Source: Mitsuaria sp. GD03876 (GTDB taxonomy: Bacteria; Pseudomonadota; Gammaproteobacteria; Burkholderiales; Burkholderiaceae_C). From it: a DNA stretch of 64,000 nucleotides. Shown here in pieces: positions 1 to 64,000 of this stretch. The translations under genes and the position numbers were made by a program. Each line of letters begins with the position of its first letter. The first letter of the stretch is position 1. The stretch spans positions 1-64,000 of the forward strand of contig NZ_JAOCCU010000014.1 in assembly GCF_029840635.1 (NCBI RefSeq), read 5' to 3'. The notes beneath the pieces are model-generated. The model was not told the origin of the DNA, did not search any database, and saw nothing but the letters and a program-made list of their open reading frames with translations.

Positions 1-7
1 GCCGCCC

Positions 8-667
<660 letters not shown>

Positions 668-797
668 ACGCGCGGCGGCCTCGACGCCGGCACGGGCGGA
701 AACGCGGTGGGCCTGGCGGACGACGGCAGACCACGACGAACGACGAACGACGGCGACGGCGAACGCCGACGATGCGGCGGCTCCGGATCGCTCCGGC

Positions 798-2951
798 TCA
801 GCGATCCAGCCGGACGCCCTCGACGACGCGCCGCACGAACTCGAAGGTCGCCTGGTTCAGGTAGGCGCGGTTGTCGGCCTTGGTGAAGCTGTGGCCCTCG
901 TCGGTGGCGCTGAGGAACCAGACCGGCGTGCCTTGCGCGCGCACCGCGGCCACCATCGCCTGCGCCTCGCCGAAGGGCACGCGCGGGTCGTTGCGGCCGT
1001 GCACGACCATCAGCGGCTTGCGCACCGCCGCCGCATGCGTCAGCGGCGAGATCGCGGTCAGGAACTCCCGCATCGCCGGATCGCGCTCGTCGCCGTACTC
1101 GGCGCGCCGGTTGTCGCGGCGATAGCTCTCGGTGTGTTCCAGGAAGCTGACGAAGTTGGCGATCCCGACGCGACAGATGCTGCCGGCCAGCCGCGCCGAC
1201 TCCCGCGTCGCCACCGACAGCGACAGGTAGCCGCCATAGCTGCCGCCGGCCACCACGACGCGCGCCGCGTCCATGTCCGCGCGGCCCGCCACCAGGTCCA
1301 GCAGCGCGCTGACGTCGCGGGTGGCGTCCTCGCGCAGCCGGCCGTTGTCGAGCTTCAGGAAGGTCTTGCCGAAGCCGTCGGAGCCGCGCACGTTGGGCAT
1401 CACCACGTGCATGCCCAGCCGCTCCACCAGCGCCCGCAGGACGCCGGCCACGTAGCCGGGCCGCGCCTGCGACGACGGTCCGCCGTGCAGGCTGATGTAG
1501 ACCGGACGCGGGCCGGTGAAGCGCGCCGGCGGCGCGATGTGCAGGCCGGTGATCTCCAGGCCGTCGAAGCTCTTCCAGCGCAGCACGGCGGTCCGCAGGC
1601 CGGGGCCCTCGGCGGCGGCGCTCCAGGGCGTCGTGGTGCCGTCGTCCAGCGCATGCGCGAACAGCTGCCCCGGGCTCTCCGACGACACCTGGTCGAAGCC
1701 CAGCAGCGGCAGCGTCGGATGCCAGGCCGGGGAGCGGATCACGCCCGGGGCGAGGTCCCGCGCGATCTCGACCGGCCGGCCGCCGGGCCGGTACAGCCGC
1801 AGCGAGGACACGCCGGCGACGTTGTAGACCAGCGCCAGCGGCCGGCCGCCGTCGGGCGGCGGCGCGGCGATGTCCTCGAGGTCGGCGGCGATGTCGACCA
1901 GCTCGTTGCGCGCGCGGCCGGCGACCACGTCGGCCCGCACCAGATGGCGGAACTCGCCCTCCACCGCCTGGCGGCGCCAGACGATGTCTTCCGTGCGCTC
2001 GCGCGGCAGGCCGAGCCGCGCGGCGCCAGCGCCGGGCGACCGGGTGCCGCTGCCGTCGATCGAATACACCAGCGCCTGGCCGCGGCCGTCGTGCATGAGC
2101 GTCGCCAGCACGAGGCCGCCAGGGCTGACGCGCAAGCCGGCCAGCCGCCCGTTCGTGGCGCCGAGCAGCCGCCGCTCGCCAGGCCGGCGCGGATCGGCCC
2201 ACCAGAGGTTGCTCAAGGCCGGGCTGGCCTGCCCGACCGGGCTGATCCGGCCAACCCCGACGCCGGTGGCCGCGCCTTCGCCCACGCCCACGCCAGTGCC
2301 AGTGCCAGTGCCAGTGCCAGTGCCAGTGCCAGTGCCAGCGCCAGCGCCGGCCCGGCCGGTGCCGACGGCCGGATCGCGCTCGTCGTCGTCCTCGATCGGC
2401 GACTCCGGCGGCTCGGCCGCGGCGCGGCGATCGAGCCGTTCCTGCAGGTAGACCAGGCCCTTGCCGTCGGGCAGGAAGGCGTAGTCGCTGACGCGTTCGC
2501 CCTCGGGCGTCAGCGCCACCGGGGCGCCGATCACGCCGCCGTCGGCATCCGCGTCGAGGCGATACAGCCGGTAGGCCTCGTTGCCGCCCTGGTCGCGGGT
2601 GAAGACCAGGTACTCCCCGCGCCGGGGCTCCCAGGCCGCGCCGCCGACGCCGTCGCGGCCTTCGGTCAGCGGCTCCGGTGCGCGGCCCGGCCCGGTCAGC
2701 CGGTGCAGTTGCACGCTCGCCCCGCGGCGGGTCAGCACCAGCATCTCCGGCTTGATCGGATGCCAGCCGGCGAAGCGCATCGCCGGCGCCTCGCGCTCGC
2801 CGCCGAGCGCGCGGAACTCGAAGCCCGGGATGCCATCGGCGGTCATGTGCGCGCCGAGCCGCGCCGGGGCCGCCCCGGCACCGGCCGGGAGCCAGGGCGC
2901 CAGGGCCGCGAGCGCGCCGCCGCTCAGGCGCAGCCAGCCGCGCCGGTTCAT
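798..2951 (-). CDS. S9 family (prolyl oligopeptidase-type) serine peptidase, Tat-exported
   Basis: This is a 717-residue peptidase of the prolyl oligopeptidase/dipeptidyl-peptidase clan, which cleaves oligopeptides, here probably in the periplasm. The N-terminus (MNRRGWLRLSGG, then an Ala/Leu-rich stretch ending AGA) looks like a twin-arginine signal. Residues ~30-440 form a beta-propeller. The C-terminal alpha/beta-hydrolase domain carries the catalytic triad: Ser571 in GGSYGG, Asp655 in GRNDPRVP and His687 in DEGHSF. A Gly-Thr repeat of variable look interrupts the propeller region. An alternative start six codons upstream (2969) is in frame, but I prefer 2951 because it puts the RR motif near the N-terminus. 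No clear Shine-Dalgarno is seen for either. The peptide substrate cannot be told. Confidence 0.9.
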   Translation of the reverse strand: MNRRGWLRLSGGALAALAPWLPAGAGAAPARLGAHMTADGIPGFEFRALGGEREAPAMRFAGWHPIKPEMLVLTRRGASVQLHRLTGPGRAPEPLTEGRDGVGGAAWEPRRGEYLVFTRDQGGNEAYRLYRLDADADGGVIGAPVALTPEGERVSDYAFLPDGKGLVYLQERLDRRAAAEPPESPIEDDDERDPAVGTGRAGAGAGTGTGTGTGTGTGTGVGVGEGAATGVGVGRISPVGQASPALSNLWWADPRRPGERRLLGATNGRLAGLRVSPGGLVLATLMHDGRGQALVYSIDGSGTRSPGAGAARLGLPRERTEDIVWRRQAVEGEFRHLVRADVVAGRARNELVDIAADLEDIAAPPPDGGRPLALVYNVAGVSSLRLYRPGGRPVEIARDLAPGVIRSPAWHPTLPLLGFDQVSSESPGQLFAHALDDGTTTPWSAAAEGPGLRTAVLRWKSFDGLEITGLHIAPPARFTGPRPVYISLHGGPSSQARPGYVAGVLRALVERLGMHVVMPNVRGSDGFGKTFLKLDNGRLREDATRDVSALLDLVAGRADMDAARVVVAGGSYGGYLSLSVATRESARLAGSICRVGIANFVSFLEHTESYRRDNRRAEYGDERDPAMREFLTAISPLTHAAAVRKPLMVVHGRNDPRVPFGEAQAMVAAVRAQGTPVWFLSATDEGHSFTKADNRAYLNQATFEFVRRVVEGVRLDR
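2292..2345 (-). repeat. In-frame hexanucleotide tandem repeat (GCCAGT)n in the S9 peptidase gene
   Basis: Seven exact GCCAGT units (plus-strand reading) are followed by two GCCAGC units. Read on the coding strand they give a Gly-Thr run flanked by Gly-Ala and Gly-Val. The array inserts a flexible low-complexity linker into the propeller part of the peptidase and is a likely site of length variation. Confidence 0.9.
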
Positions 2952-3076
2952 CGTGGGATCGAGGGTCATCGTCGGAGTGTCAGGAAGGAGGTCAGGAAAG
3001 GCGCTGGCCCGCGCGATCGCGAGGCCGGCATCCGCGAGCGGCTCGCGGGCGCCGGAGCGCCGATGGCGGCCCGTCA

Positions 3077-3949
3077 TCAGGTCGGCGCCGCCACCGCCTT
3101 GCGCAGCGCGGTCGTCTCGTCGATCAGCGGCGCATCGGGCCGCACCGGCTCCGCGTAGCTCTGCAAGCCGAAGCTGTAGCGCTGCGCCCCGCCCGCCTTG
3201 CGCCCGCGGGCCTGCGCCAGCGTGACCTCGCGGTTGAGCCGGTCGGCGAAGCGCCGTCCCCAGCGCCGCACCAGCCCGTGCAGGCGCTCGACGTCCTCGT
3301 CGAGCAGCCGCTCGCCGCGCACCGAGAACAGGAAGTGCCCCACGTCGTCGTGCTGGAGCTTCTCCCAGGCCGCCTGCATGCGGTCCGCGGCGATGCGCGC
3401 GCTGCGGGTCAGGCTCTGCAGTTCCTCGCCGGCGGCGCGCTCGGGCTTGGCCCAGCACACCAGCCCGGCGTCGTCGAGCCGCACCGCGCCCTGCTGCAGC
3501 CAGGCATCGAGCAGCGCCTTGGGCGGCACGCCCTTGGTGATCTCCTCGATCAGGTCCTCGAAGGTCTCGCGCGCGGTCTCGCGGGCGGTGCTGCGGCGCT
3601 CCAGCGGCCGCGGCGCGCCGCGCTCGTCGATGAAGCGCGCGTCGCCGCTCCACAGCGACATCACCGCGTCCAGCAGGCTCTTGCGCCGGCGCTCGGTCTG
3701 CGCCAGCGGCGCCTCCGCGCCGATGCGCTTGACGTCCTTGCGGTGCACGCCGGTCAGCGTGCTCAGCGCCGCGTCGGTCAGCCGCCGGCCCTCGTCCTCG
3801 AGCTGCGCCGCGGCCTGCTCGATGTAGACGCGCTTGGACAGCTCGACCAGCTCGGCCACGCCGACCCCTTCGCGCACCAGCAGCCGGATCAGCGGCCGCA
3901 TCAGCAGCGTGGCGATATGAAGGGACTGTTCTTGTGTGTTGGCATTCAT
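3077..3949 (-). CDS. DUF6502-like protein
   Basis: This is a 290-residue soluble protein with no signal peptide or membrane segment. The N-terminal ~80 residues (MRPLIRLLVREGVGVAEL, then a segment with LTGVHRKDVKRI) look like a winged-helix fold, so DNA binding is possible. The rest is helical and charged. It resembles the uncharacterised proteobacterial DUF6502 family from memory of its N-terminal pattern. The start at 3949 is chosen because GGAG sits about seven bases upstream, while a GTG four codons earlier would overlap that site. It lies just upstream of and parallel to the S9 peptidase gene, separated by about 125 bases, and is divergent from the acid phosphatase gene. Confidence 0.65.
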   Translation of the reverse strand: MNANTQEQSLHIATLLMRPLIRLLVREGVGVAELVELSKRVYIEQAAAQLEDEGRRLTDAALSTLTGVHRKDVKRIGAEAPLAQTERRRKSLLDAVMSLWSGDARFIDERGAPRPLERRSTARETARETFEDLIEEITKGVPPKALLDAWLQQGAVRLDDAGLVCWAKPERAAGEELQSLTRSARIAADRMQAAWEKLQHDDVGHFLFSVRGERLLDEDVERLHGLVRRWGRRFADRLNREVTLAQARGRKAGGAQRYSFGLQSYAEPVRPDAPLIDETTALRKAVAAPT

Positions 3950-4070
3950 CGAAGTCTCCACCGGCGCGGCAGGCGGGCCGGATCATGCCCCAGCGCCATG
4001 ACGCCGTGCCGCGCCGATGCCCGGACTGTCCCCGATCGCGGCTCGCCCGTGATGCGGGTTAGTCTCGATT

Positions 4071-4085
4071 TGCGAATTTTTCGCA
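4071..4085. promoter_or_regulatory. Perfect inverted repeat upstream of the acid phosphatase gene
   Basis: TGCGAATTTTTCGCA is a 6-3-6 perfect palindrome ten bases before the acid phosphatase start, in the divergent gap with the DUF6502-like gene. It is unusually AT-rich for this genome. An operator role is an inference. It has no U-run that would make it a terminator. Confidence 0.4.
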
Positions 4086-4095
4086 CAACTCAACA

Positions 4096-4881
4096 ATGCG
4101 CAACATGCAGAACGCCCCCTCCCCCCGTTCCCGGCGCGGCGCCTCGGCGCTGTTCTTCCTGACCGCGCTGCTGGCGCTCGGCGCCGACGCGGTGCGCGCG
4201 GCGTCGCCGGAGTGGGAGATGCCGGCCACCAGCCACAAGGACGTGAAGCCCTACGTGGACGTGACCGCGCTGCAGGCGGTGACGCTGCCGGCGCCGCCAG
4301 CCGAGGGCTCGCGGGACGACCGCGACGACGTGGCCGCGGTGCTGGCGCGGCAGCAGGTCGACGCGGCCCGCCGCGCGAGCGCCGAGGCCGACGGCGACCA
4401 GCTCTACGACCGCTTCGCGCCGCTGCTGGGCATCGAGCTGCGCCGCGAGCGCTTCCCGGCGCTGATCGCGCTGCTGAACCGGTCGGTGCGCCAGGCCGGG
4501 CAGCCGGCCTTCGCCGCCAAGACGCTCTACAAGCGGCTGCGTCCCTACCAGCGGCTGAGCCTGGATCACGTCTGCGGCCGCAGCGGCCGCTCGGCGCCGG
4601 ATCCGGACGCGCAGCAGCGCACCTCCTACCCCTCGGGCCATTCGACCTACGGCTGGACGACGGCGCTGGTGCTGGCGCGCGTCGCGCCGGACCGGGCGCC
4701 GGCGCTGCTGGCGCGGGCCCGCGACTACGCCGAGAGCCGCCTCATCTGCGGCATGCACTTTCCCAGCGACGTGGAAGCGGGCCGACAGCTCGCGACCGCC
4801 GTCGTGTCGCAGCTGGACTTGAACCCCGAGTTCCAGCAGGACCTCCTGCGCGCCCGGGCCGAACTGGCCGCCGCGCGCTGA
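4096..4881 (+). CDS. Class A non-specific acid phosphatase (PAP2 superfamily)
   Basis: This is a 261-residue secreted phosphomonoesterase of the PhoN-like class A acid phosphatases. All three PAP2 signature motifs are present: KTLYKRLRP fits KX6RP, YPSGHST carries PSGH, and SRLICGMHFPSD fits SRX5HX3D. Together they supply the phosphate-binding Lys/Arg residues and the catalytic His pair. The N-terminus is basic, followed by a hydrophobic segment ending DAVRAAS, which suggests a cleaved signal peptide and a periplasmic location. It would release inorganic phosphate from organic phosphates. A TonB receptor gene follows 161 bases downstream on the same strand. No strong Shine-Dalgarno is visible before the chosen ATG, and a second ATG lies three codons later. 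Confidence 0.9.
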   Translation: MRNMQNAPSPRSRRGASALFFLTALLALGADAVRAASPEWEMPATSHKDVKPYVDVTALQAVTLPAPPAEGSRDDRDDVAAVLARQQVDAARRASAEADGDQLYDRFAPLLGIELRRERFPALIALLNRSVRQAGQPAFAAKTLYKRLRPYQRLSLDHVCGRSGRSAPDPDAQQRTSYPSGHSTYGWTTALVLARVAPDRAPALLARARDYAESRLICGMHFPSDVEAGRQLATAVVSQLDLNPEFQQDLLRARAELAAAR

Positions 4882-5042
4882 GCTGACGCCCCTGGCCGCC
4901 CGCGCGGCCCACCGAGCCTTCGCCGACGCGGCCATGCGCCGCCCGGCCGGCTCCGCCCTTCCCGCCGTTCCCGCTGTTCACGTCGTTCCCGCCAGCGTTC
5001 CCGGCGGGCGCGGTCCCCCATCGACTCCACACAGGCCTCCCC

Positions 5043-7790
5043 ATGAAGACCCGTCTTTCCCTGATCGCCCTCGCCTGCCTGGCCGCCACCCTGCCGGCCG
5101 GCGCGCAGACCGCCGCACCCGGCGACGATGCCAAGAAGCTCGAGAAGGTCGAGGTGACCGGCACGATGATCAAGCGGCTCGACGCCGAGACGCCCGCGCC
5201 GGTGACCATCCTCAAGCGCGAGGACATCCTGCGCAGCGGCGCCACCTCGCTGGACGAGCTGCTGCGCATGGACCCGTCCACCGGCGCCGGCGGGCTGGAC
5301 GACCTCGGCTCGGGCAACGGCTTCGCGGCCGGCACCGCGTCGATCTCGATGCGCGGCATGGGCTCGGCGGCGACGCTGGTGCTGATCAACGGCCGCCGCA
5401 TCGCGCCGGCCGGCGTCGTCGATCCCAACAGCGGCCAGTCGACGGTGTTCAACGTCAACGCGATCCCGATGTCGGCGATCGAGCGCGTGGAGATCCTGAA
5501 GTCGGGCGCGTCGTCGCTGTACGGCTCGGACGCGCTGGCGGGCGTGGTCAACGTGATCCTGCGCAACGACTACACCGGCCAGCTGATCGAGGTGAACGCC
5601 AAGCAGCGCTTCGACGGCCTGTTCAAGAGCCAGACCGTCAACGGCATGGTCGGCTTCGGCGACATCGCCCGGGACGGCTACAACGTGATGGTCGGCGCGG
5701 AGGTCTTCCTGCGCGACGGCGTCGGCATCCAGGAGGCGCCGGACCGCGTGCGCGGCGACGAGCTGACCCGGCTCTACAACCGCCTGGTGCCGAGCTCCAC
5801 CTCGTCCTACCCCGGCAACCTCTACACCTACAACAACGGCCTGGCCGGCAGCTTCCGCGGCATGCTGTCCAAGGATTGCGAGACGCAGGCGCCCTACTCG
5901 TCGACGGTGGCCACGCCGCGCTGCCTGTGGGACTCCACGCGCTACGCCAGCTACGTCGGCGACCAGAAGCGCGGCTCGGTGTTCGCGCGCGGCTCGCTGC
6001 GGGTCAACGCGGTCACGACGCTGTCGGCGGAGTTGATGGTCTCCACGGTGAAGAACGAATACAACGACTCGCCCACCAGCCGCGGCGAATCGCTGACGAC
6101 CTGGGGCGACTCGCAGGGCAAGACGATCCAGTACCTGGGCCTGGCGCTGCCGGCCAACCACCCGCAGAACCCGACCCGCGGGGCCACCACGGCCAACCCG
6201 GTCAAACTGCCCAACAGCAGCGGCACCACGACGACCTACACCAAGCCGACGGTGCTGGGCCTGCGCTACCGCTTCGCCGACATCCCCTACGGCTACAGCA
6301 CGCAGGCGGACAACGCCCGGCTGGTGGTCAGCGGCACGACCGAGTGGAACGGCTGGGACCTGGACGGCGGGCTGCTGCATCACTACCAGCGCAACACGAA
6401 GGACCTGCACGGCCGGCTGAGCCTGTCCGGGCTGAACCAGGTCGTCAACGACGGCAGCTACGTGTTCGGCGGCGCCAACAGCGCGCAGACGCTGGCGACC
6501 ATGGCGCCCGACCTGCACGACTGGGGCAAGGCGGCGACGAGCTCGGCCGACCTGCGCGGCTCGCGCGAGATCGGCCAGCTGGCCGGCGGCGCGGCGATGC
6601 TGGGCCTGGGCGGCGAGTTCCGGCATGAGAGCTTCGAGGTCGGCGCCGATCCGCGCACGGCCGCGGGCGACATCATCGGCCGGGGCATCGGCGAGGCCAG
6701 CGGCTCGCGCAACGTGGCCGCGGCCTATGCCGAGGTGCAGCTGCCGCTGGTCAAGGGCCTGGAGACGCAGACGGCGCTGCGCGTGGAGCACTACACCGAC
6801 TTCGGCAACGCGGTGACGGCCAAGGTCGGCGCCAAGTACAAGGTGACCGACACCGTCTCGCTGCGCGGCAGCTGGGCCAACGGGTTCCGGGCGCCGTCGC
6901 TGTCGCAGATCAGCAAGTCGTCGGTGTTCTCGTTCAGCTCGGGCTATCGCGATCCGGTGCTGTGCCCGGTGGTGAACTCGAGCAACAACAACTGCTCGCT
7001 GAGCCTGTCGACGGTGTCGCTGGCCAATCCGGAGCTGAAGCCGGAGAAGTCCGATTCCTACACGCTGGGCCTGCTGTTCTCGCCGACGCCGACGACCGAG
7101 GTCATCGTCGACGGCTGGTACATCGAGCGCCGCGGCGAGGTCGACCGCCTGGGCGCGCAGGACATCCTGAACCGCGAGGCGCAGTTCCCCGGCATGGTGA
7201 TGCGGCTGCCGACCACGGACGGCAGCGTGGGCCAGGTGTACCAGGTGCGCCGGCCTTACCAGAACCTGGCCAAGACGCGCACCTCGGGCGTGGACTACGA
7301 CCTGTCGCAGCGCTTCACGCTGGGCGAGTCCGGCGAGTGGGGCAAGCTCAAGCTGAGCCTGCGCGGCACGCGGATGCTGACGCGCAAGCAGCAGGACGAG
7401 GCGGGCCAGCCGGAGGTGTCGACGCTGGGCTTCTACAAGGTGCCGCGCAGCAAGGCGGCGATCAGCGCGGGCTGGAGCCGCGACGACTGGTCGCTGACGC
7501 TGACCGGCAACGTGCAGAGCGGCTTCCAGAGCTTCGACGCGGGCGCCAGCTGCGATTCGACGCTGGTGTCGGGCGGCCGCGCCGACCTGTGCCGGATGAA
7601 GCCGTGGCGCACGCTGGACCTGGCGGTCAGCTACAAGGGCTTCCAGGGCATCCGGCTGAGCGCGACGGTGCGCAACCTGGCGGACTCGCGCCCGGCGCTG
7701 GATCCCAACGAGACCGACGTCGGCGTGTCCGGCAGCATCGCCAACGCCTACGGCCGTTACCTGTCGGTCAACGCGTCGTACGAGTTCTGA
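5043..7790 (+). CDS. TonB-dependent outer-membrane receptor
   Basis: This is a 915-residue TonB-dependent transporter. A signal peptide (MKTRLSLIALACLAATL, cleaved near GAQ) is followed by a TonB-box-like segment (EKVEVTGTMIKR), then the plug domain (residues ~50-165, with INGRRIAP and VERVEILKSG-type motifs) and a 22-strand beta-barrel ending in the aromatic C-terminus SYEF. It lacks an N-terminal STN signalling domain, so transport without surface signalling is expected. The plug resembles receptors for organic substrates in Xanthomonas-like and Burkholderiales genomes rather than classic siderophore receptors. It follows the acid phosphatase gene, so uptake of a compound dephosphorylated by that enzyme is possible but unproven. 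Confidence 0.9.
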   Translation: MKTRLSLIALACLAATLPAGAQTAAPGDDAKKLEKVEVTGTMIKRLDAETPAPVTILKREDILRSGATSLDELLRMDPSTGAGGLDDLGSGNGFAAGTASISMRGMGSAATLVLINGRRIAPAGVVDPNSGQSTVFNVNAIPMSAIERVEILKSGASSLYGSDALAGVVNVILRNDYTGQLIEVNAKQRFDGLFKSQTVNGMVGFGDIARDGYNVMVGAEVFLRDGVGIQEAPDRVRGDELTRLYNRLVPSSTSSYPGNLYTYNNGLAGSFRGMLSKDCETQAPYSSTVATPRCLWDSTRYASYVGDQKRGSVFARGSLRVNAVTTLSAELMVSTVKNEYNDSPTSRGESLTTWGDSQGKTIQYLGLALPANHPQNPTRGATTANPVKLPNSSGTTTTYTKPTVLGLRYRFADIPYGYSTQADNARLVVSGTTEWNGWDLDGGLLHHYQRNTKDLHGRLSLSGLNQVVNDGSYVFGGANSAQTLATMAPDLHDWGKAATSSADLRGSREIGQLAGGAAMLGLGGEFRHESFEVGADPRTAAGDIIGRGIGEASGSRNVAAAYAEVQLPLVKGLETQTALRVEHYTDFGNAVTAKVGAKYKVTDTVSLRGSWANGFRAPSLSQISKSSVFSFSSGYRDPVLCPVVNSSNNNCSLSLSTVSLANPELKPEKSDSYTLGLLFSPTPTTEVIVDGWYIERRGEVDRLGAQDILNREAQFPGMVMRLPTTDGSVGQVYQVRRPYQNLAKTRTSGVDYDLSQRFTLGESGEWGKLKLSLRGTRMLTRKQQDEAGQPEVSTLGFYKVPRSKAAISAGWSRDDWSLTLTGNVQSGFQSFDAGASCDSTLVSGGRADLCRMKPWRTLDLAVSYKGFQGIRLSATVRNLADSRPALDPNETDVGVSGSIANAYGRYLSVNASYEF

Positions 7791-7812
7791 TGGGCGGACG
7801 CCGGCCGCGGCG

Positions 7813-8313
7813 TCAGGCCTGCCAGACGCCGTAGCCGGCCTCGCGCAGGCCGATCGCGAGTTCGACCTCCATCTCGCGCGCGGCCTCGTAGGGCATCGGG
7901 TTGTAGACCTCGTACAGCCGCGGGAGCAAACGCAGCCCGTAGTCGAAGACGAAGCGGTTGGCCTGGATGCCGGCCTTGTGCTTGTCGAAGCGCAGGTCGG
8001 GGTCCAGGCCGGTCATGCCGACGTAGACGAAGGGCATGCCGAGCCGGTAGTCCGGATTGGCCTTGCGAAAGCGCGGCTCGTTCCAGACCTGGTCGGCGAG
8101 CTCGACGACGTAGACATGGTGGTGATGGCGCTTCTCGCGCGGCGCCTTGGCCGGCTTGGCGGCCTTCGAGGTCTTCGCGGCCGGGGCCTTGGCCGTGGAC
8201 TTCGCGGCTTTGGCCTTCGCGGCCCTGGCCGGTTTGGGCGAACTGGCGTCGGCGGGCGCGTCGCCTGCCGCGACAATCGTCCGCTTGTTCCGCTGCTTGC
8301 CGCTGACCGCCAT
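7813..8313 (-). CDS. GIY-YIG-like protein with histone H1-like Lys/Ala tail
   Basis: This is a 166-residue protein in two parts. Residues ~20-62 are a Lys/Ala/Pro-rich tail (AAKAKAAKSTAKAPAAKTSK) like bacterial histone H1-type tails, ending in a short KRHHHH run. Residues ~65-166 hold VYVVEL, a spacer, then FVYVGMTGLDPDLRFDKHK, an arrangement reminiscent of the GIY-YIG nuclease core. A conserved ELAIGLREAGYGVWQ segment closes the protein. The tail could bind nucleic acid. The start is backed by AGAGGA about seven bases upstream of ATG. The start codon lies in the palindrome CATG that also starts the divergent carbonic anhydrase gene. Nuclease activity is not shown. Confidence 0.6.
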   Translation of the reverse strand: MAVSGKQRNKRTIVAAGDAPADASSPKPARAAKAKAAKSTAKAPAAKTSKAAKPAKAPREKRHHHHVYVVELADQVWNEPRFRKANPDYRLGMPFVYVGMTGLDPDLRFDKHKAGIQANRFVFDYGLRLLPRLYEVYNPMPYEAAREMEVELAIGLREAGYGVWQA

Positions 8314-8842
8314 GCCGTTGTCCTCTTACCTCGATGCCGCCCCGGTGCTGGGCGAGCGCGTGTACGTCCATGAATCCGCCCAGGTGATCGGCGACGTGAC
8401 CGTCGGCGCGGACAGCTCGATCTGGTGCAACACCGTGCTGCGCGGCGACGTGAACCGGATTGTCATCGGCACCGGCAGCAACGTTCAGGACTTCACGATG
8501 GGGCATGTGTCGCACAGGCACCCGAAGAAGCCGGACGGCTCGCCGCTGATCATCGGCGACCACGTGACGATCGGCCATTCGGTGATCCTGCATGGCTGCC
8601 GCATCGGCAACGAGTGCCTGATCGGCATGGGCTCGATCGTGATGGACGACGTGGTCGTCGAGGACCGCGTGATGGTGGGCGCGGGCAGCCTGGTGTCGCC
8701 GGGCAAGGTGCTCAAGAGCGGCCATCTCTACGTCGGCCGGCCGGCGGTCGCGGTGCGTGAACTGACCGCCGAGGAGATCGCCTACCTGCGCTACTCCGCC
8801 GAGCATTACGTCCGGGTGAAGGACAACTACCTGCGAGGCTGA
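8312..8842 (+). CDS. Gamma-class carbonic anhydrase family protein
   Basis: This is a 176-residue left-handed beta-helix protein of the gamma-carbonic anhydrase/YrdA/PaaY family. Hexapeptide repeats run through residues ~15-140 (IGDVTVGADSSIW, VIGTGSNVQD, IGDHVTIGHSVILHGC, IGMGSIVMDDVVV). Candidate zinc-binding His residues lie in the GHVSHRH and IGHSVILHGC segments. Family members hydrate CO2 or have lost that activity, and the reaction here is not certain. The family pattern places the N-terminus at MPLSSYLDAAPVLGERVYV. An upstream in-frame extension would run through the divergent gene and is rejected. The AlkB-like gene follows after three bases, probably in one transcript. Confidence 0.85.
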   Translation: MPLSSYLDAAPVLGERVYVHESAQVIGDVTVGADSSIWCNTVLRGDVNRIVIGTGSNVQDFTMGHVSHRHPKKPDGSPLIIGDHVTIGHSVILHGCRIGNECLIGMGSIVMDDVVVEDRVMVGAGSLVSPGKVLKSGHLYVGRPAVAVRELTAEEIAYLRYSAEHYVRVKDNYLRG

Positions 8843-8845
8843 TGC

Positions 8846-9451
8846 ATGCCCGCCAACGCCGATCAAGGCTCGCTCTTCGACGACCTCGACCCGCCCGCCG
8901 ACGCATTGCCCGAGGGCATGGCGTATCGCTCGGGTTTCCTGTCGGCCGACGAGGAAGCGGCACTGATCGCGCTGGTCCGCGCGTTGCCGCTGGAGGCGGC
9001 GCAGTACAAGCAGTACACCGCGCGGCGGCGGGTCGTCAGCTACGGCGGCAGCTTCGACTACGACAGCAACCGGCTGCGCCCCGCGCAGCCGCTGATCGAC
9101 GCGCTGCATCCGCTGCGCGCCCGCGTCGCCGAGTGGGCCGGCATCGCGCCGGAGACGCTGGTGCACGCGCTGGTCGCGGAGTACGCGCCCGGCACGCCGC
9201 TGGGCTGGCACCGCGACGTGCCCGACTTCGAGGAGGTCTTCGGCGTATCGCTCGGCGCGCCGGCGGTGCTGCGGTTTCGCCCCTACCCGCCTGATGCGCC
9301 CAAGCGCGCGGATGTCCTGAAGCTCACCGTCGAGCCGCGCTCGGTCTACGCGCTGCGCGGACCGTCGCGCTGGGACTGGCAGCACAGCGTCGCGCCGGTC
9401 GAGCGGCTACGGTGGTCGGTGACGTTCAGGACGGGGCGGGCATCGCGTTGA
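8846..9451 (+). CDS. AlkB-like 2-oxoglutarate/Fe(II) dioxygenase
   Basis: This is a 201-residue member of the AlkB-like oxygenases, which oxidatively demethylate nucleic acids or act on other substrates using 2-oxoglutarate and Fe(II). The iron ligands are visible as WHRD (His-x-Asp) near residue 123 and the distal His in WQHSVAP near residue 177. The 2-oxoglutarate-binding Arg fits RLRWSVTFR at the C-terminus. The short length and the substrate-lid segment YKQYTARRRVVSYGG fit the compact AlkB-like group rather than classical AlkB with its Ada partner. It is separated from the carbonic anhydrase gene by three bases. Substrate preference is unknown. Confidence 0.85.
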   Translation: MPANADQGSLFDDLDPPADALPEGMAYRSGFLSADEEAALIALVRALPLEAAQYKQYTARRRVVSYGGSFDYDSNRLRPAQPLIDALHPLRARVAEWAGIAPETLVHALVAEYAPGTPLGWHRDVPDFEEVFGVSLGAPAVLRFRPYPPDAPKRADVLKLTVEPRSVYALRGPSRWDWQHSVAPVERLRWSVTFRTGRASR

Positions 9452-9508
9452 ACGGGGGATCGCCCGAGGGCCCGACCCCTCCCGTCGCATCCGGCGCCAC
9501 CACGTTCG

Positions 9509-10666
9509 TCAGTTCTCGTACTGCAACTGGATGACGCCATAGCGCTGCACATCCGAAGTTGGCGCGGTCCCGCGAGGCGGCTGCTGGTCGAGAGAAAACT
9601 CCCTGGAGCGCCAAACCTGGCCGTAGGTCAGCCGCCAACGGTCCAGGAAGCGCACCGAAAAGCCCATCGACAGGTCGCCGACGAACGCCCGACGCGAGAT
9701 GTAGCTGGGGTCCGGGAAGTCCCGGAAGGTATTGCCGTCGATGAAGATGTTGCGGGCCACCGCGCGGCCTTCGACGGCGGCGAAGACGTGCCAATCCCCC
9801 AGGCCGCGGCTGGACGCGGCCAACGGCTGCGCCTGCCGGTCCGAGGCGCGACGCCGCATCATCGTCGTGATGGCCGCAGGCGCGGGATCGAAGCTCGCGA
9901 ATCCGCCGAGCCCGGTCCCCACGCGCACATGGGTGCCGATCGCGACATGCGAGAACACGTTGCCCGCCACGATCCGCCCATAGGGCAAGGTGTCCACGTG
10001 GGTCGCGAGGCCGAGGCGATGCATTCGCGTGTAGCTGACCTGCAAAGTGGGTTCGTTGCGAAGCTGGTTGCCCCATCCCTCGGGCCGCGTCGCATCGATG
10101 AGCCGATGCCACGCCCGCTGCACCTTGCCGGCGCCGGCCGCCGGCCCGACCACACCGACGATGATGTCCAGGCTCTGCAGGCGGGACGCCTCGCCTCGCT
10201 CATCAGGTTGATCGGCCAGGTGGATGCGTTGCCCCAGGTAGAGCCAGCCGGCGTAAGCACGGTCGTAGGGATACGGTGTCGGGCGGCGCAATTCCTGCGG
10301 CGTGTACATGTTCTGTCCGCCGTGGAAGTCAGCGGCGACCCAGGCCTCGTCGTGATTGCAACGGCTCCACCGGCAGAGCAGGTCGCCGATCCAATGGGCG
10401 GACCTCGAGGACCAGGATCCGTCGTTCGCCTTGTTCAGCGACTGCATCGCGCCTGAGCGCACGACGCGCAAGCCATTGCTGTAGTAGCGGTCCGTCTGCC
10501 CCTTTGCGAAGAGGTCGTTCTCGACCTGGAACGACCAGGCGCCGTCGTCCGGGAACGCCGTCGTCGGATCCTCGGCGGCCGCGAGGCCGCAGACCATCAG
10601 CAGGACCAGCATCGCCCCCGTGCGAGCCGGGACGCGGGCCAGGCCGCGGCGGCGATCGCGGCGCAT
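9509..10666 (-). CDS. LpxR-like lipid A deacylase (DUF2219 family) outer-membrane protein
   Basis: This is a 385-residue protein with a hydrophobic N-terminal signal (residues ~15-31, ending AAA|E), followed by a beta-barrel pattern. The features WSFQVENDLFAKGQTDRYYSNGLR and YDRAYAGWLYLGQ match the LpxR family, calcium-dependent outer-membrane enzymes that remove the 3'-acyloxyacyl group from lipid A. The N-terminal Asn-Asp acidic pair and Tyr-Tyr-Ser-Asn-Gly stretch are the family hallmarks. The start ATG shares one base with the stop of the upstream lipoprotein gene (TGATG), and AGGAG lies nine bases upstream, so the two are probably translationally coupled. Function is inferred from the family. 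Confidence 0.8.
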   Translation of the reverse strand: MRRDRRRGLARVPARTGAMLVLLMVCGLAAAEDPTTAFPDDGAWSFQVENDLFAKGQTDRYYSNGLRVVRSGAMQSLNKANDGSWSSRSAHWIGDLLCRWSRCNHDEAWVAADFHGGQNMYTPQELRRPTPYPYDRAYAGWLYLGQRIHLADQPDERGEASRLQSLDIIVGVVGPAAGAGKVQRAWHRLIDATRPEGWGNQLRNEPTLQVSYTRMHRLGLATHVDTLPYGRIVAGNVFSHVAIGTHVRVGTGLGGFASFDPAPAAITTMMRRRASDRQAQPLAASSRGLGDWHVFAAVEGRAVARNIFIDGNTFRDFPDPSYISRRAFVGDLSMGFSVRFLDRWRLTYGQVWRSREFSLDQQPPRGTAPTSDVQRYGVIQLQYEN

Positions 10667-11760
10667 CAGGAAGCGCTCCTGAGGTTGCCGCATTGCAGGG
10701 CGTCGTAGGCGGCCGTGTCCTTCTTGTCCAGCGCCTCCCTGCACTTCTCGATCTGGAACCGCAGCATGTCCAGCCTGAGTTCCTTGATCGCCAGTTCCGT
10801 CTCCTTCGCGTTCCTGCTGCTGAACGCGTTGAACACGTTGCCGATGGCGGCGAAGTACGCCTCGAGGATGACCGCGGGGAACTTGAGCAGTGCCACCAGC
10901 TCGCCCTGGTCCGCCTGGGTGTAATTCGTGAGGGTGCCGTCCTGGAAAGTCATCTTGCCGTCGTTCTCGGCGAGCAAGGTGCGACCGAAGGGCAGGAGCA
11001 TCGTGGGCGATTCGTTGGGCACGAGAAGGACCCGTGTCGTCACCTGGCCGAGTGATGGGGTCTCGCCCGCTGGCGCGCCCGACGTCCGGTTGATCGCCCA
11101 CGCCGAGGCCAGATAGGGACGATTCACCCGGTAATACACGCCCGCGACCGACGCATCGCCGGGCGCAATCGCGGCGGCATTGTCTCGCGCTCCCTCCGGC
11201 CAGGAGTTCGCGCCAGTCATCCCGGTGCGTGCGATCCGAAACTGCACGTCGCCACCGCACACGGCCTGGGGCGCGTCCCCGCTCGTGGCCTCCAGGAAAA
11301 GAAACACGAGGATTCCGTCCCCGCAGGTCACCTCAGCGAGCTCGTCGGGCCTGCGGGCGAGCATCATCTTCGCCCCCTTGTCAACGGGATTCGGCGTGAC
11401 GGTGGCGAGCTCCGCGATCGCGTCTGTCGTCTTCGTGTTGGCGCTTCCCATCAGGCCGTTCTGCCCCACCACCACGCTCACTGTCGTCTTGCCGATCCAA
11501 TGCGGATTGAAACGCAGGCTGTAGGTATGAGACAGGTCCGCGAACGGTTCCGACGCCGACCATTCCAGCTTGGTGATGGCGCCTTGCGCCTTGGTCACCG
11601 TCAGCTGGAAGTACCGCATCGGCATGTAGTACGCGACCCCTCGGACGCGGTCGATATCCGTCTCCCGGCGACTCTCCAGGCCGGCGCAGCCAGCAAGAAG
11701 GGAGAACGCCAGCAGCGCGGGAAGCGGTGGCAGCAGCGAGCGAGGACTGGCGAGCGTCAT
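10666..11760 (-). CDS. Predicted lipoprotein of unknown function
   Basis: This is a 364-residue protein that I do not recognise. The N-terminus is a lipoprotein signal with lipobox LLAGC (Cys near residue 24). The mature part has Ig-like or beta-rich stretches (VTKAQGAITKLEWS, TTVSVVVGQNGLMG), two Cys residues that may pair, and a helical charged C-terminus (residues ~300-360, FSSRNAKETELAIKELRLD) that looks coiled-coil. It is coupled by a TGATG overlap to the LpxR-like gene, which suggests a shared envelope role. An in-frame extension upstream to 11934 exists, but it contains a fragment like the start of a DUF1801 gene and is not expected to be translated as part of this lipoprotein. Confidence 0.7.
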   Translation of the reverse strand: MTLASPRSLLPPLPALLAFSLLAGCAGLESRRETDIDRVRGVAYYMPMRYFQLTVTKAQGAITKLEWSASEPFADLSHTYSLRFNPHWIGKTTVSVVVGQNGLMGSANTKTTDAIAELATVTPNPVDKGAKMMLARRPDELAEVTCGDGILVFLFLEATSGDAPQAVCGGDVQFRIARTGMTGANSWPEGARDNAAAIAPGDASVAGVYYRVNRPYLASAWAINRTSGAPAGETPSLGQVTTRVLLVPNESPTMLLPFGRTLLAENDGKMTFQDGTLTNYTQADQGELVALLKFPAVILEAYFAAIGNVFNAFSSRNAKETELAIKELRLDMLRFQIEKCREALDKKDTAAYDALQCGNLRSAS

Positions 11761-12060
11761 GGCGTTGTCCGGTTGCCCATCCAGGCTAGACCTGCCCCCG
11801 CCCGTCGTCATCGTATGGATTGAGGAGCCGTCCCGACCCCAGTTGCCCAGCTCGGCGATGCGGGCGTCGATCAACCAGATGCGAAAGGCATGCGTCGATA
11901 GAAGCAACCCTTCGATGGTGCGACCAGTCTTCATTCATATGCTCGGTCGCCACTTGCAAGGGAGCAACATGAAGACATTGAGAGGCTTCGCCGGCATGGT
12001 GTTTCGCGCCGGTGCGTCCGCGAGCCGTTCGAGCCCTGTCTGCCGGAGGACTTCTGATCA
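11761..12060. other. Divergent intergenic region with a gene remnant and a small reading frame
   Basis: These 300 bases separate the minus-strand lipoprotein gene from the plus-strand hypothetical gene at 12061. They hold a 34-base segment (11839-11872) 32/34 identical to the 5' part of the DUF1801 gene at 13381-13414, and a short plus-strand reading frame at 11969. No clear -35/-10 pair was found by eye. Confidence 0.6.
11839..11872 (-). pseudogene. Short remnant resembling the 5' end of a DUF1801 gene
   Basis: On the minus strand this segment reads IDARIAELGNW, nearly the same as IDARIAELGDW in the intact DUF1801 protein encoded about 1.5 kb away in the same orientation. The DNA matches at 32 of 34 positions. 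No further DUF1801 sequence is visible on either side, so it looks like a relic of duplication or recombination. Confidence 0.5.
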
Positions 12061-12073
12061 GTGCAGCGGATGA
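11969..12073 (+). CDS. Possible 34-residue small protein or leader peptide
   Basis: A short frame starts MKTLRGFAGMVFRAG and ends 13 bases inside the downstream hypothetical gene. It is preceded by a good Shine-Dalgarno (AAGGGAG, four bases before ATG), better than those of many real genes here. It has a basic N-terminus but no convincing hydrophobic core. It could be a leader peptide coupling translation to the next gene, or chance. Confidence 0.3.
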   Translation: MKTLRGFAGMVFRAGASASRSSPVCRRTSDQCSG

Positions 12074-12960
12074 GACGACGCTCATGGGCCTTCGCGGCTC
12101 TTTCGACGGCCATGGTCGTGGTGGCGATCCTCAGCTTCACGCGGGATGCCAACCACGATCGTGTCGCCGTTCAGCTTGCGCGGAATGCCGCCGCAACTGC
12201 ACCGGCACATTCGAGCTCGGTGTCCATCGCCCCCGCCGCATCCGCACCCGCGAGCGGCATGCCGACGCGCGCGCTGCCGGGTTCATGGCCGATCGATCCG
12301 GATCGAAGCCGCCTCTCGGACCTGCTGGAAGGCGCGGCCAATTCGGCGGACGACTACGACCGGTGGGTGGCCATGCGGATTTCGGCCCTCTGCGTGTCAT
12401 TGCCCGATCGACCGGTCTCGGACGAATCTGTGGCGGTCAGCGTCAGCGGCTCGGAAGCGCGCAAGCGCGCGGTCGCGACGGCAGCGAGGGCGGCACATGA
12501 GCGGCTGCAGCGGTTCTGTGCCTCCGGGGACGGCCAGGACTACCTGGCAGGCGTCCGAAGCAAGCGATTCCAGTTGGGCGCGATCGGTCCCAACAGCCGC
12601 ACGACGACATCGGGGAGCCCGTCGGAGCGACTTCAATGGCTGCCGGTCGTTCTCGCCTCTCCACAGCGCTATGCCGCGTCCGCGGAGTTGTGGATCGAAG
12701 AGATCGCGTCTCGCTCGCTTCCGGTCGAGTTGCGCGGCAACGCCGATGCCACCGCATTCGTCGTGGAGGAACTCTCCACCCGCTTGCTTGGCGGCACCTC
12801 GGCGGCTTCAGTCACCGCGCTGAGTCGCTGCGCCGTCCAGTTGCGGTGCGCCGGGCTCAGCGGACTCAATCCGGAGCAACAGCTGGCGGCCCAGGCCGCC
12901 GTGGATCGGATCGAAGACGACGTCCGCCACCAGCGATGGGAAGCGCTCTCCGCCCACTGA
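12061..12960 (+). CDS. Hypothetical membrane-anchored protein
   Basis: This is a 299-residue protein from a GTG start, with a second possible start (ATG at 12070). GGAGGA lies about ten bases before the GTG. The N-terminus MRRRSWAFAALSTAMVVVAILSF is a basic stretch plus one transmembrane or signal-anchor helix. A low-complexity Ala/Ser/Pro linker follows (~45-70), then a helical Ala-rich domain with four Cys residues (in ALCVSL, RFCASG, SRCAV and LRCAG) that could form disulfides in the periplasm. I do not recognise the family. Codon use is slightly less GC-biased than in the neighbours, as it is in the adjacent lipoprotein and LpxR-like genes. Confidence 0.55.
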   Translation: MQRMRRRSWAFAALSTAMVVVAILSFTRDANHDRVAVQLARNAAATAPAHSSSVSIAPAASAPASGMPTRALPGSWPIDPDRSRLSDLLEGAANSADDYDRWVAMRISALCVSLPDRPVSDESVAVSVSGSEARKRAVATAARAAHERLQRFCASGDGQDYLAGVRSKRFQLGAIGPNSRTTTSGSPSERLQWLPVVLASPQRYAASAELWIEEIASRSLPVELRGNADATAFVVEELSTRLLGGTSAASVTALSRCAVQLRCAGLSGLNPEQQLAAQAAVDRIEDDVRHQRWEALSAH

Positions 12961-13041
12961 CATGGGGTGGACCATGGCCATCCGAGGTAGAGGACGTGCG
13001 ACGCGCCATGCATCTGTTCGATGCCCGGCGCGCCGTGCGCC

Positions 13042-13461
13042 TTACGTGGCCTTCGCCTTCTTCGCCTTCGCCCCCGCGTCATTCAGCGCCGCGGCGGCCT
13101 TGAACAGCGCCTTCAACGCCGCCTCGTCGATCTTGTCGCCCTGGCGGATGTCGATGGCGCGGCGTGCGTTGCCGTCCAGGCTGGAATTGAACAGCTTGGC
13201 CGGATCCGCCAGCTTCGCGCCCTTCGCGAAGGTCATCTTCACGACCTCCTTGTAGGTCTCGCCGGTGCAGATCTGGCCGTTGCTCTCCCACACCGGCGTG
13301 CCCCGCCACTTCCACGTCTCCTCGACGCCGGGCACCGCCTCCTTCATCAGCCGACGCAGCCGCGCCAGCATCTCCCCGCGCCAGTCGCCCAGCTCGGCGA
13401 TGCGGGCATCGATCTTCTCGGCGGCATTGACGGCATCGGCCGTCGCGGTCGTGGTGGGCAT
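13042..13461 (-). CDS. DUF1801 domain protein
   Basis: This is a 139-residue soluble protein of the DUF1801 (YdhG-like) family. The family core is clear: IDARIAELGDWRGEML near residues 17-32, EETWKWRGTPVW near 46-57, and the Lys-rich segment KMTFAKGAKL near 73-82. Family members have no firm biochemical role. They are often found beside VOC/glyoxalase-like genes and AraC regulators, exactly the arrangement seen here (AraC, VOC, DUF1801 on the minus strand, 13-base gap to the VOC gene). The C-terminus is Lys/Ala-rich. Co-transcription with the VOC gene is likely. Confidence 0.8.
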   Translation of the reverse strand: MPTTTATADAVNAAEKIDARIAELGDWRGEMLARLRRLMKEAVPGVEETWKWRGTPVWESNGQICTGETYKEVVKMTFAKGAKLADPAKLFNSSLDGNARRAIDIRQGDKIDEAALKALFKAAAALNDAGAKAKKAKAT

Positions 13462-13474
13462 GCGCGGCCTCCGC

Positions 13475-13888
13475 TCAGTTCTTCAGTTGCTGGATACGGA
13501 TCATGTTGCCCGCCGGGTCGCGCACGCCGAAGTCGCGCACGCCATAGGGCTGGTCGGTGGGCTCCTGCACGATCTCCGCGTCGCGCGACTGCAGCCGCTC
13601 GAAGGTCGCGTCCAGGTCCTTCGCCCCGAGCAGCAGCATCGCGAAGGTGCCCTTGGCCATCATCTCGGCGATGGTGCGCTTCTCCTCGTCGGTGACGCCG
13701 GGCGTGGCGTTCGGCGGGAACAGCACGATCGAGGTCTCCGGCTTGCCCTTGGGCCCGATCGTGATCCAGCGGTTGCCGCCGAAGGCGACGTCCTTGCGGA
13801 TCTCGAAATCCAGGCCGTCGCGGTAGAAGGCCAGCGAGGCCTCGGGGTCGGTGTGCGGCAGGAAGGTCGAGTGGATGGTGATGTCCAT
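13475..13888 (-). CDS. VOC family (glyoxalase/bleomycin-resistance-like) protein
   Basis: This is a 137-residue vicinal-oxygen-chelate fold protein. The N-terminal module has FLPHTDPEASLAFYRDGLDFE and the C-terminal module ends FGVRDPAGNMIRIQQL, the usual paired beta-alpha-beta-beta-beta pattern. Candidate metal ligands are few (one His near residue 12 and a Gln/Arg-rich C-terminal strand), so catalysis cannot be assumed. Start 13888 is preferred because GGAG lies seven bases upstream, while the TTG four codons earlier would overlap it. It lies between an AraC regulator and a DUF1801 gene, a combination common in proteobacteria, where the regulator may control both small proteins. Confidence 0.8.
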   Translation of the reverse strand: MDITIHSTFLPHTDPEASLAFYRDGLDFEIRKDVAFGGNRWITIGPKGKPETSIVLFPPNATPGVTDEEKRTIAEMMAKGTFAMLLLGAKDLDATFERLQSRDAEIVQEPTDQPYGVRDFGVRDPAGNMIRIQQLKN

Positions 13889-13966
13889 GTCAGTCTCCAA
13901 AAGTGAGGTATCGATCGCTGAGGTCGGCGGCCGTCGCCGCCGGGATCCGGTCCCATGCGGCGCAGT

Positions 13967-14419
13967 CTAGGTCGACGACTTTTCCGGCGCTTCTCGATTC
14001 CTGATCGGTCGCGTCACCTGCCGCGCGACGCAGGACGGGATGCCCTCGGCCTCCGCGGCGTTGTCGCGCCGGTACACGCTCGGCGACACGCCGACCAGCT
14101 CGGTGAACCGGGTGCTGAAGGTGCCCAGCGACGCGCAACCCACCTCGAAGCAGACCTCGGTCACGCTCAGGTCGCCCCGGCGCAGCAGCGCCATCGCGCG
14201 CTCGATGCGCCGCGTCATCAGGTAGGCATAGACGGACTCGCCGTAGGCGAGCCGGAACTGCCGGCTCAGGTGCCCCGCCGACATGTGCACGCCCTGCGCC
14301 AGCGCCTCCACGTCCAGCGGCTGGGCGTACTCGCGGTCGATGCGGTCGCGCACGCGGCGCAGGCGCGCCAAATCGCGCAGGCGGGTGTCGGGGGTGTCGG
14401 CAGTCGGGGCGGCGGGCAT
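13967..14419 (-). CDS. AraC family transcriptional regulator, HTH only
   Basis: This is a 150-residue protein with only the AraC-type DNA-binding module: two helix-turn-helix motifs (ALAQGVHMSAGHLSRQFRLAYG and VTEVCFEVGCASLGTFSTRF) joined by the family's linker helix, ending in GVSPSVYRRD. There is no sensor domain of the usual size, since the N-terminal ~20 residues are a short Pro/Asp-rich tail. It lies upstream of, and on the same strand as, the VOC and DUF1801 genes, with a gap of about 78 bases, so it probably regulates them. The effector is unknown. Confidence 0.85.
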   Translation of the reverse strand: MPAAPTADTPDTRLRDLARLRRVRDRIDREYAQPLDVEALAQGVHMSAGHLSRQFRLAYGESVYAYLMTRRIERAMALLRRGDLSVTEVCFEVGCASLGTFSTRFTELVGVSPSVYRRDNAAEAEGIPSCVARQVTRPIRNREAPEKSST

Positions 14420-14525
14420 CGCGGCATCCTACCCAGCCCCCCAGGAGGGAACCGGGCTGAAACCTCGGGACGATCCCGGAGAACGGGGATGCCGGAAGTC
14501 AGCCGACCGCGCCGGGATGGCCGTG

Positions 14526-16028
14526 TCAGAACAGCGCGCGCCGCACCGCCTGCGAGTAACCGGCCTGGAAGCCGCCGCCCGAGGGCGCCGTCGCGGGCGC
14601 GCTCGGCGGCGCATCGCCGATCTCCCGCGCCGCTTCGGGCTCGCGGGCCTGCGGCGGGGGCGCAGAGCCCGGATGCATGTCGCAACGCAGCTCCAGGCCC
14701 GGCGTGCGCCGATGCGCGCTCAGCCGCCAGCCATGTGCCGCGGCGATCTCGGTGCAGATCGCCAGCCCGAGGCCGGCGCCCTGCTCCCGGCGGTCGGCGC
14801 CGCGCCAGAAGCGCTCGAAGATGCGCGGCAGGTCCTGCTCCGCCACGCCCTTGCCCTGGTCCGACACCGAGAAGCCCTCCGGACCGGCCGTCAGCGTGAC
14901 GACGCTGTCCGGCGGGCTGTGCTGGATCGCGTTCTCCAGCAGGTTCTTCAGCAGCGTGAACAGCCCGCCGCGGTCGGCCTGCCAGAAGCGCAGCGACGGG
15001 CTCAGCCGCAGCCCCAGCGTCACGCCGCGGCGCGCGGCCACCCGCTCCATGAAGTCGAAGACCTCGCGCACGGCAGGCCGGGGATCGATGGACTCGACGC
15101 GGTAGTTGCGCTGCTCGCTCGCCTCGGCCAGCAGCAACAGCTGCTGCACCTGGCGCGCGACGCGGTCGACGTCCTCCAGGATCTGCTCGCGCCAGACGCC
15201 GGGCTCAGCCAGCTCCACCTGGGCGCGGATCAGCGCCAGCGGCGTCTTCAGTTCATGCGCGGCATTCGACAGGAAGGCCTGCTGCGTCTTGAAGCCGCCC
15301 TGCAAGCGGTCCAGCGCGGCGTTGAAGGCTTCCACCAGCGGCCGCAGCTCGCGCGGCTGGTCGGCGGCGGGCAGCCGCTCGGCCAGCGTGCGCGGCGAGA
15401 TCCGCCGCGCGGTGCTGGAGGCCGTGCGCACCGGCTGCAGCGCCTGGCGCAGCGCTAGGTGCAGCGTCACCAGGAACACCAGCACGAAGGTCGCGCCCAG
15501 CGCCAGCATCCCTTGCTTCAGCACGTCGAAGCCGATGGACTCCCGCATGCTCAGCACGATGCGGTCGGTGAAGGCGAACTGCACGTACCAGCGCCGGCCG
15601 GCATGGTCGTAGGGCACGGTGGCGCCGTGCAGCGCGATGCCGTTCCGAGTGAAGACGAAGGACTGCCGCACCGGCTCGAACAGCCGGCCATCGCGCACGA
15701 TCACCGCGTCCACGCCGTCGGTGGCGTAGGCGACGTGGCCATCGACATCGGCCACGCGCAGCATCACCTCGGAGCGCAGGCTTTCAAAGAGCCAGGGCTC
15801 GATCTTCTCGTCGATGCCGACGGGCCAGCCGCGCGCGTCGAAGCGCAGATGCCGGGCCAGCGCCTCGCCGTTGTCCTCGATCTGGTCGCGCAGCACCCAG
15901 CGCGTAAACGGTTCCCAGAACACGGTGGAAGCCGCGCCCACGAGCACCGCGCTCAGCGCCATGCTGGCGGCGAAGACCGCCAGCACCCGGTTGCGCAGGC
16001 TATTCGGCCATCGCATCTTGAAGCGCAT
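14526..16028 (-). CDS. Sensor histidine kinase, two-component system
   Basis: This is a 500-residue membrane kinase. It has TM1 at ~14-34 (VLAVFAASMALSAVLVGAAS), a periplasmic sensor domain at ~35-180, TM2 at ~185-205 (MLALGATFVLVFLVTLHLAL), a HAMP-like linker, a HisKA with phospho-acceptor His in NAAHELKTPL, and HATPase boxes LLENAIQH, DQGKGV and GAGLGLAI. A Pro/Ala-rich tail of about 50 residues follows the ATPase domain. The start at 16028 is chosen because AGGAA lies upstream, and an ATG four codons later is possible. It overlaps the 3' end of its response regulator gene by 29 bases, so translation is coupled. The signal is unknown, but a MipA/OmpV gene precedes the regulator. Confidence 0.9.
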   Translation of the reverse strand: MRFKMRWPNSLRNRVLAVFAASMALSAVLVGAASTVFWEPFTRWVLRDQIEDNGEALARHLRFDARGWPVGIDEKIEPWLFESLRSEVMLRVADVDGHVAYATDGVDAVIVRDGRLFEPVRQSFVFTRNGIALHGATVPYDHAGRRWYVQFAFTDRIVLSMRESIGFDVLKQGMLALGATFVLVFLVTLHLALRQALQPVRTASSTARRISPRTLAERLPAADQPRELRPLVEAFNAALDRLQGGFKTQQAFLSNAAHELKTPLALIRAQVELAEPGVWREQILEDVDRVARQVQQLLLLAEASEQRNYRVESIDPRPAVREVFDFMERVAARRGVTLGLRLSPSLRFWQADRGGLFTLLKNLLENAIQHSPPDSVVTLTAGPEGFSVSDQGKGVAEQDLPRIFERFWRGADRREQGAGLGLAICTEIAAAHGWRLSAHRRTPGLELRCDMHPGSAPPPQAREPEAAREIGDAPPSAPATAPSGGGFQAGYSQAVRRALF

Positions 16029-16683
16029 ACCCGTGGTTCCTGAGGTTGACGATGCGCAGCCCCGAGCCGAGCGAGGCCAGCTTCTTGCGCAGCCGGTGCA
16101 GCGCGACGTCCAGCGCATTGGGCGTCACCGCGTCGGACAGCCCCCAGGCCGCGGCCTCGAGGGCGGCCCGGCGCACGGTGCGGCCCTGCTGCTGCACCAG
16201 CGTGATCGCGATCTGCAGTTCCGCCGGGGCCAGCGCCACCGACACCTCGCCGCGCCGCAGCAGCGCTTCCTCCACGACCACCTCCACGTCGCCGTAGACG
16301 GCGCGCGGCGGCCGCACCGCGGCCGGGCGCCGCATCAGCGCGCGGACGCGGGCGACCAGCTCCTCCATCGGGAACGGCTTGGCGAGGTAGTCGTCCGCGC
16401 CCGATTCGAGGCCCTCGATCCGGTCGTGCAGCGCGTCGCGCGCGGTGAGCATCAGGCACGGCGTGCCTTGATGCTCGGCGCGCAGGCGCTTGACCAGGGT
16501 CAGCCCATCGCCATCCGGCAGCCCGCGGTCGACCACCAGCGCGGCGTAGCCCACCTCGCGATGGGCGACCCAGGCGGCCTCCATCGCGTGGAAGACATCG
16601 GTCGGGATGCCGGCGGCCTGCAGGGCCTGCCGGATCAGTCCGGCGAGCCGGACATGGTCCTCGACCAGGGCGATTCGATTCAT
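16000..16683 (-). CDS. OmpR/PhoB-family response regulator
   Basis: This is a 227-residue protein: an N-terminal receiver (acidic pocket near VEDH, phospho-acceptor Asp in LVVDRGLPDGDG, switch Thr in MLTARD, Lys in AKPF), then a winged-helix DNA-binding domain (~130-222, ending VNLRNHGYAL). It pairs with the kinase gene that overlaps its end. It lies 12 bases downstream of the MipA/OmpV gene, giving an apparent mipA-RR-HK operon and suggesting that the two-component system controls that outer-membrane protein and its own expression. Confidence 0.92.
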   Translation of the reverse strand: MNRIALVEDHVRLAGLIRQALQAAGIPTDVFHAMEAAWVAHREVGYAALVVDRGLPDGDGLTLVKRLRAEHQGTPCLMLTARDALHDRIEGLESGADDYLAKPFPMEELVARVRALMRRPAAVRPPRAVYGDVEVVVEEALLRRGEVSVALAPAELQIAITLVQQQGRTVRRAALEAAAWGLSDAVTPNALDVALHRLRKKLASLGSGLRIVNLRNHGYALQDAMAE

Positions 16684-16694
16684 GGAGGGCGGGA

Positions 16695-17558
16695 TCAGAA
16701 GCGGTACAGGTAGCCGAGCGCGACGCGCGAGGTGTTCTTGCGCGACACGATGGGGCTCTGCCGGATCTCGTCGGGCAGGCGCGTGACACTAGCATCGATG
16801 AACACCACATGCCTGCGGGCGATCGCGTAATCCACACGCAATCCCAGCTCGGTGGTCATGGCGGACTCGCCGGTGTACAGCGCACGGCCGGGCGCGACCT
16901 CATGGGCGCGGACGCCGTAGTAGTAGTCGACGTACTTCTTGTCGAGCCACTGCGCCTTGACCCGCGGCCTCACGCCGAACTCGCCGACGCCGAAGCGGTG
17001 CTCGGCCTGCAGGCTGAGCTTCTGGCCCTTGCTCTCGCTGGAGACGTCGCTCAGCCATTCGGCGCCGAGCTCGACCCAGGGGGTGGTCCAGGTCAGCGCG
17101 CCGCCGCCCAGGAACGAGGCCTTGCGCTTGTCCATGCCGGCCAGCAGCGGCGAGTCGCTGGCCTTGTAGCCCTCGTCGTCGTACTTCAGGCGCAGGCTGG
17201 CGCTCAGGCTGTTGCCCGGGGCGAACTGATGGCGCCACAGCTTGGCGTCGGCGCTGCCGCCGGCCAGGCGGAACCAGCGGTTCTCGACGTAGAGGACGGG
17301 GATCACGCTGTTCTTGCGGTCGGCCTCGGCGTAAGGCCGCTGGCGGCTGGCGAAGCCGATGCCCAGGCCCCATTGGGTGGAGGACGACACCTCGGGATCG
17401 GCATCGCCGAAGGCCTGCGCGCGGACCGGCGCGGCGAGCGCGGCCAGCGACAGCGCGAGCAGCGCGGCGCCGAGGCGCACGGGATGGACGGGGATGGTCG
17501 AGCGGGGCGCGGGGACGTGGGAAAGCACGGTGGACAGAGGCGACAGAGAGGCGGCCAT
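16695..17558 (-). CDS. MipA/OmpV family outer-membrane protein
   Basis: This is a 287-residue protein with an N-terminal signal region (residues ~1-49, long basic n-region, cleaved near VRAQA), followed by alternating beta strands ending in the outer-membrane signature ALGYLYRF. The segment QWGLGIGFASRQRPYAEADRKNSVIPVLYVENRWFRL is typical of the family. Members act as outer-membrane channels or murein-hydrolase scaffolds (MipA binds MltA and PBP1b in E. coli), and the role here is unproven. GGAG lies nine bases before ATG. The two-component genes follow directly. Confidence 0.85.
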   Translation of the reverse strand: MAASLSPLSTVLSHVPAPRSTIPVHPVRLGAALLALSLAALAAPVRAQAFGDADPEVSSSTQWGLGIGFASRQRPYAEADRKNSVIPVLYVENRWFRLAGGSADAKLWRHQFAPGNSLSASLRLKYDDEGYKASDSPLLAGMDKRKASFLGGGALTWTTPWVELGAEWLSDVSSESKGQKLSLQAEHRFGVGEFGVRPRVKAQWLDKKYVDYYYGVRAHEVAPGRALYTGESAMTTELGLRVDYAIARRHVVFIDASVTRLPDEIRQSPIVSRKNTSRVALGYLYRF

Positions 17559-17838
17559 CGAGGCAACTCCAAGTGAAGACGGGGCGGATGGTCCGGGCGG
17601 TCGACTTACCCGCGTCTTACCGGGAGGGGCTGGGAGGCCCGATCCGTCCATGGCCGCGTCACGAGTCGCACAAGGTATAAATCGCCCCGAAAAATGCTGA
17701 TGGGTCTCCTCGCGCGCCGCTTCCGGCGGCGTCTCCAAGGAGGACCACATCGATGGACTCGAGATCCCCCGCCAAATGTTGAAAGCCGTCCTCTCAGGTG
17801 TGCGCTCGTTGTCGTTGCGTCGGCGTCAGAGGGATCTG

Positions 17839-18159
17839 ATGTCCGGACGACCGTCGATGGACGAAACATCCTTCGCGCGAGCGATCGAGGCCGAAGGAGG
17901 CGATGCGCTCGCGGCGCCGCTGATCCGCGCGAAGCTGATGGTGTTGGTCGATGAGCCTGGCTTCACGCCGCATCCCGGCGACAGCCTGCTGCGCGTCTTC
18001 GGGCTCGCCGAAGAGGACAAGGACGAAGACCTGATCCTGGCGGTCCTGGAAGAGCTTGGACTGCGTCCGCCCGATCAGGCCACGGTCATGGCTTTCGGTG
18101 AGATCGACACGCCGTTGCGAGTCGCCGAGTTCGTCACGCTGGCCCGCGCCGGGCAGTGA
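17839..18159 (+). CDS. Hypothetical small acidic protein
   Basis: This is a 106-residue acidic protein from the ATG at 17839 (GAGGGA about six bases upstream). The frame also allows a start at 17776 (127 residues) with a basic N-terminal extension. The sequence has a helical acidic middle (FGLAEEDKDEDLILAVLEELGL) and a C-terminal DTPLRVAEFVTLA, loosely like acyl-carrier-type helical bundles, but no Ser attachment motif (DSL with the right context) is convincing. No function is assigned. It converges on the gene at 18197, with a perfect hairpin between them. Confidence 0.55.
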   Translation: MSGRPSMDETSFARAIEAEGGDALAAPLIRAKLMVLVDEPGFTPHPGDSLLRVFGLAEEDKDEDLILAVLEELGLRPPDQATVMAFGEIDTPLRVAEFVTLARAGQ

Positions 18160-18188
18160 TCACGGGCGCCACGCCGGCGCCCGTGATC
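18158..18188. terminator. Perfect 13-bp hairpin between convergent genes
   Basis: The left arm GATCACGGGCGCC (18158-18170) and right arm GGCGCCCGTGATC (18176-18188) are perfectly complementary with a five-base loop. The left arm overlaps the stop codon of the plus-strand gene. There is no run of T on either side, so if it terminates transcription it does so without a classical U-tract. The position between two convergent genes supports a bidirectional role. Confidence 0.55.
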
Positions 18189-18196
18189 GTTCGGCC

Positions 18197-18751
18197 TCAG
18201 TCCACCTCGGCCGGCACCGCCTCGTGGTACTGCACGACGGCGACGCCGTCGCGGATGGCCTGCTCGAAGACGCCGAGCATGCCCAGCGCCTCGCGCAGGT
18301 CGTCGCGGATCGCGGCGGAGGCGACGACCGCCTCGTCGTCGTTGCACAGCGCGCCCTCTTCCTCGTCGTCGCGCTTGAGGCGGCACACCAGCTCGGCGAT
18401 GACCGCGGCGTGCTCGATGCGCTCGCGCAGCGTCTTCATCGCCAGGCCGACGGTGATGTCGCGGCGCGGGACGAAGTACTCGACGCTGCCGGGTTCGAAG
18501 CGGCTCAGCGACGGGTACATCCGGGAGATGTAGAGGAAGGCTTCGAATTCCTCGTGCGTCATCCGCTGCAGCGGACGGACCTCCCGCAGCAGGCGCTGCA
18601 TGAACAGCGTCTTCGCGGGTCGCGGCGTCGCCGCCTTGGGCGGGACGGGCGGCGCGCCGAGGTCGAGGTCCTCGTCGGGCTCGAAGCCGGGGAGATGGAT
18701 GGCGGCGGGATTGCCGGACGCGCCGGCGCTGGGGTGGGACATCGGGGACAT
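18197..18751 (-). CDS. Hypothetical cytoplasmic protein
   Basis: This is a 184-residue soluble protein that I do not recognise. It has a disordered Pro/Ala/Asp-rich N-terminus (~1-45), then a helical domain beginning MQRLLREVRPLQRMTHEEFEAFLYISRMYPSL, with a very acidic segment RDDEEEGALCNDDEAV near residues 126-142. No signal peptide, membrane segment or enzyme motif is seen. The start at 18751 has GGAG seven bases upstream, and an alternative ATG four codons earlier lacks one. It is followed by the convergent small acidic gene. Confidence 0.55.
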   Translation of the reverse strand: MSPMSHPSAGASGNPAAIHLPGFEPDEDLDLGAPPVPPKAATPRPAKTLFMQRLLREVRPLQRMTHEEFEAFLYISRMYPSLSRFEPGSVEYFVPRRDITVGLAMKTLRERIEHAAVIAELVCRLKRDDEEEGALCNDDEAVVASAAIRDDLREALGMLGVFEQAIRDGVAVVQYHEAVPAEVD

Positions 18752-19066
18752 GGACAACTCCATTCGGATCGGATCAACGCATAAGCATCACCTTCAATGG
18801 GATGACGACGGACCGCGCTGAGGGGCGCGGGGAACGGATGATCAGCGTCCCCGGCGCGCGCGCCGGCACGAAAAAATCAATGAAATCGATTCGATGAAAT
18901 CGTCGGCGTCGACGCCACACGGGTTCTCGGAAGCGGACCGACTTGTCCCGGTAGCCGACCCGACGCGTGCCACTCGATCTTGGAATGCGCGGGCAAAAAA
19001 ATGGCCGCCGAACCCCAAGGGCTCGGCGGCCTCGTACGGCCTCACAGCGATGTCGAACGACGCTGC
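18752..19066. other. Intergenic region with terminator, palindrome and direct repeat
   Basis: These 315 bases lie between two minus-strand genes. They contain the intrinsic terminator of the upstream kinase operon (18995-19031), a 16-base perfect palindrome CCGGCGCGCGCGCCGG (18851-18866), and an AT-rich stretch with a direct repeat ATGAAATCG at 18880 and 18894. The last two may serve in regulation of the gene at 18751. Confidence 0.5.
18995..19031 (-). terminator. Rho-independent terminator of the Spy-like/ferredoxin/two-component operon
   Basis: On the minus strand GGCCGCCGA pairs with TCGGCGGCC across an 11-base loop, and the stem is followed by A then seven T. It lies about 36 bases after the kinase stop codon and would end the four-gene operon. 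Confidence 0.85.
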
Positions 19067-20296
19067 CTACGTCAGCGGAAACCTCACCACCGCCTCGAAC
19101 CCCGGCTGCGCGTTGCGCAGCTCGAGCCGGCTGCCGTGGGCCTCGGCCACCAGCCGGCACAGCGACAGGCCCAGCCCCACGCCGCCCTCGCTGCGCGCGC
19201 GTGCCTCGTCGGGACGGTAGAACGGCTGGCCGAGCTGCGGCAGCGCCTCCGCCGGCACGCCCGGTCCGTGATCGCGCACGGTGAGCTTCACGCCCTCGCC
19301 GTCCCGCTCGACCGACACCATCACCGGGCCGGCGTCCGGCTCGTTGTGCCGCAAGGCATTGCTCACCAGGTTGCGCAGCAGCAGCTGCACCCGCATGCGG
19401 TCGAGCTTGAGCAGCGGCAGGTCGCGATCCACGCGCAGCGCCACGCCCGGCTGACCCTGCTCGCGCGCCAGCGCGCCCAGGTCGCAGTCGTCGACCTGCA
19501 GCGCGCGATGCCCGCTGCCCAGGCGCTCGCTCTCCAGCAGCGCCGAGATCAGCTCCCGCATCTGCGCCAACTCCTCGAGCAAGGCCTCCTTCGACGGCCC
19601 CTCGTCGACCAGTTCCGCGTGCAGCCGCGCCCGCGTCAGCGGGCTGCGCAGCTCGTGGCTGATCGCCAGCAGCAGCGCCCGCTTGCCGTCGAGCATCCCC
19701 TGGATGTCCTCGGCCATCTGGTTGAAGCGCATCGCCAGGTCGCCGATCTCGTCGTCGTGATGCACGAGGATGCGGTGCGACAGGTCGCCGCGCCCGAAGG
19801 CCTCGGCGCCCAGCGCCAGCTGGTGCAGCGGACCGACCATGTGGCGGATGCCGCCGTACGCGACGCCGGTCACCAGCAGCAACAGCGGCAGCGCCCACAG
19901 CAGGCCGTACTCGATGTTCATCGCCCCCCACAGGATGCCGCTGCCCACGCACGCCAGCACGACGAAGATCGCGATCAGCCGCGCCCCCAGCGAGTGCCGG
20001 AACATCGCGTGATGGCGATGCCAGCGCTGGTGCCAGCGGTTGCGCGCCCGCAGGTGCCAGCGCCAGCCGCGCCGGCGCGGGAACGGCATCGCGCCGGCTT
20101 CCATCTCGGCCCAGCGGCGCATCTTCGCCAGCCGGCGCTGGTGTTCCTTGAGCCGCTCCTCGTGCATCCGCAGCCACCAGGCATCACGGCGCGCGTGCCA
20201 GCGCGGATCGCGGCGGCGCGGGTCGTCGCCGGGCTCGGGACCGCCGGGACCGCGCGGGCCGCGCCAGTGGTCGTAAGGATGGCGCGGCCCCTTCAC
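19067..20296 (-). CDS. Sensor histidine kinase with small periplasmic loop
   Basis: This is a 409-residue kinase. The first ~100 residues are unusual, rich in Arg, His, Trp and Pro (DHWRGPRG, RWHQRWHRHH). Two hydrophobic helices follow closely (IAIFVVLACVGSGIL and LLWALPLLLLVTGVAYG), separated by only about ten residues, so there is almost no periplasmic sensor domain. Next come HAMP, HisKA with His in AISHELRSPL, and the HATPase boxes LVSNALRHN, DHGPGV and GVGLGLSL. The GTG start overlaps the response-regulator stop as GTGA. It is the last gene of a coupled operon with a Spy-like protein and a ferredoxin. The signal may be sensed in the membrane or by partner proteins. Confidence 0.9.
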   Translation of the reverse strand: MKGPRHPYDHWRGPRGPGGPEPGDDPRRRDPRWHARRDAWWLRMHEERLKEHQRRLAKMRRWAEMEAGAMPFPRRRGWRWHLRARNRWHQRWHRHHAMFRHSLGARLIAIFVVLACVGSGILWGAMNIEYGLLWALPLLLLVTGVAYGGIRHMVGPLHQLALGAEAFGRGDLSHRILVHHDDEIGDLAMRFNQMAEDIQGMLDGKRALLLAISHELRSPLTRARLHAELVDEGPSKEALLEELAQMRELISALLESERLGSGHRALQVDDCDLGALAREQGQPGVALRVDRDLPLLKLDRMRVQLLLRNLVSNALRHNEPDAGPVMVSVERDGEGVKLTVRDHGPGVPAEALPQLGQPFYRPDEARARSEGGVGLGLSLCRLVAEAHGSRLELRNAQPGFEAVVRFPLT

Positions 20297-21012
20297 GACG
20301 CGCCCTCCCCGCGCTCGCCGGCCGGCGGCAGCGCGAAGCAGTAACCCGCGTTGCGCAAGGTCTTCAGCGCCTCCAGCGGCTCGAGCTTGCGGCGCATCCG
20401 GCTGACCAGGATGTCGACCGCGCGCGTGAACAGGTCGGCCTCCTGGCCGCGCAGGCGGTTCAGGATCTCGTCGCGCGAGAACACCCGCCCCGGCTCCTTG
20501 GCCAGCATCAGCAGCAGCTCGTACTCGGTGCTGGTCAGCTCGACCGGCGCGCCCGCCGCCGTCACCACGCGGCGCGCGGTGTCGATCTCCAGGCCTTCGA
20601 AGCGCAGCAGCGTCGCCGGCGCCGCGGTCGTCGGCGCCAGCCGCGCGCGCCGCAGGATCGTCTGCAGCCGCGCCGCCAGCTCGCGCGGCTCGAACGGCTT
20701 GGCCAGGTAGTCGTCCGCCCCCAGTTCCAGCCCGACCACGCGGTCGGTCAGGTCGCCGCGCGCGGTCAGCATCAGGATCGGGATCTCCCGCCACGGGTCC
20801 TGCCCGCCACGGACCTGCTTGCAGAACGCGAAGCCGTCCATCTCCGGCAGCATGCCGTCCAGGATCAGCGCGTCGAAGCGCTCCTCGGCCAGGCGCGCCA
20901 GCGCGGCGCTGGGCCGCGTCACCGCGCTCAGCGCGAAGTCGAAACGCGCCAGGTAGCTCGCCAGCGGCGCGGCCAGCGCCTCGTCGTCGTCAATCAGCAG
21001 CAGTCGATGCAT
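20293..21012 (-). CDS. OmpR/PhoB-family response regulator
   Basis: This is a 239-residue protein with receiver signatures IDDDEAL, phospho-acceptor Asp in LILDGMLPEMDG, MLTARGD and AKPFEPREL, then a winged-helix domain (~135-230) ending TLRNAGYCFAL. An ATG four codons upstream (21024) is also possible. The start lies inside the 3' end of the ferredoxin gene and the stop overlaps the kinase start (GTGA), so all are probably translated together. It resembles CpxR/RstA-type regulators in layout. Confidence 0.92.
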   Translation of the reverse strand: MHRLLLIDDDEALAAPLASYLARFDFALSAVTRPSAALARLAEERFDALILDGMLPEMDGFAFCKQVRGGQDPWREIPILMLTARGDLTDRVVGLELGADDYLAKPFEPRELAARLQTILRRARLAPTTAAPATLLRFEGLEIDTARRVVTAAGAPVELTSTEYELLLMLAKEPGRVFSRDEILNRLRGQEADLFTRAVDILVSRMRRKLEPLEALKTLRNAGYCFALPPAGERGEGAS

Positions 21013-21349
21013 CGTGGCGTCCATTGTGCCCAGCGCCCGCGCCCGGGCCCTGGCCGGGGACGCGCGTGTGGCGCACCAGCGTGATCGCGCGCTCGGGGCA
21101 GGCCTTCACGCAATGGCCGCAGGCGCGGCAGACGTCGGCGTTCGGCGTGAACGCCTGCTGCCAGCCGTGCGCGTAGCCGCGCAGCTTGCCGAACAGGCTC
21201 AGCTCCTTGCGGCGGTCGACCGGCAGCGTGCCGACCGAGAACACGCCGTACGGGCAGACCTCGACGCAATCGCCCTTGCCTTCGCAACGGTTGCGGTCGA
21301 CGACCGGCCGCAGCAGCCCTGGCGGCTGCCGGCAGTCACGGCTGTCCAT
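20990..21349 (-). CDS. 4Fe-4S dicluster ferredoxin
   Basis: This is a 119-residue ferredoxin with two iron-sulfur motifs. The first, CEGKGDCVEVCPYGVF, has a CX5CX3CP spacing, and the second, CRACGHCVKACPERAI, is the classical CX2CX2CX3CP. About 45 residues separate the two sites. The C-terminal ~25 residues are Gly/Ala-rich. It would carry electrons or sense redox state in the cytoplasm. It lies between a His-rich Spy-like gene (stop/start TGATG) and a response-regulator gene that begins before it ends. A ferredoxin inside a two-component operon is uncommon and suggests redox input or a target function linked to metal or envelope stress. Confidence 0.85.
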   Translation of the reverse strand: MDSRDCRQPPGLLRPVVDRNRCEGKGDCVEVCPYGVFSVGTLPVDRRKELSLFGKLRGYAHGWQQAFTPNADVCRACGHCVKACPERAITLVRHTRVPGQGPGAGAGHNGRHDASTAAD

Positions 21350-22029
21350 CAGCGGCCCCGGCCGTCGCGCGCGTCGCCGTCCGGACGATCGCCGCGGTCG
21401 CCGCGCTCCTCGCGCCCGGCCCGCTTGCGCATCCGGCGCAGCAGGAAACGCAGCATCTGCTGCTGCTCGAAGTCCAGCGCGTCGAAGAAGTCGCCGAAGG
21501 CGGCCACCAGCGTCGGGCCGGTCGCCCGCAGCGCCTCGACCTGGCCGTCGAACAGCTCCTGCGCCTCCTCGCGGCGGAAGTTCTCGGTCTCGACCAGCCT
21601 GGCGACCTCCGGCCCGCGGGCCAGCGCCTTGAGCGCGCGCCGCGCGGTGCCGAGCCGGTCGACCAGTTGCGCGAGCAGCTCGGCCTGGCGGTCGCTCAGG
21701 TCCAGAAAGGCGCGGGCCCGGGCTTGCAGCCTCTGGCCGCGGCCGGCGTGGGCATCGGGTCCCAGGCCCCCGCCGAAGCCGCCCCACCCATCACCGCCGT
21801 GGTGACCATGGCGACCGTGGTGGCCGTGGCGACCGTGCCCGCGTCCGAGACCGCCCCAGCCATGGGGGAAACCGCCGAAGCCGCCGAAACGGAACCAGGG
21901 TCCGTGGACGGGCAGCGGGCCGTAGAAGCCATCGTCACACACAGGGCCGAAAGGACCGAAACGACCATCGTGGCCGAAGTGAGCGTGCTGACGTTCATGG
22001 TGGTGGCTCCAGCGTCGAAACAGGTGCAT
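21349..22029 (-). CDS. His-rich Spy/CpxP-like protein (heavy-metal sensor type)
   Basis: This is a 226-residue protein. The N-terminal ~95 residues are extremely rich in His, Gly, Phe and Trp (FGHDGRFGPFG, HGRHGHHGRHGHHGG) and could bind metal ions. Residues ~105-205 form a helical domain of the Spy/CpxP/periplasmic heavy-metal sensor type (LSDRQAELLAQLVDRLGTAR, DFEQQQMLRFLLRRMRKR). No typical signal peptide is visible, which is odd for a periplasmic family, so it may be cytoplasmic or exported differently. AGGA precedes ATG by about nine bases. It is the first gene of the operon and its stop overlaps the ferredoxin start. Confidence 0.75.
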   Translation of the reverse strand: MHLFRRWSHHHERQHAHFGHDGRFGPFGPVCDDGFYGPLPVHGPWFRFGGFGGFPHGWGGLGRGHGRHGHHGRHGHHGGDGWGGFGGGLGPDAHAGRGQRLQARARAFLDLSDRQAELLAQLVDRLGTARRALKALARGPEVARLVETENFRREEAQELFDGQVEALRATGPTLVAAFGDFFDALDFEQQQMLRFLLRRMRKRAGREERGDRGDRPDGDARDGRGR

Positions 22030-22386
22030 GGTGCAATTCCTCGGTAAAGCCCGGGTGTCCGGGCGGTGAATCCATGTCGCCATGATTCCCATGCCCCCTC
22101 GCCGGGGCATCTCACCGCGGTATCGCTGTTTTTCGTTTTGTATCGCCCCCGCCCTGTCCGACGGAATGCCTCCGAGGGGGGAGACGACACCTCTGCTGAC
22201 ACGACGCGTCAGGGAGTCGGTTTTCGACATCCCCCATCCGGCCGCCTCGCTTCCCTCCCCCTGGTGCCCCCCGGTGTCCCTCTTCCCGGGGCGCCGCCCC
22301 AGAGGCGCCGCGAGGCCCGTGCCCTCTACAATCGCCGGCTCCGTGTCCCTCGCCTAGATGACACCGCCTCGCGGCGGAGCGCCCCC
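22030..22386. promoter_or_regulatory. Divergent promoter region between the Spy-like gene and valS
   Basis: These 357 bases separate divergent genes. A likely -10 element for valS is TACAAT at 22327-22332, about 55 bases before the valS start. Its -35 is not obvious. An AT-rich patch at 22125-22146 (GTTTTTCGTTTTGTAT) may hold a promoter for the minus-strand operon. No gene is seen here. Confidence 0.45.
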
Positions 22387-25245
22387 ATGACCGAACTCGC
22401 CAAGTCCTTCGAACCCGCCTCTCTGGAAGCCCATTGGGGCCCGCTGTGGGAGTCCAAGGGACTCTACGAGCCGACGCTCGATCCGGCCAAGCCGTCGTTC
22501 AGCATCCAGCTGCCGCCGCCCAACGTCACGGGCACGCTGCACATGGGGCATGCGTTCAACCAGACGATCATGGATTCGCTGACCCGCTACCACCGGATGC
22601 GCGGTCACAACACGCTGTGGGTTCCGGGCACCGACCACGCCGGCATCGCCACGCAGATCGTCGTGGAGCGCCAGCTGCAGGGCGAGGGCCTGAGCCGCCA
22701 CGACCTCGGCCGCAAGAACTTCGTCGCCCGCGTCTGGGAGTGGAAGCAGCAGTCGGGCTCGACCATCACGCAGCAGATGCGCCGCATGGGCGACTCGGTC
22801 TCCTGGCAGCACGAGTACTTCACGATGGACGAGAAGCTCTCGCCCGTCGTCGTCGACACCTTCGTCAAGCTCTTCGACGAGGGCCTGATCTATCGCGGCA
22901 AGCGCCTGGTCAGCTGGGACCCGATCCTGAAGTCCGCCGTCTCCGACCTCGAGGTCGAGAGCGAGGAGGAAGAAGGCTCGCTGTGGCACATCCGCTATCC
23001 GCTGGCCGAGGGCGGGGAATCGCTGGTCGTGGCGACCACGCGTCCGGAGACGATGCTCGGCGACACCGCCGTGATGGTCCATCCGGAGGACGAGCGCTAC
23101 CGCCACCTGATCGGCAAGCAGGTCAAGCTGCCCATCACCGGCCGCCTGGTGCCGGTGATCGCCGACGAGTACGTGGACAAGGCGTTCGGCACCGGCGTCG
23201 TCAAGGTCACGCCGGCGCACGACACGAACGACTACCAGGTCGGCCTGCGCCACCAGCTGCCGATGCTGACGATCTTCACGCTGGACGCGACCGTCGTGGA
23301 CACGATGGACGAGATCCCGGCCGAGTACCGCGGCCAGGACCGCTTCGCCGCGCGCAAGGCGATCGTCAAGTCGCTGGAGGACCAGGGCCTGCTGGTCGAG
23401 ATCAAGAAGCACAAGCTGATGGTGCCGCGCTGCACCCGCACCGGCCAGATCGTCGAGCCGATGCTGACCGACCAGTGGTTCGTCGCCACCAGCAAGCCGG
23501 GCAAGGACGGCAAGTCCATCGCGCAGAAGGCGATCGACGTCGTCGCCAGCGGCGAGGTGAAGTTCGTGCCCGAGAACTGGGTCAACACCTACAACCAGTG
23601 GATGAACAACATCCAGGACTGGTGCATCTCGCGCCAGCTCTGGTGGGGCCACCAGATCCCGGCCTGGTACGGCAGCGGCGGCGAGATCTTCGTCGCCCAT
23701 GACGAGGCCGAGGCGCAGGCCAAGGCCGCGGCCGCCGGCTACACCGGCGCGCTGACCCGCGACACCGACGTGCTGGACACCTGGTACTCGGCGGCGCTGG
23801 TGCCGTTCTCGACGCTGGGCTGGCCGGCCAAGACGATCGAGCAGGACCTGTTCCTGCCGTCGTCGGTGCTGGTGACCGGCTACGACATCATCTTCTTCTG
23901 GGTCGCCCGGATGATCATGATGACGACGCACTTCACCGGCCAGGTGCCCTTCAAGCATGTCTACATCCACGGCCTGGTGCTGGACGCGCAGGGCAAGAAG
24001 ATGAGCAAGTCCGAGGGCAACGTGCTCGACCCGGTCGACCTGATCGACGGCATCGAGCTGGCCCCGCTGCTGGACAAGCGCACGCAAGGCCTGCGCAAGC
24101 CCGAGACCGCGCCCAAGGTCCGCAAGGCCACCGAGAAGGAATTCCCCGAGGGCATTCCCGGCTACGGCGCCGACGCGCTGCGTTTCACCTTCGCCGCGAT
24201 GGCGACGCTGGGCCGCAGCGTCAACTTCGACAGCAAGCGCTGCGAGGGTTATCGGAACTTCTGCAACAAGCTGTGGAACGCCACCCGCTTCGTGCTGATG
24301 AACACCGAGGGCCAGGACTGCGGCCTGGTCGAGCACGCGAAGGAAGACTGCGCGCCCGGCGGCAAGGCGCACGGCTACCTGACCTTCTCGCAGGCCGACC
24401 GCTGGATCGTCAGCGAGCTCCAGAAGGTCGAGCAGGCGGTGGCGCAGGGCTTCGCGGACTACCGCCTGGACCTGGTCGCCAACGCGATCTATTCCTTCGT
24501 GTGGGACGAGTACTGCGACTGGTACCTGGAGCTGGCCAAGGTGCAGCTGCAGACCGCGCAGGCCGCCGGCGACGAGGCCGCGCAGCGCGGCACGCGCCGC
24601 ACGCTGATCCGCGTGCTGGAGACGATCCTGCGCCTGCTGCATCCGATCGCGCCCTTCATCACCGAGGAACTCTGGCAGACCGTCGCGCCGATCGCCGACC
24701 GCAAGGCCACCGATTACCTGGTGACCGCGCCCTACCCGGTCGCGCAGCCGGAGCGCATCGACGCGCCGGCCGTCGCCTGGGTCGAGCAGCTGAAGTCGGT
24801 CGTCGGCACCTGCCGCAGCCTGCGTGGCGAGATGGGCCTGAGCCCGTCCGACCGCGTGCCGCTGCTGGCCGGCGGCGACCTGTCCTTCCTGCGCGAGGCC
24901 GCGCCCGCGCTGAAGGTGCTGGCCAAGCTGCAGAGCGTCGAGCTGATCGAGGACGAGGCCGCCTTCAACCAGCAAAGCGCGATGTCGCCGGTGCTGGTGC
25001 ATGGCGCGGCGCGCCTGGCGCTGAAGGTCGAGATCGACGTCGAGGCCGAACGCGCGCGCATCGCCAAGGAGATCGCGCGGCTGGAGGGCGAGGTGTCGAA
25101 GGCCGAGGCCAAGCTGGGCAACGAAAGCTTCGTCGCGCGCGCGCCGGCGGCCGTGGTGGCGCAGGAGCGTCAGCGCATCGCCGACTTCAGCGCCACCGTG
25201 GCTCGGCTAAAAGATCAGGCAGCGCGGCTGGGTGCGTCGGCCTGA
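22387..25245 (+). CDS. valS: Valyl-tRNA synthetase
   Basis: This is a 952-residue class I aminoacyl-tRNA synthetase that charges tRNA-Val. The HIGH-type motif is in GTLHMGHAF (~residue 50) and the KMSKS motif is exact in KKMSKSEGN (~540). The CP1 editing domain lies between them ([23 protein letters not shown]). The anticodon-binding domain follows, and a C-terminal coiled coil (~890-950, [21 protein letters not shown]) is typical of ValRS. Length matches the family. The ATG at 22387 ([10 protein letters not shown]) fits the family N-terminus, and longer in-frame starts are rejected. The last 59 bases overlap the convergent dehydrogenase-like gene. Confidence 0.97.
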
Positions 25246-26161
25246 ATTCAGGCTGCGCCGCGGGCGCGGACAGGATCTCCGAGATCCGCCGCGCCACGCT
25301 CCAGGCGGCGCGCATCCGTGACTCCCTCGTCGTCGCCGCCACGCGCGGCGTGACCTGCAAGCCGGGCGCCCCATGCAACGGGCGCCCGCTTTCCATCAGG
25401 CCGGGCTCCATCAGGTCCAGCCAGGCCGCCAGCAGCCGGCCGCCATGCAGCGCGTCGGCGAGCGCCTGCTCGTCGAACAGCGCCGAGTGCGAGGTCGACA
25501 CCAGCACCTGCGACGGCTTGCAGAAGTTCAGCACCCGCTCCCCGATCAGCCCGCGATACCGCGGGAAGTAGGCCAGCTGCACGCTCACCGCGTCGGCGGC
25601 CTGCATCAGCTCGCGCAGGCCGTAGGGCTCGATGCCCCATTGCGCCCACAGCGGATCGGCATGGTGCAGGCTGGGGTCGTAACCGATGACCCGCGCACCG
25701 AAAACCGGCAGCAGCGTCGCGAGCTGGCGCGCCGAGGGCGTCAGGCCCACCAGGCCGACGGTCGCGCATCCGAGTTCCCGGCCGACCCAGTTGCCGTCCG
25801 CCCCCTGCACCGGCACGCGGCGCAGCAGCGCCAGCAAGGCGCCGATGACGAACTCCGCCTCGGCCGACGCGGCCGCGGTGGGCGCGCGCACGACCTCGAT
25901 GTTGGCGGCGCGGCAGGCTTCCAGGTCGATGTTCTCGGCACCCGCGCCGATGCGGCCCACCGCGCGCAGCCGCGGGGCGCGGCGGACGGTGTCGGCATCC
26001 AGCGCCAGGGAGGCGGGCAGGAAAATTGCCTGGGCCTGCGCAACATGCTCCCTCAGGGCTGTCGGTGCCAGCGCCAGATCGGGTGCCGCCTGGAGGGCGT
26101 GACGTTCCGCCAGCCATTCCAGGACGTCAGCCTCCAGCGGTTCCAGGACTAGCACTGACAT
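25187..26161 (-). CDS. D-2-hydroxyacid dehydrogenase-like protein with altered catalytic residues
   Basis: This is a 324-residue protein with the D-isomer-specific 2-hydroxyacid dehydrogenase fold. An N-terminal lid (~1-95) holds [17 protein letters not shown], and the nucleotide-binding domain (~100-285) has [15 protein letters not shown]. Three hallmarks differ from active members. The GxGxxG loop has lost its last Gly. The catalytic Arg position (normally ARG before VDxxAL) reads [10 protein letters not shown], giving His. The catalytic His (normally TPHxA) reads TPRVAATT, giving Arg. The Glu in MEPG is retained. It may have lost or changed activity. The 3' end overlaps valS by 59 bases on the opposite strand. 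An ATG 15 codons upstream (26206) is an alternative start. Confidence 0.75.
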
Positions 26162-26245
26162 GAGGGGTTTGGAGAGGATTGTTTGATTTTCTTTCAGTAG
26201 CGCCATGCAAGAATGCCGGCGCAATTACCGTTGGAGTGTACGTAA

Positions 26246-27115
<870 letters not shown>

Positions 27116-27169
27116 CGACACGCGCGGAAGTTCTGACGGCAGGACTTCCCTTCACCGTCCCGTCATGAA

Positions 27170-27202
27170 GGACAAAGGCCACGCACTGCGTGGCCTTTGT
27201 CC
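27170..27202. terminator. Bidirectional intrinsic terminator between galU and tusA
   Basis: A perfect 16-bp inverted repeat (GGACAAAGGCCACGCA and its complement, one base between the arms) lies between the convergent galU and tusA-like genes. The stem has an A/T-rich lower part (ACAAAGG/CCTTTGT), so a U-containing tail arises on both strands. Confidence 0.75.
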
Positions 27203-27222
27203 TTGTGGAACGCCGCTGCGGA

Positions 27223-27450
27223 TCAGCGGCGTCGCAGCACGTGGATGAACTCGTCGCCGCTGGCGCTCTGCTCGACCAGCTCGTTGCCGGTCTGGCGGGC
27301 GAAGGCCTGGAAGTCGCGCGTCGAGCCCGGGTCCGTCGCGACCACCTTCAGCAACTGGCCGCTTTCCATCTCCGCCAGCGCCTTCTTGGCCTTGAGGATG
27401 GGCAGCGGGCAGTTCAGGCCGCGGGTGTCGAGTTCCTTGTGAATGTCCAT
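27223..27450 (-). CDS. TusA/SirA-like sulfurtransferase
   Basis: This is a 75-residue protein of the TusA family, small cytoplasmic sulfur carriers. The active-site motif is CPLPILKAKKAL with the persulfide Cys at residue 14, followed by the family's beta-alpha-beta layout (LLKVVATDPGSTRDFQAFARQTG). In E. coli TusA passes sulfur to TusBCD and onward to tRNA 2-thiouridine. Other family members serve sulfur oxidation or molybdenum cofactor synthesis, and the partner here is unknown. It lies near cysM and a Nudix gene on the same strand. Confidence 0.88.
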   Translation of the reverse strand: MDIHKELDTRGLNCPLPILKAKKALAEMESGQLLKVVATDPGSTRDFQAFARQTGNELVEQSASGDEFIHVLRRR

Positions 27451-27508
27451 GTGAGCGTCCTTGCCGCCGATGACCGGGGGCGATGAGGCGGAATTCTAGT
27501 CAGCCGCT

Positions 27509-28036
27509 TCAGCCGCGCGGCGGCATCCACTTCGGCGCGATGCCGCGCCCGCGCAGCCAGTCGGCCAGCGCCTGGCCGGTGCCGGCGGGCCAGCATTCGA
27601 GCTGCTCGGGCGGCGTCAGCGAGTACTCGGCCAGCTCCGGCGACAGCACGACCTCGCCGCGCGCGGGCACGTGGTAGGCGATGATGACCTGGTTCTTCTT
27701 CTGGAAGTCGTAGACGCCGATCAGCGTCGCGCCGAGCGCCTCCAGCGACGTCTCCTCCAGCACCTCGCGCCGGATGCCCTCCTCGGGCGACTCGCCGGCC
27801 TCCATGAAGCCGGTGATCAGGCCGAAGAACGGTCCCGGCCACGCCGCGTTGCGGGCAAGCAAGACCTGGCCCTCGCGGTCGACGCACTCGACGACGGCGG
27901 CCAGCACCGGCGTCGGGTTGTTCCAGTGCGTGAAGTCGCAGTTCGGGCAACGCAAACGGGTCTTGGGACCGCCGTCCTCGGGCAGCTCGATCCAGGCGAG
28001 TTCCGAGGCGCATTGCGGGCAGAAGCGGAAGGTCAT
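27509..28036 (-). CDS. Nudix hydrolase with zinc ribbon
   Basis: This is a 175-residue protein. An N-terminal zinc ribbon (CPQC near residue 6 and CPNC near residue 30) precedes a Nudix domain with an exact box GFMEAGESPEEGIRREVLEE (~77-96). The layout is that of the NADH-pyrophosphatase-like branch, which cleaves nucleoside diphosphate linked compounds, but the NudC-specific downstream motif is not clear, so the substrate is open. GGAG lies eight bases before ATG. The cysM gene is 43 bases upstream on the same strand, so the two may be co-transcribed. Confidence 0.88.
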   Translation of the reverse strand: MTFRFCPQCASELAWIELPEDGGPKTRLRCPNCDFTHWNNPTPVLAAVVECVDREGQVLLARNAAWPGPFFGLITGFMEAGESPEEGIRREVLEETSLEALGATLIGVYDFQKKNQVIIAYHVPARGEVVLSPELAEYSLTPPEQLECWPAGTGQALADWLRGRGIAPKWMPPRG

Positions 28037-28079
28037 GCGCGGTCTCCGTGGGGCCGGGTTCGGATGTCGGGCCGCCCGA

Positions 28080-29009
28080 TCAGGCGGGAAAGACGCCGGT
28101 CGACAGGTAGCGGTCGCCGCGGTCGCAGACGACGAACACGATGGTGGCGTTCGAGACCTGGCGCGCGATCTGCATCGCCACCCAGCAGGCGCCTGCGGCC
28201 GAGATGCCACCGAACAGCCCTTCCTCGCGCGCCAGGCGCCGGGCCATGTCCTCGGCGTCGGACTGGCCGACCAGCACCAGCTCGTCGACGGTCTCGGGCC
28301 GGTAGATCTTGGGCAGGTAGGCCGTGGGCCACTTGCGGATGCCGGGGATGCGCGAGCCTTCGGCCGGCTGCGCGCCGACGATGCGCACCTCGGGGTTCTT
28401 TTCCTTCAGGAAGCGCGAGACGCCGGTGATGGTGCCGGTCGTGCCCATCGCGCTGACGAAGTGGGTGATGCGGCCGCCGGTGTCGCGCCAGATCTCGGGA
28501 CCGGTGGTCTCGTAATGGATGCGCGGGTTGTCGCTGTTGGCGAACTGGTCGAGCACGCGGCCCTTGCCGTCGCGCTGCATCTGTTCGGCGAGGTCGCGGG
28601 CGTATTCCATGCCGCCGGAGCGCGGCGTCAGGATCAGTTCGGCGCCGAAGGCCTTCATCGTCTGCGCGCGCTCGACCGACAGGTCCTCCGGCATGATCAG
28701 CACCATGCGGTAGCCCCGGATCGCCGCTGCCATCGCCAGCGCGATGCCGGTGTTGCCGGAGGTGGCCTCGATCAGGGTGTCGCCGGGCTTGATCTCGCCG
28801 CGCTCCTCGGCGCGCCGGATCATGCTGATCGCCGGGCGGTCCTTGACCGAGCCGGCCGGGTTGTTCCCCTCGAGCTTGGCCAGCAGCACGTTGCCGCGCG
28901 CCGCCAGCTCGGGCCCGAGCACGCGTTGCAGCCGCACCAGCGGCGTGTTGCCGATCACGTCCTCCAGGGTCGGATAGCTCTTGGGGTCGAAGGCGCTGGA
29001 TTCACTCAT
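28080..29009 (-). CDS. cysM: Cysteine synthase B (O-acetylserine sulfhydrylase)
   Basis: This is a 309-residue PLP enzyme that makes cysteine from O-acetylserine and sulfide or thiosulfate. The PLP Lys is residue 56 in PAGSVKDRPA, the phosphate-binding loop is EATSGNTG, and MGTTGT follows as expected. The patterns IGNTPLVRLQR and EGNNPAGSVKDR favour CysM over CysK. Length matches CysM. The start at MSESSAFDPKSYPTLEDVIG fits the family. It is divergent from the tRNA-Leu gene. Confidence 0.93.
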   Translation of the reverse strand: MSESSAFDPKSYPTLEDVIGNTPLVRLQRVLGPELAARGNVLLAKLEGNNPAGSVKDRPAISMIRRAEERGEIKPGDTLIEATSGNTGIALAMAAAIRGYRMVLIMPEDLSVERAQTMKAFGAELILTPRSGGMEYARDLAEQMQRDGKGRVLDQFANSDNPRIHYETTGPEIWRDTGGRITHFVSAMGTTGTITGVSRFLKEKNPEVRIVGAQPAEGSRIPGIRKWPTAYLPKIYRPETVDELVLVGQSDAEDMARRLAREEGLFGGISAAGACWVAMQIARQVSNATIVFVVCDRGDRYLSTGVFPA

Positions 29010-29048
29010 GGGACGGGATTCTCTCAGCGGCGACAAGGCAGTGCGTGG

Positions 29049-29054
29049 CATAAT
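29049..29054 (+). promoter_or_regulatory. Probable -10 element of the tRNA-Leu gene
   Basis: CATAAT lies about 58 bases before the tRNA 5' end, in the gap between divergent cysM and the tRNA. A good -35 match is not seen at the usual distance, so this is a weak call. Confidence 0.35.
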
Positions 29055-29111
29055 GCTTTTCTTTCGCGGCCCCTCGCCTCTCCTGCAGACGAAGGGCCGC
29101 TTCGCTGATGA

Positions 29112-29196
29112 GCCCGGATGGCGAAATCGGTAGACGCAGGGGACTCAAAATCCCCCGCCGCAAGGTGTGCCGGTTCGAGTCCGGCTCCGGGCACCA
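29112..29196 (+). tRNA. tRNA-Leu (anticodon CAA)
   Basis: An 85-base class II tRNA reads UUG codons. The acceptor stem GCCCGGA pairs with TCCGGGC, followed by discriminator A and encoded CCA (29194-29196). The anticodon loop is CTCAAAA between GGGGA and TCCCC stems, giving anticodon CAA at 29146-29148. A long variable arm (CGCCGCAAGGTGTG region) and the T arm GCCGGTTCGAGTCCGGC are clear. Identity is Leu from the anticodon, long variable arm and A73. Confidence 0.97.
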
Positions 29197-29439
29197 CTCT
29201 CAGCGCACTTCTCCCCCTCTTCCTTCGTTCCGCGATCGCCGCGGCGGGTCAGGCCTTGCCTCGCTCGCGCGCCTTCCGGCGGCATGCGCACATCGCCGGA
29301 GGCCGCGCCTCAGGCCGTCCTCAGTTTCCCGGGCCGGACGAGCCCGACGCGCCGGTACACTCGCCCGCACGCATGGGCAGACATGTCCATTGCGCCTTCC
29401 CCCGCGCCGCCCGGCGGCGCCTTCTGAAGACGCCGATCC

Positions 29440-30027
29440 ATGCCCACCATCCCGCCGGTCACCAAGGCCCTCATGCTGTTCTGCGTGGGCCTGTTCTGTT
29501 TGTTGTCCTTGATCCCGGGCGGCCAGGCCGTGATCACGCTGCTGGCCCTGTGGCCGCTGAACTCGGGGTACTTCGAGCTGTGGCAGCCCGTCACCTACAC
29601 CTTCCTGCATGGCGACGCGCTGCACCTGTTCTTCAACATGCTGGGGCTGTGGATGTTCGGCTCCGAGCTGGAAGTGATCTACGGCCGCAACCGCTACCTG
29701 CTGCTGCTGCTGGCCAGCACGCTGACCGGCGCGGCGGCGCAGCTGGTGTTCACGCTGATCACCGGGTCCTTCGCGCCGACGGTGGGCGCCTCGGGCGCGC
29801 TGTTCGGGCTGCTGCTCGCCTACGGGCTGCGCTTCCCGGACCGGATCATCATGCCGCTGTTCCCGCCGATCCCGATGAAGGCCAAGTTCTTCGTCGCCAT
29901 CTTCGGCGCGATCGAACTGGTGCTGGGCTTCACCGGCAGCGGCGGCATCGCGCACTTCGCGCACCTGGGCGGCATGCTCGGCGCCTGGCTGATGATCAAC
30001 CACTGGCGCAGCGGCCCCAGACGCTGA
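29440..30027 (+). CDS. Rhomboid family intramembrane serine protease
   Basis: This is a 195-residue integral membrane protease of the rhomboid family, which cuts transmembrane substrates within the bilayer. The catalytic dyad is Ser118 in TVGASGALFG and His175 in AHFAHLGG. The conserved His-x-x-x-Asn of helix 2 is LHLFFNM (His62, Asn66). Six hydrophobic helices fit the minimal bacterial rhomboid topology. The substrate is unknown. It stands 243 bases after tRNA-Leu and converges on the epimerase gene, 19 bases apart. Confidence 0.92.
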   Translation: MPTIPPVTKALMLFCVGLFCLLSLIPGGQAVITLLALWPLNSGYFELWQPVTYTFLHGDALHLFFNMLGLWMFGSELEVIYGRNRYLLLLLASTLTGAAAQLVFTLITGSFAPTVGASGALFGLLLAYGLRFPDRIIMPLFPPIPMKAKFFVAIFGAIELVLGFTGSGGIAHFAHLGGMLGAWLMINHWRSGPRR

Positions 30028-30046
30028 GCGCCGCCGCTCGCCGCGC

Positions 30047-30970
30047 TCAGTCCTCGACGGCCAGCAGGCCGTCCTTCGGTGTCGGATAACGCAGCCGCTG
30101 GCGCAGTTCGCGCTTGAGGCGTTCGTTGGCCATGCGGCGCGATTCGTTCATGAAGCTCATCTGCATCGGCGAGAACACGCCGGCGGCCTCCGCGCGCGCG
30201 ATCCGTCGCGGCGCCGGCAGGCCGCACATCGCCGCGGCCAGCTCGAAGTAGTCGCCCATCAGCAGCTCGCTGTCGTCGCTGGCGTGGATCACCCGCTGCG
30301 ACGGCCCTCGCATCAGCGCCAGCAGGCAGGCCCGGGCCAGGTCGTCGGCCTGGATGTGGTTGGTGTAGACGTCGTCCTCGCGCGCCAGCACCGGCAGGCC
30401 CTTGCCGAGCCGCTCGCGCGGATGCCCGCCCTCGCGGTCGTAGGCGTAGATGCCGGGCACGCGCAGGATCGTGACCGGGCAGCCGGTCGCGCGGCCCCAC
30501 TGGCGCAGTTGTCCCTCCGCGTCGACCCGGCGCCAGGCGCGGTCGTTGGACGGCGCCGGGCGGCGCGTCTCGTCGATGCGCGCGCCGCCGCAGTCGCCAT
30601 AGACGCCGCTGGTGCTCGCGTAGACCAGGTGACGCGGCGACGCCGACCGCGACAGCGCCTGCAGCAGCAGCCGGGTGCGCTCGTCGGTACGCCCCTGCGC
30701 CGCCGGCGGGGCCAGGTGCAGCACCCGGTCCGCCAGCCCGGCCAGCCGGCCGAGCGTGCCGGCGTCGTCGAGGTTGCCGATCAGCGGAATCGCCCCGGCG
30801 GCCCGCAGCGTGTCCACGCGCGCGGCGCTGCTGGTCAGCGCGAAGACCGTCCAGCGTCCGGCCAATTGGCGCAGCACCCTCATGCCGACGTCCCCGCATC
30901 CGACGATCAGCAGGCGGCCGCGGCGGGCGCGGCGAGGACGGGCGGGCGAAGCGGGATTGGAGCCGGACAT
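30047..30970 (-). CDS. NAD(P)-dependent epimerase/dehydratase family protein
   Basis: This is a 307-residue extended short-chain dehydrogenase-like protein. The nucleotide-binding start is RLLIVGCGDVGMRVLRQL, which places the Rossmann fold at ~19-90. The active-site region reads YASTSGVYGDCGG (Ser and Tyr), but the usual YxxxK is not clear, as in the YeeZ-like atypical group. A basic Arg-rich N-terminus precedes the fold. Substrate binding uses the C-terminal domain (~170-307). Function is unknown. It is divergent from the iron-sulfur flavoreductase gene. Confidence 0.8.
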   Translation of the reverse strand: MSGSNPASPARPRRARRGRLLIVGCGDVGMRVLRQLAGRWTVFALTSSAARVDTLRAAGAIPLIGNLDDAGTLGRLAGLADRVLHLAPPAAQGRTDERTRLLLQALSRSASPRHLVYASTSGVYGDCGGARIDETRRPAPSNDRAWRRVDAEGQLRQWGRATGCPVTILRVPGIYAYDREGGHPRERLGKGLPVLAREDDVYTNHIQADDLARACLLALMRGPSQRVIHASDDSELLMGDYFELAAAMCGLPAPRRIARAEAAGVFSPMQMSFMNESRRMANERLKRELRQRLRYPTPKDGLLAVED

Positions 30971-31094
30971 GAGGACGCGGGACGGGCTGGGGCAAAATGG
31001 CGGGCCAGTTTACGGCTCGTACGGCTCGCGCCCGGTCCCAGGACCGCGCGGGCCGTGTCGCTTCCGCCCCGATCCTTTCCCTCGCCTTCGCACC

Positions 31095-32132
31095 ATGAGC
31101 TTCCAGGTCACCGTCCTGCCCGCCGGCCGCAACTTCACCGTCGACGACGACGAAACCCTGCTGGCCGCGGCCATCCGCCAGGGCATCGGCCTGCCCTACG
31201 GCTGCAAGGACGGGGCCTGCGGCTCCTGCAAGAGCAAGCTGGTCGAGGGCCAGGTCGTGCATGGCGAACACCAGTCCAAGGCGCTGCCGCCCGCGGACGA
31301 GGCGGCCGGCATGATCCTGACCTGCTGCGCCCGGCCGCAGACAGACTGCGTGGTCGAGGCCCGCACCGTGCCCGGCGCCGGCGAGTTCCCGGTGCTGAAG
31401 CTGCCCAGCCGCGTCATCACCGTCGAGAAGCCCGCGGGCGATGTCGCCGTCGTCAAGCTGCAGCTGCCGGCCAATCAGAACCTGCAATACCGCGCCGGCC
31501 AGTACGTCGAATTCATCCTGCGCGACGGCGCGCGCCGCAGCTACTCGATGGCCAACGCGCCCAGCCGCCTGGGCACGCCGCCGGCCATCGAGCTGCACAT
31601 CCGCCACATGCCCGGCGGCAAGTTCACCGACCACGTCTTCGGCGCGCTGAAGGAAAAGGACATCCTGCGCATGGAAGGGCCGTTCGGCTCCTTCTTCCTG
31701 CGCGAGGACAGCGACAAGCCGATCGTGCTGCTGGCCTCGGGCACCGGTTTCGCGCCGATCAAGGCGATCCTGGAACGCATCCAGGACCAGGGCCTCGCCC
31801 GGCCGGTCACGCTGTACTGGGGCTGCCGCTCCAAGGCCGACCTGTACCTGCACGACTGGGCCGAGGCCGCCGCCGCGGCGATGCCGGGCCTGACCTACGT
31901 GCCGGTGCTGTCCGAGCCCAAGCCGGAGGACGGCTGGACCGGCCGCACCGGCTTCGTCCACCAGGTCGTGATGGCCGACCTGCCGGACCTGTCGAGCCAC
32001 CAGGTCTACGCCTGCGGCGCGCCGGTGATGGTGGAGTCGGCGCAGCGCGATTTCGTCACGCGATGTGGCCTGCCGGCGGAGGAGTTCTACGCCGACGCGT
32101 TCACCTCCGAAGCGGACAAGCACGGCGGCTGA
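31095..32132 (+). CDS. 2Fe-2S flavoreductase (CDP-6-deoxyglucoseen reductase-like)
   Basis: This is a 345-residue electron-transfer flavoprotein. The N-terminal plant-type 2Fe-2S domain (~1-90) has CKDGACGSCKSK and a fourth Cys in LTCCARP. The FAD-binding domain follows with RSYSMANAP (~148), and the NAD(P)-binding domain has LASGTGFAPIKAI (~214) and a terminal YACGAPVMV. This is the layout of the AscD-type reductases widely annotated in Burkholderiales as CDP-6-deoxy-delta-3,4-glucoseen reductase, though no deoxysugar genes are near, so it may serve another oxygenase or reductase. The ATG at 31095 (MSFQVTVLPAGRNF) fits the ferredoxin fold start. Confidence 0.85.
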   Translation: MSFQVTVLPAGRNFTVDDDETLLAAAIRQGIGLPYGCKDGACGSCKSKLVEGQVVHGEHQSKALPPADEAAGMILTCCARPQTDCVVEARTVPGAGEFPVLKLPSRVITVEKPAGDVAVVKLQLPANQNLQYRAGQYVEFILRDGARRSYSMANAPSRLGTPPAIELHIRHMPGGKFTDHVFGALKEKDILRMEGPFGSFFLREDSDKPIVLLASGTGFAPIKAILERIQDQGLARPVTLYWGCRSKADLYLHDWAEAAAAAMPGLTYVPVLSEPKPEDGWTGRTGFVHQVVMADLPDLSSHQVYACGAPVMVESAQRDFVTRCGLPAEEFYADAFTSEADKHGG

Positions 32133-32238
32133 GCCGGCGCCCCGGGCGGTCGTCGTACCTCCGTCCAGCGCACCGCGATTTCCTCGCTCCGGGGCGTGAC
32201 ATGCGCCATCGGGCGCGTGTCGTCTCATACTGGCGGGC

Positions 32239-32985
32239 ATGAAGCACTTCCCGCCGCCCTACTCCAGCGCCGCGCAGTTCGAGCAGCAACTGCAGGATCT
32301 CGGTCACACCGTCATCGCGCCGGAGAGCCTGACGCATTGGCTGCACTGCCAGGCCGGTGACCTGCGCGGGCTGCAGGCGTTCTGGAACGACCTGCCGCCC
32401 GACGCCTACCTGCGCGACGGCGGCCGCTACCGCTTCCGCCGCCACGCGAGCTTCGTCGTCGACTCGCAGGCCGATCCTTCGGTGCGCCTGGCGCCGCATC
32501 GCGCGCACTGGCAGCCGGTCGACTACAACGCGCTGCACGGCGGGCTCGAGCGCTGGTTCGAGCCGATGGACCCCGCCGCGACCGACCTGCCGATCTGGCC
32601 GCGGCTGCTGCTGGGCCTGGCCGGCGTGGCCGACCGGCTCAAGGGCGCGCGGCCCTGGTTCGTCGAGGCCCACCAGTTCCGCATCGACACCGCCGGCGGC
32701 ATCGGCCGCCCGACGCCCGAGGGCGCGCATCGCGACGGCGTGGACCTGGTGGCGGTGTTCATGCTGGCGCGCCACGGCATCAAGGGCGGCGAGTCCCGCG
32801 TCTTCGAGGCCGACGGCCCGCGCGGCCAGCGCTTCACGATGATGGAGCCCTGGACGCTGCTGCTGCTCGACGACGAACGCGTCATCCACGAGACCACGCC
32901 GATCCAGCCGATCGAGCCCGCCCACGCCGGCCACCGCGACACGCTGGTGGTGACGCTGCGGGCGGACGCCTTCATGGGCAAGTGA
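32239..32985 (+). CDS. 2OG-Fe dioxygenase family protein
   Basis: This is a 248-residue protein resembling the bacterial 2OG-Fe(II) dioxygenases that hydroxylate free amino acids (isoleucine dioxygenase-like group). The metal motif is AHRDGVD (His-x-Asp) near residues 163-169. A distal His is in RVIHETTPI near residue 215, and the Arg of HRDTLVVTLR near 233-242 would bind 2-oxoglutarate. The N-terminal half carries the FRIDTAGGIGRPTPEGAHRD context typical of the group. The substrate is unknown. Its last 14 bases overlap the convergent kinase gene at 32972. Confidence 0.8.
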   Translation: MKHFPPPYSSAAQFEQQLQDLGHTVIAPESLTHWLHCQAGDLRGLQAFWNDLPPDAYLRDGGRYRFRRHASFVVDSQADPSVRLAPHRAHWQPVDYNALHGGLERWFEPMDPAATDLPIWPRLLLGLAGVADRLKGARPWFVEAHQFRIDTAGGIGRPTPEGAHRDGVDLVAVFMLARHGIKGGESRVFEADGPRGQRFTMMEPWTLLLLDDERVIHETTPIQPIEPAHAGHRDTLVVTLRADAFMGK

Positions 32986-34210
32986 TCGGCGCGGCCGCCG
33001 CCTCGACGGGCGGCGGCGGATCCGGCAGTTCCGCGAAGAAGGTGGCGCCTTGCCCCGGCACGCTGTGCGCGCCCACGTGGCCGCCCTGCGCCTCGACGAT
33101 GCGCTTGGTCAACGCCAGGCCGAGCCCCGTGCCGCGATAGCGGCTGCGTTCCTCGCAGGGCAGCTGCGTGAACTCGGTGAACAGCCGCCGCAGGTCGGCG
33201 GGCCCGATGCCGGGCCCGGTGTCCTGGACCTCGATGCGGAAGCGGCCCGCGCCGGCCGATCCGACGCGCACCACCAGCCGGCCGTTGGCCGGGGTGAATT
33301 TCCAGGCGTTGGACAGGTAGTTGTAGAGCACCTGCCGCAGCCGCAGCGGATCGGTCCAGACCGGCCCGAGCGCCGGATCGACCGCCAGCTCGACCTGCAT
33401 CGGCTTGTCGGTGAAGCTGCCGGTCACGACGTCGATCACCTCGCGCGCCACCTCCGCGACGGCGGTCGCGCAGGGATGCAGTTCCAGCCCGGCGGCCTCG
33501 ATCCGCGCGAGATCCAGCACGTCGTTGATCAGCGCCAGCAGGTGGCGGCCGCTGGTCAGGATGTGGCCGGCGTAGCGCTGCACGACCGCGCCCTCCAGCG
33601 AGGGCGCGCCATCCACCATCAGCTGCGAGAACCCGATGATCGCGTTCAGCGGCGTGCGCAGCTCATGCGACATGTTGGCCAGGTTCAGGCCCTTGCGCCG
33701 GCTGTCCTCCAGGATGCGCTTGTTCTCCAGCTCGAGCTCGGCGCTGCGCAGCCGCAGTGCCTGCGCGCGCAGCCGTTCCCGGGCTTCGCCGGCGCGGACG
33801 ATGGCGTAGTCGATGGCGCGCGCCAGCACGCGCGGCCGGATGTCCTGCTTGGACAGGTAGTCCTGGGCGCCGGCGGTCATGCACGACAGCGCCAACTGGT
33901 CGTCCTCCATCCCGGTCAGCACCACGATCGGCGCGTCGCCCGCCTGCGAGCGCACCGCGCTGACGCACTCGAGGCCCTCGGCGTCGGGCAGCCGCAGGTC
34001 CAGCAGCACGGCGGCCACGCGCTGGCGGCGCAGCGTGTCGACGGCCTCGGCAAGCCGGCTCGCGCGCAGCACCGCGCGCGTCGGCGAGCTGCCGCCCTCG
34101 GCGATCAGGTCGGCGATCAGGTCCGCGTCGCCGTCGTTGTCCTCGACCAACAGGATCGGCCAGCGCGCGCGCCGGGCCTCGAGGCCTGCATCGTCGAGCC
34201 GGGCCGTCAT
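32972..34210 (-). CDS. Receiver-histidine kinase hybrid (REC at N-terminus)
   Basis: This is a 412-residue soluble signalling protein. An N-terminal receiver (~17-135, phospho-acceptor in [14 protein letters not shown] in VVLTGMED, Lys in YLSKQD) is followed by a coiled-coil linker, HisKA with His in [10 protein letters not shown], and HATPase boxes [15 protein letters not shown] and GTGLGLAL. A Pro/Ala-rich tail closes it. No membrane segment is present. It is the third gene of a signalling operon and overlaps the preceding single-domain regulator (ATGA). The N-terminal receiver fused to a kinase suggests a relay step or adaptation output. Confidence 0.92.
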
Positions 34211-34632
34211 GGGAGCTTCACCACGGTGAACCAGAAGCCCTCGATCGCCTGGACGATCGACTGGAACGCGACCAGTCCGACCGGCTTGGTGACGTAGCAG
34301 TTGGCGCCCAGCTGGTAGCTCTGGACGATGTCGCGCTCGGCGTCCGACGAGGTCAGCACCACCACCGGGATCTCCTTGAGCGCCGGCTCGCGCTTGATGC
34401 GCGCGAGCACCTCGCGCCCGCTGACCTTGGGCAGGTTGAGGTCCAGCAGGATCAGGTCGGGCGTGGCGGCGTGCTCGTGGGGCGGCTGGCGCAGCAGCCG
34501 GGCCAGCGCCTGCGCGCCGTCGACGGCCACGCTCAGGTCCAGCCGCAGCTTGCCTGTCTCCAGCGTTTCCGCCACCAGGTCGGCGTCGCCGGGGTTGTCC
34601 TCGACCAGCAGGACGTTCAGGGGCTGTGTCAT
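34207..34632 (-). CDS. Single-domain response regulator (Rcp1-like)
   Basis: This is a 141-residue receiver-only protein. Signatures are [10 protein letters not shown], phospho-acceptor Asp in [13 protein letters not shown], Thr in VVLTSSDAE and Lys in YVTKPVG, with a C-terminal FWFTVVKLP tail. The [13 protein letters not shown] start and tail match the Rcp1-type regulators that partner phytochrome-like or PAS kinases. Its start overlaps the end of the PAS kinase (ATGA), and its end overlaps the next kinase. It likely shuttles phosphate between the two kinases. Confidence 0.92.
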
Positions 34633-36080
34633 GCGGAGCCCTCCGTGCGGGCGGCAGGCAGGGAGAAGGACACGGTGCTGCCCCGCCCGGGCGCCGAGTC
34701 GATCCAGATCGTGCCGCCGTGGCGCTCGACGATGCGCTTGGCGATGGCCAGGCCGATGCCGCTGCCTTCGTAGCGGCCCTGCTCGTGCAGGCGCTGGAAC
34801 ATCTGGAAGATCCGTTGCGCGTACTGCATGTCGATGCCGATGCCGTTGTCGCTCACGCTGAAGATCCAGCGCAGGCCGTCCGGCCGCGCCTCGACGCGCA
34901 CCCGCGGCGGCGCCTCGGCGCGGAACTTGATGGCGTTGCTGACGAGGTTCTGCAGCAGCTGGTGCAGTTGCCCCTCGTCGGCCATCACGCGCGGCAGCGG
35001 GCCGGTCTCCACCGCGCCGCCGGCCTCCCGCAGCAGCCGCTGCAGGCCATGGGTGACCGCGGCCATCACCTCGCCGGCGGCCACCGGCGCCAGCGCCTTG
35101 CCCTGCGAGCCGACCCGCGAGTACGCCAGCAGGTCGGCCACCAGGCGCTGCATGCGCCGGGCGCCGTCGGAGGCATAGCGGATGTACTTGTCGGCGCGCT
35201 CGTCGAGCTGCCCGCCGTACCGCTGCGCCAGCAGCTCGGTGTAGTTGGCCACCATGCGCAAGGGCTCCTGCAGGTCGTGCGAGGCGACGTAGGCGAACTG
35301 CTCAAGCTCGGCATTGCTGCGCCGCAGCTCGTCCTCGCTGCGGCGGCGCTCCGTGATGTCGATGATGCTGGCGACGACGAAGTGGCCGTCCGGCGCGTCG
35401 ATCGGCGTCAGCCCGATCTCCACCGGCACCTCGGTGCCGTCCTTGCGCAGCCCGAAGAGGTCGCGGCCCGCGCCCATCGGCCGCGCCTCGGGCCGCGACG
35501 AGAACTGCGCCACGTGCGCCGGATGGCCGGGGCGGTAGCGCTCGGGGACCAGCATCTCGATCGGCTGGCCGAGGAACTCCTCGCGGGCGTAGCCGAACAG
35601 TTCCTCGGCGCGGCGGTTGGCCAGCCGGATCCGGCGCGAGGCGTCGATCATGATCATCGCGCTGGGCGAGGCCTCCACCACCAGCTCGAAGCGCTCCTGC
35701 GCGCGCCTGCGCTCGGTGATGTCGATGATGGAGGCCAGCGTGCACAGCCCCTCGGCGGTGTCGATGGGGCTCAGGCCGATCTCGATGGGAACCTCCTCGC
35801 CGCTCTTGCGCCGCCCGAAGAGGTCGCGCCCCGCGCCCATCGCGCGGGTCTCCGGCGCGGCGAAGAAGCTGGCGACCTGCGTGGCGTGGCCCGCGCGGAA
35901 GCGCTCCGGGATGAGCAGCTCGACAGGCGCGTCCAGGAGTTCGTCGCGGGCATAGCCGAACAGGGCCTCGGCCTTGCGGTTGACCAGGCGGATGCGGCGA
36001 TCCCGCCCCACCAGGACGATGGCGCTCGGGATCGCCTCCACGATCGACCGGAACCGGTCGTCGCTGGGATCTGCGGACAT
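34629..36080 (-). CDS. Tandem PAS-domain histidine kinase
   Basis: This is a 483-residue soluble kinase with two very similar PAS domains (~8-120 and ~133-245). Both contain IRLVNR/IRLANR, AxxLFGYARxE, PERxRxGH, [22 protein letters not shown] and end in DITERRR, so they arose by duplication. The kinase part has a bacteriophytochrome-type HisKA ([16 protein letters not shown]) and HATPase boxes [14 protein letters not shown] and GSGIGLAI. There is no GAF/PHY chromophore module. A strong Shine-Dalgarno (AGGGAGG, six bases) supports the start. It heads an operon with the Rcp1-like regulator and the REC-kinase. Confidence 0.92.
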
Positions 36081-36310
36081 GCGGAGCCTCCCTGGCGATC
36101 TGAGTTCGCCTCGTGTACTTCTCCGAAGCCTCCGGTGTAGCACGCCGGCCCGGCGGCGCCAAGCACCGGTCACGCGGGCAAGGGACGGCCGGGGGCGCGG
36201 GGGGAGCCGACGGAACTACACTCTCGCACCGCCGCGCCACAAGCGTGGCGGACCCCCGCCGGCCCGCAAGGGGCCGGTTCTCATCAAGCATCACAAGTGC
36301 AGGCTCCCAC

Positions 36311-37417
36311 ATGAACGCCCTGACCGACATCGCCCGCGCGCTGGCCGCCGGCTCGTCCGATTCCCTCCCCTCCTCGCTCTTCGGCCTGCCCGACCAGGCC
36401 CCGCACGAACGCGTGCTGCTGGCCGCCGATCCGGTGACCGGCCTGAAGGCGATCCTGGCGGTGCACAGCACCGCGCGCGGCCCGGCCTTCGGCGGCTGCC
36501 GCTTCTGGAGCTACGACAACGAGCTGGCCGCGCTGAACGACGCGCTGCGCCTGTCCCAGGGCATGAGCCTGAAGAACGCGCTGGCCAACCTGCCCTTCGG
36601 CGGCGGCAAGGCGGTGATCCTGAAGCCGCAGGGCGAGTTCGACCGCGCCGCGCTGTTCGCGGCCTTCGGCCGCGCGGTGCAGTCGCTGCAAGGCGCCTAC
36701 ATCACCGCCGAGGACGTCGGCACGACCACGGCCGACATGAAGGGCATGATGGCCCACACCTCCTACGTGTCGGGCATCCCGCGCGACGGCGCCTTCGGCG
36801 GCGACCCGAGCCCCAAGACCGCCTACGGCGTGTTCGTCTCGATCGATGAAGGCGTCAAGCGCGTGCTGGGCCGCGACTCGCTCGAGGGCGTGCGCGTGGC
36901 GCTGCAAGGGCTGGGCGCGGTGGGCTGGCACCTGGCCGAGTTCCTGCACCAGGCCGGCGCGAAGCTGGTCGTGGCCGACGTCAACGCCGAGAAGGTCGCG
37001 CGCGCGCAGACCGAGCTGGGCGCCAAGGCGGTCGGCGTGAACGAGATCCTGGCGGCCGATGTCGACGTGGTGGCGCCGTGCGCGCTGGGCGCGACGCTGA
37101 ACGCGCAGTCGATCCCGGCGCTGAAGGCCGCGCTGATCGCCGGCGCCGCCAACAACCAGCTCGCGACCGCCGCCGACGGCGACGCGCTGCAGGCCCGCGG
37201 CATCACCTACCTGCCGGACTACCTGGTCAACGCCGGCGGCATCATCAGCGTGGCGCGCGAGTACCGCAACGAAGGCGAGGAAGGCGCGGTGATGGCCGAG
37301 GTCGGCCAGATCCGCGGCCGCGTCGCCGAGCTGCTGGACCGCGTCAAGGCCAGCGGCCAGACCCCGGCCCGCGAGGCGGACGCCTGGGCCCGCTCGCTGC
37401 TGGTCAAGCCGGCCTGA
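36311..37417 (+). CDS. Leucine (Glu/Leu/Phe/Val) dehydrogenase
   Basis: This is a 368-residue amino acid dehydrogenase that reversibly deaminates branched-chain amino acids using NAD. The catalytic Lys is in LPFGGGKAVI (~residue 98), the second conserved stretch is TAEDVGTTTADM, and the NAD-binding motif is LQGLGAVGWHLA (~203). AANNQLAT and DYLVNAGGII complete the family pattern. The size fits leucine dehydrogenase rather than hexameric glutamate dehydrogenase. It is monocistronic, and its last 14 bases plus terminator overlap the convergent acyltransferase gene. Confidence 0.9.
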   Translation: MNALTDIARALAAGSSDSLPSSLFGLPDQAPHERVLLAADPVTGLKAILAVHSTARGPAFGGCRFWSYDNELAALNDALRLSQGMSLKNALANLPFGGGKAVILKPQGEFDRAALFAAFGRAVQSLQGAYITAEDVGTTTADMKGMMAHTSYVSGIPRDGAFGGDPSPKTAYGVFVSIDEGVKRVLGRDSLEGVRVALQGLGAVGWHLAEFLHQAGAKLVVADVNAEKVARAQTELGAKAVGVNEILAADVDVVAPCALGATLNAQSIPALKAALIAGAANNQLATAADGDALQARGITYLPDYLVNAGGIISVAREYRNEGEEGAVMAEVGQIRGRVAELLDRVKASGQTPAREADAWARSLLVKPA

Positions 37418-38540
37418 CCGACCCCGCTTCCCGTGACGACGGCGCCTCCAGGGCGCCGTTTTTGCGTCGGTCGAAATGCTTCTTGAGCGTGAGCACCGGT
37501 TGCTCGAGCGCGTGGTACGACACCAGCGCGACGAGGATCGTGATCACCGAGCCGCCGACGAGGATCTCCATCGGCGAGGCCCCGTTGGCGCGCAGCATCC
37601 GGTAGACCGGGTAGTGCCACAGGTACAGCCCATAGGACAGGCCGCCGAACCAGCGCAGCGCCGCGACGCCGAAGCCGCGCGCGAGCAGGCCCTGCCCGTT
37701 GACCAGCAGATGCGCCATCAGCACCGCGGCGGCGAGCTCCACCGCGGCGAAGCCCCAGCGGTACATGTAGGGCTCGCGCCATTCCTCCTTGGCGCTGACC
37801 AGCATCACGCCGGCGATGAAGACCAGCGCCAGCGGTCCCGCGACCTCCAGCACCCTCGCCCATCGGCGCCGCAGGACCTCGACGGATTGCCGGCTGAAGG
37901 CCAGTGCGAGCGCGCAGCCGATCATCAGCGCGTCGGCGCGGGTGTCCAGGCCGTTGAAGAGCCGCTCGGCGTCGCGGTGATGCGCGAGCAGCACGTTGCG
38001 CCAGACCAGCGACAGCGCCGCCAGCCCCAGCGCGAGCAGCGCCAGCTTGCGCCGGTCGCTGGTGAAGCGGCTCGCGACCAGCAGGATCACCGGCCACAGC
38101 AGGTAGAACTGCTCCTCGATCGACAGCGACCAGGTGTGGCCCAGCAGGTCGGGCGGATTCCACCAGAAGGCGCGCGCCCAGTTCGAGGTGTAGGTCAGCG
38201 CGATGCCGGCCTCGAAGAGGTTCTGACGGGCCTTGCCGCCGTCCAGCGCCAGGCAGCTCCACACCGCGTAGACGAAGACCAGCAGCAGCAGCGCCGGCGC
38301 GAGCCGCAACGCGCGGCGCGCATAGAAATTCTTCAGGTCGACATTGCCGTAACGATCGAGTTCCTCGCACAGCAGCGTCGTGATGAGGAAGCCGCTGAGC
38401 ACGAAGAAGATCTCCACGCCGAGGCCGCCGCCTTCGAGGAATCCGGTGTGCGCGTGGAAGATCATCACGCACAGCACGGCGAAGCCGCGCAGTCCGTCGA
38501 GGGCCGGACGATGTCCGAGGCGGAAGGTCGATGGCTCCAT
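37404..38540 (-). CDS. Acyltransferase family 3 (OafA-like) membrane protein
   Basis: This is a 378-residue inner-membrane protein of the acyltransferase 3 family, which O-acetylates LPS, peptidoglycan or other envelope glycans. The family motifs are RPALDGLRGFAVL near the start, FHAHTGF, GGLGVEIFFVLSGFLITTLL, and ARRALRLAPALL followed by SLSIEEQFYLLWP. About ten hydrophobic helices run along the protein. GAGGAG lies five to six bases before ATG. The acceptor cannot be told. Its 3' end carries the terminator of the convergent leucine dehydrogenase gene. Confidence 0.9.
   Translation of the reverse strand: MEPSTFRLGHRPALDGLRGFAVLCVMIFHAHTGFLEGGGLGVEIFFVLSGFLITTLLCEELDRYGNVDLKNFYARRALRLAPALLLLVFVYAVWSCLALDGGKARQNLFEAGIALTYTSNWARAFWWNPPDLLGHTWSLSIEEQFYLLWPVILLVASRFTSDRRKLALLALGLAALSLVWRNVLLAHHRDAERLFNGLDTRADALMIGCALALAFSRQSVEVLRRRWARVLEVAGPLALVFIAGVMLVSAKEEWREPYMYRWGFAAVELAAAVLMAHLLVNGQGLLARGFGVAALRWFGGLSYGLYLWHYPVYRMLRANGASPMEILVGGSVITILVALVSYHALEQPVLTLKKHFDRRKNGALEAPSSREAGSVRPA
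37439..37463 (+). terminator. Intrinsic terminator of the leucine dehydrogenase gene, inside the convergent acyltransferase gene
   Basis: ACGGCGCC pairs with GGCGCCGT across a five-base loop and is followed by five T on the plus strand, 22 bases after the dehydrogenase stop codon. The whole structure lies within the coding sequence of the acyltransferase on the other strand. Confidence 0.85.
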
Positions 38541-38773
38541 GGGGCTCCTCGCGTGGCGGGCAAAACCCCGGCGCAAGGCAATCGACTCGCCCGGCTCAAC
38601 AGCTCGTTACATCGCTGTGGTGCCGGAATATTCCAGCGCGGTTGCGACGCGTCCCCGCAAGCGAGTTCAAGCCCTTGCCCGACGGCGCGGATCGGCGCGA
38701 AGCCCCTGGCCATCGGCGTAGAACGCCGCCTGAGTTCCGCAGCCCCTGCGGGACCACACCCAGGAGAGCCTCC

Positions 38774-39373
38774 ATGAAGTCCATGCCCCTGATGGCGATC
38801 GCACTGGCTGGCGCCGCGCTGGCCGCGCCGGCGCTCGCGCACGACATCGTCTACACCGCGCCGTTGAGCGGCGCGTCGGAGTTCCCGCCCAATGCGTCGG
38901 CGGGCACCGGCCTGGCGACGGTGACCTTCAACGACGACGACTTCACGATGCGCGTGCAGGTGAGCTTCGCCGGGCTGACCGGCACGACGACCGCGTCGCA
39001 CATCCACTGCTGCACCGCCGACGCGGCCACCGGCAACGCGGGCGTCGCGACGACGACGCCGACCTTCCCGGACTTCCCGCTCGGCGTGACGTCGGGGGCG
39101 TACGACCGGATCTTCGACATGACGCAGATGAGCAGCTGGAACACCGCGTTCATCAACGCCAACGGCGGGACGATCTCGAGCGCGTTCGCGGCGCTGTCGA
39201 CGGGCCTGGCGGGCGGCAAGGCCTACCTGAACGTGCACTCGACCTTCGCGCCGGGCGGCGAGATCCGCGGCTTCCTCGTCGCCAGCGCGGTGCCCGAGCC
39301 CTCGACCTACGCGCTGATGATCGGCGGCGTGCTGGCGTTGGGGGTGATGAGCCGGCGGCGGCGAGCGGGTTGA
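38774..39373 (+). CDS. CHRD domain protein with PEP-CTERM sorting signal
   Basis: This is a 199-residue exported protein. It has a signal peptide at 1-22 (MKSMPLMAIALAGAALAAPALAH), a CHRD domain (~25-170, SGASEFPPNASAGTG, HIHCCTADAATGNAGV, AYLNVHSTFAPGGEIRGFL), and a C-terminal PEP-CTERM anchor VPEPSTYALMIGGVLALGVMSRRRR. PEP-CTERM proteins are processed by exosortase in bacteria that make extracellular polysaccharide. No exosortase gene is in this window. AGGAG lies upstream of ATG. The His pair in HIHCC and the buried Cys pair may bind metal. Confidence 0.93.
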   Translation: MKSMPLMAIALAGAALAAPALAHDIVYTAPLSGASEFPPNASAGTGLATVTFNDDDFTMRVQVSFAGLTGTTTASHIHCCTADAATGNAGVATTTPTFPDFPLGVTSGAYDRIFDMTQMSSWNTAFINANGGTISSAFAALSTGLAGGKAYLNVHSTFAPGGEIRGFLVASAVPEPSTYALMIGGVLALGVMSRRRRAG

Positions 39374-39403
39374 TGCCGCGCGGAGGTCCTTCGCCCGGCG
39401 CGG

Positions 39404-39874
39404 TCAGTCCGGCGCGACCGATCTCCGTCTCATTTCCGCCGGGTAGTCCACGAACCCCAGCGACCGATAGAGCGCGCGCCCTTCCGGCGTCGCGCCGAGG
39501 TTGAACTCGCGCACGCCGAGCGCCTCGCAGTGCGTCATCGCCGCGCTGACCAGCGATCGCGCGATGCCCTGGCCGCGGAAGCCCTCCGCGGTGAAGACGT
39601 TCGCCACCCGGCCCATGACACCGCCGGGGTTGGCGCGTGTCGGCCCCCAGTCCAGCAGCACGACGCCCGCGCCGCCGATCACCGCCCCTTCGTGCACGGC
39701 CAGCAGCCCGATGTAGCGCCCGCTTCCCACCCGGGGACGAACCCACTCGGCATACCCGGCGCGGCGATGCGCGTCTTCCTCTCGATAGCACGCATGGGCG
39801 GCGATCTGCTCGGCGTCGGAAGGACTTGCGCGGCGCTCCGTCCAGGTCAGCGGAAGTTTCGAGAGGGTCGTCAC
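39404..39874 (-). CDS. GNAT family N-acetyltransferase
   Basis: This is a 156-residue acetyltransferase. The acetyl-CoA motif A is VANVFTAEGFRGQGIARSLVSAAM (~88-111) with the RGQGIA loop, and motif B is GATPEGRALYRSLGF. The start is uncertain. GTG at 39874 gives a compact domain, but it has no strong Shine-Dalgarno, and the frame is open further upstream towards the Fur-like box of the divergent receptor gene. The substrate is unknown. Confidence 0.8.
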   Translation of the reverse strand: MTTLSKLPLTWTERRASPSDAEQIAAHACYREEDAHRRAGYAEWVRPRVGSGRYIGLLAVHEGAVIGGAGVVLLDWGPTRANPGGVMGRVANVFTAEGFRGQGIARSLVSAAMTHCEALGVREFNLGATPEGRALYRSLGFVDYPAEMRRRSVAPD

Positions 39875-39962
39875 GGCGGCATTCGTCTGCGATGGAGCAC
39901 GCGACTCTATCGCCGGCGGCCCATGTGGTATCGCTACCACGCCCCATCGGCTGATCCTGTAC

Positions 39963-39985
39963 GCTAATGAGAATTGCTCGCATTC
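39963..39985. promoter_or_regulatory. Fur-box-like site upstream of a TonB receptor
   Basis: The segment TAATGAGAATTGCTCGCATT resembles the Fur consensus (AATGAGAAT with an inverted ATTCTCATT half). The left half is exact, the right half is degenerate. It lies about 50-70 bases before the siderophore-type receptor start, which fits iron repression. Confidence 0.65.
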
Positions 39986-40033
39986 GCGATAGAGTCGCAC
40001 CCGCGTTTAGAACCGACTCTCCTCCCCACTCGA

Positions 40034-42166
40034 ATGAAGCAGCAATTCCTGATGACCGCCGGCGCGCTGGCGGCTTCCCTCGCGATGGGCGGCCACGCCC
40101 TGGCCCAGTCCACCACCGACGCCGCCTCGTCCCCGGCCAAGGACGCCACGCTCGAGAAGATCGTCGTGACCGGCAAGCGGGCCAACCGCGTCTCCAAGGG
40201 CGCCACCGGCCTGCCCATGGACATCAAGGACACGCCGCAGTCGATCAGCTCGATCGACCAGGAGGACATGGCCAACTTCGGCCTGACCGGCAGCAACGAG
40301 GCGCTGGCGATGGCCACCGGCATCAACGTCGAGCAGTACGAGACCAACCGCGCCACCTTCAACTCCCGCGGCTTCGAGATCCAGCTCACCCAGGTCGACG
40401 GCCTGGGCATGACCAACTCCTGGGGCACCGTCGTCGGCCGCGAGGACACCTTCCTGTTCGAGCGCATCGAGCTGATCCGCGGCGCCAACGGCCTGCTGAC
40501 CGGCGTCGGCAACTCCTCCGGCACGATCAACTACATCCGCAAGCGGCCCAAGAACGAGGACGGCGGCGAGGTGAACGTCACCTTCGGCTCCTGGGGCCAG
40601 AAACGCGTCGGGCTGGACTACAACAAGGTCCTGACCCAGGACGGCGCCTGGGCCGGCCGCTTCGTCGTCGCGCACGAGGACAAGGATTCCTACCTGCGCG
40701 CGCTGCATGACCAGCGCACCTCGATCTACGGCGTCGTCGACGGCCAGATCGGCACCGACGGCGTGCTGACCGTGGGCATCACCACGGTGGACTCGAAGCA
40801 GGACTCGCCGATGTGGGGCTCGCTGACGCTCAAGCGCACCGACGGCTCGCAGGCGGACTTCCCCGTCGGCGCGTCCACCTCGCAGGACTGGACCTACTGG
40901 AACACGCGCTCCTACAACGCGTTCGCCGAGTACACCCACCGCCTGTCCAAGGACTGGGAAGCCAAGCTCACCTACAACTACCGCCACGGCAACGACGCGA
41001 CGCGGATCTTCTACGCCTACTCGCTCACCGGCGCCCTCAACCCCGACGACACCGGCCTGGTCGGCCTGCCCTACCGCAGCCTGGGCAGCTCCGACAACAA
41101 CGTGCTGGACGCCAACGTCAACGGCAAGTTCACCGCCTTCGGCCGCGAGCACACGCTGCTGGCCGGCCTGAGCCGCTCGCGCGAGAAGACCGCGGTCGAC
41201 ACCTTCGCCGCGCTGACCCACGCCGGGGACCCGCTGCCCGCCTTCCCCTACGGCGGCGACGTGTACACGCAGCCGGACTGGGGCCCGCGCGCGCCCAGCA
41301 CCCGCGGCTCGCAGACGCTGACCCGCTTCTACGCCGCCACGCGGCTGTCCGTGACCGACGCGCTGCACGCGGTGCTCGGCCTCAACGCGGTGAAGCTGGA
41401 ACGCGACGGCGCGTCGATCTACGGCAACGCCGCCACCAACACCGTCTACCCGGACACGAAGAAGACCAGCCCGTACTTCGGCCTGACCTACGACTTCACG
41501 CCCGACGTGCTGGGCTACGTGTCCTACTCGGACATCTTCCAGAACCAGGACCAGACCGACACCAAGGGCGAGTACCTCGCGCCGATGAAGGGCGTGAACA
41601 CCGAGGTCGGCGTCAAGGCCGAGTGGCTGGACAAGGCGCTGATGACCACCGTCGCGGTGTTCAGCTCCAAGCAGGAAGGCCTGGCGACCGAGGGCGGCGT
41701 CATCGCCGACCCGGGCGGCCCGCTGGACGGCAAGAGCTGGTACTTCGGCCAGGACGTGAAGTCCAAGGGCTGGGAAGCCGAGGTCACCGGCCGCGTCACG
41801 CGCGACACCAAGGTCTCGCTGGGCTACACCCGCCTGATCCTGACCGGCCCGGACGGCAACGACACCTACGAATGGGTGCCCCGCGACACGCTGAAGGTCC
41901 GCGTCGACACGCGCCTGCCGATGCTGCCCGCGCTGCGCCTGGGCGTGGGCGCGCGCTGGCAGTCGGCGGTGCGCAAGAACGGCGGGGCCAGCCAGGGCGC
42001 GTACCTCGTGGCCAACGCCTTCGCGTCCTACGCGCTCACGCCGGCCGCGACGCTGCGCGTGAACGTCAACAACCTGTTCGACAAGAAGTACGTCGGCGGG
42101 CTGGCCTACGGCGCGATCTACGGCGCGCCGCGCAGCTACGGCGTGTCGCTGGACTACCGGCTCTGA
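40034..42166 (+). CDS. TonB-dependent siderophore-type receptor
   Basis: This is a 710-residue outer-membrane receptor. A signal peptide (1-27, MTAGALAASLAMGG region, cleaved at ALAQ) is followed by a TonB-box-like LEKIVVTGKR, a plug domain (~45-165) with the ferric-siderophore hallmark DTPQSISSIDQEDM and ERIELIRGANGLLTGVG, and a beta-barrel ending LDYRL. It lacks an STN domain. The PQSIS plug pattern belongs to the TonB siderophore receptor group. The Fur-like box upstream supports iron-controlled expression. The ligand is unknown. The 3' end overlaps the convergent TPR gene by 13 bases. Confidence 0.9.
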   Translation: MKQQFLMTAGALAASLAMGGHALAQSTTDAASSPAKDATLEKIVVTGKRANRVSKGATGLPMDIKDTPQSISSIDQEDMANFGLTGSNEALAMATGINVEQYETNRATFNSRGFEIQLTQVDGLGMTNSWGTVVGREDTFLFERIELIRGANGLLTGVGNSSGTINYIRKRPKNEDGGEVNVTFGSWGQKRVGLDYNKVLTQDGAWAGRFVVAHEDKDSYLRALHDQRTSIYGVVDGQIGTDGVLTVGITTVDSKQDSPMWGSLTLKRTDGSQADFPVGASTSQDWTYWNTRSYNAFAEYTHRLSKDWEAKLTYNYRHGNDATRIFYAYSLTGALNPDDTGLVGLPYRSLGSSDNNVLDANVNGKFTAFGREHTLLAGLSRSREKTAVDTFAALTHAGDPLPAFPYGGDVYTQPDWGPRAPSTRGSQTLTRFYAATRLSVTDALHAVLGLNAVKLERDGASIYGNAATNTVYPDTKKTSPYFGLTYDFTPDVLGYVSYSDIFQNQDQTDTKGEYLAPMKGVNTEVGVKAEWLDKALMTTVAVFSSKQEGLATEGGVIADPGGPLDGKSWYFGQDVKSKGWEAEVTGRVTRDTKVSLGYTRLILTGPDGNDTYEWVPRDTLKVRVDTRLPMLPALRLGVGARWQSAVRKNGGASQGAYLVANAFASYALTPAATLRVNVNNLFDKKYVGGLAYGAIYGAPRSYGVSLDYRL

Positions 42167-42978
42167 TCGTCCGCGCCGCGGCGGCGCAAGGCCGCCGCCC
42201 GGCGCGCGAGGGCCGCGGCGGCCTCCGTCCGGCCCTGGCTGCGATGCAGCGCCTGCAGGTTGTCCAGCAGCGGCAGCAGGCGCGGGTCGCCCGCGCCCAC
42301 GGCCTGTTCCAGCCGGTCCAGCGCCTGCAGGAACAGCGCCTCCGCCTCGCGCAGCCGGCGCCGCCGGTACAGCTGTCCGGCGAGCGCGTTGAGCACGCCC
42401 GATTCCGCCGCCCACACCGCCGCGCCCTCGTCCGCGTGGGCGCGGTAGAGCGCGAGCGCGCGCTCGTTGAAGCGGCGGGCGTCGCCCTCGCGGCCCAGCG
42501 CCTCGTTCATCCGCCCGCGCGTGGCCAGCACGCTGGCCAGTGCCACCTCCCGCGCGGCGCCCTCGCCTTCCAGCAGGCGCTGCGCGCGCGCCAGCAGCGC
42601 GTCGGCCTGCGCGCGCTCGTCGCGCGCGGCATGCCAGAGCGCGAGTTCGTTCAAGGGCTCGGCCAGCGCCGGGTGGTCCGGTGACTCGGCCTCCAGCAGC
42701 GCCATCGCGCGTCGGTAGCACGGCGCCGCGCCCTCGAGGTCGCCCCGCGCCGTCAGCGTGCGCGCCTCGCGAAACAGGTCCTCGACCGCGGCCGGCGCGG
42801 CGACCGTCGGCGGCTGCGCGCCGCGGGCGCCGGCCAGCGGCAGCACCTGCGCGACGATCGCGGCCACCACCAGCCGGCAGCAGCGGCGGCGCGAGGGGCC
42901 GCGCGACGGCCCGTCCGACGAGTCGCTTGATGAACCGCGCGATGACGGACGCGATGGCCAAGGCGACAGGAAACGCAT
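42154..42978 (-). CDS. TPR repeat protein at the end of the Slam/hemophilin operon
   Basis: This is a 274-residue protein with an N-terminal basic stretch plus a hydrophobic helix (CCRLVVAAIVAQVLPLAG, signal or anchor), then about five tetratricopeptide-like repeats (LFREARTLTARGDLEGAAPCYRRAMALL, PLNELALWHAARDERAQADALL and similar). TPR arrays mediate protein contacts. It begins 12 bases after the Slam-like gene, in the same orientation, so it is probably co-expressed and could help in cargo handling in the periplasm. An ATG three codons upstream (42987) is possible. Its end overlaps the convergent receptor gene by 13 bases. Confidence 0.7.
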   Translation of the reverse strand: MRFLSPWPSRPSSRGSSSDSSDGPSRGPSRRRCCRLVVAAIVAQVLPLAGARGAQPPTVAAPAAVEDLFREARTLTARGDLEGAAPCYRRAMALLEAESPDHPALAEPLNELALWHAARDERAQADALLARAQRLLEGEGAAREVALASVLATRGRMNEALGREGDARRFNERALALYRAHADEGAAVWAAESGVLNALAGQLYRRRRLREAEALFLQALDRLEQAVGAGDPRLLPLLDNLQALHRSQGRTEAAAALARRAAALRRRGADDQSR

Positions 42979-42990
42979 GGGCGGCACCGG

Positions 42991-44484
42991 TCAGAACACC
43001 GCGTTGACGCCGAGCGTCAGGCGGTGCTTCTCGTAGTTGTAGGCGTGCGGGATGCTGCTGCGGTTGTTGCGGTACTCGTAGCCCAGCGTCGGGGTCAGGC
43101 CTTGCCAGCCCCAGCGCGGCACGGAGACGTTGAGGAACAGGCTGTCCTCGTGATCCCGCTGGCGCTTGCCGAAGACGAGGTTGGCCGCCTCGGCGCGCTT
43201 CTCGCGCCGGCCGTAGGCCAGGCTCACCGACGCCTGGTCGGCGAAGGACTTGTTGATCCCCACGCGGGCGACCTGCTCGCGCAACGCGAAGACCGTCTCG
43301 CGGGCCTCGCTCTCGCGCCACATCAGGTGCCCGAACGCCAGCCAGCCGCCCGGCAGCACGTACTGCCCGAACAGCGAGGCGCTGCGCACGTCCCCCTCCA
43401 GGCTGGCCGCGAAGCGCGGCGCGAAGCGGCGCGCCTTGTACTCGAGGCTGGCTTCCAGTTGCGCCCGCGGCCCCAGCGGCCGCGTGTAGGCCGCGCGCAC
43501 GCCGAAGGCCCGATAGATCTCGCGGCCGCCCTCGAGGTCCACCTCCAGCAGCGGCAGCACCTGCACCTGCGCGCTCGCGGAGGCGTACTGGTAGCCGGCG
43601 TAGACCGCCGCGACCAGGTTGTCGAATTCATCGTGGCGCGCGTAGTGGTTGCCGTACACGAGCCCCCGCGCGAGCAGCCCGTGATGCCCCGCCAGCGGCC
43701 ACCAGCGGCTGACACTGCCCTCGACGTAGACGCCGGTGTCCGACAGCTTGTCGCCCGGCGTGTTGGCCAGGCACTGGTCGAACAGCACCAGCGCGCAGGG
43801 ATCGACGACGGTGGAGGCGCTGTTGACGTTGTCCTCGCGCACCGCGGACACCGACAGCGACCATTGCGCCCGCACGCGGCGCTCGATCGCCAGCAGGTAC
43901 TCGTCGATGTGGCGCGTCACCTCGGGCGGCAGCGCCTGCGTGCGCAGCCGGTCGAACGCCTCCCGGGCGTCGCGCACCCGGTTGTCGGCATACAGCGTGC
44001 GCGCCAGGTCCAGCGTGGCGCGCGTGAAGCGCGGATCGGCCTCGAGCACCGCCTCGTAGCCCGTCACCGCGGGCCCGAGCTCGCCGGCCGCGGCCGCGCG
44101 GCTCGCCGCGACGAATCCGGACATCGCCGGCGAATGCCGCGGCATGCGCAGGTACTCGCGCAACAGGCGGTCGGCGCCGAACCAGTCGCGCCGGTTCACC
44201 GCGTCGAGCACCGCGAGCTGCTGGCGCTGCAGGCGGTCCTCGGGCGGCTGCACCATCGCCGCGAGCGGCGAGTCCGGCGAGCGGCTCGCCACCGCCTCGC
44301 GCAGCGGCGCGGGCGCCGATCGCTGCTGCGACTGCTGCTGCTCCATCCCTTGCCACAGCCGCTGCTGCGGATCCTGCTGCGCCCGGGCACCGCCTGGGGC
44401 CGGCGCGATCAGGCTGGCCAGGCCGGCGATGGCGACGATCGCGCCGGCGCCGGAACGGCGCGCGCGTCGGTGAAGGTCGTTCAT
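42991..44484 (-). CDS. Surface lipoprotein assembly modifier (Slam, DUF560-like)
   Basis: This is a 497-residue outer-membrane protein with the Slam layout. A signal peptide (~1-36, ending GGARA) is followed by a periplasmic TPR-type domain (~85-185, LLREYLRMPRHSP, AVTGYEAVLEADPRFTRATLDLARTLYADNRVRDA) and a C-terminal beta-barrel (~200-497) with SLSVSAVREDNVN at its entry and a terminal LGVNAVF. Slam proteins move lipoproteins or secreted heme-binding proteins to the cell surface. It follows a hemophilin-like gene, the usual cargo/translocon pairing. An intrinsic terminator sits just before it. No strong Shine-Dalgarno is seen before the ATG at 44484. Confidence 0.8.
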   Translation of the reverse strand: MNDLHRRARRSGAGAIVAIAGLASLIAPAPGGARAQQDPQQRLWQGMEQQQSQQRSAPAPLREAVASRSPDSPLAAMVQPPEDRLQRQQLAVLDAVNRRDWFGADRLLREYLRMPRHSPAMSGFVAASRAAAAGELGPAVTGYEAVLEADPRFTRATLDLARTLYADNRVRDAREAFDRLRTQALPPEVTRHIDEYLLAIERRVRAQWSLSVSAVREDNVNSASTVVDPCALVLFDQCLANTPGDKLSDTGVYVEGSVSRWWPLAGHHGLLARGLVYGNHYARHDEFDNLVAAVYAGYQYASASAQVQVLPLLEVDLEGGREIYRAFGVRAAYTRPLGPRAQLEASLEYKARRFAPRFAASLEGDVRSASLFGQYVLPGGWLAFGHLMWRESEARETVFALREQVARVGINKSFADQASVSLAYGRREKRAEAANLVFGKRQRDHEDSLFLNVSVPRWGWQGLTPTLGYEYRNNRSSIPHAYNYEKHRLTLGVNAVF

Positions 44485-44493
44485 GACTGCATG

Positions 44494-44522
44494 AAAAAGG
44501 GACCTGCCCAAGGGCAGGTCCC
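44494..44522 (-). terminator. Intrinsic terminator between the hemophilin-like gene and Slam
   Basis: GGGACCTGCCC pairs perfectly with GGGCAGGTCCC (11 bp) across two bases, followed on the minus strand by five T. It lies 16 bases after the cargo stop codon and ends about ten bases before the Slam start. It should end most transcripts there and lower Slam expression relative to cargo. Confidence 0.9.
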
Positions 44523-44537
44523 GGAGCGCGGAAACGC

Positions 44538-45305
44538 TCAGTTCTTGATGCCGCCGAAGCCGGCCACGAAGGCGCTGCTGCCGCTGCCGCCCTTGGCGGT
44601 GCCGGCCACCGCGCTGGTCGCGCCGCTGCCGAAGAACTTGCCGTCGGCCGTGCCGCTCACCGTGCTGTTGAGCAGCGCGGTGCCGGCGAAGGTGCCCGCG
44701 CCCGCGTTCACCGAGGTCGCCAGCGCCAGCGTGTTGCCGCCGCCGGTCAGCCCGGAACCGGTCGTGTTCAGCGTGCCCGCGGCGGTGTTGTATTGCAGCG
44801 TGCCCGTCAGGATCACCGGCGCGCTGCCGGTCGTGGCCGGCAGGGCCAGCAGCCCGGCGGCGGCGTAGTTGGTCGTGGCGGTCGGCAGCGCGTAGCCGGT
44901 GCGGTCGCCGACGTAGAACGCGGCGTGCTGGTTGGGCGTGCCCGGGTTGGTCGCCAGGCCGAAGTAGACGTTCTGGCTGATCGTCGGCACCTTGAACCAG
45001 TTCAGGTCGGTCGAGATCGTGCCGCCCGGGCCGGCATGGGTGTAGCCCAGCAGCTGGTAGCGGCGGAAAGCGACGCCGCCCGACGTGGTGGCGCTGTCCT
45101 TGTAGCTGAAGGCGTCGATGCTCTGCAGGCTGATGTAGTTGGTGCCGTCCAGCGCGATGCCAGGCGCGCCGATCGGGCCGTGGAAGCTCACGGTCGCGCC
45201 GCCGGTCTTGATGATGCCGGCATCGGTCGTGCCGCCCTGCGAGTCGTACGCCTGCGCGGCGCCGAACGCGGCGACCAAGGCGGCAGCGATGAAGGTCTTC
45301 TTCAT
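44538..45305 (-). CDS. Hemophilin-like secreted protein, putative Slam cargo
   Basis: This is a 255-residue exported protein. The signal peptide MKKTFIAAALVAAFGAAQA is cleaved by signal peptidase I, and there is no lipobox Cys, so it is secreted, not lipidated. The N-terminal domain (~20-150) contains all three His residues of the mature protein (His42 in SFHGP, His90 in YTHAG, His127 in NQHAAF), candidate heme ligands. The C-terminal domain (~155-255) reads as a Gly-rich eight-strand barrel with GTADGKFFGSGATSAVAGTA and ending AFVAGFGGIKN, the pattern of hemophilin/TbpB-type barrels recognised by Slam. It lies between a PKD lipoprotein and Slam. Heme binding is an inference. Confidence 0.7.
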   Translation of the reverse strand: MKKTFIAAALVAAFGAAQAYDSQGGTTDAGIIKTGGATVSFHGPIGAPGIALDGTNYISLQSIDAFSYKDSATTSGGVAFRRYQLLGYTHAGPGGTISTDLNWFKVPTISQNVYFGLATNPGTPNQHAAFYVGDRTGYALPTATTNYAAAGLLALPATTGSAPVILTGTLQYNTAAGTLNTTGSGLTGGGNTLALATSVNAGAGTFAGTALLNSTVSGTADGKFFGSGATSAVAGTAKGGSGSSAFVAGFGGIKN

Positions 45306-45355
45306 GTCAAACACTCCAAGGAAATGTGTGCGTCGCACACGGGTTGAGATCTCGT

Positions 45356-47773
45356 TCAGTCGCGGGGGCCGACGCGGAACACGCGGCCCGGTTTCTCGGC
45401 GATGCGCAGGGACCACGTGAAGCGGTAGTCCGCGTAGCGCTTCTGCAGCCGGGCCTGCTCGGCCTTGAAGGCCTCGCTGCCCGTGTCCATCGCGTACAGG
45501 GCCTGCATCAGCGCGCGTTCGTCGGGGATCGCGGGACGCAGCAGCTGGAACTCCACGCTGTCGCCGCGGCGGATCACCTGGCCATCCCGCAACCCGGCGA
45601 ACCGGGCCGGACGGGCGACGTCGGTCGAGCTGGCCACCAGGTCGGCGATCGTGACGTCGCCGTCGGTGGCGGTCAGCCGGTAGCTGCCGACCACGCGCGG
45701 CTCGGTGTCCGGATCGAAGTTCAGGCCGCCGACGTCGATCGGCCGCGCGTGGGGCCAGGCCTGCTGGCCGAGCGACACGTCCTCCAGCAGCGGGCCCGGG
45801 TAGTTCTCCGCCTTCACCACGGTGACGTTGAGCTTTTTCGTCTCCGAGTACGCCGCGCCGTCGCTGGCGACGACCTGGAACTCGTAGTCGCCCGGCAGCG
45901 TGAGGAAGAAGCCGCCGTAGTCGACCGGCTCGCTGATGCCCTGGACCACCTGGCCCGACAGCGAGGGCGTGAAGCTGCTGCCGGCAGGGAACTTCGTCGC
46001 GGTGACGATGTAGTACAGCGGCGCGTCGAGGTCGGGATCGAAGATCGAGGCCGCGACGCTCACGCCCACGCCGGTGCGGGTCACGCCGTTCTCGGTGACC
46101 GCGCGGATCACCAGCGGCTGGTCCGCCGTCGCCTCGATCGGCCGCAGCCGCAGGTTCGCCACCACCGGCGCGTTGTTCTGCGCCTTGGCGAAACCCTGCG
46201 CGAAGTTGCGCTGGCCGGCCGGTCGGAACTTGCCCTTGGGATCGCTGACCTTGAGCTGCACGCGGTACAGGCCCGGCTTGTCGGTCAGCACGCCGCTGCG
46301 CGCGGCGGCGGGGTTCTGCAGCGTGGCGGCGCTGCCGTCGGGCCGGTCGACCAGGGTCCATTCGTAGCTCAGCGGATCGCCGTCGCGGTCGCTGGACTTG
46401 CTGGCGTCGAACCACAGCGTCTGGCCCACCAGCACGGTGCCGGTCTCCACCACGCTGTCGGCGATCGGCGGCCGGTTGGCGCCGGTCTTGAGCGTGATCG
46501 CCGTCGAGACCGGCGCGCTGTCGACCTGGCCGTCGTTGACGACGAGCTGCACCTGCCAGGTCCCGCCGACGGCCAGGTTGGACAACGCGTACAGCGCCGG
46601 GCCGACCTCGGTCTTGCGGTCCGCCGGCGTCGCGACGTTCCAGTAGGTCCAGGTGGCGGTCAGCGGATCGCCGTCGGCGTCATGGGAGGTGGAGGTCTGC
46701 GCGCAGTAGCCGCCGGTCTCGCACTCGTCCGCGGGGAAGCCGTTGTCGATGCGGGCAGTCGGCGGCAGGTTGGGCGCGTCCGCCGGCCGGGTGACGTCCA
46801 GGATCAGCCGCTCCGTCGTGGCGACGCTGCGGTCGTAGACGGTCAGGTCGATGTAGTAGCGGCCCACCGCGTCCGGCACGAGCGTGGCCTTGGCGCCGGT
46901 CGCGTCCTTGATCGTGGCGGTCGACGCGCCGGGCCGGGGCTGCGCCGTGCTGTTGGGCACGAAGGGCGCGAAGCGCCAGCGGTACTGCAGCGCGTCGCCG
47001 TCGGCATCGCTGCTGGTGCTGCCGTCCAGCACCACGGTGCTGCCGCGCACGGCCGTCCTGGGCGTCGTGATCCTGGCCACCGGGCGGCTGTTGCCGTTGT
47101 TCACCGCCACCTCGGCGGTCGCGGCGACGCTGACGCGATCGCCATGGCGCACGGTCAGCGTGGCGCGGTAGGTGCCCAGCTTGCCCGCCGGGAAGCTGGC
47201 CTTGGCCGAGGTGGCGTCGGCCAGCACGGTGGCGATCGAGCCCGCGGGCTGCTCGGTGAGCGTCCACGCATACCGCAGGTCGGCGGCCGCGGCGCCGGTC
47301 GGCGGCAGGCTGGCACTGCCGTCCAGGATCACCGTCGTGCCCTGCAGCACCGACTGGCTCGCCGGCGAGACCACCGCGACCGGATCGGGGTTGGTGACCT
47401 TCAGCGTCACGCGCGACGCGAGGCTGCCGGCCTTGGCGTCCTTCACGACCAGGTCGACGACGTAGTCCCCCGGCTTGTCGGCGACGAAGGTCGGTGCCGC
47501 GGCGGCGGCGTCGGACAGCACGGCCGCGCTGCCCTCGGGCTTGGTGCTCAGCGTCCAGGCGTAACTCAGCGTGCCGCCGTTGGGCGTGGTGCTGCCGGTG
47601 CCGTCCAGCGTGATCGTCGTGCCGATGGGCGCGCTGGCCTGGCTGGGCTTGACGATCGCGACGGGCGGCGTCGGGGCGGCGTCGCCGCCGCCGCCACCGC
47701 CGCCGCAGGCGGCGAGCAGCAGCGCGGCCGAGCCGGCGAGGCTCGCCATCAGGGTGCGCAGGGAGGAAGTCAT
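45356..47773 (-). CDS. Multi-PKD/Ig-like domain lipoprotein
   Basis: This is an 805-residue lipoprotein. The lipobox is LLAAC, followed at once by seven Gly residues. At least five repeats of the PKD/cadherin-like fold follow (LDGTGSTTPNGGTLSYAWTL, LDGSASLPP, LDGSTSSDADGDALQYRWRF, SHDADGDPLTATWTY, FDASKSSDRDGDPLSYEWTL), then a less regular C-terminal region (~480-805). Asp-rich DADGDxL turns suggest calcium. PKD domains bind polysaccharide or protein partners. Alternative starts lie at 47788 and 47815, the last only seven bases after the receptor stop. A poly-Gly tether after the lipid Cys resembles surface-exposed Slam substrates, so it may be surface displayed. Confidence 0.75.
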   Translation of the reverse strand: MTSSLRTLMASLAGSAALLLAACGGGGGGGDAAPTPPVAIVKPSQASAPIGTTITLDGTGSTTPNGGTLSYAWTLSTKPEGSAAVLSDAAAAAPTFVADKPGDYVVDLVVKDAKAGSLASRVTLKVTNPDPVAVVSPASQSVLQGTTVILDGSASLPPTGAAAADLRYAWTLTEQPAGSIATVLADATSAKASFPAGKLGTYRATLTVRHGDRVSVAATAEVAVNNGNSRPVARITTPRTAVRGSTVVLDGSTSSDADGDALQYRWRFAPFVPNSTAQPRPGASTATIKDATGAKATLVPDAVGRYYIDLTVYDRSVATTERLILDVTRPADAPNLPPTARIDNGFPADECETGGYCAQTSTSHDADGDPLTATWTYWNVATPADRKTEVGPALYALSNLAVGGTWQVQLVVNDGQVDSAPVSTAITLKTGANRPPIADSVVETGTVLVGQTLWFDASKSSDRDGDPLSYEWTLVDRPDGSAATLQNPAAARSGVLTDKPGLYRVQLKVSDPKGKFRPAGQRNFAQGFAKAQNNAPVVANLRLRPIEATADQPLVIRAVTENGVTRTGVGVSVAASIFDPDLDAPLYYIVTATKFPAGSSFTPSLSGQVVQGISEPVDYGGFFLTLPGDYEFQVVASDGAAYSETKKLNVTVVKAENYPGPLLEDVSLGQQAWPHARPIDVGGLNFDPDTEPRVVGSYRLTATDGDVTIADLVASSTDVARPARFAGLRDGQVIRRGDSVEFQLLRPAIPDERALMQALYAMDTGSEAFKAEQARLQKRYADYRFTWSLRIAEKPGRVFRVGPRD

Positions 47774-47821
47774 GGGGGTCGGTGTCATGGACGGAGGAAG
47801 GGGCGATGCGGACATCGGCGG

Positions 47822-50719
47822 TCAGAACTGCAGGGTCACGCTGAGCCGCGCGGTGCGGCCGGGCGCGGGGATCAGGCCCAGGCCGAGCGCGTCGAGGTAG
47901 TAGCGGTCGGTCAGGTTGTCGAGGTTGAGGTCGATGCTCAGCCGCTCGCTGGCGCGATAGCCGGCGAAGAGGTCGACGACGCGGTAGCCGTGCCACGGCA
48001 CCACCGGCAACAGGCCCTGCGCGGTGTCGTCGTTGAAGGCCGGCGCGCGGGTGCGACGGCCCATCAGCGTGGCGCGGGCGCCGACGGTCAGCCGGCGATC
48101 CAGCAGCCGCGCGCCGAGCGTGGCGCTGCCGTGCCAGCGCGGCGGCACCATGTTGTTGATGTAGCTGTTGGCGACGCCGTAGTCGTTGCAGGCGTTCACG
48201 CGGTAGCTGCCGGCATGGCACACCTGGATGCGGGTGTAGCGCGTGGCGCCGACCTCCACGTAGCCGACGCCCGCGTCGTAGCCGCCGGACGCCTCGATGC
48301 CCTCGAAGCGCACGCTGTCGATGTTGCGCAGCGTGAAGTTGGTGCTGATCTGCCCGTCCGATTCCCACAGGTTGGGCGAGGTGCGCGTCAGGTAGTCCTT
48401 CACGTGGTTGCGGAAGTGGGAGACCTTCAGCCGCAGCCGGTCGGACCGGCGCAGCACGCCGTCGCGCATCAGGTTCACGCCGATCTCCTTGTTGACGGCG
48501 TGCTCGGGCCGCAGGATCACGTCGGGCTTGGCCACGAAGGAGAAGCCCGAGGTGCTCTCGAACAGGCTGGGCATGCGGTCGGCCTCGGCGTAGCGCGAGT
48601 AGACCTGCAGGCCCACGCGCGGCTCCCAGCTGATGCTGACGATGGGCGCGGTGCCGCTGCGGCGGTTGCGATTGGGGATGGGGTCGCAGGCGCCATCGCC
48701 ATCGCGGTCGACGCAGGACGGGCTGGCCTTGTCGGTGACGACGATGGGCCGGTCGTCGGCGGCACGGAAGCGCGTATGGCGCAGCCCGGCGTCGAGCGTG
48801 ACGCTGTCCACCGGCCGGTATTGCCAGGCGGCGAAGACGTTGGCCTCGTGGCGATCGCCGCTGCGGCCGCCCGTGTTGTTGTTGGCGCTCAGCGCCGTGG
48901 TGCCGACGGTCTCGCGCTGCAGCCCGAGCCCGATGCGCGCTTCGCTCTCGCCCCACCCCGCCGGATGCGTGAACAGCGCGGTGTTGCTCAGCTCCAGGCC
49001 GGTGCGGCGATAGCGCTCCCGTTCGTTGTTGTAGGTGTACTCGGCGGTGTTGGACTCGTCGGGACTGTTGTTGGTCGCCCGGGTGCGCGTGTGCCAGAGC
49101 GCGGCGCGCAGGTCCAGCCAGGGATGCTCGTCCGGATGCCAGCGATAGCGGCCGCTGTAGGTCTGGGCGGCGACCTGGCTGTCGCGCGGCTGCGAGACCG
49201 GGAAGAAGTTGCCGAAGCGGATGATCTGCGACGGCATGATCTCGCCGTAGCGGCTGTCGTAGCGCAGCACGCTGAGCTCGAGCTCCTGCCCGTCGGGCAG
49301 GTAGGCCTGGGCCTTGAGCAGCGCGGATTCGCTCTCGAAGTTGGTGCCGGGAATGCGCTCGCCGGCCTGGAAGCGCGAGGCGCCGCGGATCGCCGGCCGC
49401 ACCTCGGTATAGAACGGCAGCTTGCGCCGGTCCGACAGGTCCACCCAGGCCGACGGCCCGTGCGTGCCGGCGTGGTAGTTGCCCTGCTCGCGCCGCGCGT
49501 AGGCGGCGACCAGGTCCACCGACGCCAGCCGCAACGCGCCGGCGATGCTGCCGGCCCAGCTGGTGGGCTTGAAGGTGCCGGGGCGGTCCAGGCCGCCGGG
49601 GTAGCCCCAGTTCGCCGGCATCGGCGGCACGCAGATCGCGGGGTCGACGCAGTCGGCGCGGTAGACCGGCGCCGCGCCGCTGAAGTTGCCGGTGAACAGC
49701 CCGGCCGGCGTGCCGGGCGCGATGGGCGAGCCGCTGTTGTTGCCGATCGCCTGCGCGCGCACCCGCACGCCGGTTTCCCGGCCGTTGAGGACGACATCCT
49801 CCGCGTTGAGCGTGCGCATGCTGACGAGCCCGCCGACCGCGCCGGCGCCCTGCGCGCCCAGCACCGGCCCCTTGTCGATCTGGATGCCGCCGATCAGGTC
49901 GGGATCGACGTAGCTGCGCGAGGCCACGCCCGAGTAGCCGCGGTACACGGTCGTCTCCTGCCGGGCGCCGTCGACCAGCACCGGCACGCGGCCCTGCCCC
50001 TGCATCCCGCGGATGTTGATGTCCAGGCCGCCGCTGTTGCGGTTCTCGCCGACGAGCACGCCAGGCAGTCCCTGGAAGATGTCGCCCACCGAGGTGCCGC
50101 GCGAGCGCTCGATGTCCTCGCGCCGCAGCACGTGCAGCGAGCCGGCGCTCCGATAGCGCTCGTCGCGGGCGTCGCGCTCGGACCGGCCGCGCGTGCGCAC
50201 CGTCGGCAGCACGACATCGGGAACGGGGTCAGGACTTGCCTGCGCGTCGCCCGCGACCGCCGCGCGATGCGCCGGGACGTCCGCCGCCTCGCCCGGTTCG
50301 AGCCGCACGCTCGCCGGTCCGGTGAAGACGGCGCGCCAGCCGCTGCCGCGCAGCAGGCGCGCCAGGGCCTCGTCCGGCGTGAAGGTGCCGGCGAGCGCCG
50401 TCGCGCGCAGGCCCTGCAGCCGGCGCGGGTCGAAGAGCACCCGCAGGCCGGCCGTCGCGCCGACCGCCACGACCGCGCGGTCGAGGTCGCCCGCGGCCAC
50501 GTCGAAGCGCAAGGCCGTGGCGGCACCCGCGCCCGCCGCGCTATCGCCAGCCACGCCGTTGCCAGCCACGCCATGGCCCGCCGCGTCGGCCCTCGCCGCG
50601 CCCGACGGCGCCGCGCCATGCGCGCCCGTCCTCCCTGCTTCCATGCCCTGCGCATGGATCGCCGTGCTCGCCAATGCCAGCGTCGCCGACATCGCCGCGG
50701 CCCTCGCCCTTCTCGCCAT
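47822..50719 (-). CDS. TonB-dependent hemoglobin/heme-class receptor with STN signalling domain
   Basis: This is a 965-residue receptor. After a signal sequence and an Ala/Gly-rich linker, an STN domain (~70-142, FDVAAGDLDRAVVAVGATAGLRVLFDPRRL) marks it as a FecA-type signal transducer. The plug (~165-310) has VLVDGARQETTVYRGYSG and GIQIDKGPVLGAQGAGAVGG. The barrel contains FVAKPDVILRPEHAVNKEIGV and ends PGRTARLSVTLQF, the pattern of the TonB hemoglobin/transferrin/lactoferrin receptor group. It lies downstream of fecR and a Fur box. It would import heme or an iron ligand delivered by the hemophilin-like protein and signal to FecR. The ligand is inferred. Confidence 0.85.
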   Translation of the reverse strand: MARRARAAAMSATLALASTAIHAQGMEAGRTGAHGAAPSGAARADAAGHGVAGNGVAGDSAAGAGAATALRFDVAAGDLDRAVVAVGATAGLRVLFDPRRLQGLRATALAGTFTPDEALARLLRGSGWRAVFTGPASVRLEPGEAADVPAHRAAVAGDAQASPDPVPDVVLPTVRTRGRSERDARDERYRSAGSLHVLRREDIERSRGTSVGDIFQGLPGVLVGENRNSGGLDINIRGMQGQGRVPVLVDGARQETTVYRGYSGVASRSYVDPDLIGGIQIDKGPVLGAQGAGAVGGLVSMRTLNAEDVVLNGRETGVRVRAQAIGNNSGSPIAPGTPAGLFTGNFSGAAPVYRADCVDPAICVPPMPANWGYPGGLDRPGTFKPTSWAGSIAGALRLASVDLVAAYARREQGNYHAGTHGPSAWVDLSDRRKLPFYTEVRPAIRGASRFQAGERIPGTNFESESALLKAQAYLPDGQELELSVLRYDSRYGEIMPSQIIRFGNFFPVSQPRDSQVAAQTYSGRYRWHPDEHPWLDLRAALWHTRTRATNNSPDESNTAEYTYNNERERYRRTGLELSNTALFTHPAGWGESEARIGLGLQRETVGTTALSANNNTGGRSGDRHEANVFAAWQYRPVDSVTLDAGLRHTRFRAADDRPIVVTDKASPSCVDRDGDGACDPIPNRNRRSGTAPIVSISWEPRVGLQVYSRYAEADRMPSLFESTSGFSFVAKPDVILRPEHAVNKEIGVNLMRDGVLRRSDRLRLKVSHFRNHVKDYLTRTSPNLWESDGQISTNFTLRNIDSVRFEGIEASGGYDAGVGYVEVGATRYTRIQVCHAGSYRVNACNDYGVANSYINNMVPPRWHGSATLGARLLDRRLTVGARATLMGRRTRAPAFNDDTAQGLLPVVPWHGYRVVDLFAGYRASERLSIDLNLDNLTDRYYLDALGLGLIPAPGRTARLSVTLQF

Positions 50720-50833
50720 CGTGTCCTCTGTGAATTGCGGAACGGTCCGGACGCGGGGGCGACTGCTGTCGCGCGCCCGCTCCGCCGTGCTGCCTCAGAA
50801 GACGATTCAGGCCAGGGGATCGAGTAGCGGAGA

Positions 50834-50848
50834 TGAGAATGAATCTCA
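50834..50848. promoter_or_regulatory. Fur box upstream of the heme-class receptor
   Basis: TGAGAATGAATCTCA matches the inverted repeat TGAGAATNATTCTCA at 14 of 15 positions. It is about 115 bases before the receptor start, in the gap between fecR and the receptor gene. Confidence 0.8.
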
Positions 50849-50938
50849 ACGACTGTGCGATGTTCGCGCGACGGCGCGAAGGGGCGCGGCGAAGCGCGCC
50901 GCCGCGCCCGGGCGCGGCCGGTCGAGATCAGCGGGGGT

Positions 50939-52108
50939 TCAGTACAGGATCACCACGCCCGGCAGGCGCAGCACGCGCAGGCCGAGTTCATCGCGCAGCG
51001 CCGCGATGACGCCGTCGACATCGGCGGCGGGGAACACGCCGCTCACCTCGCGCCGCGCGAGCGCCTCGCCGCGCACGGCGATGTGGCCGGGGTAGTGGCG
51101 GTTCAGCCGCGCGACGACGTCGTCCAGCCGCAGGTGCTCGAAGACCAGCTGGCCGCGGGCCTCGGCGTCCAGCAGCGTCGGCGACGCGGTCTCGACCGCG
51201 CCGACGGCGGTCGCGTCGTAGCGCAGGACCTGCCCCTCGGACACGGTCGTCGGCGCGTTGGGCGCAACGGCGATCGACACGGCGACGCGATGCTCGATGC
51301 CGACCACGCGGGTGTGCGTCGCCAGCCGCTCGACGAGGAAGCGGGTGCCCAGCGCGCGGATGGCGCCGGTCGCGGCGGTGACGACGAAGGGCCGGCTCTC
51401 CGCGCCGCTCCCGCCCGCGGCCTCGGCGGGGGTCGCAGTCGCAGTCGCAGTCGCGGCCGCGATCGCGGCGGTCGAGACGCCGGCCTGGGTGCCGGAGGCG
51501 CCGATCGGACGGGCGTCGAAGATCGCCTCGCCCTTGAGCAGCTCGACGCGGCGCTCGCCGGCCGAGTAATGCACGGCGATCGCGGAGTCCGCCATCAGCC
51601 GCGCGCGGCTGCCATCGGGCAGCGCGATGTCGCGGGTCTCGCCGATGGCGGTGCGCTGGTCGGCCCGCAGCGCGAGCATCGGCTCCCCGCCGGTCGCGGC
51701 GAACACCGCGATCGCGGCCAGCGCCGCCAGGCCGCCGCCGCCCCAGACATGGCGCGCGATGCCGGTCCGGCGCCGGGGCACGGCGCCGCGCGGCGTGGCG
51801 ACTCGGGCGACACCGGGAACAACGGCGGGGGCAACGGCCGGCGCCGTCTCCGGCACGAGGTCCGGCGCCTCCTTCAGCCCGCCGAGTTCCGCCCAGAGCC
51901 GTTCGGCGCGCGCGTACGCGGCCACGTGCGCCGGGTCCGCCGACCGCCATCGTTCCCACGCGCGCTCGTCCTGCGCCGAGTGCGCCTCCCCCTGCCGGCG
52001 GATCACCCATTCGGCGGCCTGCCGGGCGATCTCCGGGGAGTCGGGACCGCGCCCCGTCTCGCCGGAAGGGATCGAACCTGGGTCGCTGGTGGAACGGGGG
52101 TCAGTCAC
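50939..52108 (-). CDS. FecR family anti-sigma factor/sigma regulator
   Basis: This is a 389-residue regulator. The N-terminal cytoplasmic domain (~24-75, ARQAAEWVIRRQGEAHSAQDERAWERWRSADPAHVAAYARAERLWAEL) contacts the sigma factor. A single membrane helix (~122-138, GGGGLAALAAIAVFAATG) follows. The periplasmic FecR domain (RTAIGETRDIALPDGSRARL, GEAIFDARPI) and C-terminal STN-like segment (FEHLRLDDVVARLNRHYPGHIAV) sense the receptor. A short Ala-Thr repeat encoded by GTCGCA hexamers interrupts the FecR domain. The GTG at 52108 is taken as start. An ATG at 52216, just after the fecI stop, is possible. Confidence 0.88.
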   Translation of the reverse strand: MTDPRSTSDPGSIPSGETGRGPDSPEIARQAAEWVIRRQGEAHSAQDERAWERWRSADPAHVAAYARAERLWAELGGLKEAPDLVPETAPAVAPAVVPGVARVATPRGAVPRRRTGIARHVWGGGGLAALAAIAVFAATGGEPMLALRADQRTAIGETRDIALPDGSRARLMADSAIAVHYSAGERRVELLKGEAIFDARPIGASGTQAGVSTAAIAAATATATATPAEAAGGSGAESRPFVVTAATGAIRALGTRFLVERLATHTRVVGIEHRVAVSIAVAPNAPTTVSEGQVLRYDATAVGAVETASPTLLDAEARGQLVFEHLRLDDVVARLNRHYPGHIAVRGEALARREVSGVFPAADVDGVIAALRDELGLRVLRLPGVVILY

Positions 52109-52218
52109 GCGCGGGCCTTGGGCGGGAGGAAGGATGCCGCCGCAGCGGCTGCCACAGGAGACGTTCGAGCCCCCCGGATCCGGTAATGCGGCGAGGGGCA
52201 TCGGCGGCGAGCGCATTG

Positions 52219-52716
52219 TCAATGCTCCGGCACGCGCAGCATCACGTGGGCCAGCGCGCGGGCCAGGTGTTTCTGCACGGAGCTGGTGGACAGGTCCAGG
52301 CGGTCCGCGGCTTCCTGGTAGGACAGGTCCTCGACGCGGACCATCACGAAGATGCGCTGGGTCAGCTCCGGCAACTCGCGCAGCGCCTGCGTCAGCTGGA
52401 CCAGCCGCTGGCGTCCCGCCAGGGCGCGGTCGGGGCCGGGCGCGCCGTCCTGCACCTCGACCAGGTCCTGCGGATCCACCGCGGTGGTCTTGCGGGCGTC
52501 GTGCTGGCGGGCCTGGTCCGCCAGCAGGTTGCGCGCCATCTGGAACAGGTAGGCCCGCGCGTCCTGGACCGGCTGGCGCGCGGCCGCCTCCAGGAACCGC
52601 ACGAACAGCTCCTGCACCAGGTCCTGCGCGGTGTGCGCGTCCCTCACCCGATGGGTGAGCCACGCCAGGAGTTCCCGGCGGTGGGAGATGAAGACGAAGT
52701 GCGGGTCGGCCAGCAT
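52219..52716 (-). CDS. ECF sigma factor, FecI type
   Basis: This is a 165-residue sigma-70 family extracytoplasmic function sigma factor. Region 2 (~10-75) includes LLAWLTHRVRDAHTAQDLVQELFVRFLEA, and region 4 (~105-160) has LPELTQRIFVMVRVEDLSYQEAADRLDLSTSSVQKHLARAL. It lies upstream of fecR and the STN-containing receptor, the usual surface-signalling order. A perfect Fur box lies 29 bases upstream, so it should be iron-repressed and, when active, direct transcription of the receptor operon. Confidence 0.93.
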   Translation of the reverse strand: MLADPHFVFISHRRELLAWLTHRVRDAHTAQDLVQELFVRFLEAAARQPVQDARAYLFQMARNLLADQARQHDARKTTAVDPQDLVEVQDGAPGPDRALAGRQRLVQLTQALRELPELTQRIFVMVRVEDLSYQEAADRLDLSTSSVQKHLARALAHVMLRVPEH

Positions 52717-52744
52717 GGTGCGCCCGCGACTGTAGCCACTTTGT

Positions 52745-52759
52745 TGAGAATTATTCTCA
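52745..52759. promoter_or_regulatory. Perfect Fur box upstream of fecI
   Basis: TGAGAATTATTCTCA is an exact 7-1-7 inverted repeat matching the Fur consensus. It ends 28 bases before the sigma-factor start codon and would repress the whole signalling cascade when iron is plentiful. Confidence 0.92.
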
Positions 52760-52835
52760 TCGCCGACAAGTCGCGGGGCTTTGCGCCGAAGCCGGTCCAG
52801 TTCGCCCGGGGCTCAGCCCGGGCTCGTCCGCGGGG

Positions 52836-54101
52836 TCACCCCCGAGCGGCGGCCGCCTTGCGGGTGTCCGGCAGGAACGCGGTGGCCAGGCCCAGCAGCG
52901 GCAGGAACGAGGTCAGCCCGTAGACCCAGACGATGCCGTGCACGTCGGCCAGGTGGCCCAGGCCGGCGGCGCCGATGCCGCCGATGCCGAACATCAACCC
53001 GAACATCACGCCCGAGACCATGCCCACGCGCCCCGGCACCGCCTCCTGCGCGTAGACCACCAGCGCGGCGAAGGCCGAGGACATCACCAGCCCGATCGCG
53101 ATCGCCAGGATCGCGGTCCAGGCCAGGCCGACGTAGGGCAGCGCCAGCGCGAACGGCGCCACGCCCAGGAACGACACCCAGATCACCGCCTTGCGCCCGA
53201 TGCGGTCGCCGACCGGTCCGCCGAAGAAGGTGCCCGCGGCGACCGCGGCCAGGAAGATGAACAGGTAGACCTGGCTCTGCTGGACCGACACGCCGAAGCG
53301 CTGGATCAGATAGAAGGTGAAGTAGTTCGTGAACGACGCGATGTAGACGAACTTCGCGAACATCAGGATCGAGATCACGACGATCGCGCGGATCACCTCG
53401 GGCTTGGCCAGCCCGCCGGCCTGCGCGCCGGCCAGGCTCTTCACCTTGGCCTGGCCGTGACGCAGCGTCCAGCCGGTGATGCGCGACAGCACGAAGATCG
53501 CCAGCGCCGCCACCAGCATGAACCACGCGATCGCGGACTGGCCGTGCGGGATCACGATCGCGGCGGTCAGCAGCGGCCCGACCGCGGAGCCGGCGTTGCC
53601 GCCGACCTGGAAGCAGGACTGCGCGGTGCCGAAGCGCCCGCCCGAGGCCATGCGCGCCACGCGCGAGGCTTCCGGATGGAAGGTCGCCGAGCCGATGCCC
53701 ACGACCGCCGACGCCACCAACAGCATCTCGTACGAGGTCGAGAACGCCAGCAGCCCGATGCCGACGAAGGTCGCCACCATGCCCATCGGCAGCAGGTAGG
53801 GCTTGGGATGCTTGTCGGTGTAGAGCCCGACCCAGGGCTGCAGCAGCGACGCGGTCAGCTGGTAGACCAGCGCGATCCAGCCGATCTGCGCGAAGCTCAG
53901 CGCGTAGTTCGCCTTGAGCATCGGGTAGATCGACGGCAGCACCGCCTGGATCAGGTCGTTGAGCAGGTGCGCGAAGGCGGCGGCGCCGACGATCGGCAGC
54001 AGGAAGCCGTGCGCGTGGGCCGGGGCCGGCGGATGGGAATGCGGCGCGGCGGCGGTCGGAGCCGCGTCGGGACTGGCGAGGGTCGCGGTGTCGGTGGTCA
54101 T
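52836..54101 (-). CDS. MFS transporter, fosmidomycin-resistance (Fsr)-like
   Basis: This is a 421-residue 12-helix major facilitator. The start (HAHGFLLPIVGAAAFAHLLNDLIQAVLPSIYPML) with a helix-1 Asn-Asp and the QIGWIALVYQLTASLLQPWVGLYTDK motif are typical of Fsr-type drug efflux pumps. A His-rich stretch (PHSHPPAPAHAH) precedes helix 1. The second half repeats the MFS motif with GDRIGRKAVIW. The substrate is not certain. It is divergent from an AraC regulator gene, the likely controller. It is unrelated in function to the fec genes that precede it. Confidence 0.85.
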   Translation of the reverse strand: MTTDTATLASPDAAPTAAAPHSHPPAPAHAHGFLLPIVGAAAFAHLLNDLIQAVLPSIYPMLKANYALSFAQIGWIALVYQLTASLLQPWVGLYTDKHPKPYLLPMGMVATFVGIGLLAFSTSYEMLLVASAVVGIGSATFHPEASRVARMASGGRFGTAQSCFQVGGNAGSAVGPLLTAAIVIPHGQSAIAWFMLVAALAIFVLSRITGWTLRHGQAKVKSLAGAQAGGLAKPEVIRAIVVISILMFAKFVYIASFTNYFTFYLIQRFGVSVQQSQVYLFIFLAAVAAGTFFGGPVGDRIGRKAVIWVSFLGVAPFALALPYVGLAWTAILAIAIGLVMSSAFAALVVYAQEAVPGRVGMVSGVMFGLMFGIGGIGAAGLGHLADVHGIVWVYGLTSFLPLLGLATAFLPDTRKAAAARG

Positions 54102-54246
54102 GCCTGGGCTCGGGAACGGGTCGCGGGGCGACGTCGGTGGGACAGCGAGCCGGCGTCGAAGCGATGCCGGCGGGAAAGCCTGAAGACTAGGTCCCCGGGG
54201 AAAGTCCGTCGCTCGCCGATGTGACACGACTTGTAGACTTTGGGAC

Positions 54247-55035
54247 ATGAGCGCGAACAACGCACGACGGTTCGAGGATTTCCACGACGTGGCGCCGGCC
54301 TCGATCGCGATGGAGGCGGATTACGCCTCGGGCGAGGTCACGCCCTGGCACAGCCACCCCCGCGGCCAGCTGCTGTACGCCATCGAGGGGGTGATGCTGG
54401 TGGACTCGGCGGCCGGCTTCTGGGTGATTCCGCCCAACCGCGCGCTGTGGCTGCCGGCGGGCGTGCGGCACAGCGTGCGCATGTCCGGCACCGTGCGGAT
54501 GCGCACCGCCTTCATCGACGCCGCGCGCATCGAGGGGCTGCCGGAGCGGACCTGCGTGCTCAACGTCTCGCCGCTGCTGCGCGAGCTGATGGTCGCGGCG
54601 GTGCGGGTGCCCATCGACCACGCCGCCTCCGGCCGCGACGGCGCGCTGATGACGCTGCTGGTCCATGAGATCCGCGGCGCGTCCACGCTGCCGCTGCACC
54701 TGCCGATGCCGACCGATCCGCGGCTGCTGGCGATCTGCGAGGCGCTGGCCGGCAAGCCGTCCGATCCGGCCACCGCGCAAGACTGGGCGGCGCGGCTGGG
54801 CGTCGCGGCCAAGACGGTGCACCGGCTGTTCCAGAAGGAGACCGGCATGAGCTTCGCGCAGTGGCGCGAGCAGGCGCGGCTGCTGTACGCGCTGCGCCGG
54901 ATCGCCGAGGGCAGCCGCGTCATCGACATCGCGCTCGATTGCGGCTACGCGAGCCAGAGCGCGTTCGCGGCGATGTTCCGGCGGCACTTCGGCGCGCCGC
55001 CGTCGAGCTTCTACGCCAGCGGGCGCGGCGGCTAG
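54247..55035 (+). CDS. AraC family transcriptional regulator
   Basis: This is a 262-residue regulator. An N-terminal cupin-type sensor (~30-110, HSHPRGQLLYAIEGVMLV, WVIPPNRALWLPAGVRHSVRM) precedes two C-terminal helix-turn-helix motifs (~155-255, AARLGVAAKTVHRLFQKETG and IALDCGYASQSAFAAMFRRHFG). The pattern resembles NimR-type regulators that control efflux pumps. It is divergent from the Fsr-like exporter gene with a gap of 145 bases, supporting control of that pump. Confidence 0.9.
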   Translation: MSANNARRFEDFHDVAPASIAMEADYASGEVTPWHSHPRGQLLYAIEGVMLVDSAAGFWVIPPNRALWLPAGVRHSVRMSGTVRMRTAFIDAARIEGLPERTCVLNVSPLLRELMVAAVRVPIDHAASGRDGALMTLLVHEIRGASTLPLHLPMPTDPRLLAICEALAGKPSDPATAQDWAARLGVAAKTVHRLFQKETGMSFAQWREQARLLYALRRIAEGSRVIDIALDCGYASQSAFAAMFRRHFGAPPSSFYASGRGG

Positions 55036-55131
55036 GCGCCTGGCCCATGTCCGGGCCGCATCGCGCACCGGGGCGCGGCGGGCATCGCTCCCTCCCGCGG
55101 AAGGCGGCCGCGTCTGGCGACATACTGGCGC

Positions 55132-55222
55132 GCCGCACGCCGCACGCCGCACGCCGCACGCCGCACGCCGCACGCCGCACGCCACACGCCACACGCCACA
55201 CGCCACACGCCACACGCCGCAC
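55132..55222. repeat. Heptanucleotide tandem repeat (GCCGCAC/GCCACAC), 13 intact units
   Basis: Seven GCCGCAC units are followed by five GCCACAC and one GCCGCAC, then two degenerate units. The array lies between the AraC gene and the alpha/beta hydrolase gene, about 35 bases before the hydrolase start. Seven-base units suit slipped-strand length change. Two variant blocks show local homogenisation. Confidence 0.92.
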
Positions 55223-55257
55223 GCCGAGCGCCGATCGCCCCCTCCGACACCTTCTCC

Positions 55258-56097
55258 ATGACGCCCATGACTCGCGAGCCTGTCCCCTCCCCGGCTGCCC
55301 TCCAGATCGCCGACCACGCGCTGCACCACGACGGCGCCTCGATCCATGCGCGATCCTGGACGCCGACGGCCGCGGCTTCGACGCGCACAGGCGCGGGCGC
55401 GGGCGCCGCGCCGATCGTGCTGATGCACGACTCGCTCGGGAGCGTGAGCCTGTGGCGCGGCTTCCCCGAGGCGCTCGCGATCGCGACCGGGCGGCGGGTC
55501 GTCGCCTACGACCGCGCGGGGTTCGGGCAGTCGGGCGCGCTCGGCCCGTTGCCGGAAGCCGACTTCATCGCGGCCGAGGCGCGCGGCGCGTTCCTGTCCG
55601 TCGTGGACCAGCTCGGGCTGGATCGCTTCGTCGTGCTCGGCCACAGCGTCGGCGGCGGCATGTCGGTGGAGATCGCCGCGCAGTTGCCGGAACGCTGCGA
55701 GGCGCTCATCACGATCTCCGCGCAGGCCTTCGTCGAGGACCGCACCATCGCCGGCGTGCGCGCGTCACGCGACGATTTCCAGGCGCCGGGCCAGATGGAG
55801 CGGCTCGCGAAGTACCACGGCGACAAGGCCAGCTGGGTGCTGCACGCGTGGACTGAACGCTGGCTCGCGCCCGAGTTCGCCGCCTGGTCGCTGCGATCGA
55901 CGCTGCCGCGCGTCACCTGCCCGCTGCTGACGATCCATGGCGAGCTCGACGAGTACGGCAGCACCGCGCATCAGGACCTGATCGCCGGCCTGGTGTCCGG
56001 GCCCGCGCGCAAGCTGACGATGGCGGGGATCGGCCATGGGCCTCATCGCGAGGCGCCCGAGGCGGTGATCGCGGCGGTCGCCGAGTTCCTGGCCTGA
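55258..56097 (+). CDS. Alpha/beta hydrolase
   Basis: This is a 279-residue serine hydrolase of the alpha/beta fold. The nucleophile elbow is VVLGHSVGGGMSVE (Ser ~129), the oxyanion segment is VLMHDSLGS, and the acid and His fit HGELDEY and GIGHGPHREAPE near the C-terminus. RVVAYDRAGFGQSG is typical of esterase/haloperoxidase-like members. The substrate is unknown. A heptanucleotide repeat lies upstream and may affect its expression. Alternative start MTREPV is at 55267. Confidence 0.85.
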   Translation: MTPMTREPVPSPAALQIADHALHHDGASIHARSWTPTAAASTRTGAGAGAAPIVLMHDSLGSVSLWRGFPEALAIATGRRVVAYDRAGFGQSGALGPLPEADFIAAEARGAFLSVVDQLGLDRFVVLGHSVGGGMSVEIAAQLPERCEALITISAQAFVEDRTIAGVRASRDDFQAPGQMERLAKYHGDKASWVLHAWTERWLAPEFAAWSLRSTLPRVTCPLLTIHGELDEYGSTAHQDLIAGLVSGPARKLTMAGIGHGPHREAPEAVIAAVAEFLA

Positions 56098-56249
56098 CGC
56101 GCGTCGCGCGCCTCGCCCACCGACCCGAGCCACCGCCAAGCCCCGCGCTTCCGCCAAGCCGGCGCCACCACCGCGCCCGCGGCACCGCCTGGCGGGCGTC
56201 AACGCCAAGCCCGCGCTACCGCCGCACCTGCGGCACCGTTTGGCGGGCG

Positions 56250-57875
56250 TCACCGCGGACGGCCCTTCGCTCTCGACGTCGTGATGGCCGGGGCATTCGT
56301 TGCCGCCGTCGACGCCGCCGCCGCTGGCCGGAGCATCGCCAGCACGACGAACGCCGACAGCATCGTCACCACGGCCAGGCCGCGCGCGAGCGCCGAGAAC
56401 GCGGCCTCGTAGGCCTGGACGAGCGTGTCGGGGCCCAAGGCCGGCTGCAGGGCCAGCGCCTGGGCGAGGCGCCCCGCCGCCAGCGCCTGCGCCAGCGCCG
56501 GGCCATCCGCGCCAACGGGCAGACGACCCTGGATCAACGCCGTCAGCACCGCGCCGACGAGGGCGAGCGCCACGCCCTCGCCCGCGACCCGCACCGTGCT
56601 GAAGATGCCGGCCGCCATGCCGGCCTGCCGCGGCGGCACCACGCTCACCGCCAGCCCGTCCATCAGCCCCCAGGGCCCGCTGATGCCCACGCCGATGAGC
56701 GCCATCGCCGGCAGCGCCTGGACAGCCTCGGCCGCGGCGCCCAGCCACCACAGGCCCGCGGCGGCCACCAGCAGTCCGCCGGCGCACACCGTCGCCGGCG
56801 ACCACCAACGCGTCGCGCGTCCCGCCGCCAGCGGCAGCGCCAGCAGCGGTCCCGACAACGCGGCCATCCACCAGCCGGTCATCGCCGGGGAGGCGCCCTC
56901 GATGCCGGCGAAGCGGATCGGCAGCAGCACCAGCAGCACGACGAAGGCATAGGCCGGCGCCGCCGCCAGCAGCTGGATGCCCAGGAAGCGCCGATGGCGG
57001 AACAGCGAGAGGTCCAGCATCGGCGCTGGCGACCGGCGCTCGACCCGCGCGAAGGCCGCGAACAGCACGCCCGCGGCCACCAGCCCGCCGAGGACCCACG
57101 GATCGCCCCAGCCGCGCGCCGGCGCCTGCAGCACGGCGGTCGTCAGCAGCGTCAGCGCGGTGGAGAACAGCGCGGCGCCCGGCCAGTCGAAGCGCGCGGC
57201 GGCGGGATCGCGCGACTCGCGCAGGGCTCCCGCGCCGAGCGCGAGCGACAGCACGATCGCCGCCATCAGCAGCGCGACGATCGCGCGCCAGCCGAAGGCG
57301 GCCGAGAGCGCGCCGGCGGTGACCGGACCCAGCACCAGCCCGATGCCGAAGCTGGTGCCCATCCAGCTGAAGGCCCGCGTCCGCGCGGCGCCATCGACCT
57401 CCTGGGCCAGCAGCGCGGCGCCGGCCGACAGCAGCGCCGCGCCTCCGAGCCCCTGCAGCGCGCGCAGCAGGTTGAAGGCGGCGATGCCCGGCGCCATCGG
57501 CAACAGCGCCGAGGCGACCAGGAACAGCCAGGCGCCGCCGCGGAACACGCGCCGGCGGCCGACGCGGTCGGCCAGCGCGCCGGCGGGCAGCATCGCGCCG
57601 CCGAAGCTGAGCATGAAGGCGTTGGTCACCCAGGCGAGCGCGGCGGCGGACGCCTGCAGGTCGTCGGCGATGGCGCCGAGCGCGACCGCCGGCCCGGTGA
57701 AGGCCATCGGCAGCGTCGCGGCGGCCAGGCACACCGCCGCCAACACGCGGCGCTGGCGGGCCGCGGCCGCGCGCGGTGCCGATGAGGCATCGGAGGCGAG
57801 ATGGCCTGGCAATGCGGGCGAAACGTCCGCCGGCGCACCGGCAGCGGTCGAACAGGTGGAGGGGGAAGCGGTCAT
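56250..57875 (-). CDS. DHA2-type MFS exporter (EmrB/QacA-like)
   Basis: This is a 541-residue major facilitator with about 14 hydrophobic segments, the layout of proton-driven multidrug exporters such as EmrB and QacA. Motif A appears as GALADRVGRRRVFRGG, and motif C of antiporters as GTSFGIGLVLGPVTAGAL. An extended, Ala/Ser-rich N-terminus precedes helix 1. The substrate is not known. It is divergent from a LysR regulator, 264 bases away. A start further upstream (57968) would add a low-complexity Thr/Ser/Arg extension and is thought less likely. Confidence 0.85.
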   Translation of the reverse strand: MTASPSTCSTAAGAPADVSPALPGHLASDASSAPRAAAARQRRVLAAVCLAAATLPMAFTGPAVALGAIADDLQASAAALAWVTNAFMLSFGGAMLPAGALADRVGRRRVFRGGAWLFLVASALLPMAPGIAAFNLLRALQGLGGAALLSAGAALLAQEVDGAARTRAFSWMGTSFGIGLVLGPVTAGALSAAFGWRAIVALLMAAIVLSLALGAGALRESRDPAAARFDWPGAALFSTALTLLTTAVLQAPARGWGDPWVLGGLVAAGVLFAAFARVERRSPAPMLDLSLFRHRRFLGIQLLAAAPAYAFVVLLVLLPIRFAGIEGASPAMTGWWMAALSGPLLALPLAAGRATRWWSPATVCAGGLLVAAAGLWWLGAAAEAVQALPAMALIGVGISGPWGLMDGLAVSVVPPRQAGMAAGIFSTVRVAGEGVALALVGAVLTALIQGRLPVGADGPALAQALAAGRLAQALALQPALGPDTLVQAYEAAFSALARGLAVVTMLSAFVVLAMLRPAAAASTAATNAPAITTSRAKGRPR

Positions 57876-58139
57876 GTCGATGTCTTGTCGATGTCGTGTG
57901 GAGGTCGTCTCGGCTGTCGCCTCGGACATCACGTCGGACGTGGCAGCGGACGTCGCACGGGATGTCACGAGGCTCGCGATGTGGGTCGGACCGAGGAACG
58001 TGGCGAGCGATTGAAGATACGATTGACCGATTCATCGAAAAACAGGCACCGATTCCAATAACCCTGGAATCAAACGCTCGAATTCGTCGAGCCTGATCGC
58101 TCCTCTCCACCTTCCCCGCGGCCTGTTGCCGCCTTGCTC

Positions 58140-59045
58140 ATGGACCCCTCTTCCGGTCTTTCCGGCCTGCTGGCCTTCGTCCGCACCGCCGACCTGGGCA
58201 GCTTCGTCGCGGCGGGCCGGGTGCTGGGCATTTCGGCCTCGGCGGTCGGCAAGGCGGTCACGCGGCTGGAGCAGGACGTAGGGGTGCGGCTCCTGCAGCG
58301 CAGCACCCGGCGCATCGCGCTGACCGAGGAGGGCCGGCTGTTCCACGAACGCTGCCGGCGCATCCTGGAGGATCTCGATGATGCGCGGACGCAGCTGTCG
58401 CACGCGGCCGGCGCGCCGCGGGGCCGGCTGCGCGTCAGCGTGCCGATCGTGACCTACCACCTGCTGCTGCCGCTGCTGCCGGAGTTCCTGGCGCGCTACC
58501 CCGAGGTGGAGCTCGACGTCGACTTCAACGACCGCGTGGTCGACCTCATCGACGAGGGCGTGGACCTGGCCATCCGCAGCGGCGACCTGCCGGACTCGCG
58601 GATGGTGAGCCTGCCGCTGCGCCATTTCCGCTTCCTGATCTGCGCGTCGCCGGACTACCTGGCGCGGCGCGGCGAGCCCCGGCGGGCCGAGGACCTCGCC
58701 GAGCACGACGGCGTGCGCTTCCGCTTCCCGAATTCAGGCCGGCTGCTGAGCTGGCCGCTGGACGGCCCGGGCGGCAACACCGTGGACGCGCCGGAGCCGC
58801 GACTGCGGCGCACGCTCGTGTTCAACAACATGGAGGCGGTGCGCGGCGCCGCCATCGGCGGCCTGGGCATCGGCTGCATGCCGGACTTCCTGGCGCTCGG
58901 CCCGATCGCCGACGGTCGGCTGCGCGCGGTGCTGGATGTCGACGCCCGTCCGGCCGGCCGCTTCCACGCGGTCTGGCCGACCAGCCGGCACCTGTCGCCC
59001 AAGGTCCGGGTGTTCGTCGACTTCCTGAAGGCGCGCCTGGCCTGA
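58140..59045 (+). CDS. LysR family transcriptional regulator
   Basis: This is a 301-residue regulator. The N-terminal winged helix (LLAFVRTADLGSFVAAGRVLGISASAVGKAVTRLEQDVGVRLLQRSTRRI) is the classic LysR HTH, and the effector-binding domain (~90-300) begins GRLRVSVPIVTYHLLLPLLPEFL. The subtype matches those in which a LysR gene is divergent from a transporter it controls, here the DHA2 exporter. The effector is unknown. A TTG two codons upstream is in frame, but ATG at 58140 is preferred. Confidence 0.93.
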   Translation: MDPSSGLSGLLAFVRTADLGSFVAAGRVLGISASAVGKAVTRLEQDVGVRLLQRSTRRIALTEEGRLFHERCRRILEDLDDARTQLSHAAGAPRGRLRVSVPIVTYHLLLPLLPEFLARYPEVELDVDFNDRVVDLIDEGVDLAIRSGDLPDSRMVSLPLRHFRFLICASPDYLARRGEPRRAEDLAEHDGVRFRFPNSGRLLSWPLDGPGGNTVDAPEPRLRRTLVFNNMEAVRGAAIGGLGIGCMPDFLALGPIADGRLRAVLDVDARPAGRFHAVWPTSRHLSPKVRVFVDFLKARLA

Positions 59046-59071
59046 TGCCCGCCGCCGCCCGGCGGCGTCGC

Positions 59072-61012
59072 TCAGCCGGGCTGGAGGAAGCGGCTCGGCC
59101 GCGCGCCGTCGTGCACCAGCTGCGCCACCTGCTTCGCCCGCGACACCGCCACGTAGAAGCGATGGCGTTCGTCCTCGTCGGCGCCGTCGAACTCGCCCTG
59201 GTTGAGGCCGGGAATGATCACGTGCTCGTACTCCAGGCCCTTGGCCTGCTCGATCGTCGACAGCACGATGCGCCGCTTCGACGTCCAGTCCTCCTGCGCC
59301 CGATCCTCCTGCGCGCGGATCGCGCCCAGCATCTCGGTGATCGACAGGAAGTTCTCGCGCGCCACGATGCGCTCGAGCGCCAGCACCGAGTCCGCCGCGT
59401 CGCGGATCGCCTCGGCTTTCACCAGCACGTGTTCCGCCAGGCGGCGCATCCGCAGCGCCTTCAGCGCCGTCGCGACGTCCGGCACGCGGTCCGAGGCCGC
59501 GATCGCCAGGGCCTCGCGCACGAAACCGGCCCCTTCGGGACGCGGCGTGCGCGCCAGCAGGTCCTCCAGCATGAACTGCTGGAACGCCCCGGCCGGCGCG
59601 GCGACGATCTTGGCCCGCGTGTCGGGATCGTCCGCGCCGCCCGGCGCCGGCAGCGCGCCGCCGATGAACTCCCAGGTCGCGAGCTTGGCCGCCTCCAGCG
59701 ACCGCGCGGTGAACGCGTCGGCATGCCCCACCGCCGCCGCCAGCAGCATGCGCACGAACAGCACCTCCGGCCGGCTCGTGTAGGCGGCGAAGCCCGCGGT
59801 CTCGTAGTCGACGCCGGCGTTGAGCAACCGGTACTCCAGGTCGAGCGCGGCGTTGGGATGCCGCAGCAGCACCGCCACTTCATTGAGCGGCGCCTTGGCG
59901 TCGCGCTGCTGGCGCTCGGCGCACACGCCCTTGATGTGCAGCGCGAGTTCCAGCGCATTGTCGATCGCCAGCACCTCCAGCCGTCCCGCGCGCTGCGGAT
60001 GCGACGGATACGCCTTGCGCGCGAACGCGCCCAGCGCCTCGGCGATGCCCGGCCCGAAGCGCTGCGCGTGGGTGAGCGTCATCCGCTCGGCCTTGCCGAA
60101 CTCGATGTCGAAACCGGCGCGCAGGAAGTACGAGTCCGCGCCGCTTTCGGCATGGATCACCTGGTCGACGTCGCCGACGCCGGTGAACGGCACCGCCGGG
60201 TATTGCGCCAGCAGCTCGCGCAGCACCGTCGCCATCGCCCAGTTCATGTCGTGGAACTCGTCGACGAACACCGCCTGCAGCGCGCCGACCCGCAGCGGGT
60301 GGTTGTCGTAGCCGAAGGCCGGGTCCTCGGCCGTCAGCGCGCGGGCCATGTCGTAGGTCGCGTCGCCGGCGGCGCGGAAACGCACCTCGTCCCGGCCCGG
60401 GCCGCCGCCCAGGCGATCGGCCTCGTAAGCCGAGAAGATCGCCAGCGTCGTGTAGTCGAAGCCGGTGTCCAGCGCCGCCTCGGGCGTCAGGCGGAAGTCC
60501 TCGCCCTGGCGCTGCAGCACCAGCGCGCCCTTGAGGCGCTCGAAGTCCTTGAGCAGGCGCTCCACGATCAGGTGGCCGGTGCCGTGCAGCTTGAAATCGT
60601 CGCCGTGGCGGGCGTGGGCCTGCGCGCGGGCGGCCTCGATGGCGGCCAGGACGGCGCCTTTGAGCTGCTCGGGCTGGCGCAGCTCGAGCGCCGGCGCCTC
60701 GCCCATGCGGCGCAAGCGCGCGGCGCAGAACTGGTCGAAGGTGCCCAGCCGCAGCCGGTCGCACAGGCTCGCCGGCGCGCCCAGCCGCAGCAGCGTGCGC
60801 CGGATGGCCTCGGCGCCGGGCTCGGTGAAGGTCAGCATCAGGATGCGGGCCGGATCGGCGCCGCCCTCCCGCACCAGGCGCAGCACGCGCAGGCACAGCG
60901 AGGTCGTCTTGCCCACGCCGGCGTTGGCCTCGACGATGACGCGCCGCGCCTGGGCTTCGGCGATGCGCGTCTGCTCGTCCGTCGGCGTGAACGGAGGTTG
61001 CTTCCAAGCCAT
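59072..61012 (-). CDS. UvrD/Rep-like superfamily 1 helicase
   Basis: This is a 646-residue ATP-dependent helicase. Walker A is VEANAGVGKTTS (~35), motif II (Walker B) is VFVDEFHDMN, motif III is GVGDVDQVIH, and later motifs include LTHAQRFGPG (IV-like) and STIEQAKGLEYEHVIIPG with VAVSRAKQ (V, VI). The first motif carries Val where many UvrD proteins have Ser or Thr (GxGKT). Its short length lacks a long C-terminal extension. The role is probably DNA repair or recombination. It ends 26 bases after the convergent LysR gene. The ssrA terminator lies just upstream. Confidence 0.9.
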   Translation of the reverse strand: MAWKQPPFTPTDEQTRIAEAQARRVIVEANAGVGKTTSLCLRVLRLVREGGADPARILMLTFTEPGAEAIRRTLLRLGAPASLCDRLRLGTFDQFCAARLRRMGEAPALELRQPEQLKGAVLAAIEAARAQAHARHGDDFKLHGTGHLIVERLLKDFERLKGALVLQRQGEDFRLTPEAALDTGFDYTTLAIFSAYEADRLGGGPGRDEVRFRAAGDATYDMARALTAEDPAFGYDNHPLRVGALQAVFVDEFHDMNWAMATVLRELLAQYPAVPFTGVGDVDQVIHAESGADSYFLRAGFDIEFGKAERMTLTHAQRFGPGIAEALGAFARKAYPSHPQRAGRLEVLAIDNALELALHIKGVCAERQQRDAKAPLNEVAVLLRHPNAALDLEYRLLNAGVDYETAGFAAYTSRPEVLFVRMLLAAAVGHADAFTARSLEAAKLATWEFIGGALPAPGGADDPDTRAKIVAAPAGAFQQFMLEDLLARTPRPEGAGFVREALAIAASDRVPDVATALKALRMRRLAEHVLVKAEAIRDAADSVLALERIVARENFLSITEMLGAIRAQEDRAQEDWTSKRRIVLSTIEQAKGLEYEHVIIPGLNQGEFDGADEDERHRFYVAVSRAKQVAQLVHDGARPSRFLQPG

Positions 61013-61040
61013 GCGCGCGCCCTTCCCGCCCCGCGGATAG

Positions 61041-61073
61041 AAAAAAGGCCTGAGCGGTTGAGTGCTCAGGCCT
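61041..61073 (-). terminator. Intrinsic terminator of ssrA
   Basis: On the minus strand AGGCCTGAGC pairs with GCTCAGGCCT across an eight-base loop, followed by T. It lies about 36 bases beyond the tmRNA 3' end and ahead of the helicase start. Confidence 0.88.
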
Positions 61074-61108
61074 GATGCCGGTCCAAGGAAGTCCTTGGAT
61101 CAAGAAGA

Positions 61109-61482
61109 TGGTGGAGCCGGCGGGAATTGAACCCGCGTCCGCAAGCCTTTGCCGGGCAGTTCTACATGCTTAGCTCTCTGGTTTGGATCTCGCCCGCCTG
61201 GTCGCGCAGGAGCACGCTACCGGACAGGCCAGCACCCTAAATCTCGCCGTCACCCAAGGTGCACGAATGACAGCCAGCCAATGTGAATAACCTCTCTGTG
61301 TCAGGACTTGCGTCCGTTCACCCGGCCCATCGGCCAACCGGTGAGAGGTCCGCGGGGTTTAAGCCGCGAGAGCGTACGTTTGATCGTTCGCAGTTGGTTT
61401 GTTCCAGATGGATTTACGAGGTGCCTGGCCCTCGGCATGCCCTACTCCGACTCCGTACCCACGTCGAAACCAGGTCGGCCCC
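61109..61482 (-). ncRNA. ssrA: Transfer-messenger RNA (tmRNA)
   Basis: A 374-base tmRNA rescues stalled ribosomes. The 5' end GGGGCCGACCTGGTTTCGAC pairs with the 3' segment CGGCTCC followed by A and encoded CCA. The T arm is CGCGGGTTCAATTCCCGCCGG. The tag reading frame (61359-61391) is GCG AAC GAT CAA ACG TAC GCT CTC GCG GCT TAA, giving ANDQTYALAA. This fits betaproteobacterial tags, which start AND and end ALAA. The remainder folds into the usual pseudoknot region. It is one piece, not permuted. Confidence 0.97.
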
Positions 61483-61499
61483 AGAGAGAGAAGTCTCAG

Positions 61500-61505
61500 A
61501 TTATG
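61500..61505 (-). promoter_or_regulatory. Probable -10 element of ssrA
   Basis: CATAAT on the minus strand is about 18 bases before the mature tmRNA 5' end. The -35 is not clear, though a TTGAAG lies 13 bases further upstream. The precursor 5' end would be trimmed by RNase P. Confidence 0.4.
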
Positions 61506-61588
61506 CCAGCGCCCCCGACTTCAAGAGCTGAAGCGTGACACTTTTCTGAAGTTCGACAGGCGTCGACGGAACCGCGATGCGGCGAGGA

Positions 61589-62296
61589 TCAACGCGAGGC
61601 GCGCAGCCACTCGATCAACTGGGCCGGGGTGTCGATGACGACGTCGGCGCCCCAGGCGTCGATCGGCTCGCCGTCGCCCAGGTAGCCCCAGCGCACCGCC
61701 ACCGTCGGCATGCCGGCCGCGCGACCGGCGAGGATGTCGCGCGCGTCGTCGCCGACGTAGATGCACTCGGCCGGCGAGACGCCGGCGCGGCGCGCGGCTT
61801 CGAGCAACGGCGCCGGATGCGGCTTGCTGTGTGGCGTCGTGTCGCCGCCGATCACCGCCGCCGCCCGCGTCGACCAGCCCAGGCCGCTGGCCAGCGGCAG
61901 CGCGAAGCGCTCGGACTTGTTGGTCACGATGCCCCAGCTCAGGCCGTCGTCCGAGAGCGCCTGCAGCATCGTCGCGATGCCGTCGAACGGATGCGTCGCG
62001 CGCAGCAGGCGCTGCTCGTAGCGATCGAAGAACTCGTCGCGCAGCGCGGGGAACGCGGGCTGCGTCGGCGTGACGCCGAAGGCCACGCCCATCATGCCGC
62101 GCGCGCCCGCGCCGACCATCGGCCGCAGGCGTTCGAACGGCACTTCGGGCAGGCCGCGGGCGACGAGCATCTCGTTGGTCGCGCCGGCCAGGTCGGGCGC
62201 GCTGTCCACCAGCGTGCCGTCCAGGTCGAACAGCACCGTCCGGATGGCCGTGCGCACCGGCACGCCGACCGGCGAATTCAGCATCACCGTGCTCAT
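61589..62296 (-). CDS. gph: Phosphoglycolate phosphatase
   Basis: This is a 235-residue HAD-superfamily phosphatase that removes 2-phosphoglycolate formed in DNA repair and metabolism. The motifs are [16 protein letters not shown] (motif I, nucleophile Asp in DLDGT), IVTNKS (motif II), [11 protein letters not shown] (motif III Lys) and [16 protein letters not shown] (motif IV). The ATG overlaps the stop of ubiG (ATGA), so it is coupled. ubiG-gph pairing is common in betaproteobacteria. Confidence 0.92.
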
Positions 62297-62994
62297 GCGG
62301 GGCGGCGGCAGGCCAGCAGGTAGTTCACGTCGGTGTCCGCGTTCAGCGCATAGCGCTGCGTGATCGGGTTGAAGGTCAGGCCCTTGGCGCCCTGCACTTC
62401 CAGACCCGCGTCGCGGCACATCTGCGCCAGTTCCGACGGGCGGATGAAACGCGCGTACTCGTGCGTGCCGGCGGGCAGCATGCGCAGGACGTACTCCGCG
62501 CCGACGATCGCGAACAGGAAGGACTTGGCGTTGCGGTTCAGCGTCGACAGGAACACCCAGCCGCCCGGCTTCACCAGTTGCCCCAACGCGGTCACCACGG
62601 AGCCGGGATCGGGGACATGCTCCAGCATCTCCATGCAGGTCACCACGTCGAAGGACGCGGGCCGCTGCGCGGCGAGATCCTCGACGGCGATCTCCTGGTA
62701 GGCGACGTTCTCGGTGCCGGCCTCCATCGCATGCAACTCGGCCACGCGCAGCGACTTCGTCGCCAGGTCGATGCCCAGGACGTTCGCGCCCTTGCGTGCC
62801 ATCGCATCGGCCAGGATGCCGCCGCCGCAACCGACGTCCAGCGCCGTCTTGCCCTGCAGGCCGCATAAACCGTCGATCCAGTTCAACCGCAACGGATTGA
62901 TCTGGTGCAGCGGCTTGAATTCACTTTCGGTATCCCACCAGCGGTGGGCCAGCTCGCTGAACTTCTCGAGCTCTTTCACGTCGACATTCGCCAT
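62293..62994 (-). CDS. ubiG: Ubiquinone biosynthesis O-methyltransferase
   Basis: This is a 233-residue SAM-dependent methyltransferase for two O-methylation steps of ubiquinone synthesis. The start [33 protein letters not shown] is the UbiG signature, motif I is [16 protein letters not shown], and [15 protein letters not shown] follows. Its length matches UbiG. It is followed by gph with overlap. The ompA-like gene precedes it on the same strand with a terminator in between. Confidence 0.95.
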
Positions 62995-63098
62995 GGGGCG
63001 CAATGGTAGCCGAGCGAACCGGCCACAACGCCGATTCCATGGGGCCAAAATGCCGTCCCGAGCGTCCGGAAAGGTCGGCGAATCATGACCGCGCCATG

Positions 63099-63133
63099 AA
63101 AAAACCCCGCGAGCCTGACGGCTGGCGGGGTTT
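63099..63133 (-). terminator. Intrinsic terminator of the ompA-like gene
   Basis: AAACCCCGC pairs with GCGGGGTTT around a 14-base loop that can itself form a small inner stem, followed by T on the minus strand. It lies about 36 bases after the OmpA-like stop codon. Confidence 0.85.
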
Positions 63134-63168
63134 GTCGGACGGCGACCGAAGTCGCCGTTCGGCACCGA

Positions 63169-63816
63169 TTACTTGACGGCGCGGGTACCGACCACTTCGA
63201 TTTCGACGCGGCGGTTCTTGGCGCGGCCTTCCGCGGTCTTGTTGTCGGCGATGGGCTGCTTCTTGCCCTTGCCTTCGGTGTAGACGCGGTTCTTTTCCAG
63301 ACCCTTCGACACCAGATAGGCCTTCACGGCTTCAGCGCGGCGAACCGACAGCTTCTGGTTGTAGGCGTCCGTGCCGATGCTGTCGGTGTGGCCGACGGCG
63401 ATGATCACTTCCAGGTTGATGCCACCCGTCTTCGAGATCAGGTCGTCCAGCTTCGCCTTCGCTTCGGGCTTCAGGACCGACTTGTCGAAGTCGAAGAAGG
63501 CGTCAGCGGCGTAAGTGACCTTCTCGCTCGACGGCGTCACCACCGGCGGGGCCACCGGCGTCGGAGCCACCGTCGGCGGCGCCACGGGGGGCGCCACTTG
63601 CGGTTGCGCCTGGGCGACCGGCTTCAGCGCGCCGTCGCAGTCCTTGGCGGCGGTGGCCGGGGTCCAGAATGCATCGCGCCAGCACAGCTCGTTGGTGCCG
63701 TTCTTCCAAACGGTGCCATCCGTTGCGCGCCAGTTGTCCACGGATTGGGCCATTGCACCCGAGGTGGCCACGGCGGCGACAGCGAAGAGCGCTGCCACGC
63801 GGTTCAGTTTCTTCAT
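63169..63816 (-). CDS. ompA: OmpA family outer-membrane/peptidoglycan-associated protein
   Basis: This is a 215-residue exported protein. A signal peptide at 1-23 (MKKLNRVAALFAVAAVATSGAMA) is followed by a short N-terminal region with two Cys residues (ELCWRD, AKDCDG), a Pro/Val linker (~75-98, repeating APPV) and a C-terminal OmpA-like domain (~100-212) with FFDFDKSVLKPEAK, VGHTDSIGTDAYNQKLSVRRAEAVKAYL and GRAKNRRVEI, which binds peptidoglycan. It lacks an eight-strand barrel, so it is the short betaproteobacterial OmpA type. GAGGAG precedes ATG by about four bases. The gene is transcribed alone up to the terminator at 63099. Confidence 0.93.
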   Translation of the reverse strand: MKKLNRVAALFAVAAVATSGAMAQSVDNWRATDGTVWKNGTNELCWRDAFWTPATAAKDCDGALKPVAQAQPQVAPPVAPPTVAPTPVAPPVVTPSSEKVTYAADAFFDFDKSVLKPEAKAKLDDLISKTGGINLEVIIAVGHTDSIGTDAYNQKLSVRRAEAVKAYLVSKGLEKNRVYTEGKGKKQPIADNKTAEGRAKNRRVEIEVVGTRAVK

Positions 63817-64000
63817 GATTCTCCTCTCAAGGAAAGCCGCAGTTGCCCTGCGAAACGTCCAATGTCGGAACTAAAACCTCAGGAGTTCCCTGACCAAGGG
63901 TTTCTCCTAGGGACGAACCGATTGTGCCATAGGGCAACAGGACGCCTCCATTGTCGCGGCAGCCACTGCAACTGTTCATGAACCTGTTGCGCAAGCACGA

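Follow-up and report, generated by a model that had tools for sequence, protein, structure and literature searches.

An apparent mosaic heme-scavenging operon with hemophilin, Slam and a PKD lipoprotein in Mitsuaria sp. GD03876

The 64,000-nucleotide stretch of Mitsuaria sp. GD03876 analysed here (the window) carries seven genes, all on the minus strand at 42154..52759, that quite probably form a Fur-repressed, self-inducing heme-scavenging operon on the Has plan, with a Slam-exported hemophilin and a mosaic origin. Its parts have incongruent histories, and we read the locus as a mosaic of three of them: a sensor (fecI-fecR-STN), a capture cassette (barrel-PKD lipoprotein) and a hemophore pair (hemophilin-Slam). 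The gene order proposed by an earlier note on this DNA stood, every gene being found at its position on the minus strand, while two gene starts were revised. The unusual element of the locus is the PKD lipoprotein, not FecIR.

The hemophilin gene (P0001, 44538..45305, minus strand) encodes a protein without cysteine and with a signal peptide recognizable by eye. In phmmer searches it matches the solved hemophilins 8gmm (1.2e-13) and 8glo (8.5e-6), and a profile of its seven-member clade reaches 8gmm at 2.7e-21, 8gm3 at 8.4e-15, 6om5 at 1e-10 and 8glo at 2e-10. The A. baumannii protein 7re4 is not matched by this seven-member profile; a 13-member profile matches it at 4.4e-39. The fold agrees with the profiles, combining an N-terminal clamp with a C-terminal 8-stranded barrel, and fold comparison returns HphA proteins as the closest structures, with no placement in a non-heme family. 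P0001 is a hemophilin by both measures, as the earlier note had proposed. No Pfam model matches it and its slam_lipo score lies under the cut-off; among its 13 relatives, HphA_N is found in 6/13 and HphA_C in 5/13 (E up to 0.01). The adjoining Slam gene (P0002, 42991..44484, minus strand; an earlier TTG start is possible at 44511) passes SlipAM (PF04575) with 142.4 bits against a cut-off of 22 and TPR_Slam (PF24575) with 44.1 against 35.2, and no other PF04575 match occurs in the host genome. The barrel, the N-terminal TPR domain and the neighboring cargo gene with its Sec signal make it a type 11 secretion outer-membrane translocon, so that the Slam assignment held, and hemophilin export would depend on it.

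The signalling parts are those of FecIR/Has-type systems: an ECF sigma factor, a FecR-type regulator and a receptor bearing an STN domain. The fecI-type gene (P0007, 52219..52716, minus strand) matches Sigma70_r2 and Sigma70_r4_2 in Pfam and the NCBIfam sigma70-ECF model (82.2 bits, cut-off 42.9). The fecR-type gene (P0005, 50939..52216, minus strand) matches FecR with 56.7 bits (cut-off 24) and DUF4880 above its cut-off, each Pfam model being judged against its own threshold; its start is uncertain, and reading the sequence places it most likely at the ATG at 52216 or downstream. The TonB-dependent receptor (P0004, 47822..50719, minus strand) passes the heme/hemoglobin receptor model TIGR01785 (334.3 against 316.85) and contains STN (33.3 bits, cut-off 28.4), Plug and barrel domains, which bears out its proposed assignment to the heme class. 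Its best solved relative is HasR (E 4.6e-51), in an alignment that spans signalling domain, plug and barrel. The STN domain (50294..50518, minus strand) corresponds to residues 68-142 as used in our module test, the Pfam match lying at residues 94-140. Two Fur boxes had been reported in the earlier note and both were recovered beyond chance: one before fecI (52745..52759), an exact match to the palindrome pattern, and one before the receptor gene (50834..50848), with 1 mismatch (14/15). They are the only two sites for TGAGAATNATTCTCA with up to 2 mismatches in 64 kb, where 0.03 are expected, and none of 100 shuffles of the window contained two. Counting a site as beyond chance when at most 5/100 resamples matched it, relatives have one upstream of fecI in 20/30 cases (only 2/6 of the hemophilin-positive relatives tested) and one between fecR and the receptor in 11/30. 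A search for sigma-70 consensus promoters found none.

To place the locus among its relatives we used 35 loci found through two receptor peptides, a bias that the receptor-PKD pairing count carries. L047, which has the same gene map as L031, was left out of the counts, L042 was left out of the receptor tree, and five far receptors (L065_17234, L075-L078) were left out of the 35; a scan of genome contigs using Slam alone found no relative. FecI and FecR matches lie within 4.5 kb of 33/35 receptors. Hemophilin-Slam is present in 10/35 loci, and the hemophilin and Slam trees each split in two, from which we conclude that the pair joined the receptor core at least twice. The sensor also appears, from sequence comparison, to have been exchanged beneath the capture cassette. 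Across 28 loci, retained from 33 after dropping near-duplicates (>90%), STN identities correlate at 0.83 with FecR and 0.82 with FecI, against 0.49 with the barrel of the same receptor. Given the barrel, the STN-FecR partial correlation is 0.76 (0/2000 permutations), and the neighboring plug yields 0.16 (0.008) in the same test. A block of eight marine rows is not what drives this result: by rank, STN-FecR gives 0.61 once they are removed and 0.59 in a 12-row clade (0/1000 each). Within the six hemophilin-positive receptors alone the signal is not significant. PKD identities follow the other module, with a partial correlation of 0.77 with the barrel versus 0.34 with FecR.

Could these correlations merely reflect fast, saturated evolution of the sensor instead of exchange? 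FecI, FecR and STN identities do fall to 20-35% in many pairs, and strong conservation of the plug prevents a breakpoint from being located. Against this, near sensors lie under far receptors and unrelated sensors under near ones: the window and L051 share 64% identity in FecI, 46% in FecR and 59% in STN with 52% in the barrel, while the window and L031 share 23, 23 and 31% with 62% in the barrel. Sensor and receptor trees conflict on starred branches, and AU tests reject both swapped clades, the sensor data refusing the hemophilin-positive clade (lnL difference 573) and the plug-plus-barrel data refusing the window's sensor clade (lnL difference 332). We therefore give saturation very little credence. 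The same data bear on whether FecIR and STN might be leftovers, the receptor importing heme without signalling and Fur being the sole control of the operon. Fur boxes at both promoters would suit such an arrangement, which we nevertheless hold to be highly improbable because the tracking of FecR and FecI by STN, over the rest of the receptor, is hard to explain without contact. That STN follows its regulators and not its own barrel is indirect support for signalling from receptor to FecR, which we infer for the window operon.

The role of the lipoprotein and the nature of the ligand invite other readings too. The PKD gene (45356..47773, minus strand) encodes a lipobox followed by poly-Gly; its ORF begins at 47815, and the true start is most likely 47773, which aligns with the starts of relatives. 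Several PKD models match the protein, as does Sde0182_C, a domain of cellulose-binding proteins, and its AlphaFold model is a string of beta-sandwich domains for which fold comparison found only generic Ig/FN3-type strings. Such matches would fit a surface adhesin or glycan binder outside heme uptake, kept by linkage. We find this unlikely: the PKD gene follows the receptor in 34/35 loci (window counted; the one exception sits where its contig ends), in pairs from several families, its identities track the barrel, and a PKD profile run on 300 genomes of the order (with up to 3 candidates scored per genome) had a near-full match in the host only (1-786 of 793), four further genomes matching in part. 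A Cys-Gly lipobox is present in 36/37 PKD matches, and we regard the protein as most probably a companion of the receptor in the outer membrane, where it would aid capture or docking of the heme source. As for the ligand, the cargo could carry a corrinoid, a metal or a porphyrin other than heme for uptake by the receptor. HphA binds heme through a bis-His arrangement and its use depends on HphR, according to PMC8560813; the candidate ligands of P0001 (His 42 and His 90) lie at positions shifted relative to those of HphA, His 90 being invariant in the seven-member clade and His 42 not. T11SS cargo, according to PMC12282271, include CrpC, named a cobalt receptor protein, and the host genome has no heme oxygenase (no PF01126 match, and none in the island). 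Still, another ligand seems improbable given a receptor that passes a heme/hemoglobin model, heme oxygenase genes adjoining Slam in three close relatives, a sister hemophilin that passes HphA_N, a heme-binding domain model, and HphA as nearest fold. Heme is thus the probable ligand of P0001.

Previous work changes what is new in this locus. The earlier note took FecIR as the mark of a distinct variant, and this novelty was misplaced because FecIR with hemophilin and Slam is already published: the A. baumannii ACICU hemO cluster, as listed in PMC10483418, runs ECF sigma - anti-sigma - hphR - hphA - hsmA - TonB-related - haem oxygenase - hypothetical. It shares with the window, in order, the ECF sigma factor, anti-sigma factor, TonB receptor, hemophilin and Slam, as well as the hemophore fold; its printed list has no PKD lipoprotein or TPR gene, and its TonB-related gene and heme oxygenase are both missing from the window island. 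In genome G570, which gave no PKD match, the order is likewise FecI - FecR - STN receptor - two hemophilins - Slam. FecIR control over a Slam hemophore is therefore not a new idea. Nor are the PKD and TPR genes additions to the hemophilin set, since they belong to the receptor core and mostly occur without hemophilin and Slam. Loci in Pseudoalteromonas, Alcanivorax, Pigmentiphaga, Comamonas testosteroni JL40 and others show the same fecI-fecR-receptor-PKD core, often with heme oxygenase in the stretch, and hemophilin and Slam were not found in them; a Kerstersia gyiorum table (PMC6461280) includes such a core locus without hemophilin. The same gene order as in the window was found in two other betaproteobacteria, Comamonas sp. 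BIGb0124 and Corticibacter populi, both with a heme oxygenase before the TPR gene. The Serratia has operon (hasI-hasS-hasR-hasA-hasDE-hasB), whose signalling is described in PMC9249621, shares the operon logic and a HasR-like receptor with signalling domain, but where it has HasA and a type I exporter the window has hemophilin and Slam; the window also adds PKD and TPR genes and has no TonB gene in the island. Pfam assigns none of the island proteins to the HasA or HasDE families.

Under the operon that we favor, low iron would release Fur from the fecI and receptor promoters, and hemophilin, made with a Sec signal, would leave through Slam as a soluble hemophore, capture heme outside the cell and dock on the HasR-like TonB receptor, through which the heme would pass. 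The STN domain would then relieve FecR so that FecI raises expression, with the PKD lipoprotein helping the receptor to capture or dock the heme source from the outer membrane. Because the heme oxygenase of relatives is missing here, we propose that heme may enter via a separate heme-import-like (hmu-like) locus with HemS matches elsewhere in the genome.

More tentatively, and with slightly less than even confidence, the receptors could be seen as an undescribed family whose components are interchangeable like those of a kit. Its constant pair would be the HasR-like heme receptor and an obligatory co-receptor, the PKD lipoprotein; sensor cassettes of various kinds would have been joined to it inside the receptor gene, and hemophilin-Slam added at least twice. 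If so, the wiring of sensing would evolve apart from the captured ligand, and these receptors would be natural chimeras whose sensor and transporter have different origins. The PupA/PupB chimeras (Koster 1994), as summarized in PMC9249621, showed by a laboratory swap of the signalling domain that specificity for transport can be separated from specificity for signalling; in the window the swap appears natural and carried fecI and fecR along. In the open-licence PMC literature we found neither a natural exchange of STN together with FecIR nor, barring the uncommented Kerstersia table, a PKD partner in heme uptake. For one group of heme receptors, our analysis suggests a lipoprotein partner on which the papers found are silent. 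Two questions become testable: the role of such a PKD lipoprotein beside a TonB receptor, and the residues that set STN-FecR pairing.

Downstream of Slam, the TPR gene (P0006, 42154..42987, minus strand; TPR_12 60 bits, cut-off 30.1) is shorter than its counterpart in L031. The Slam-TPR gap is 3 bases in the window, and holds the heme oxygenase gene in L031 and L032 (Pfam, 76.2 and 57.4 bits, cut-off 23) and in L048, called with a profile built in this analysis. Between the hemophilin and Slam genes, a 10-bp stem with a T-run (44499..44522, minus strand) forms a predicted hairpin, possibly a partial terminator or mRNA stabilizer; a script located the same core hairpin at three other loci, and inspection by eye at two more.

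All seven minus-strand genes that the earlier note had placed at 42154..52759 lie where it positioned them, and FecI, FecR, the TonB receptor (47822..50719; STN, plug and barrel), the PKD lipoprotein, the Slam (42991..44484) and the TPR protein (42154..42987) each score above curated Pfam cut-offs. The receptor also passes the NCBIfam heme/hemoglobin receptor model, and its closest solved relative is HasR, in an alignment that spans signalling domain, plug and barrel. The predicted heme-scavenging island is real and of a known kind. The FecIR pair is not the distinct element it had been taken for, because FecIR already accompanies a Slam hemophore in the A. baumannii ACICU hemO cluster (ECF sigma, anti-sigma, hphR, hphA, hsmA, TonB-related, haem oxygenase, hypothetical, in the description of the cluster in PMC10483418) and in genome G570 (FecI-FecR-STN receptor-two hemophilins-Slam). 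The G570 receptor is 32% identical to ours over a 666-position alignment, and the 19.5 kb that hold its locus gave no PKD, heme oxygenase or TPR match. Compared with these two systems, the marked difference of the window is the PKD lipoprotein. Our literature search for a PKD-domain partner of TonB-dependent heme/hemophore uptake found no paper, the terms FecR, sigma, TPR, PKD and HasR are all absent from the main text of a T11SS cargo survey (PMC12282271), and a Kerstersia gyiorum table lists fecI, fecR, fecA and an adjoining PKD domain protein, uncommented, on two occasions (PMC6461280). In the literature searched, neither the PKD lipoprotein partner nor a mosaic history has been described.

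The receptor alignment, searched across the genome collection through two exact 8-residue peptides, yielded 36 loci. In the receptor set (n=35; above 1100 bits against the receptor profile, window and L031 included, duplicate L047 left out), FecI and FecR matches lie within 4.5 kb of the receptor in 33 cases and the PKD lipoprotein directly follows it in 34 (L053 included), the remaining locus being at a contig end. Hemophilin and Slam are present in 10/35 loci, window counted, and heme oxygenase and TPR genes are found both with and without them. The gene order sought in betaproteobacteria is most nearly matched in Comamonas sp. BIGb0124 (L031/L047) and Corticibacter populi (L048), which read FecI-FecR-receptor-PKD-hemophilin-Slam-heme oxygenase-TPR. 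In the window 3 bases separate Slam and TPR genes, and heme oxygenase (PF01126) was not matched in the host genome. On another contig of this genome, genes for a heme/hemoglobin receptor and a TonB, both over cut-offs, share a locus with two HemS matches; the binding protein, permease and heme-type ATPase matches there are all under cut-offs. One Alcanivorax sp. 24 contig (L045, L069) holds four receptor-PKD core copies in about 52 kb, two with and two without hemophilin-Slam; L069 also has two consecutive PKD genes. L079 has a tandem pair of hemophilin genes (10509-12112) with one FecIR-receptor set. Genes which, from the L060 sequences, we take to encode TonB, ExbD and ExbB are common to 11 mostly marine loci (L057, L058, L060, L061, L063-L067, L070, L074); in L060 they are divergent to fecI and followed by heme oxygenase.

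Sequence comparison argues that the locus is a mosaic in its history. Neither FecI nor FecR follows the receptor phylogeny. In pairwise identities across 28 non-redundant loci, STN correlates at 0.83 with FecR and 0.82 with FecI, against 0.47 with the plug and 0.49 with the barrel; given the barrel, the partial correlation with FecR is 0.76 for STN (0/2000 permutations) and 0.16 for the plug (0.008). The rank-based STN value is 0.58 for all rows, 0.61 once the eight marine ones are removed and 0.59 within a 12-row clade (0/1000 each); when only the six rows with hemophilin are kept, it is 0.45 (89/1000). Comamonas testosteroni JL40, whose locus is without hemophilin, is nearest to the window in STN (59%), FecI (64%) and FecR (46%), and likewise in the plug (88%); plug and barrel jointly cluster with hemophilin-positive loci (SH-aLRT 100). 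In AU tests each grouping is rejected by the other data (lnL differences 573, 332 and 201), with p values not to be taken at face value because the groups were named once the trees had been seen. Because the plug is too conserved, the breakpoint can be located no more closely than between STN and barrel. In 27 loci, compared without permutations, the PKD protein follows the barrel (0.77 given FecR; given the barrel, 0.34 with FecR and 0.40 with STN). That such receptors are able to work is shown by PupA/PupB chimeras made in the laboratory (PMC9249621).

The hemophore genes have a history of their own. On the receptor tree hemophilin-positive rows require 3 changes, 2 of them forced by starred branches, when shuffling gives a mean of 9.1 and none of 500 shuffles is as low as 3; a single branch (SH-aLRT 100) holds 8/10 of these rows. 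Hemophilin and Slam trees each split into that eight-row clade and a second group with L068, one Alcanivorax copy and G570, from which we infer that receptor-PKD cores gained the pair on at least two occasions. Strong Slams are rare in the window's own family: PF04575 matched in 28/299 genomes, host counted, and hemophilin occurs in the 1.5 kb flanks of only 2/29 same-family Slam loci besides the window's. Most PF04575 matches at L004-L030, of this family, are weaker, distant Slam-like proteins without a hemophilin match within their 1.5 kb flanks.

The Fur boxes reported ahead of fecI and the receptor held up, as the only 2 pattern matches in 64 kb (0.03 expected), both inside the island. Counting a site as beyond chance at no more than 5 of 100 resamples, one precedes fecI in 20/30 relatives, and in 11/30 there is one in the interval from fecR to the receptor; of the six relatives with hemophilin for which the fecI site was tested, only 2 have it. 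Between hemophilin (44538..45305) and Slam there is a 10-bp stem with a T-run, the longest among 8 terminator-like sites in the surrounding region (2.2 in shuffles). Its ACCTGC/GGCAGGT-type core also occurs in 5 other loci, in 2 of them by eye, the script having picked a different hairpin there. This hairpin could permit hemophilin output to exceed that of Slam.

Elsewhere in the window, a second TonB receptor gene (39974-42166, plus strand), convergent to the TPR gene and overlapping it by 13 bases, is of siderophore type (TIGR01783, 263.2 bits versus 223.5), with FhuE and FauA models under cut-off and a degenerate Fur-like stretch, seen by eye, near 39966-39985. A CHRD-domain protein bearing a PEP-CTERM motif is encoded at 38618-39373 (plus strand), and a CGCCGCA heptanucleotide tandem array (55131-55226; 13.7 copies, 97% match) is flanked by genes for an AraC-type regulator and an alpha/beta hydrolase.
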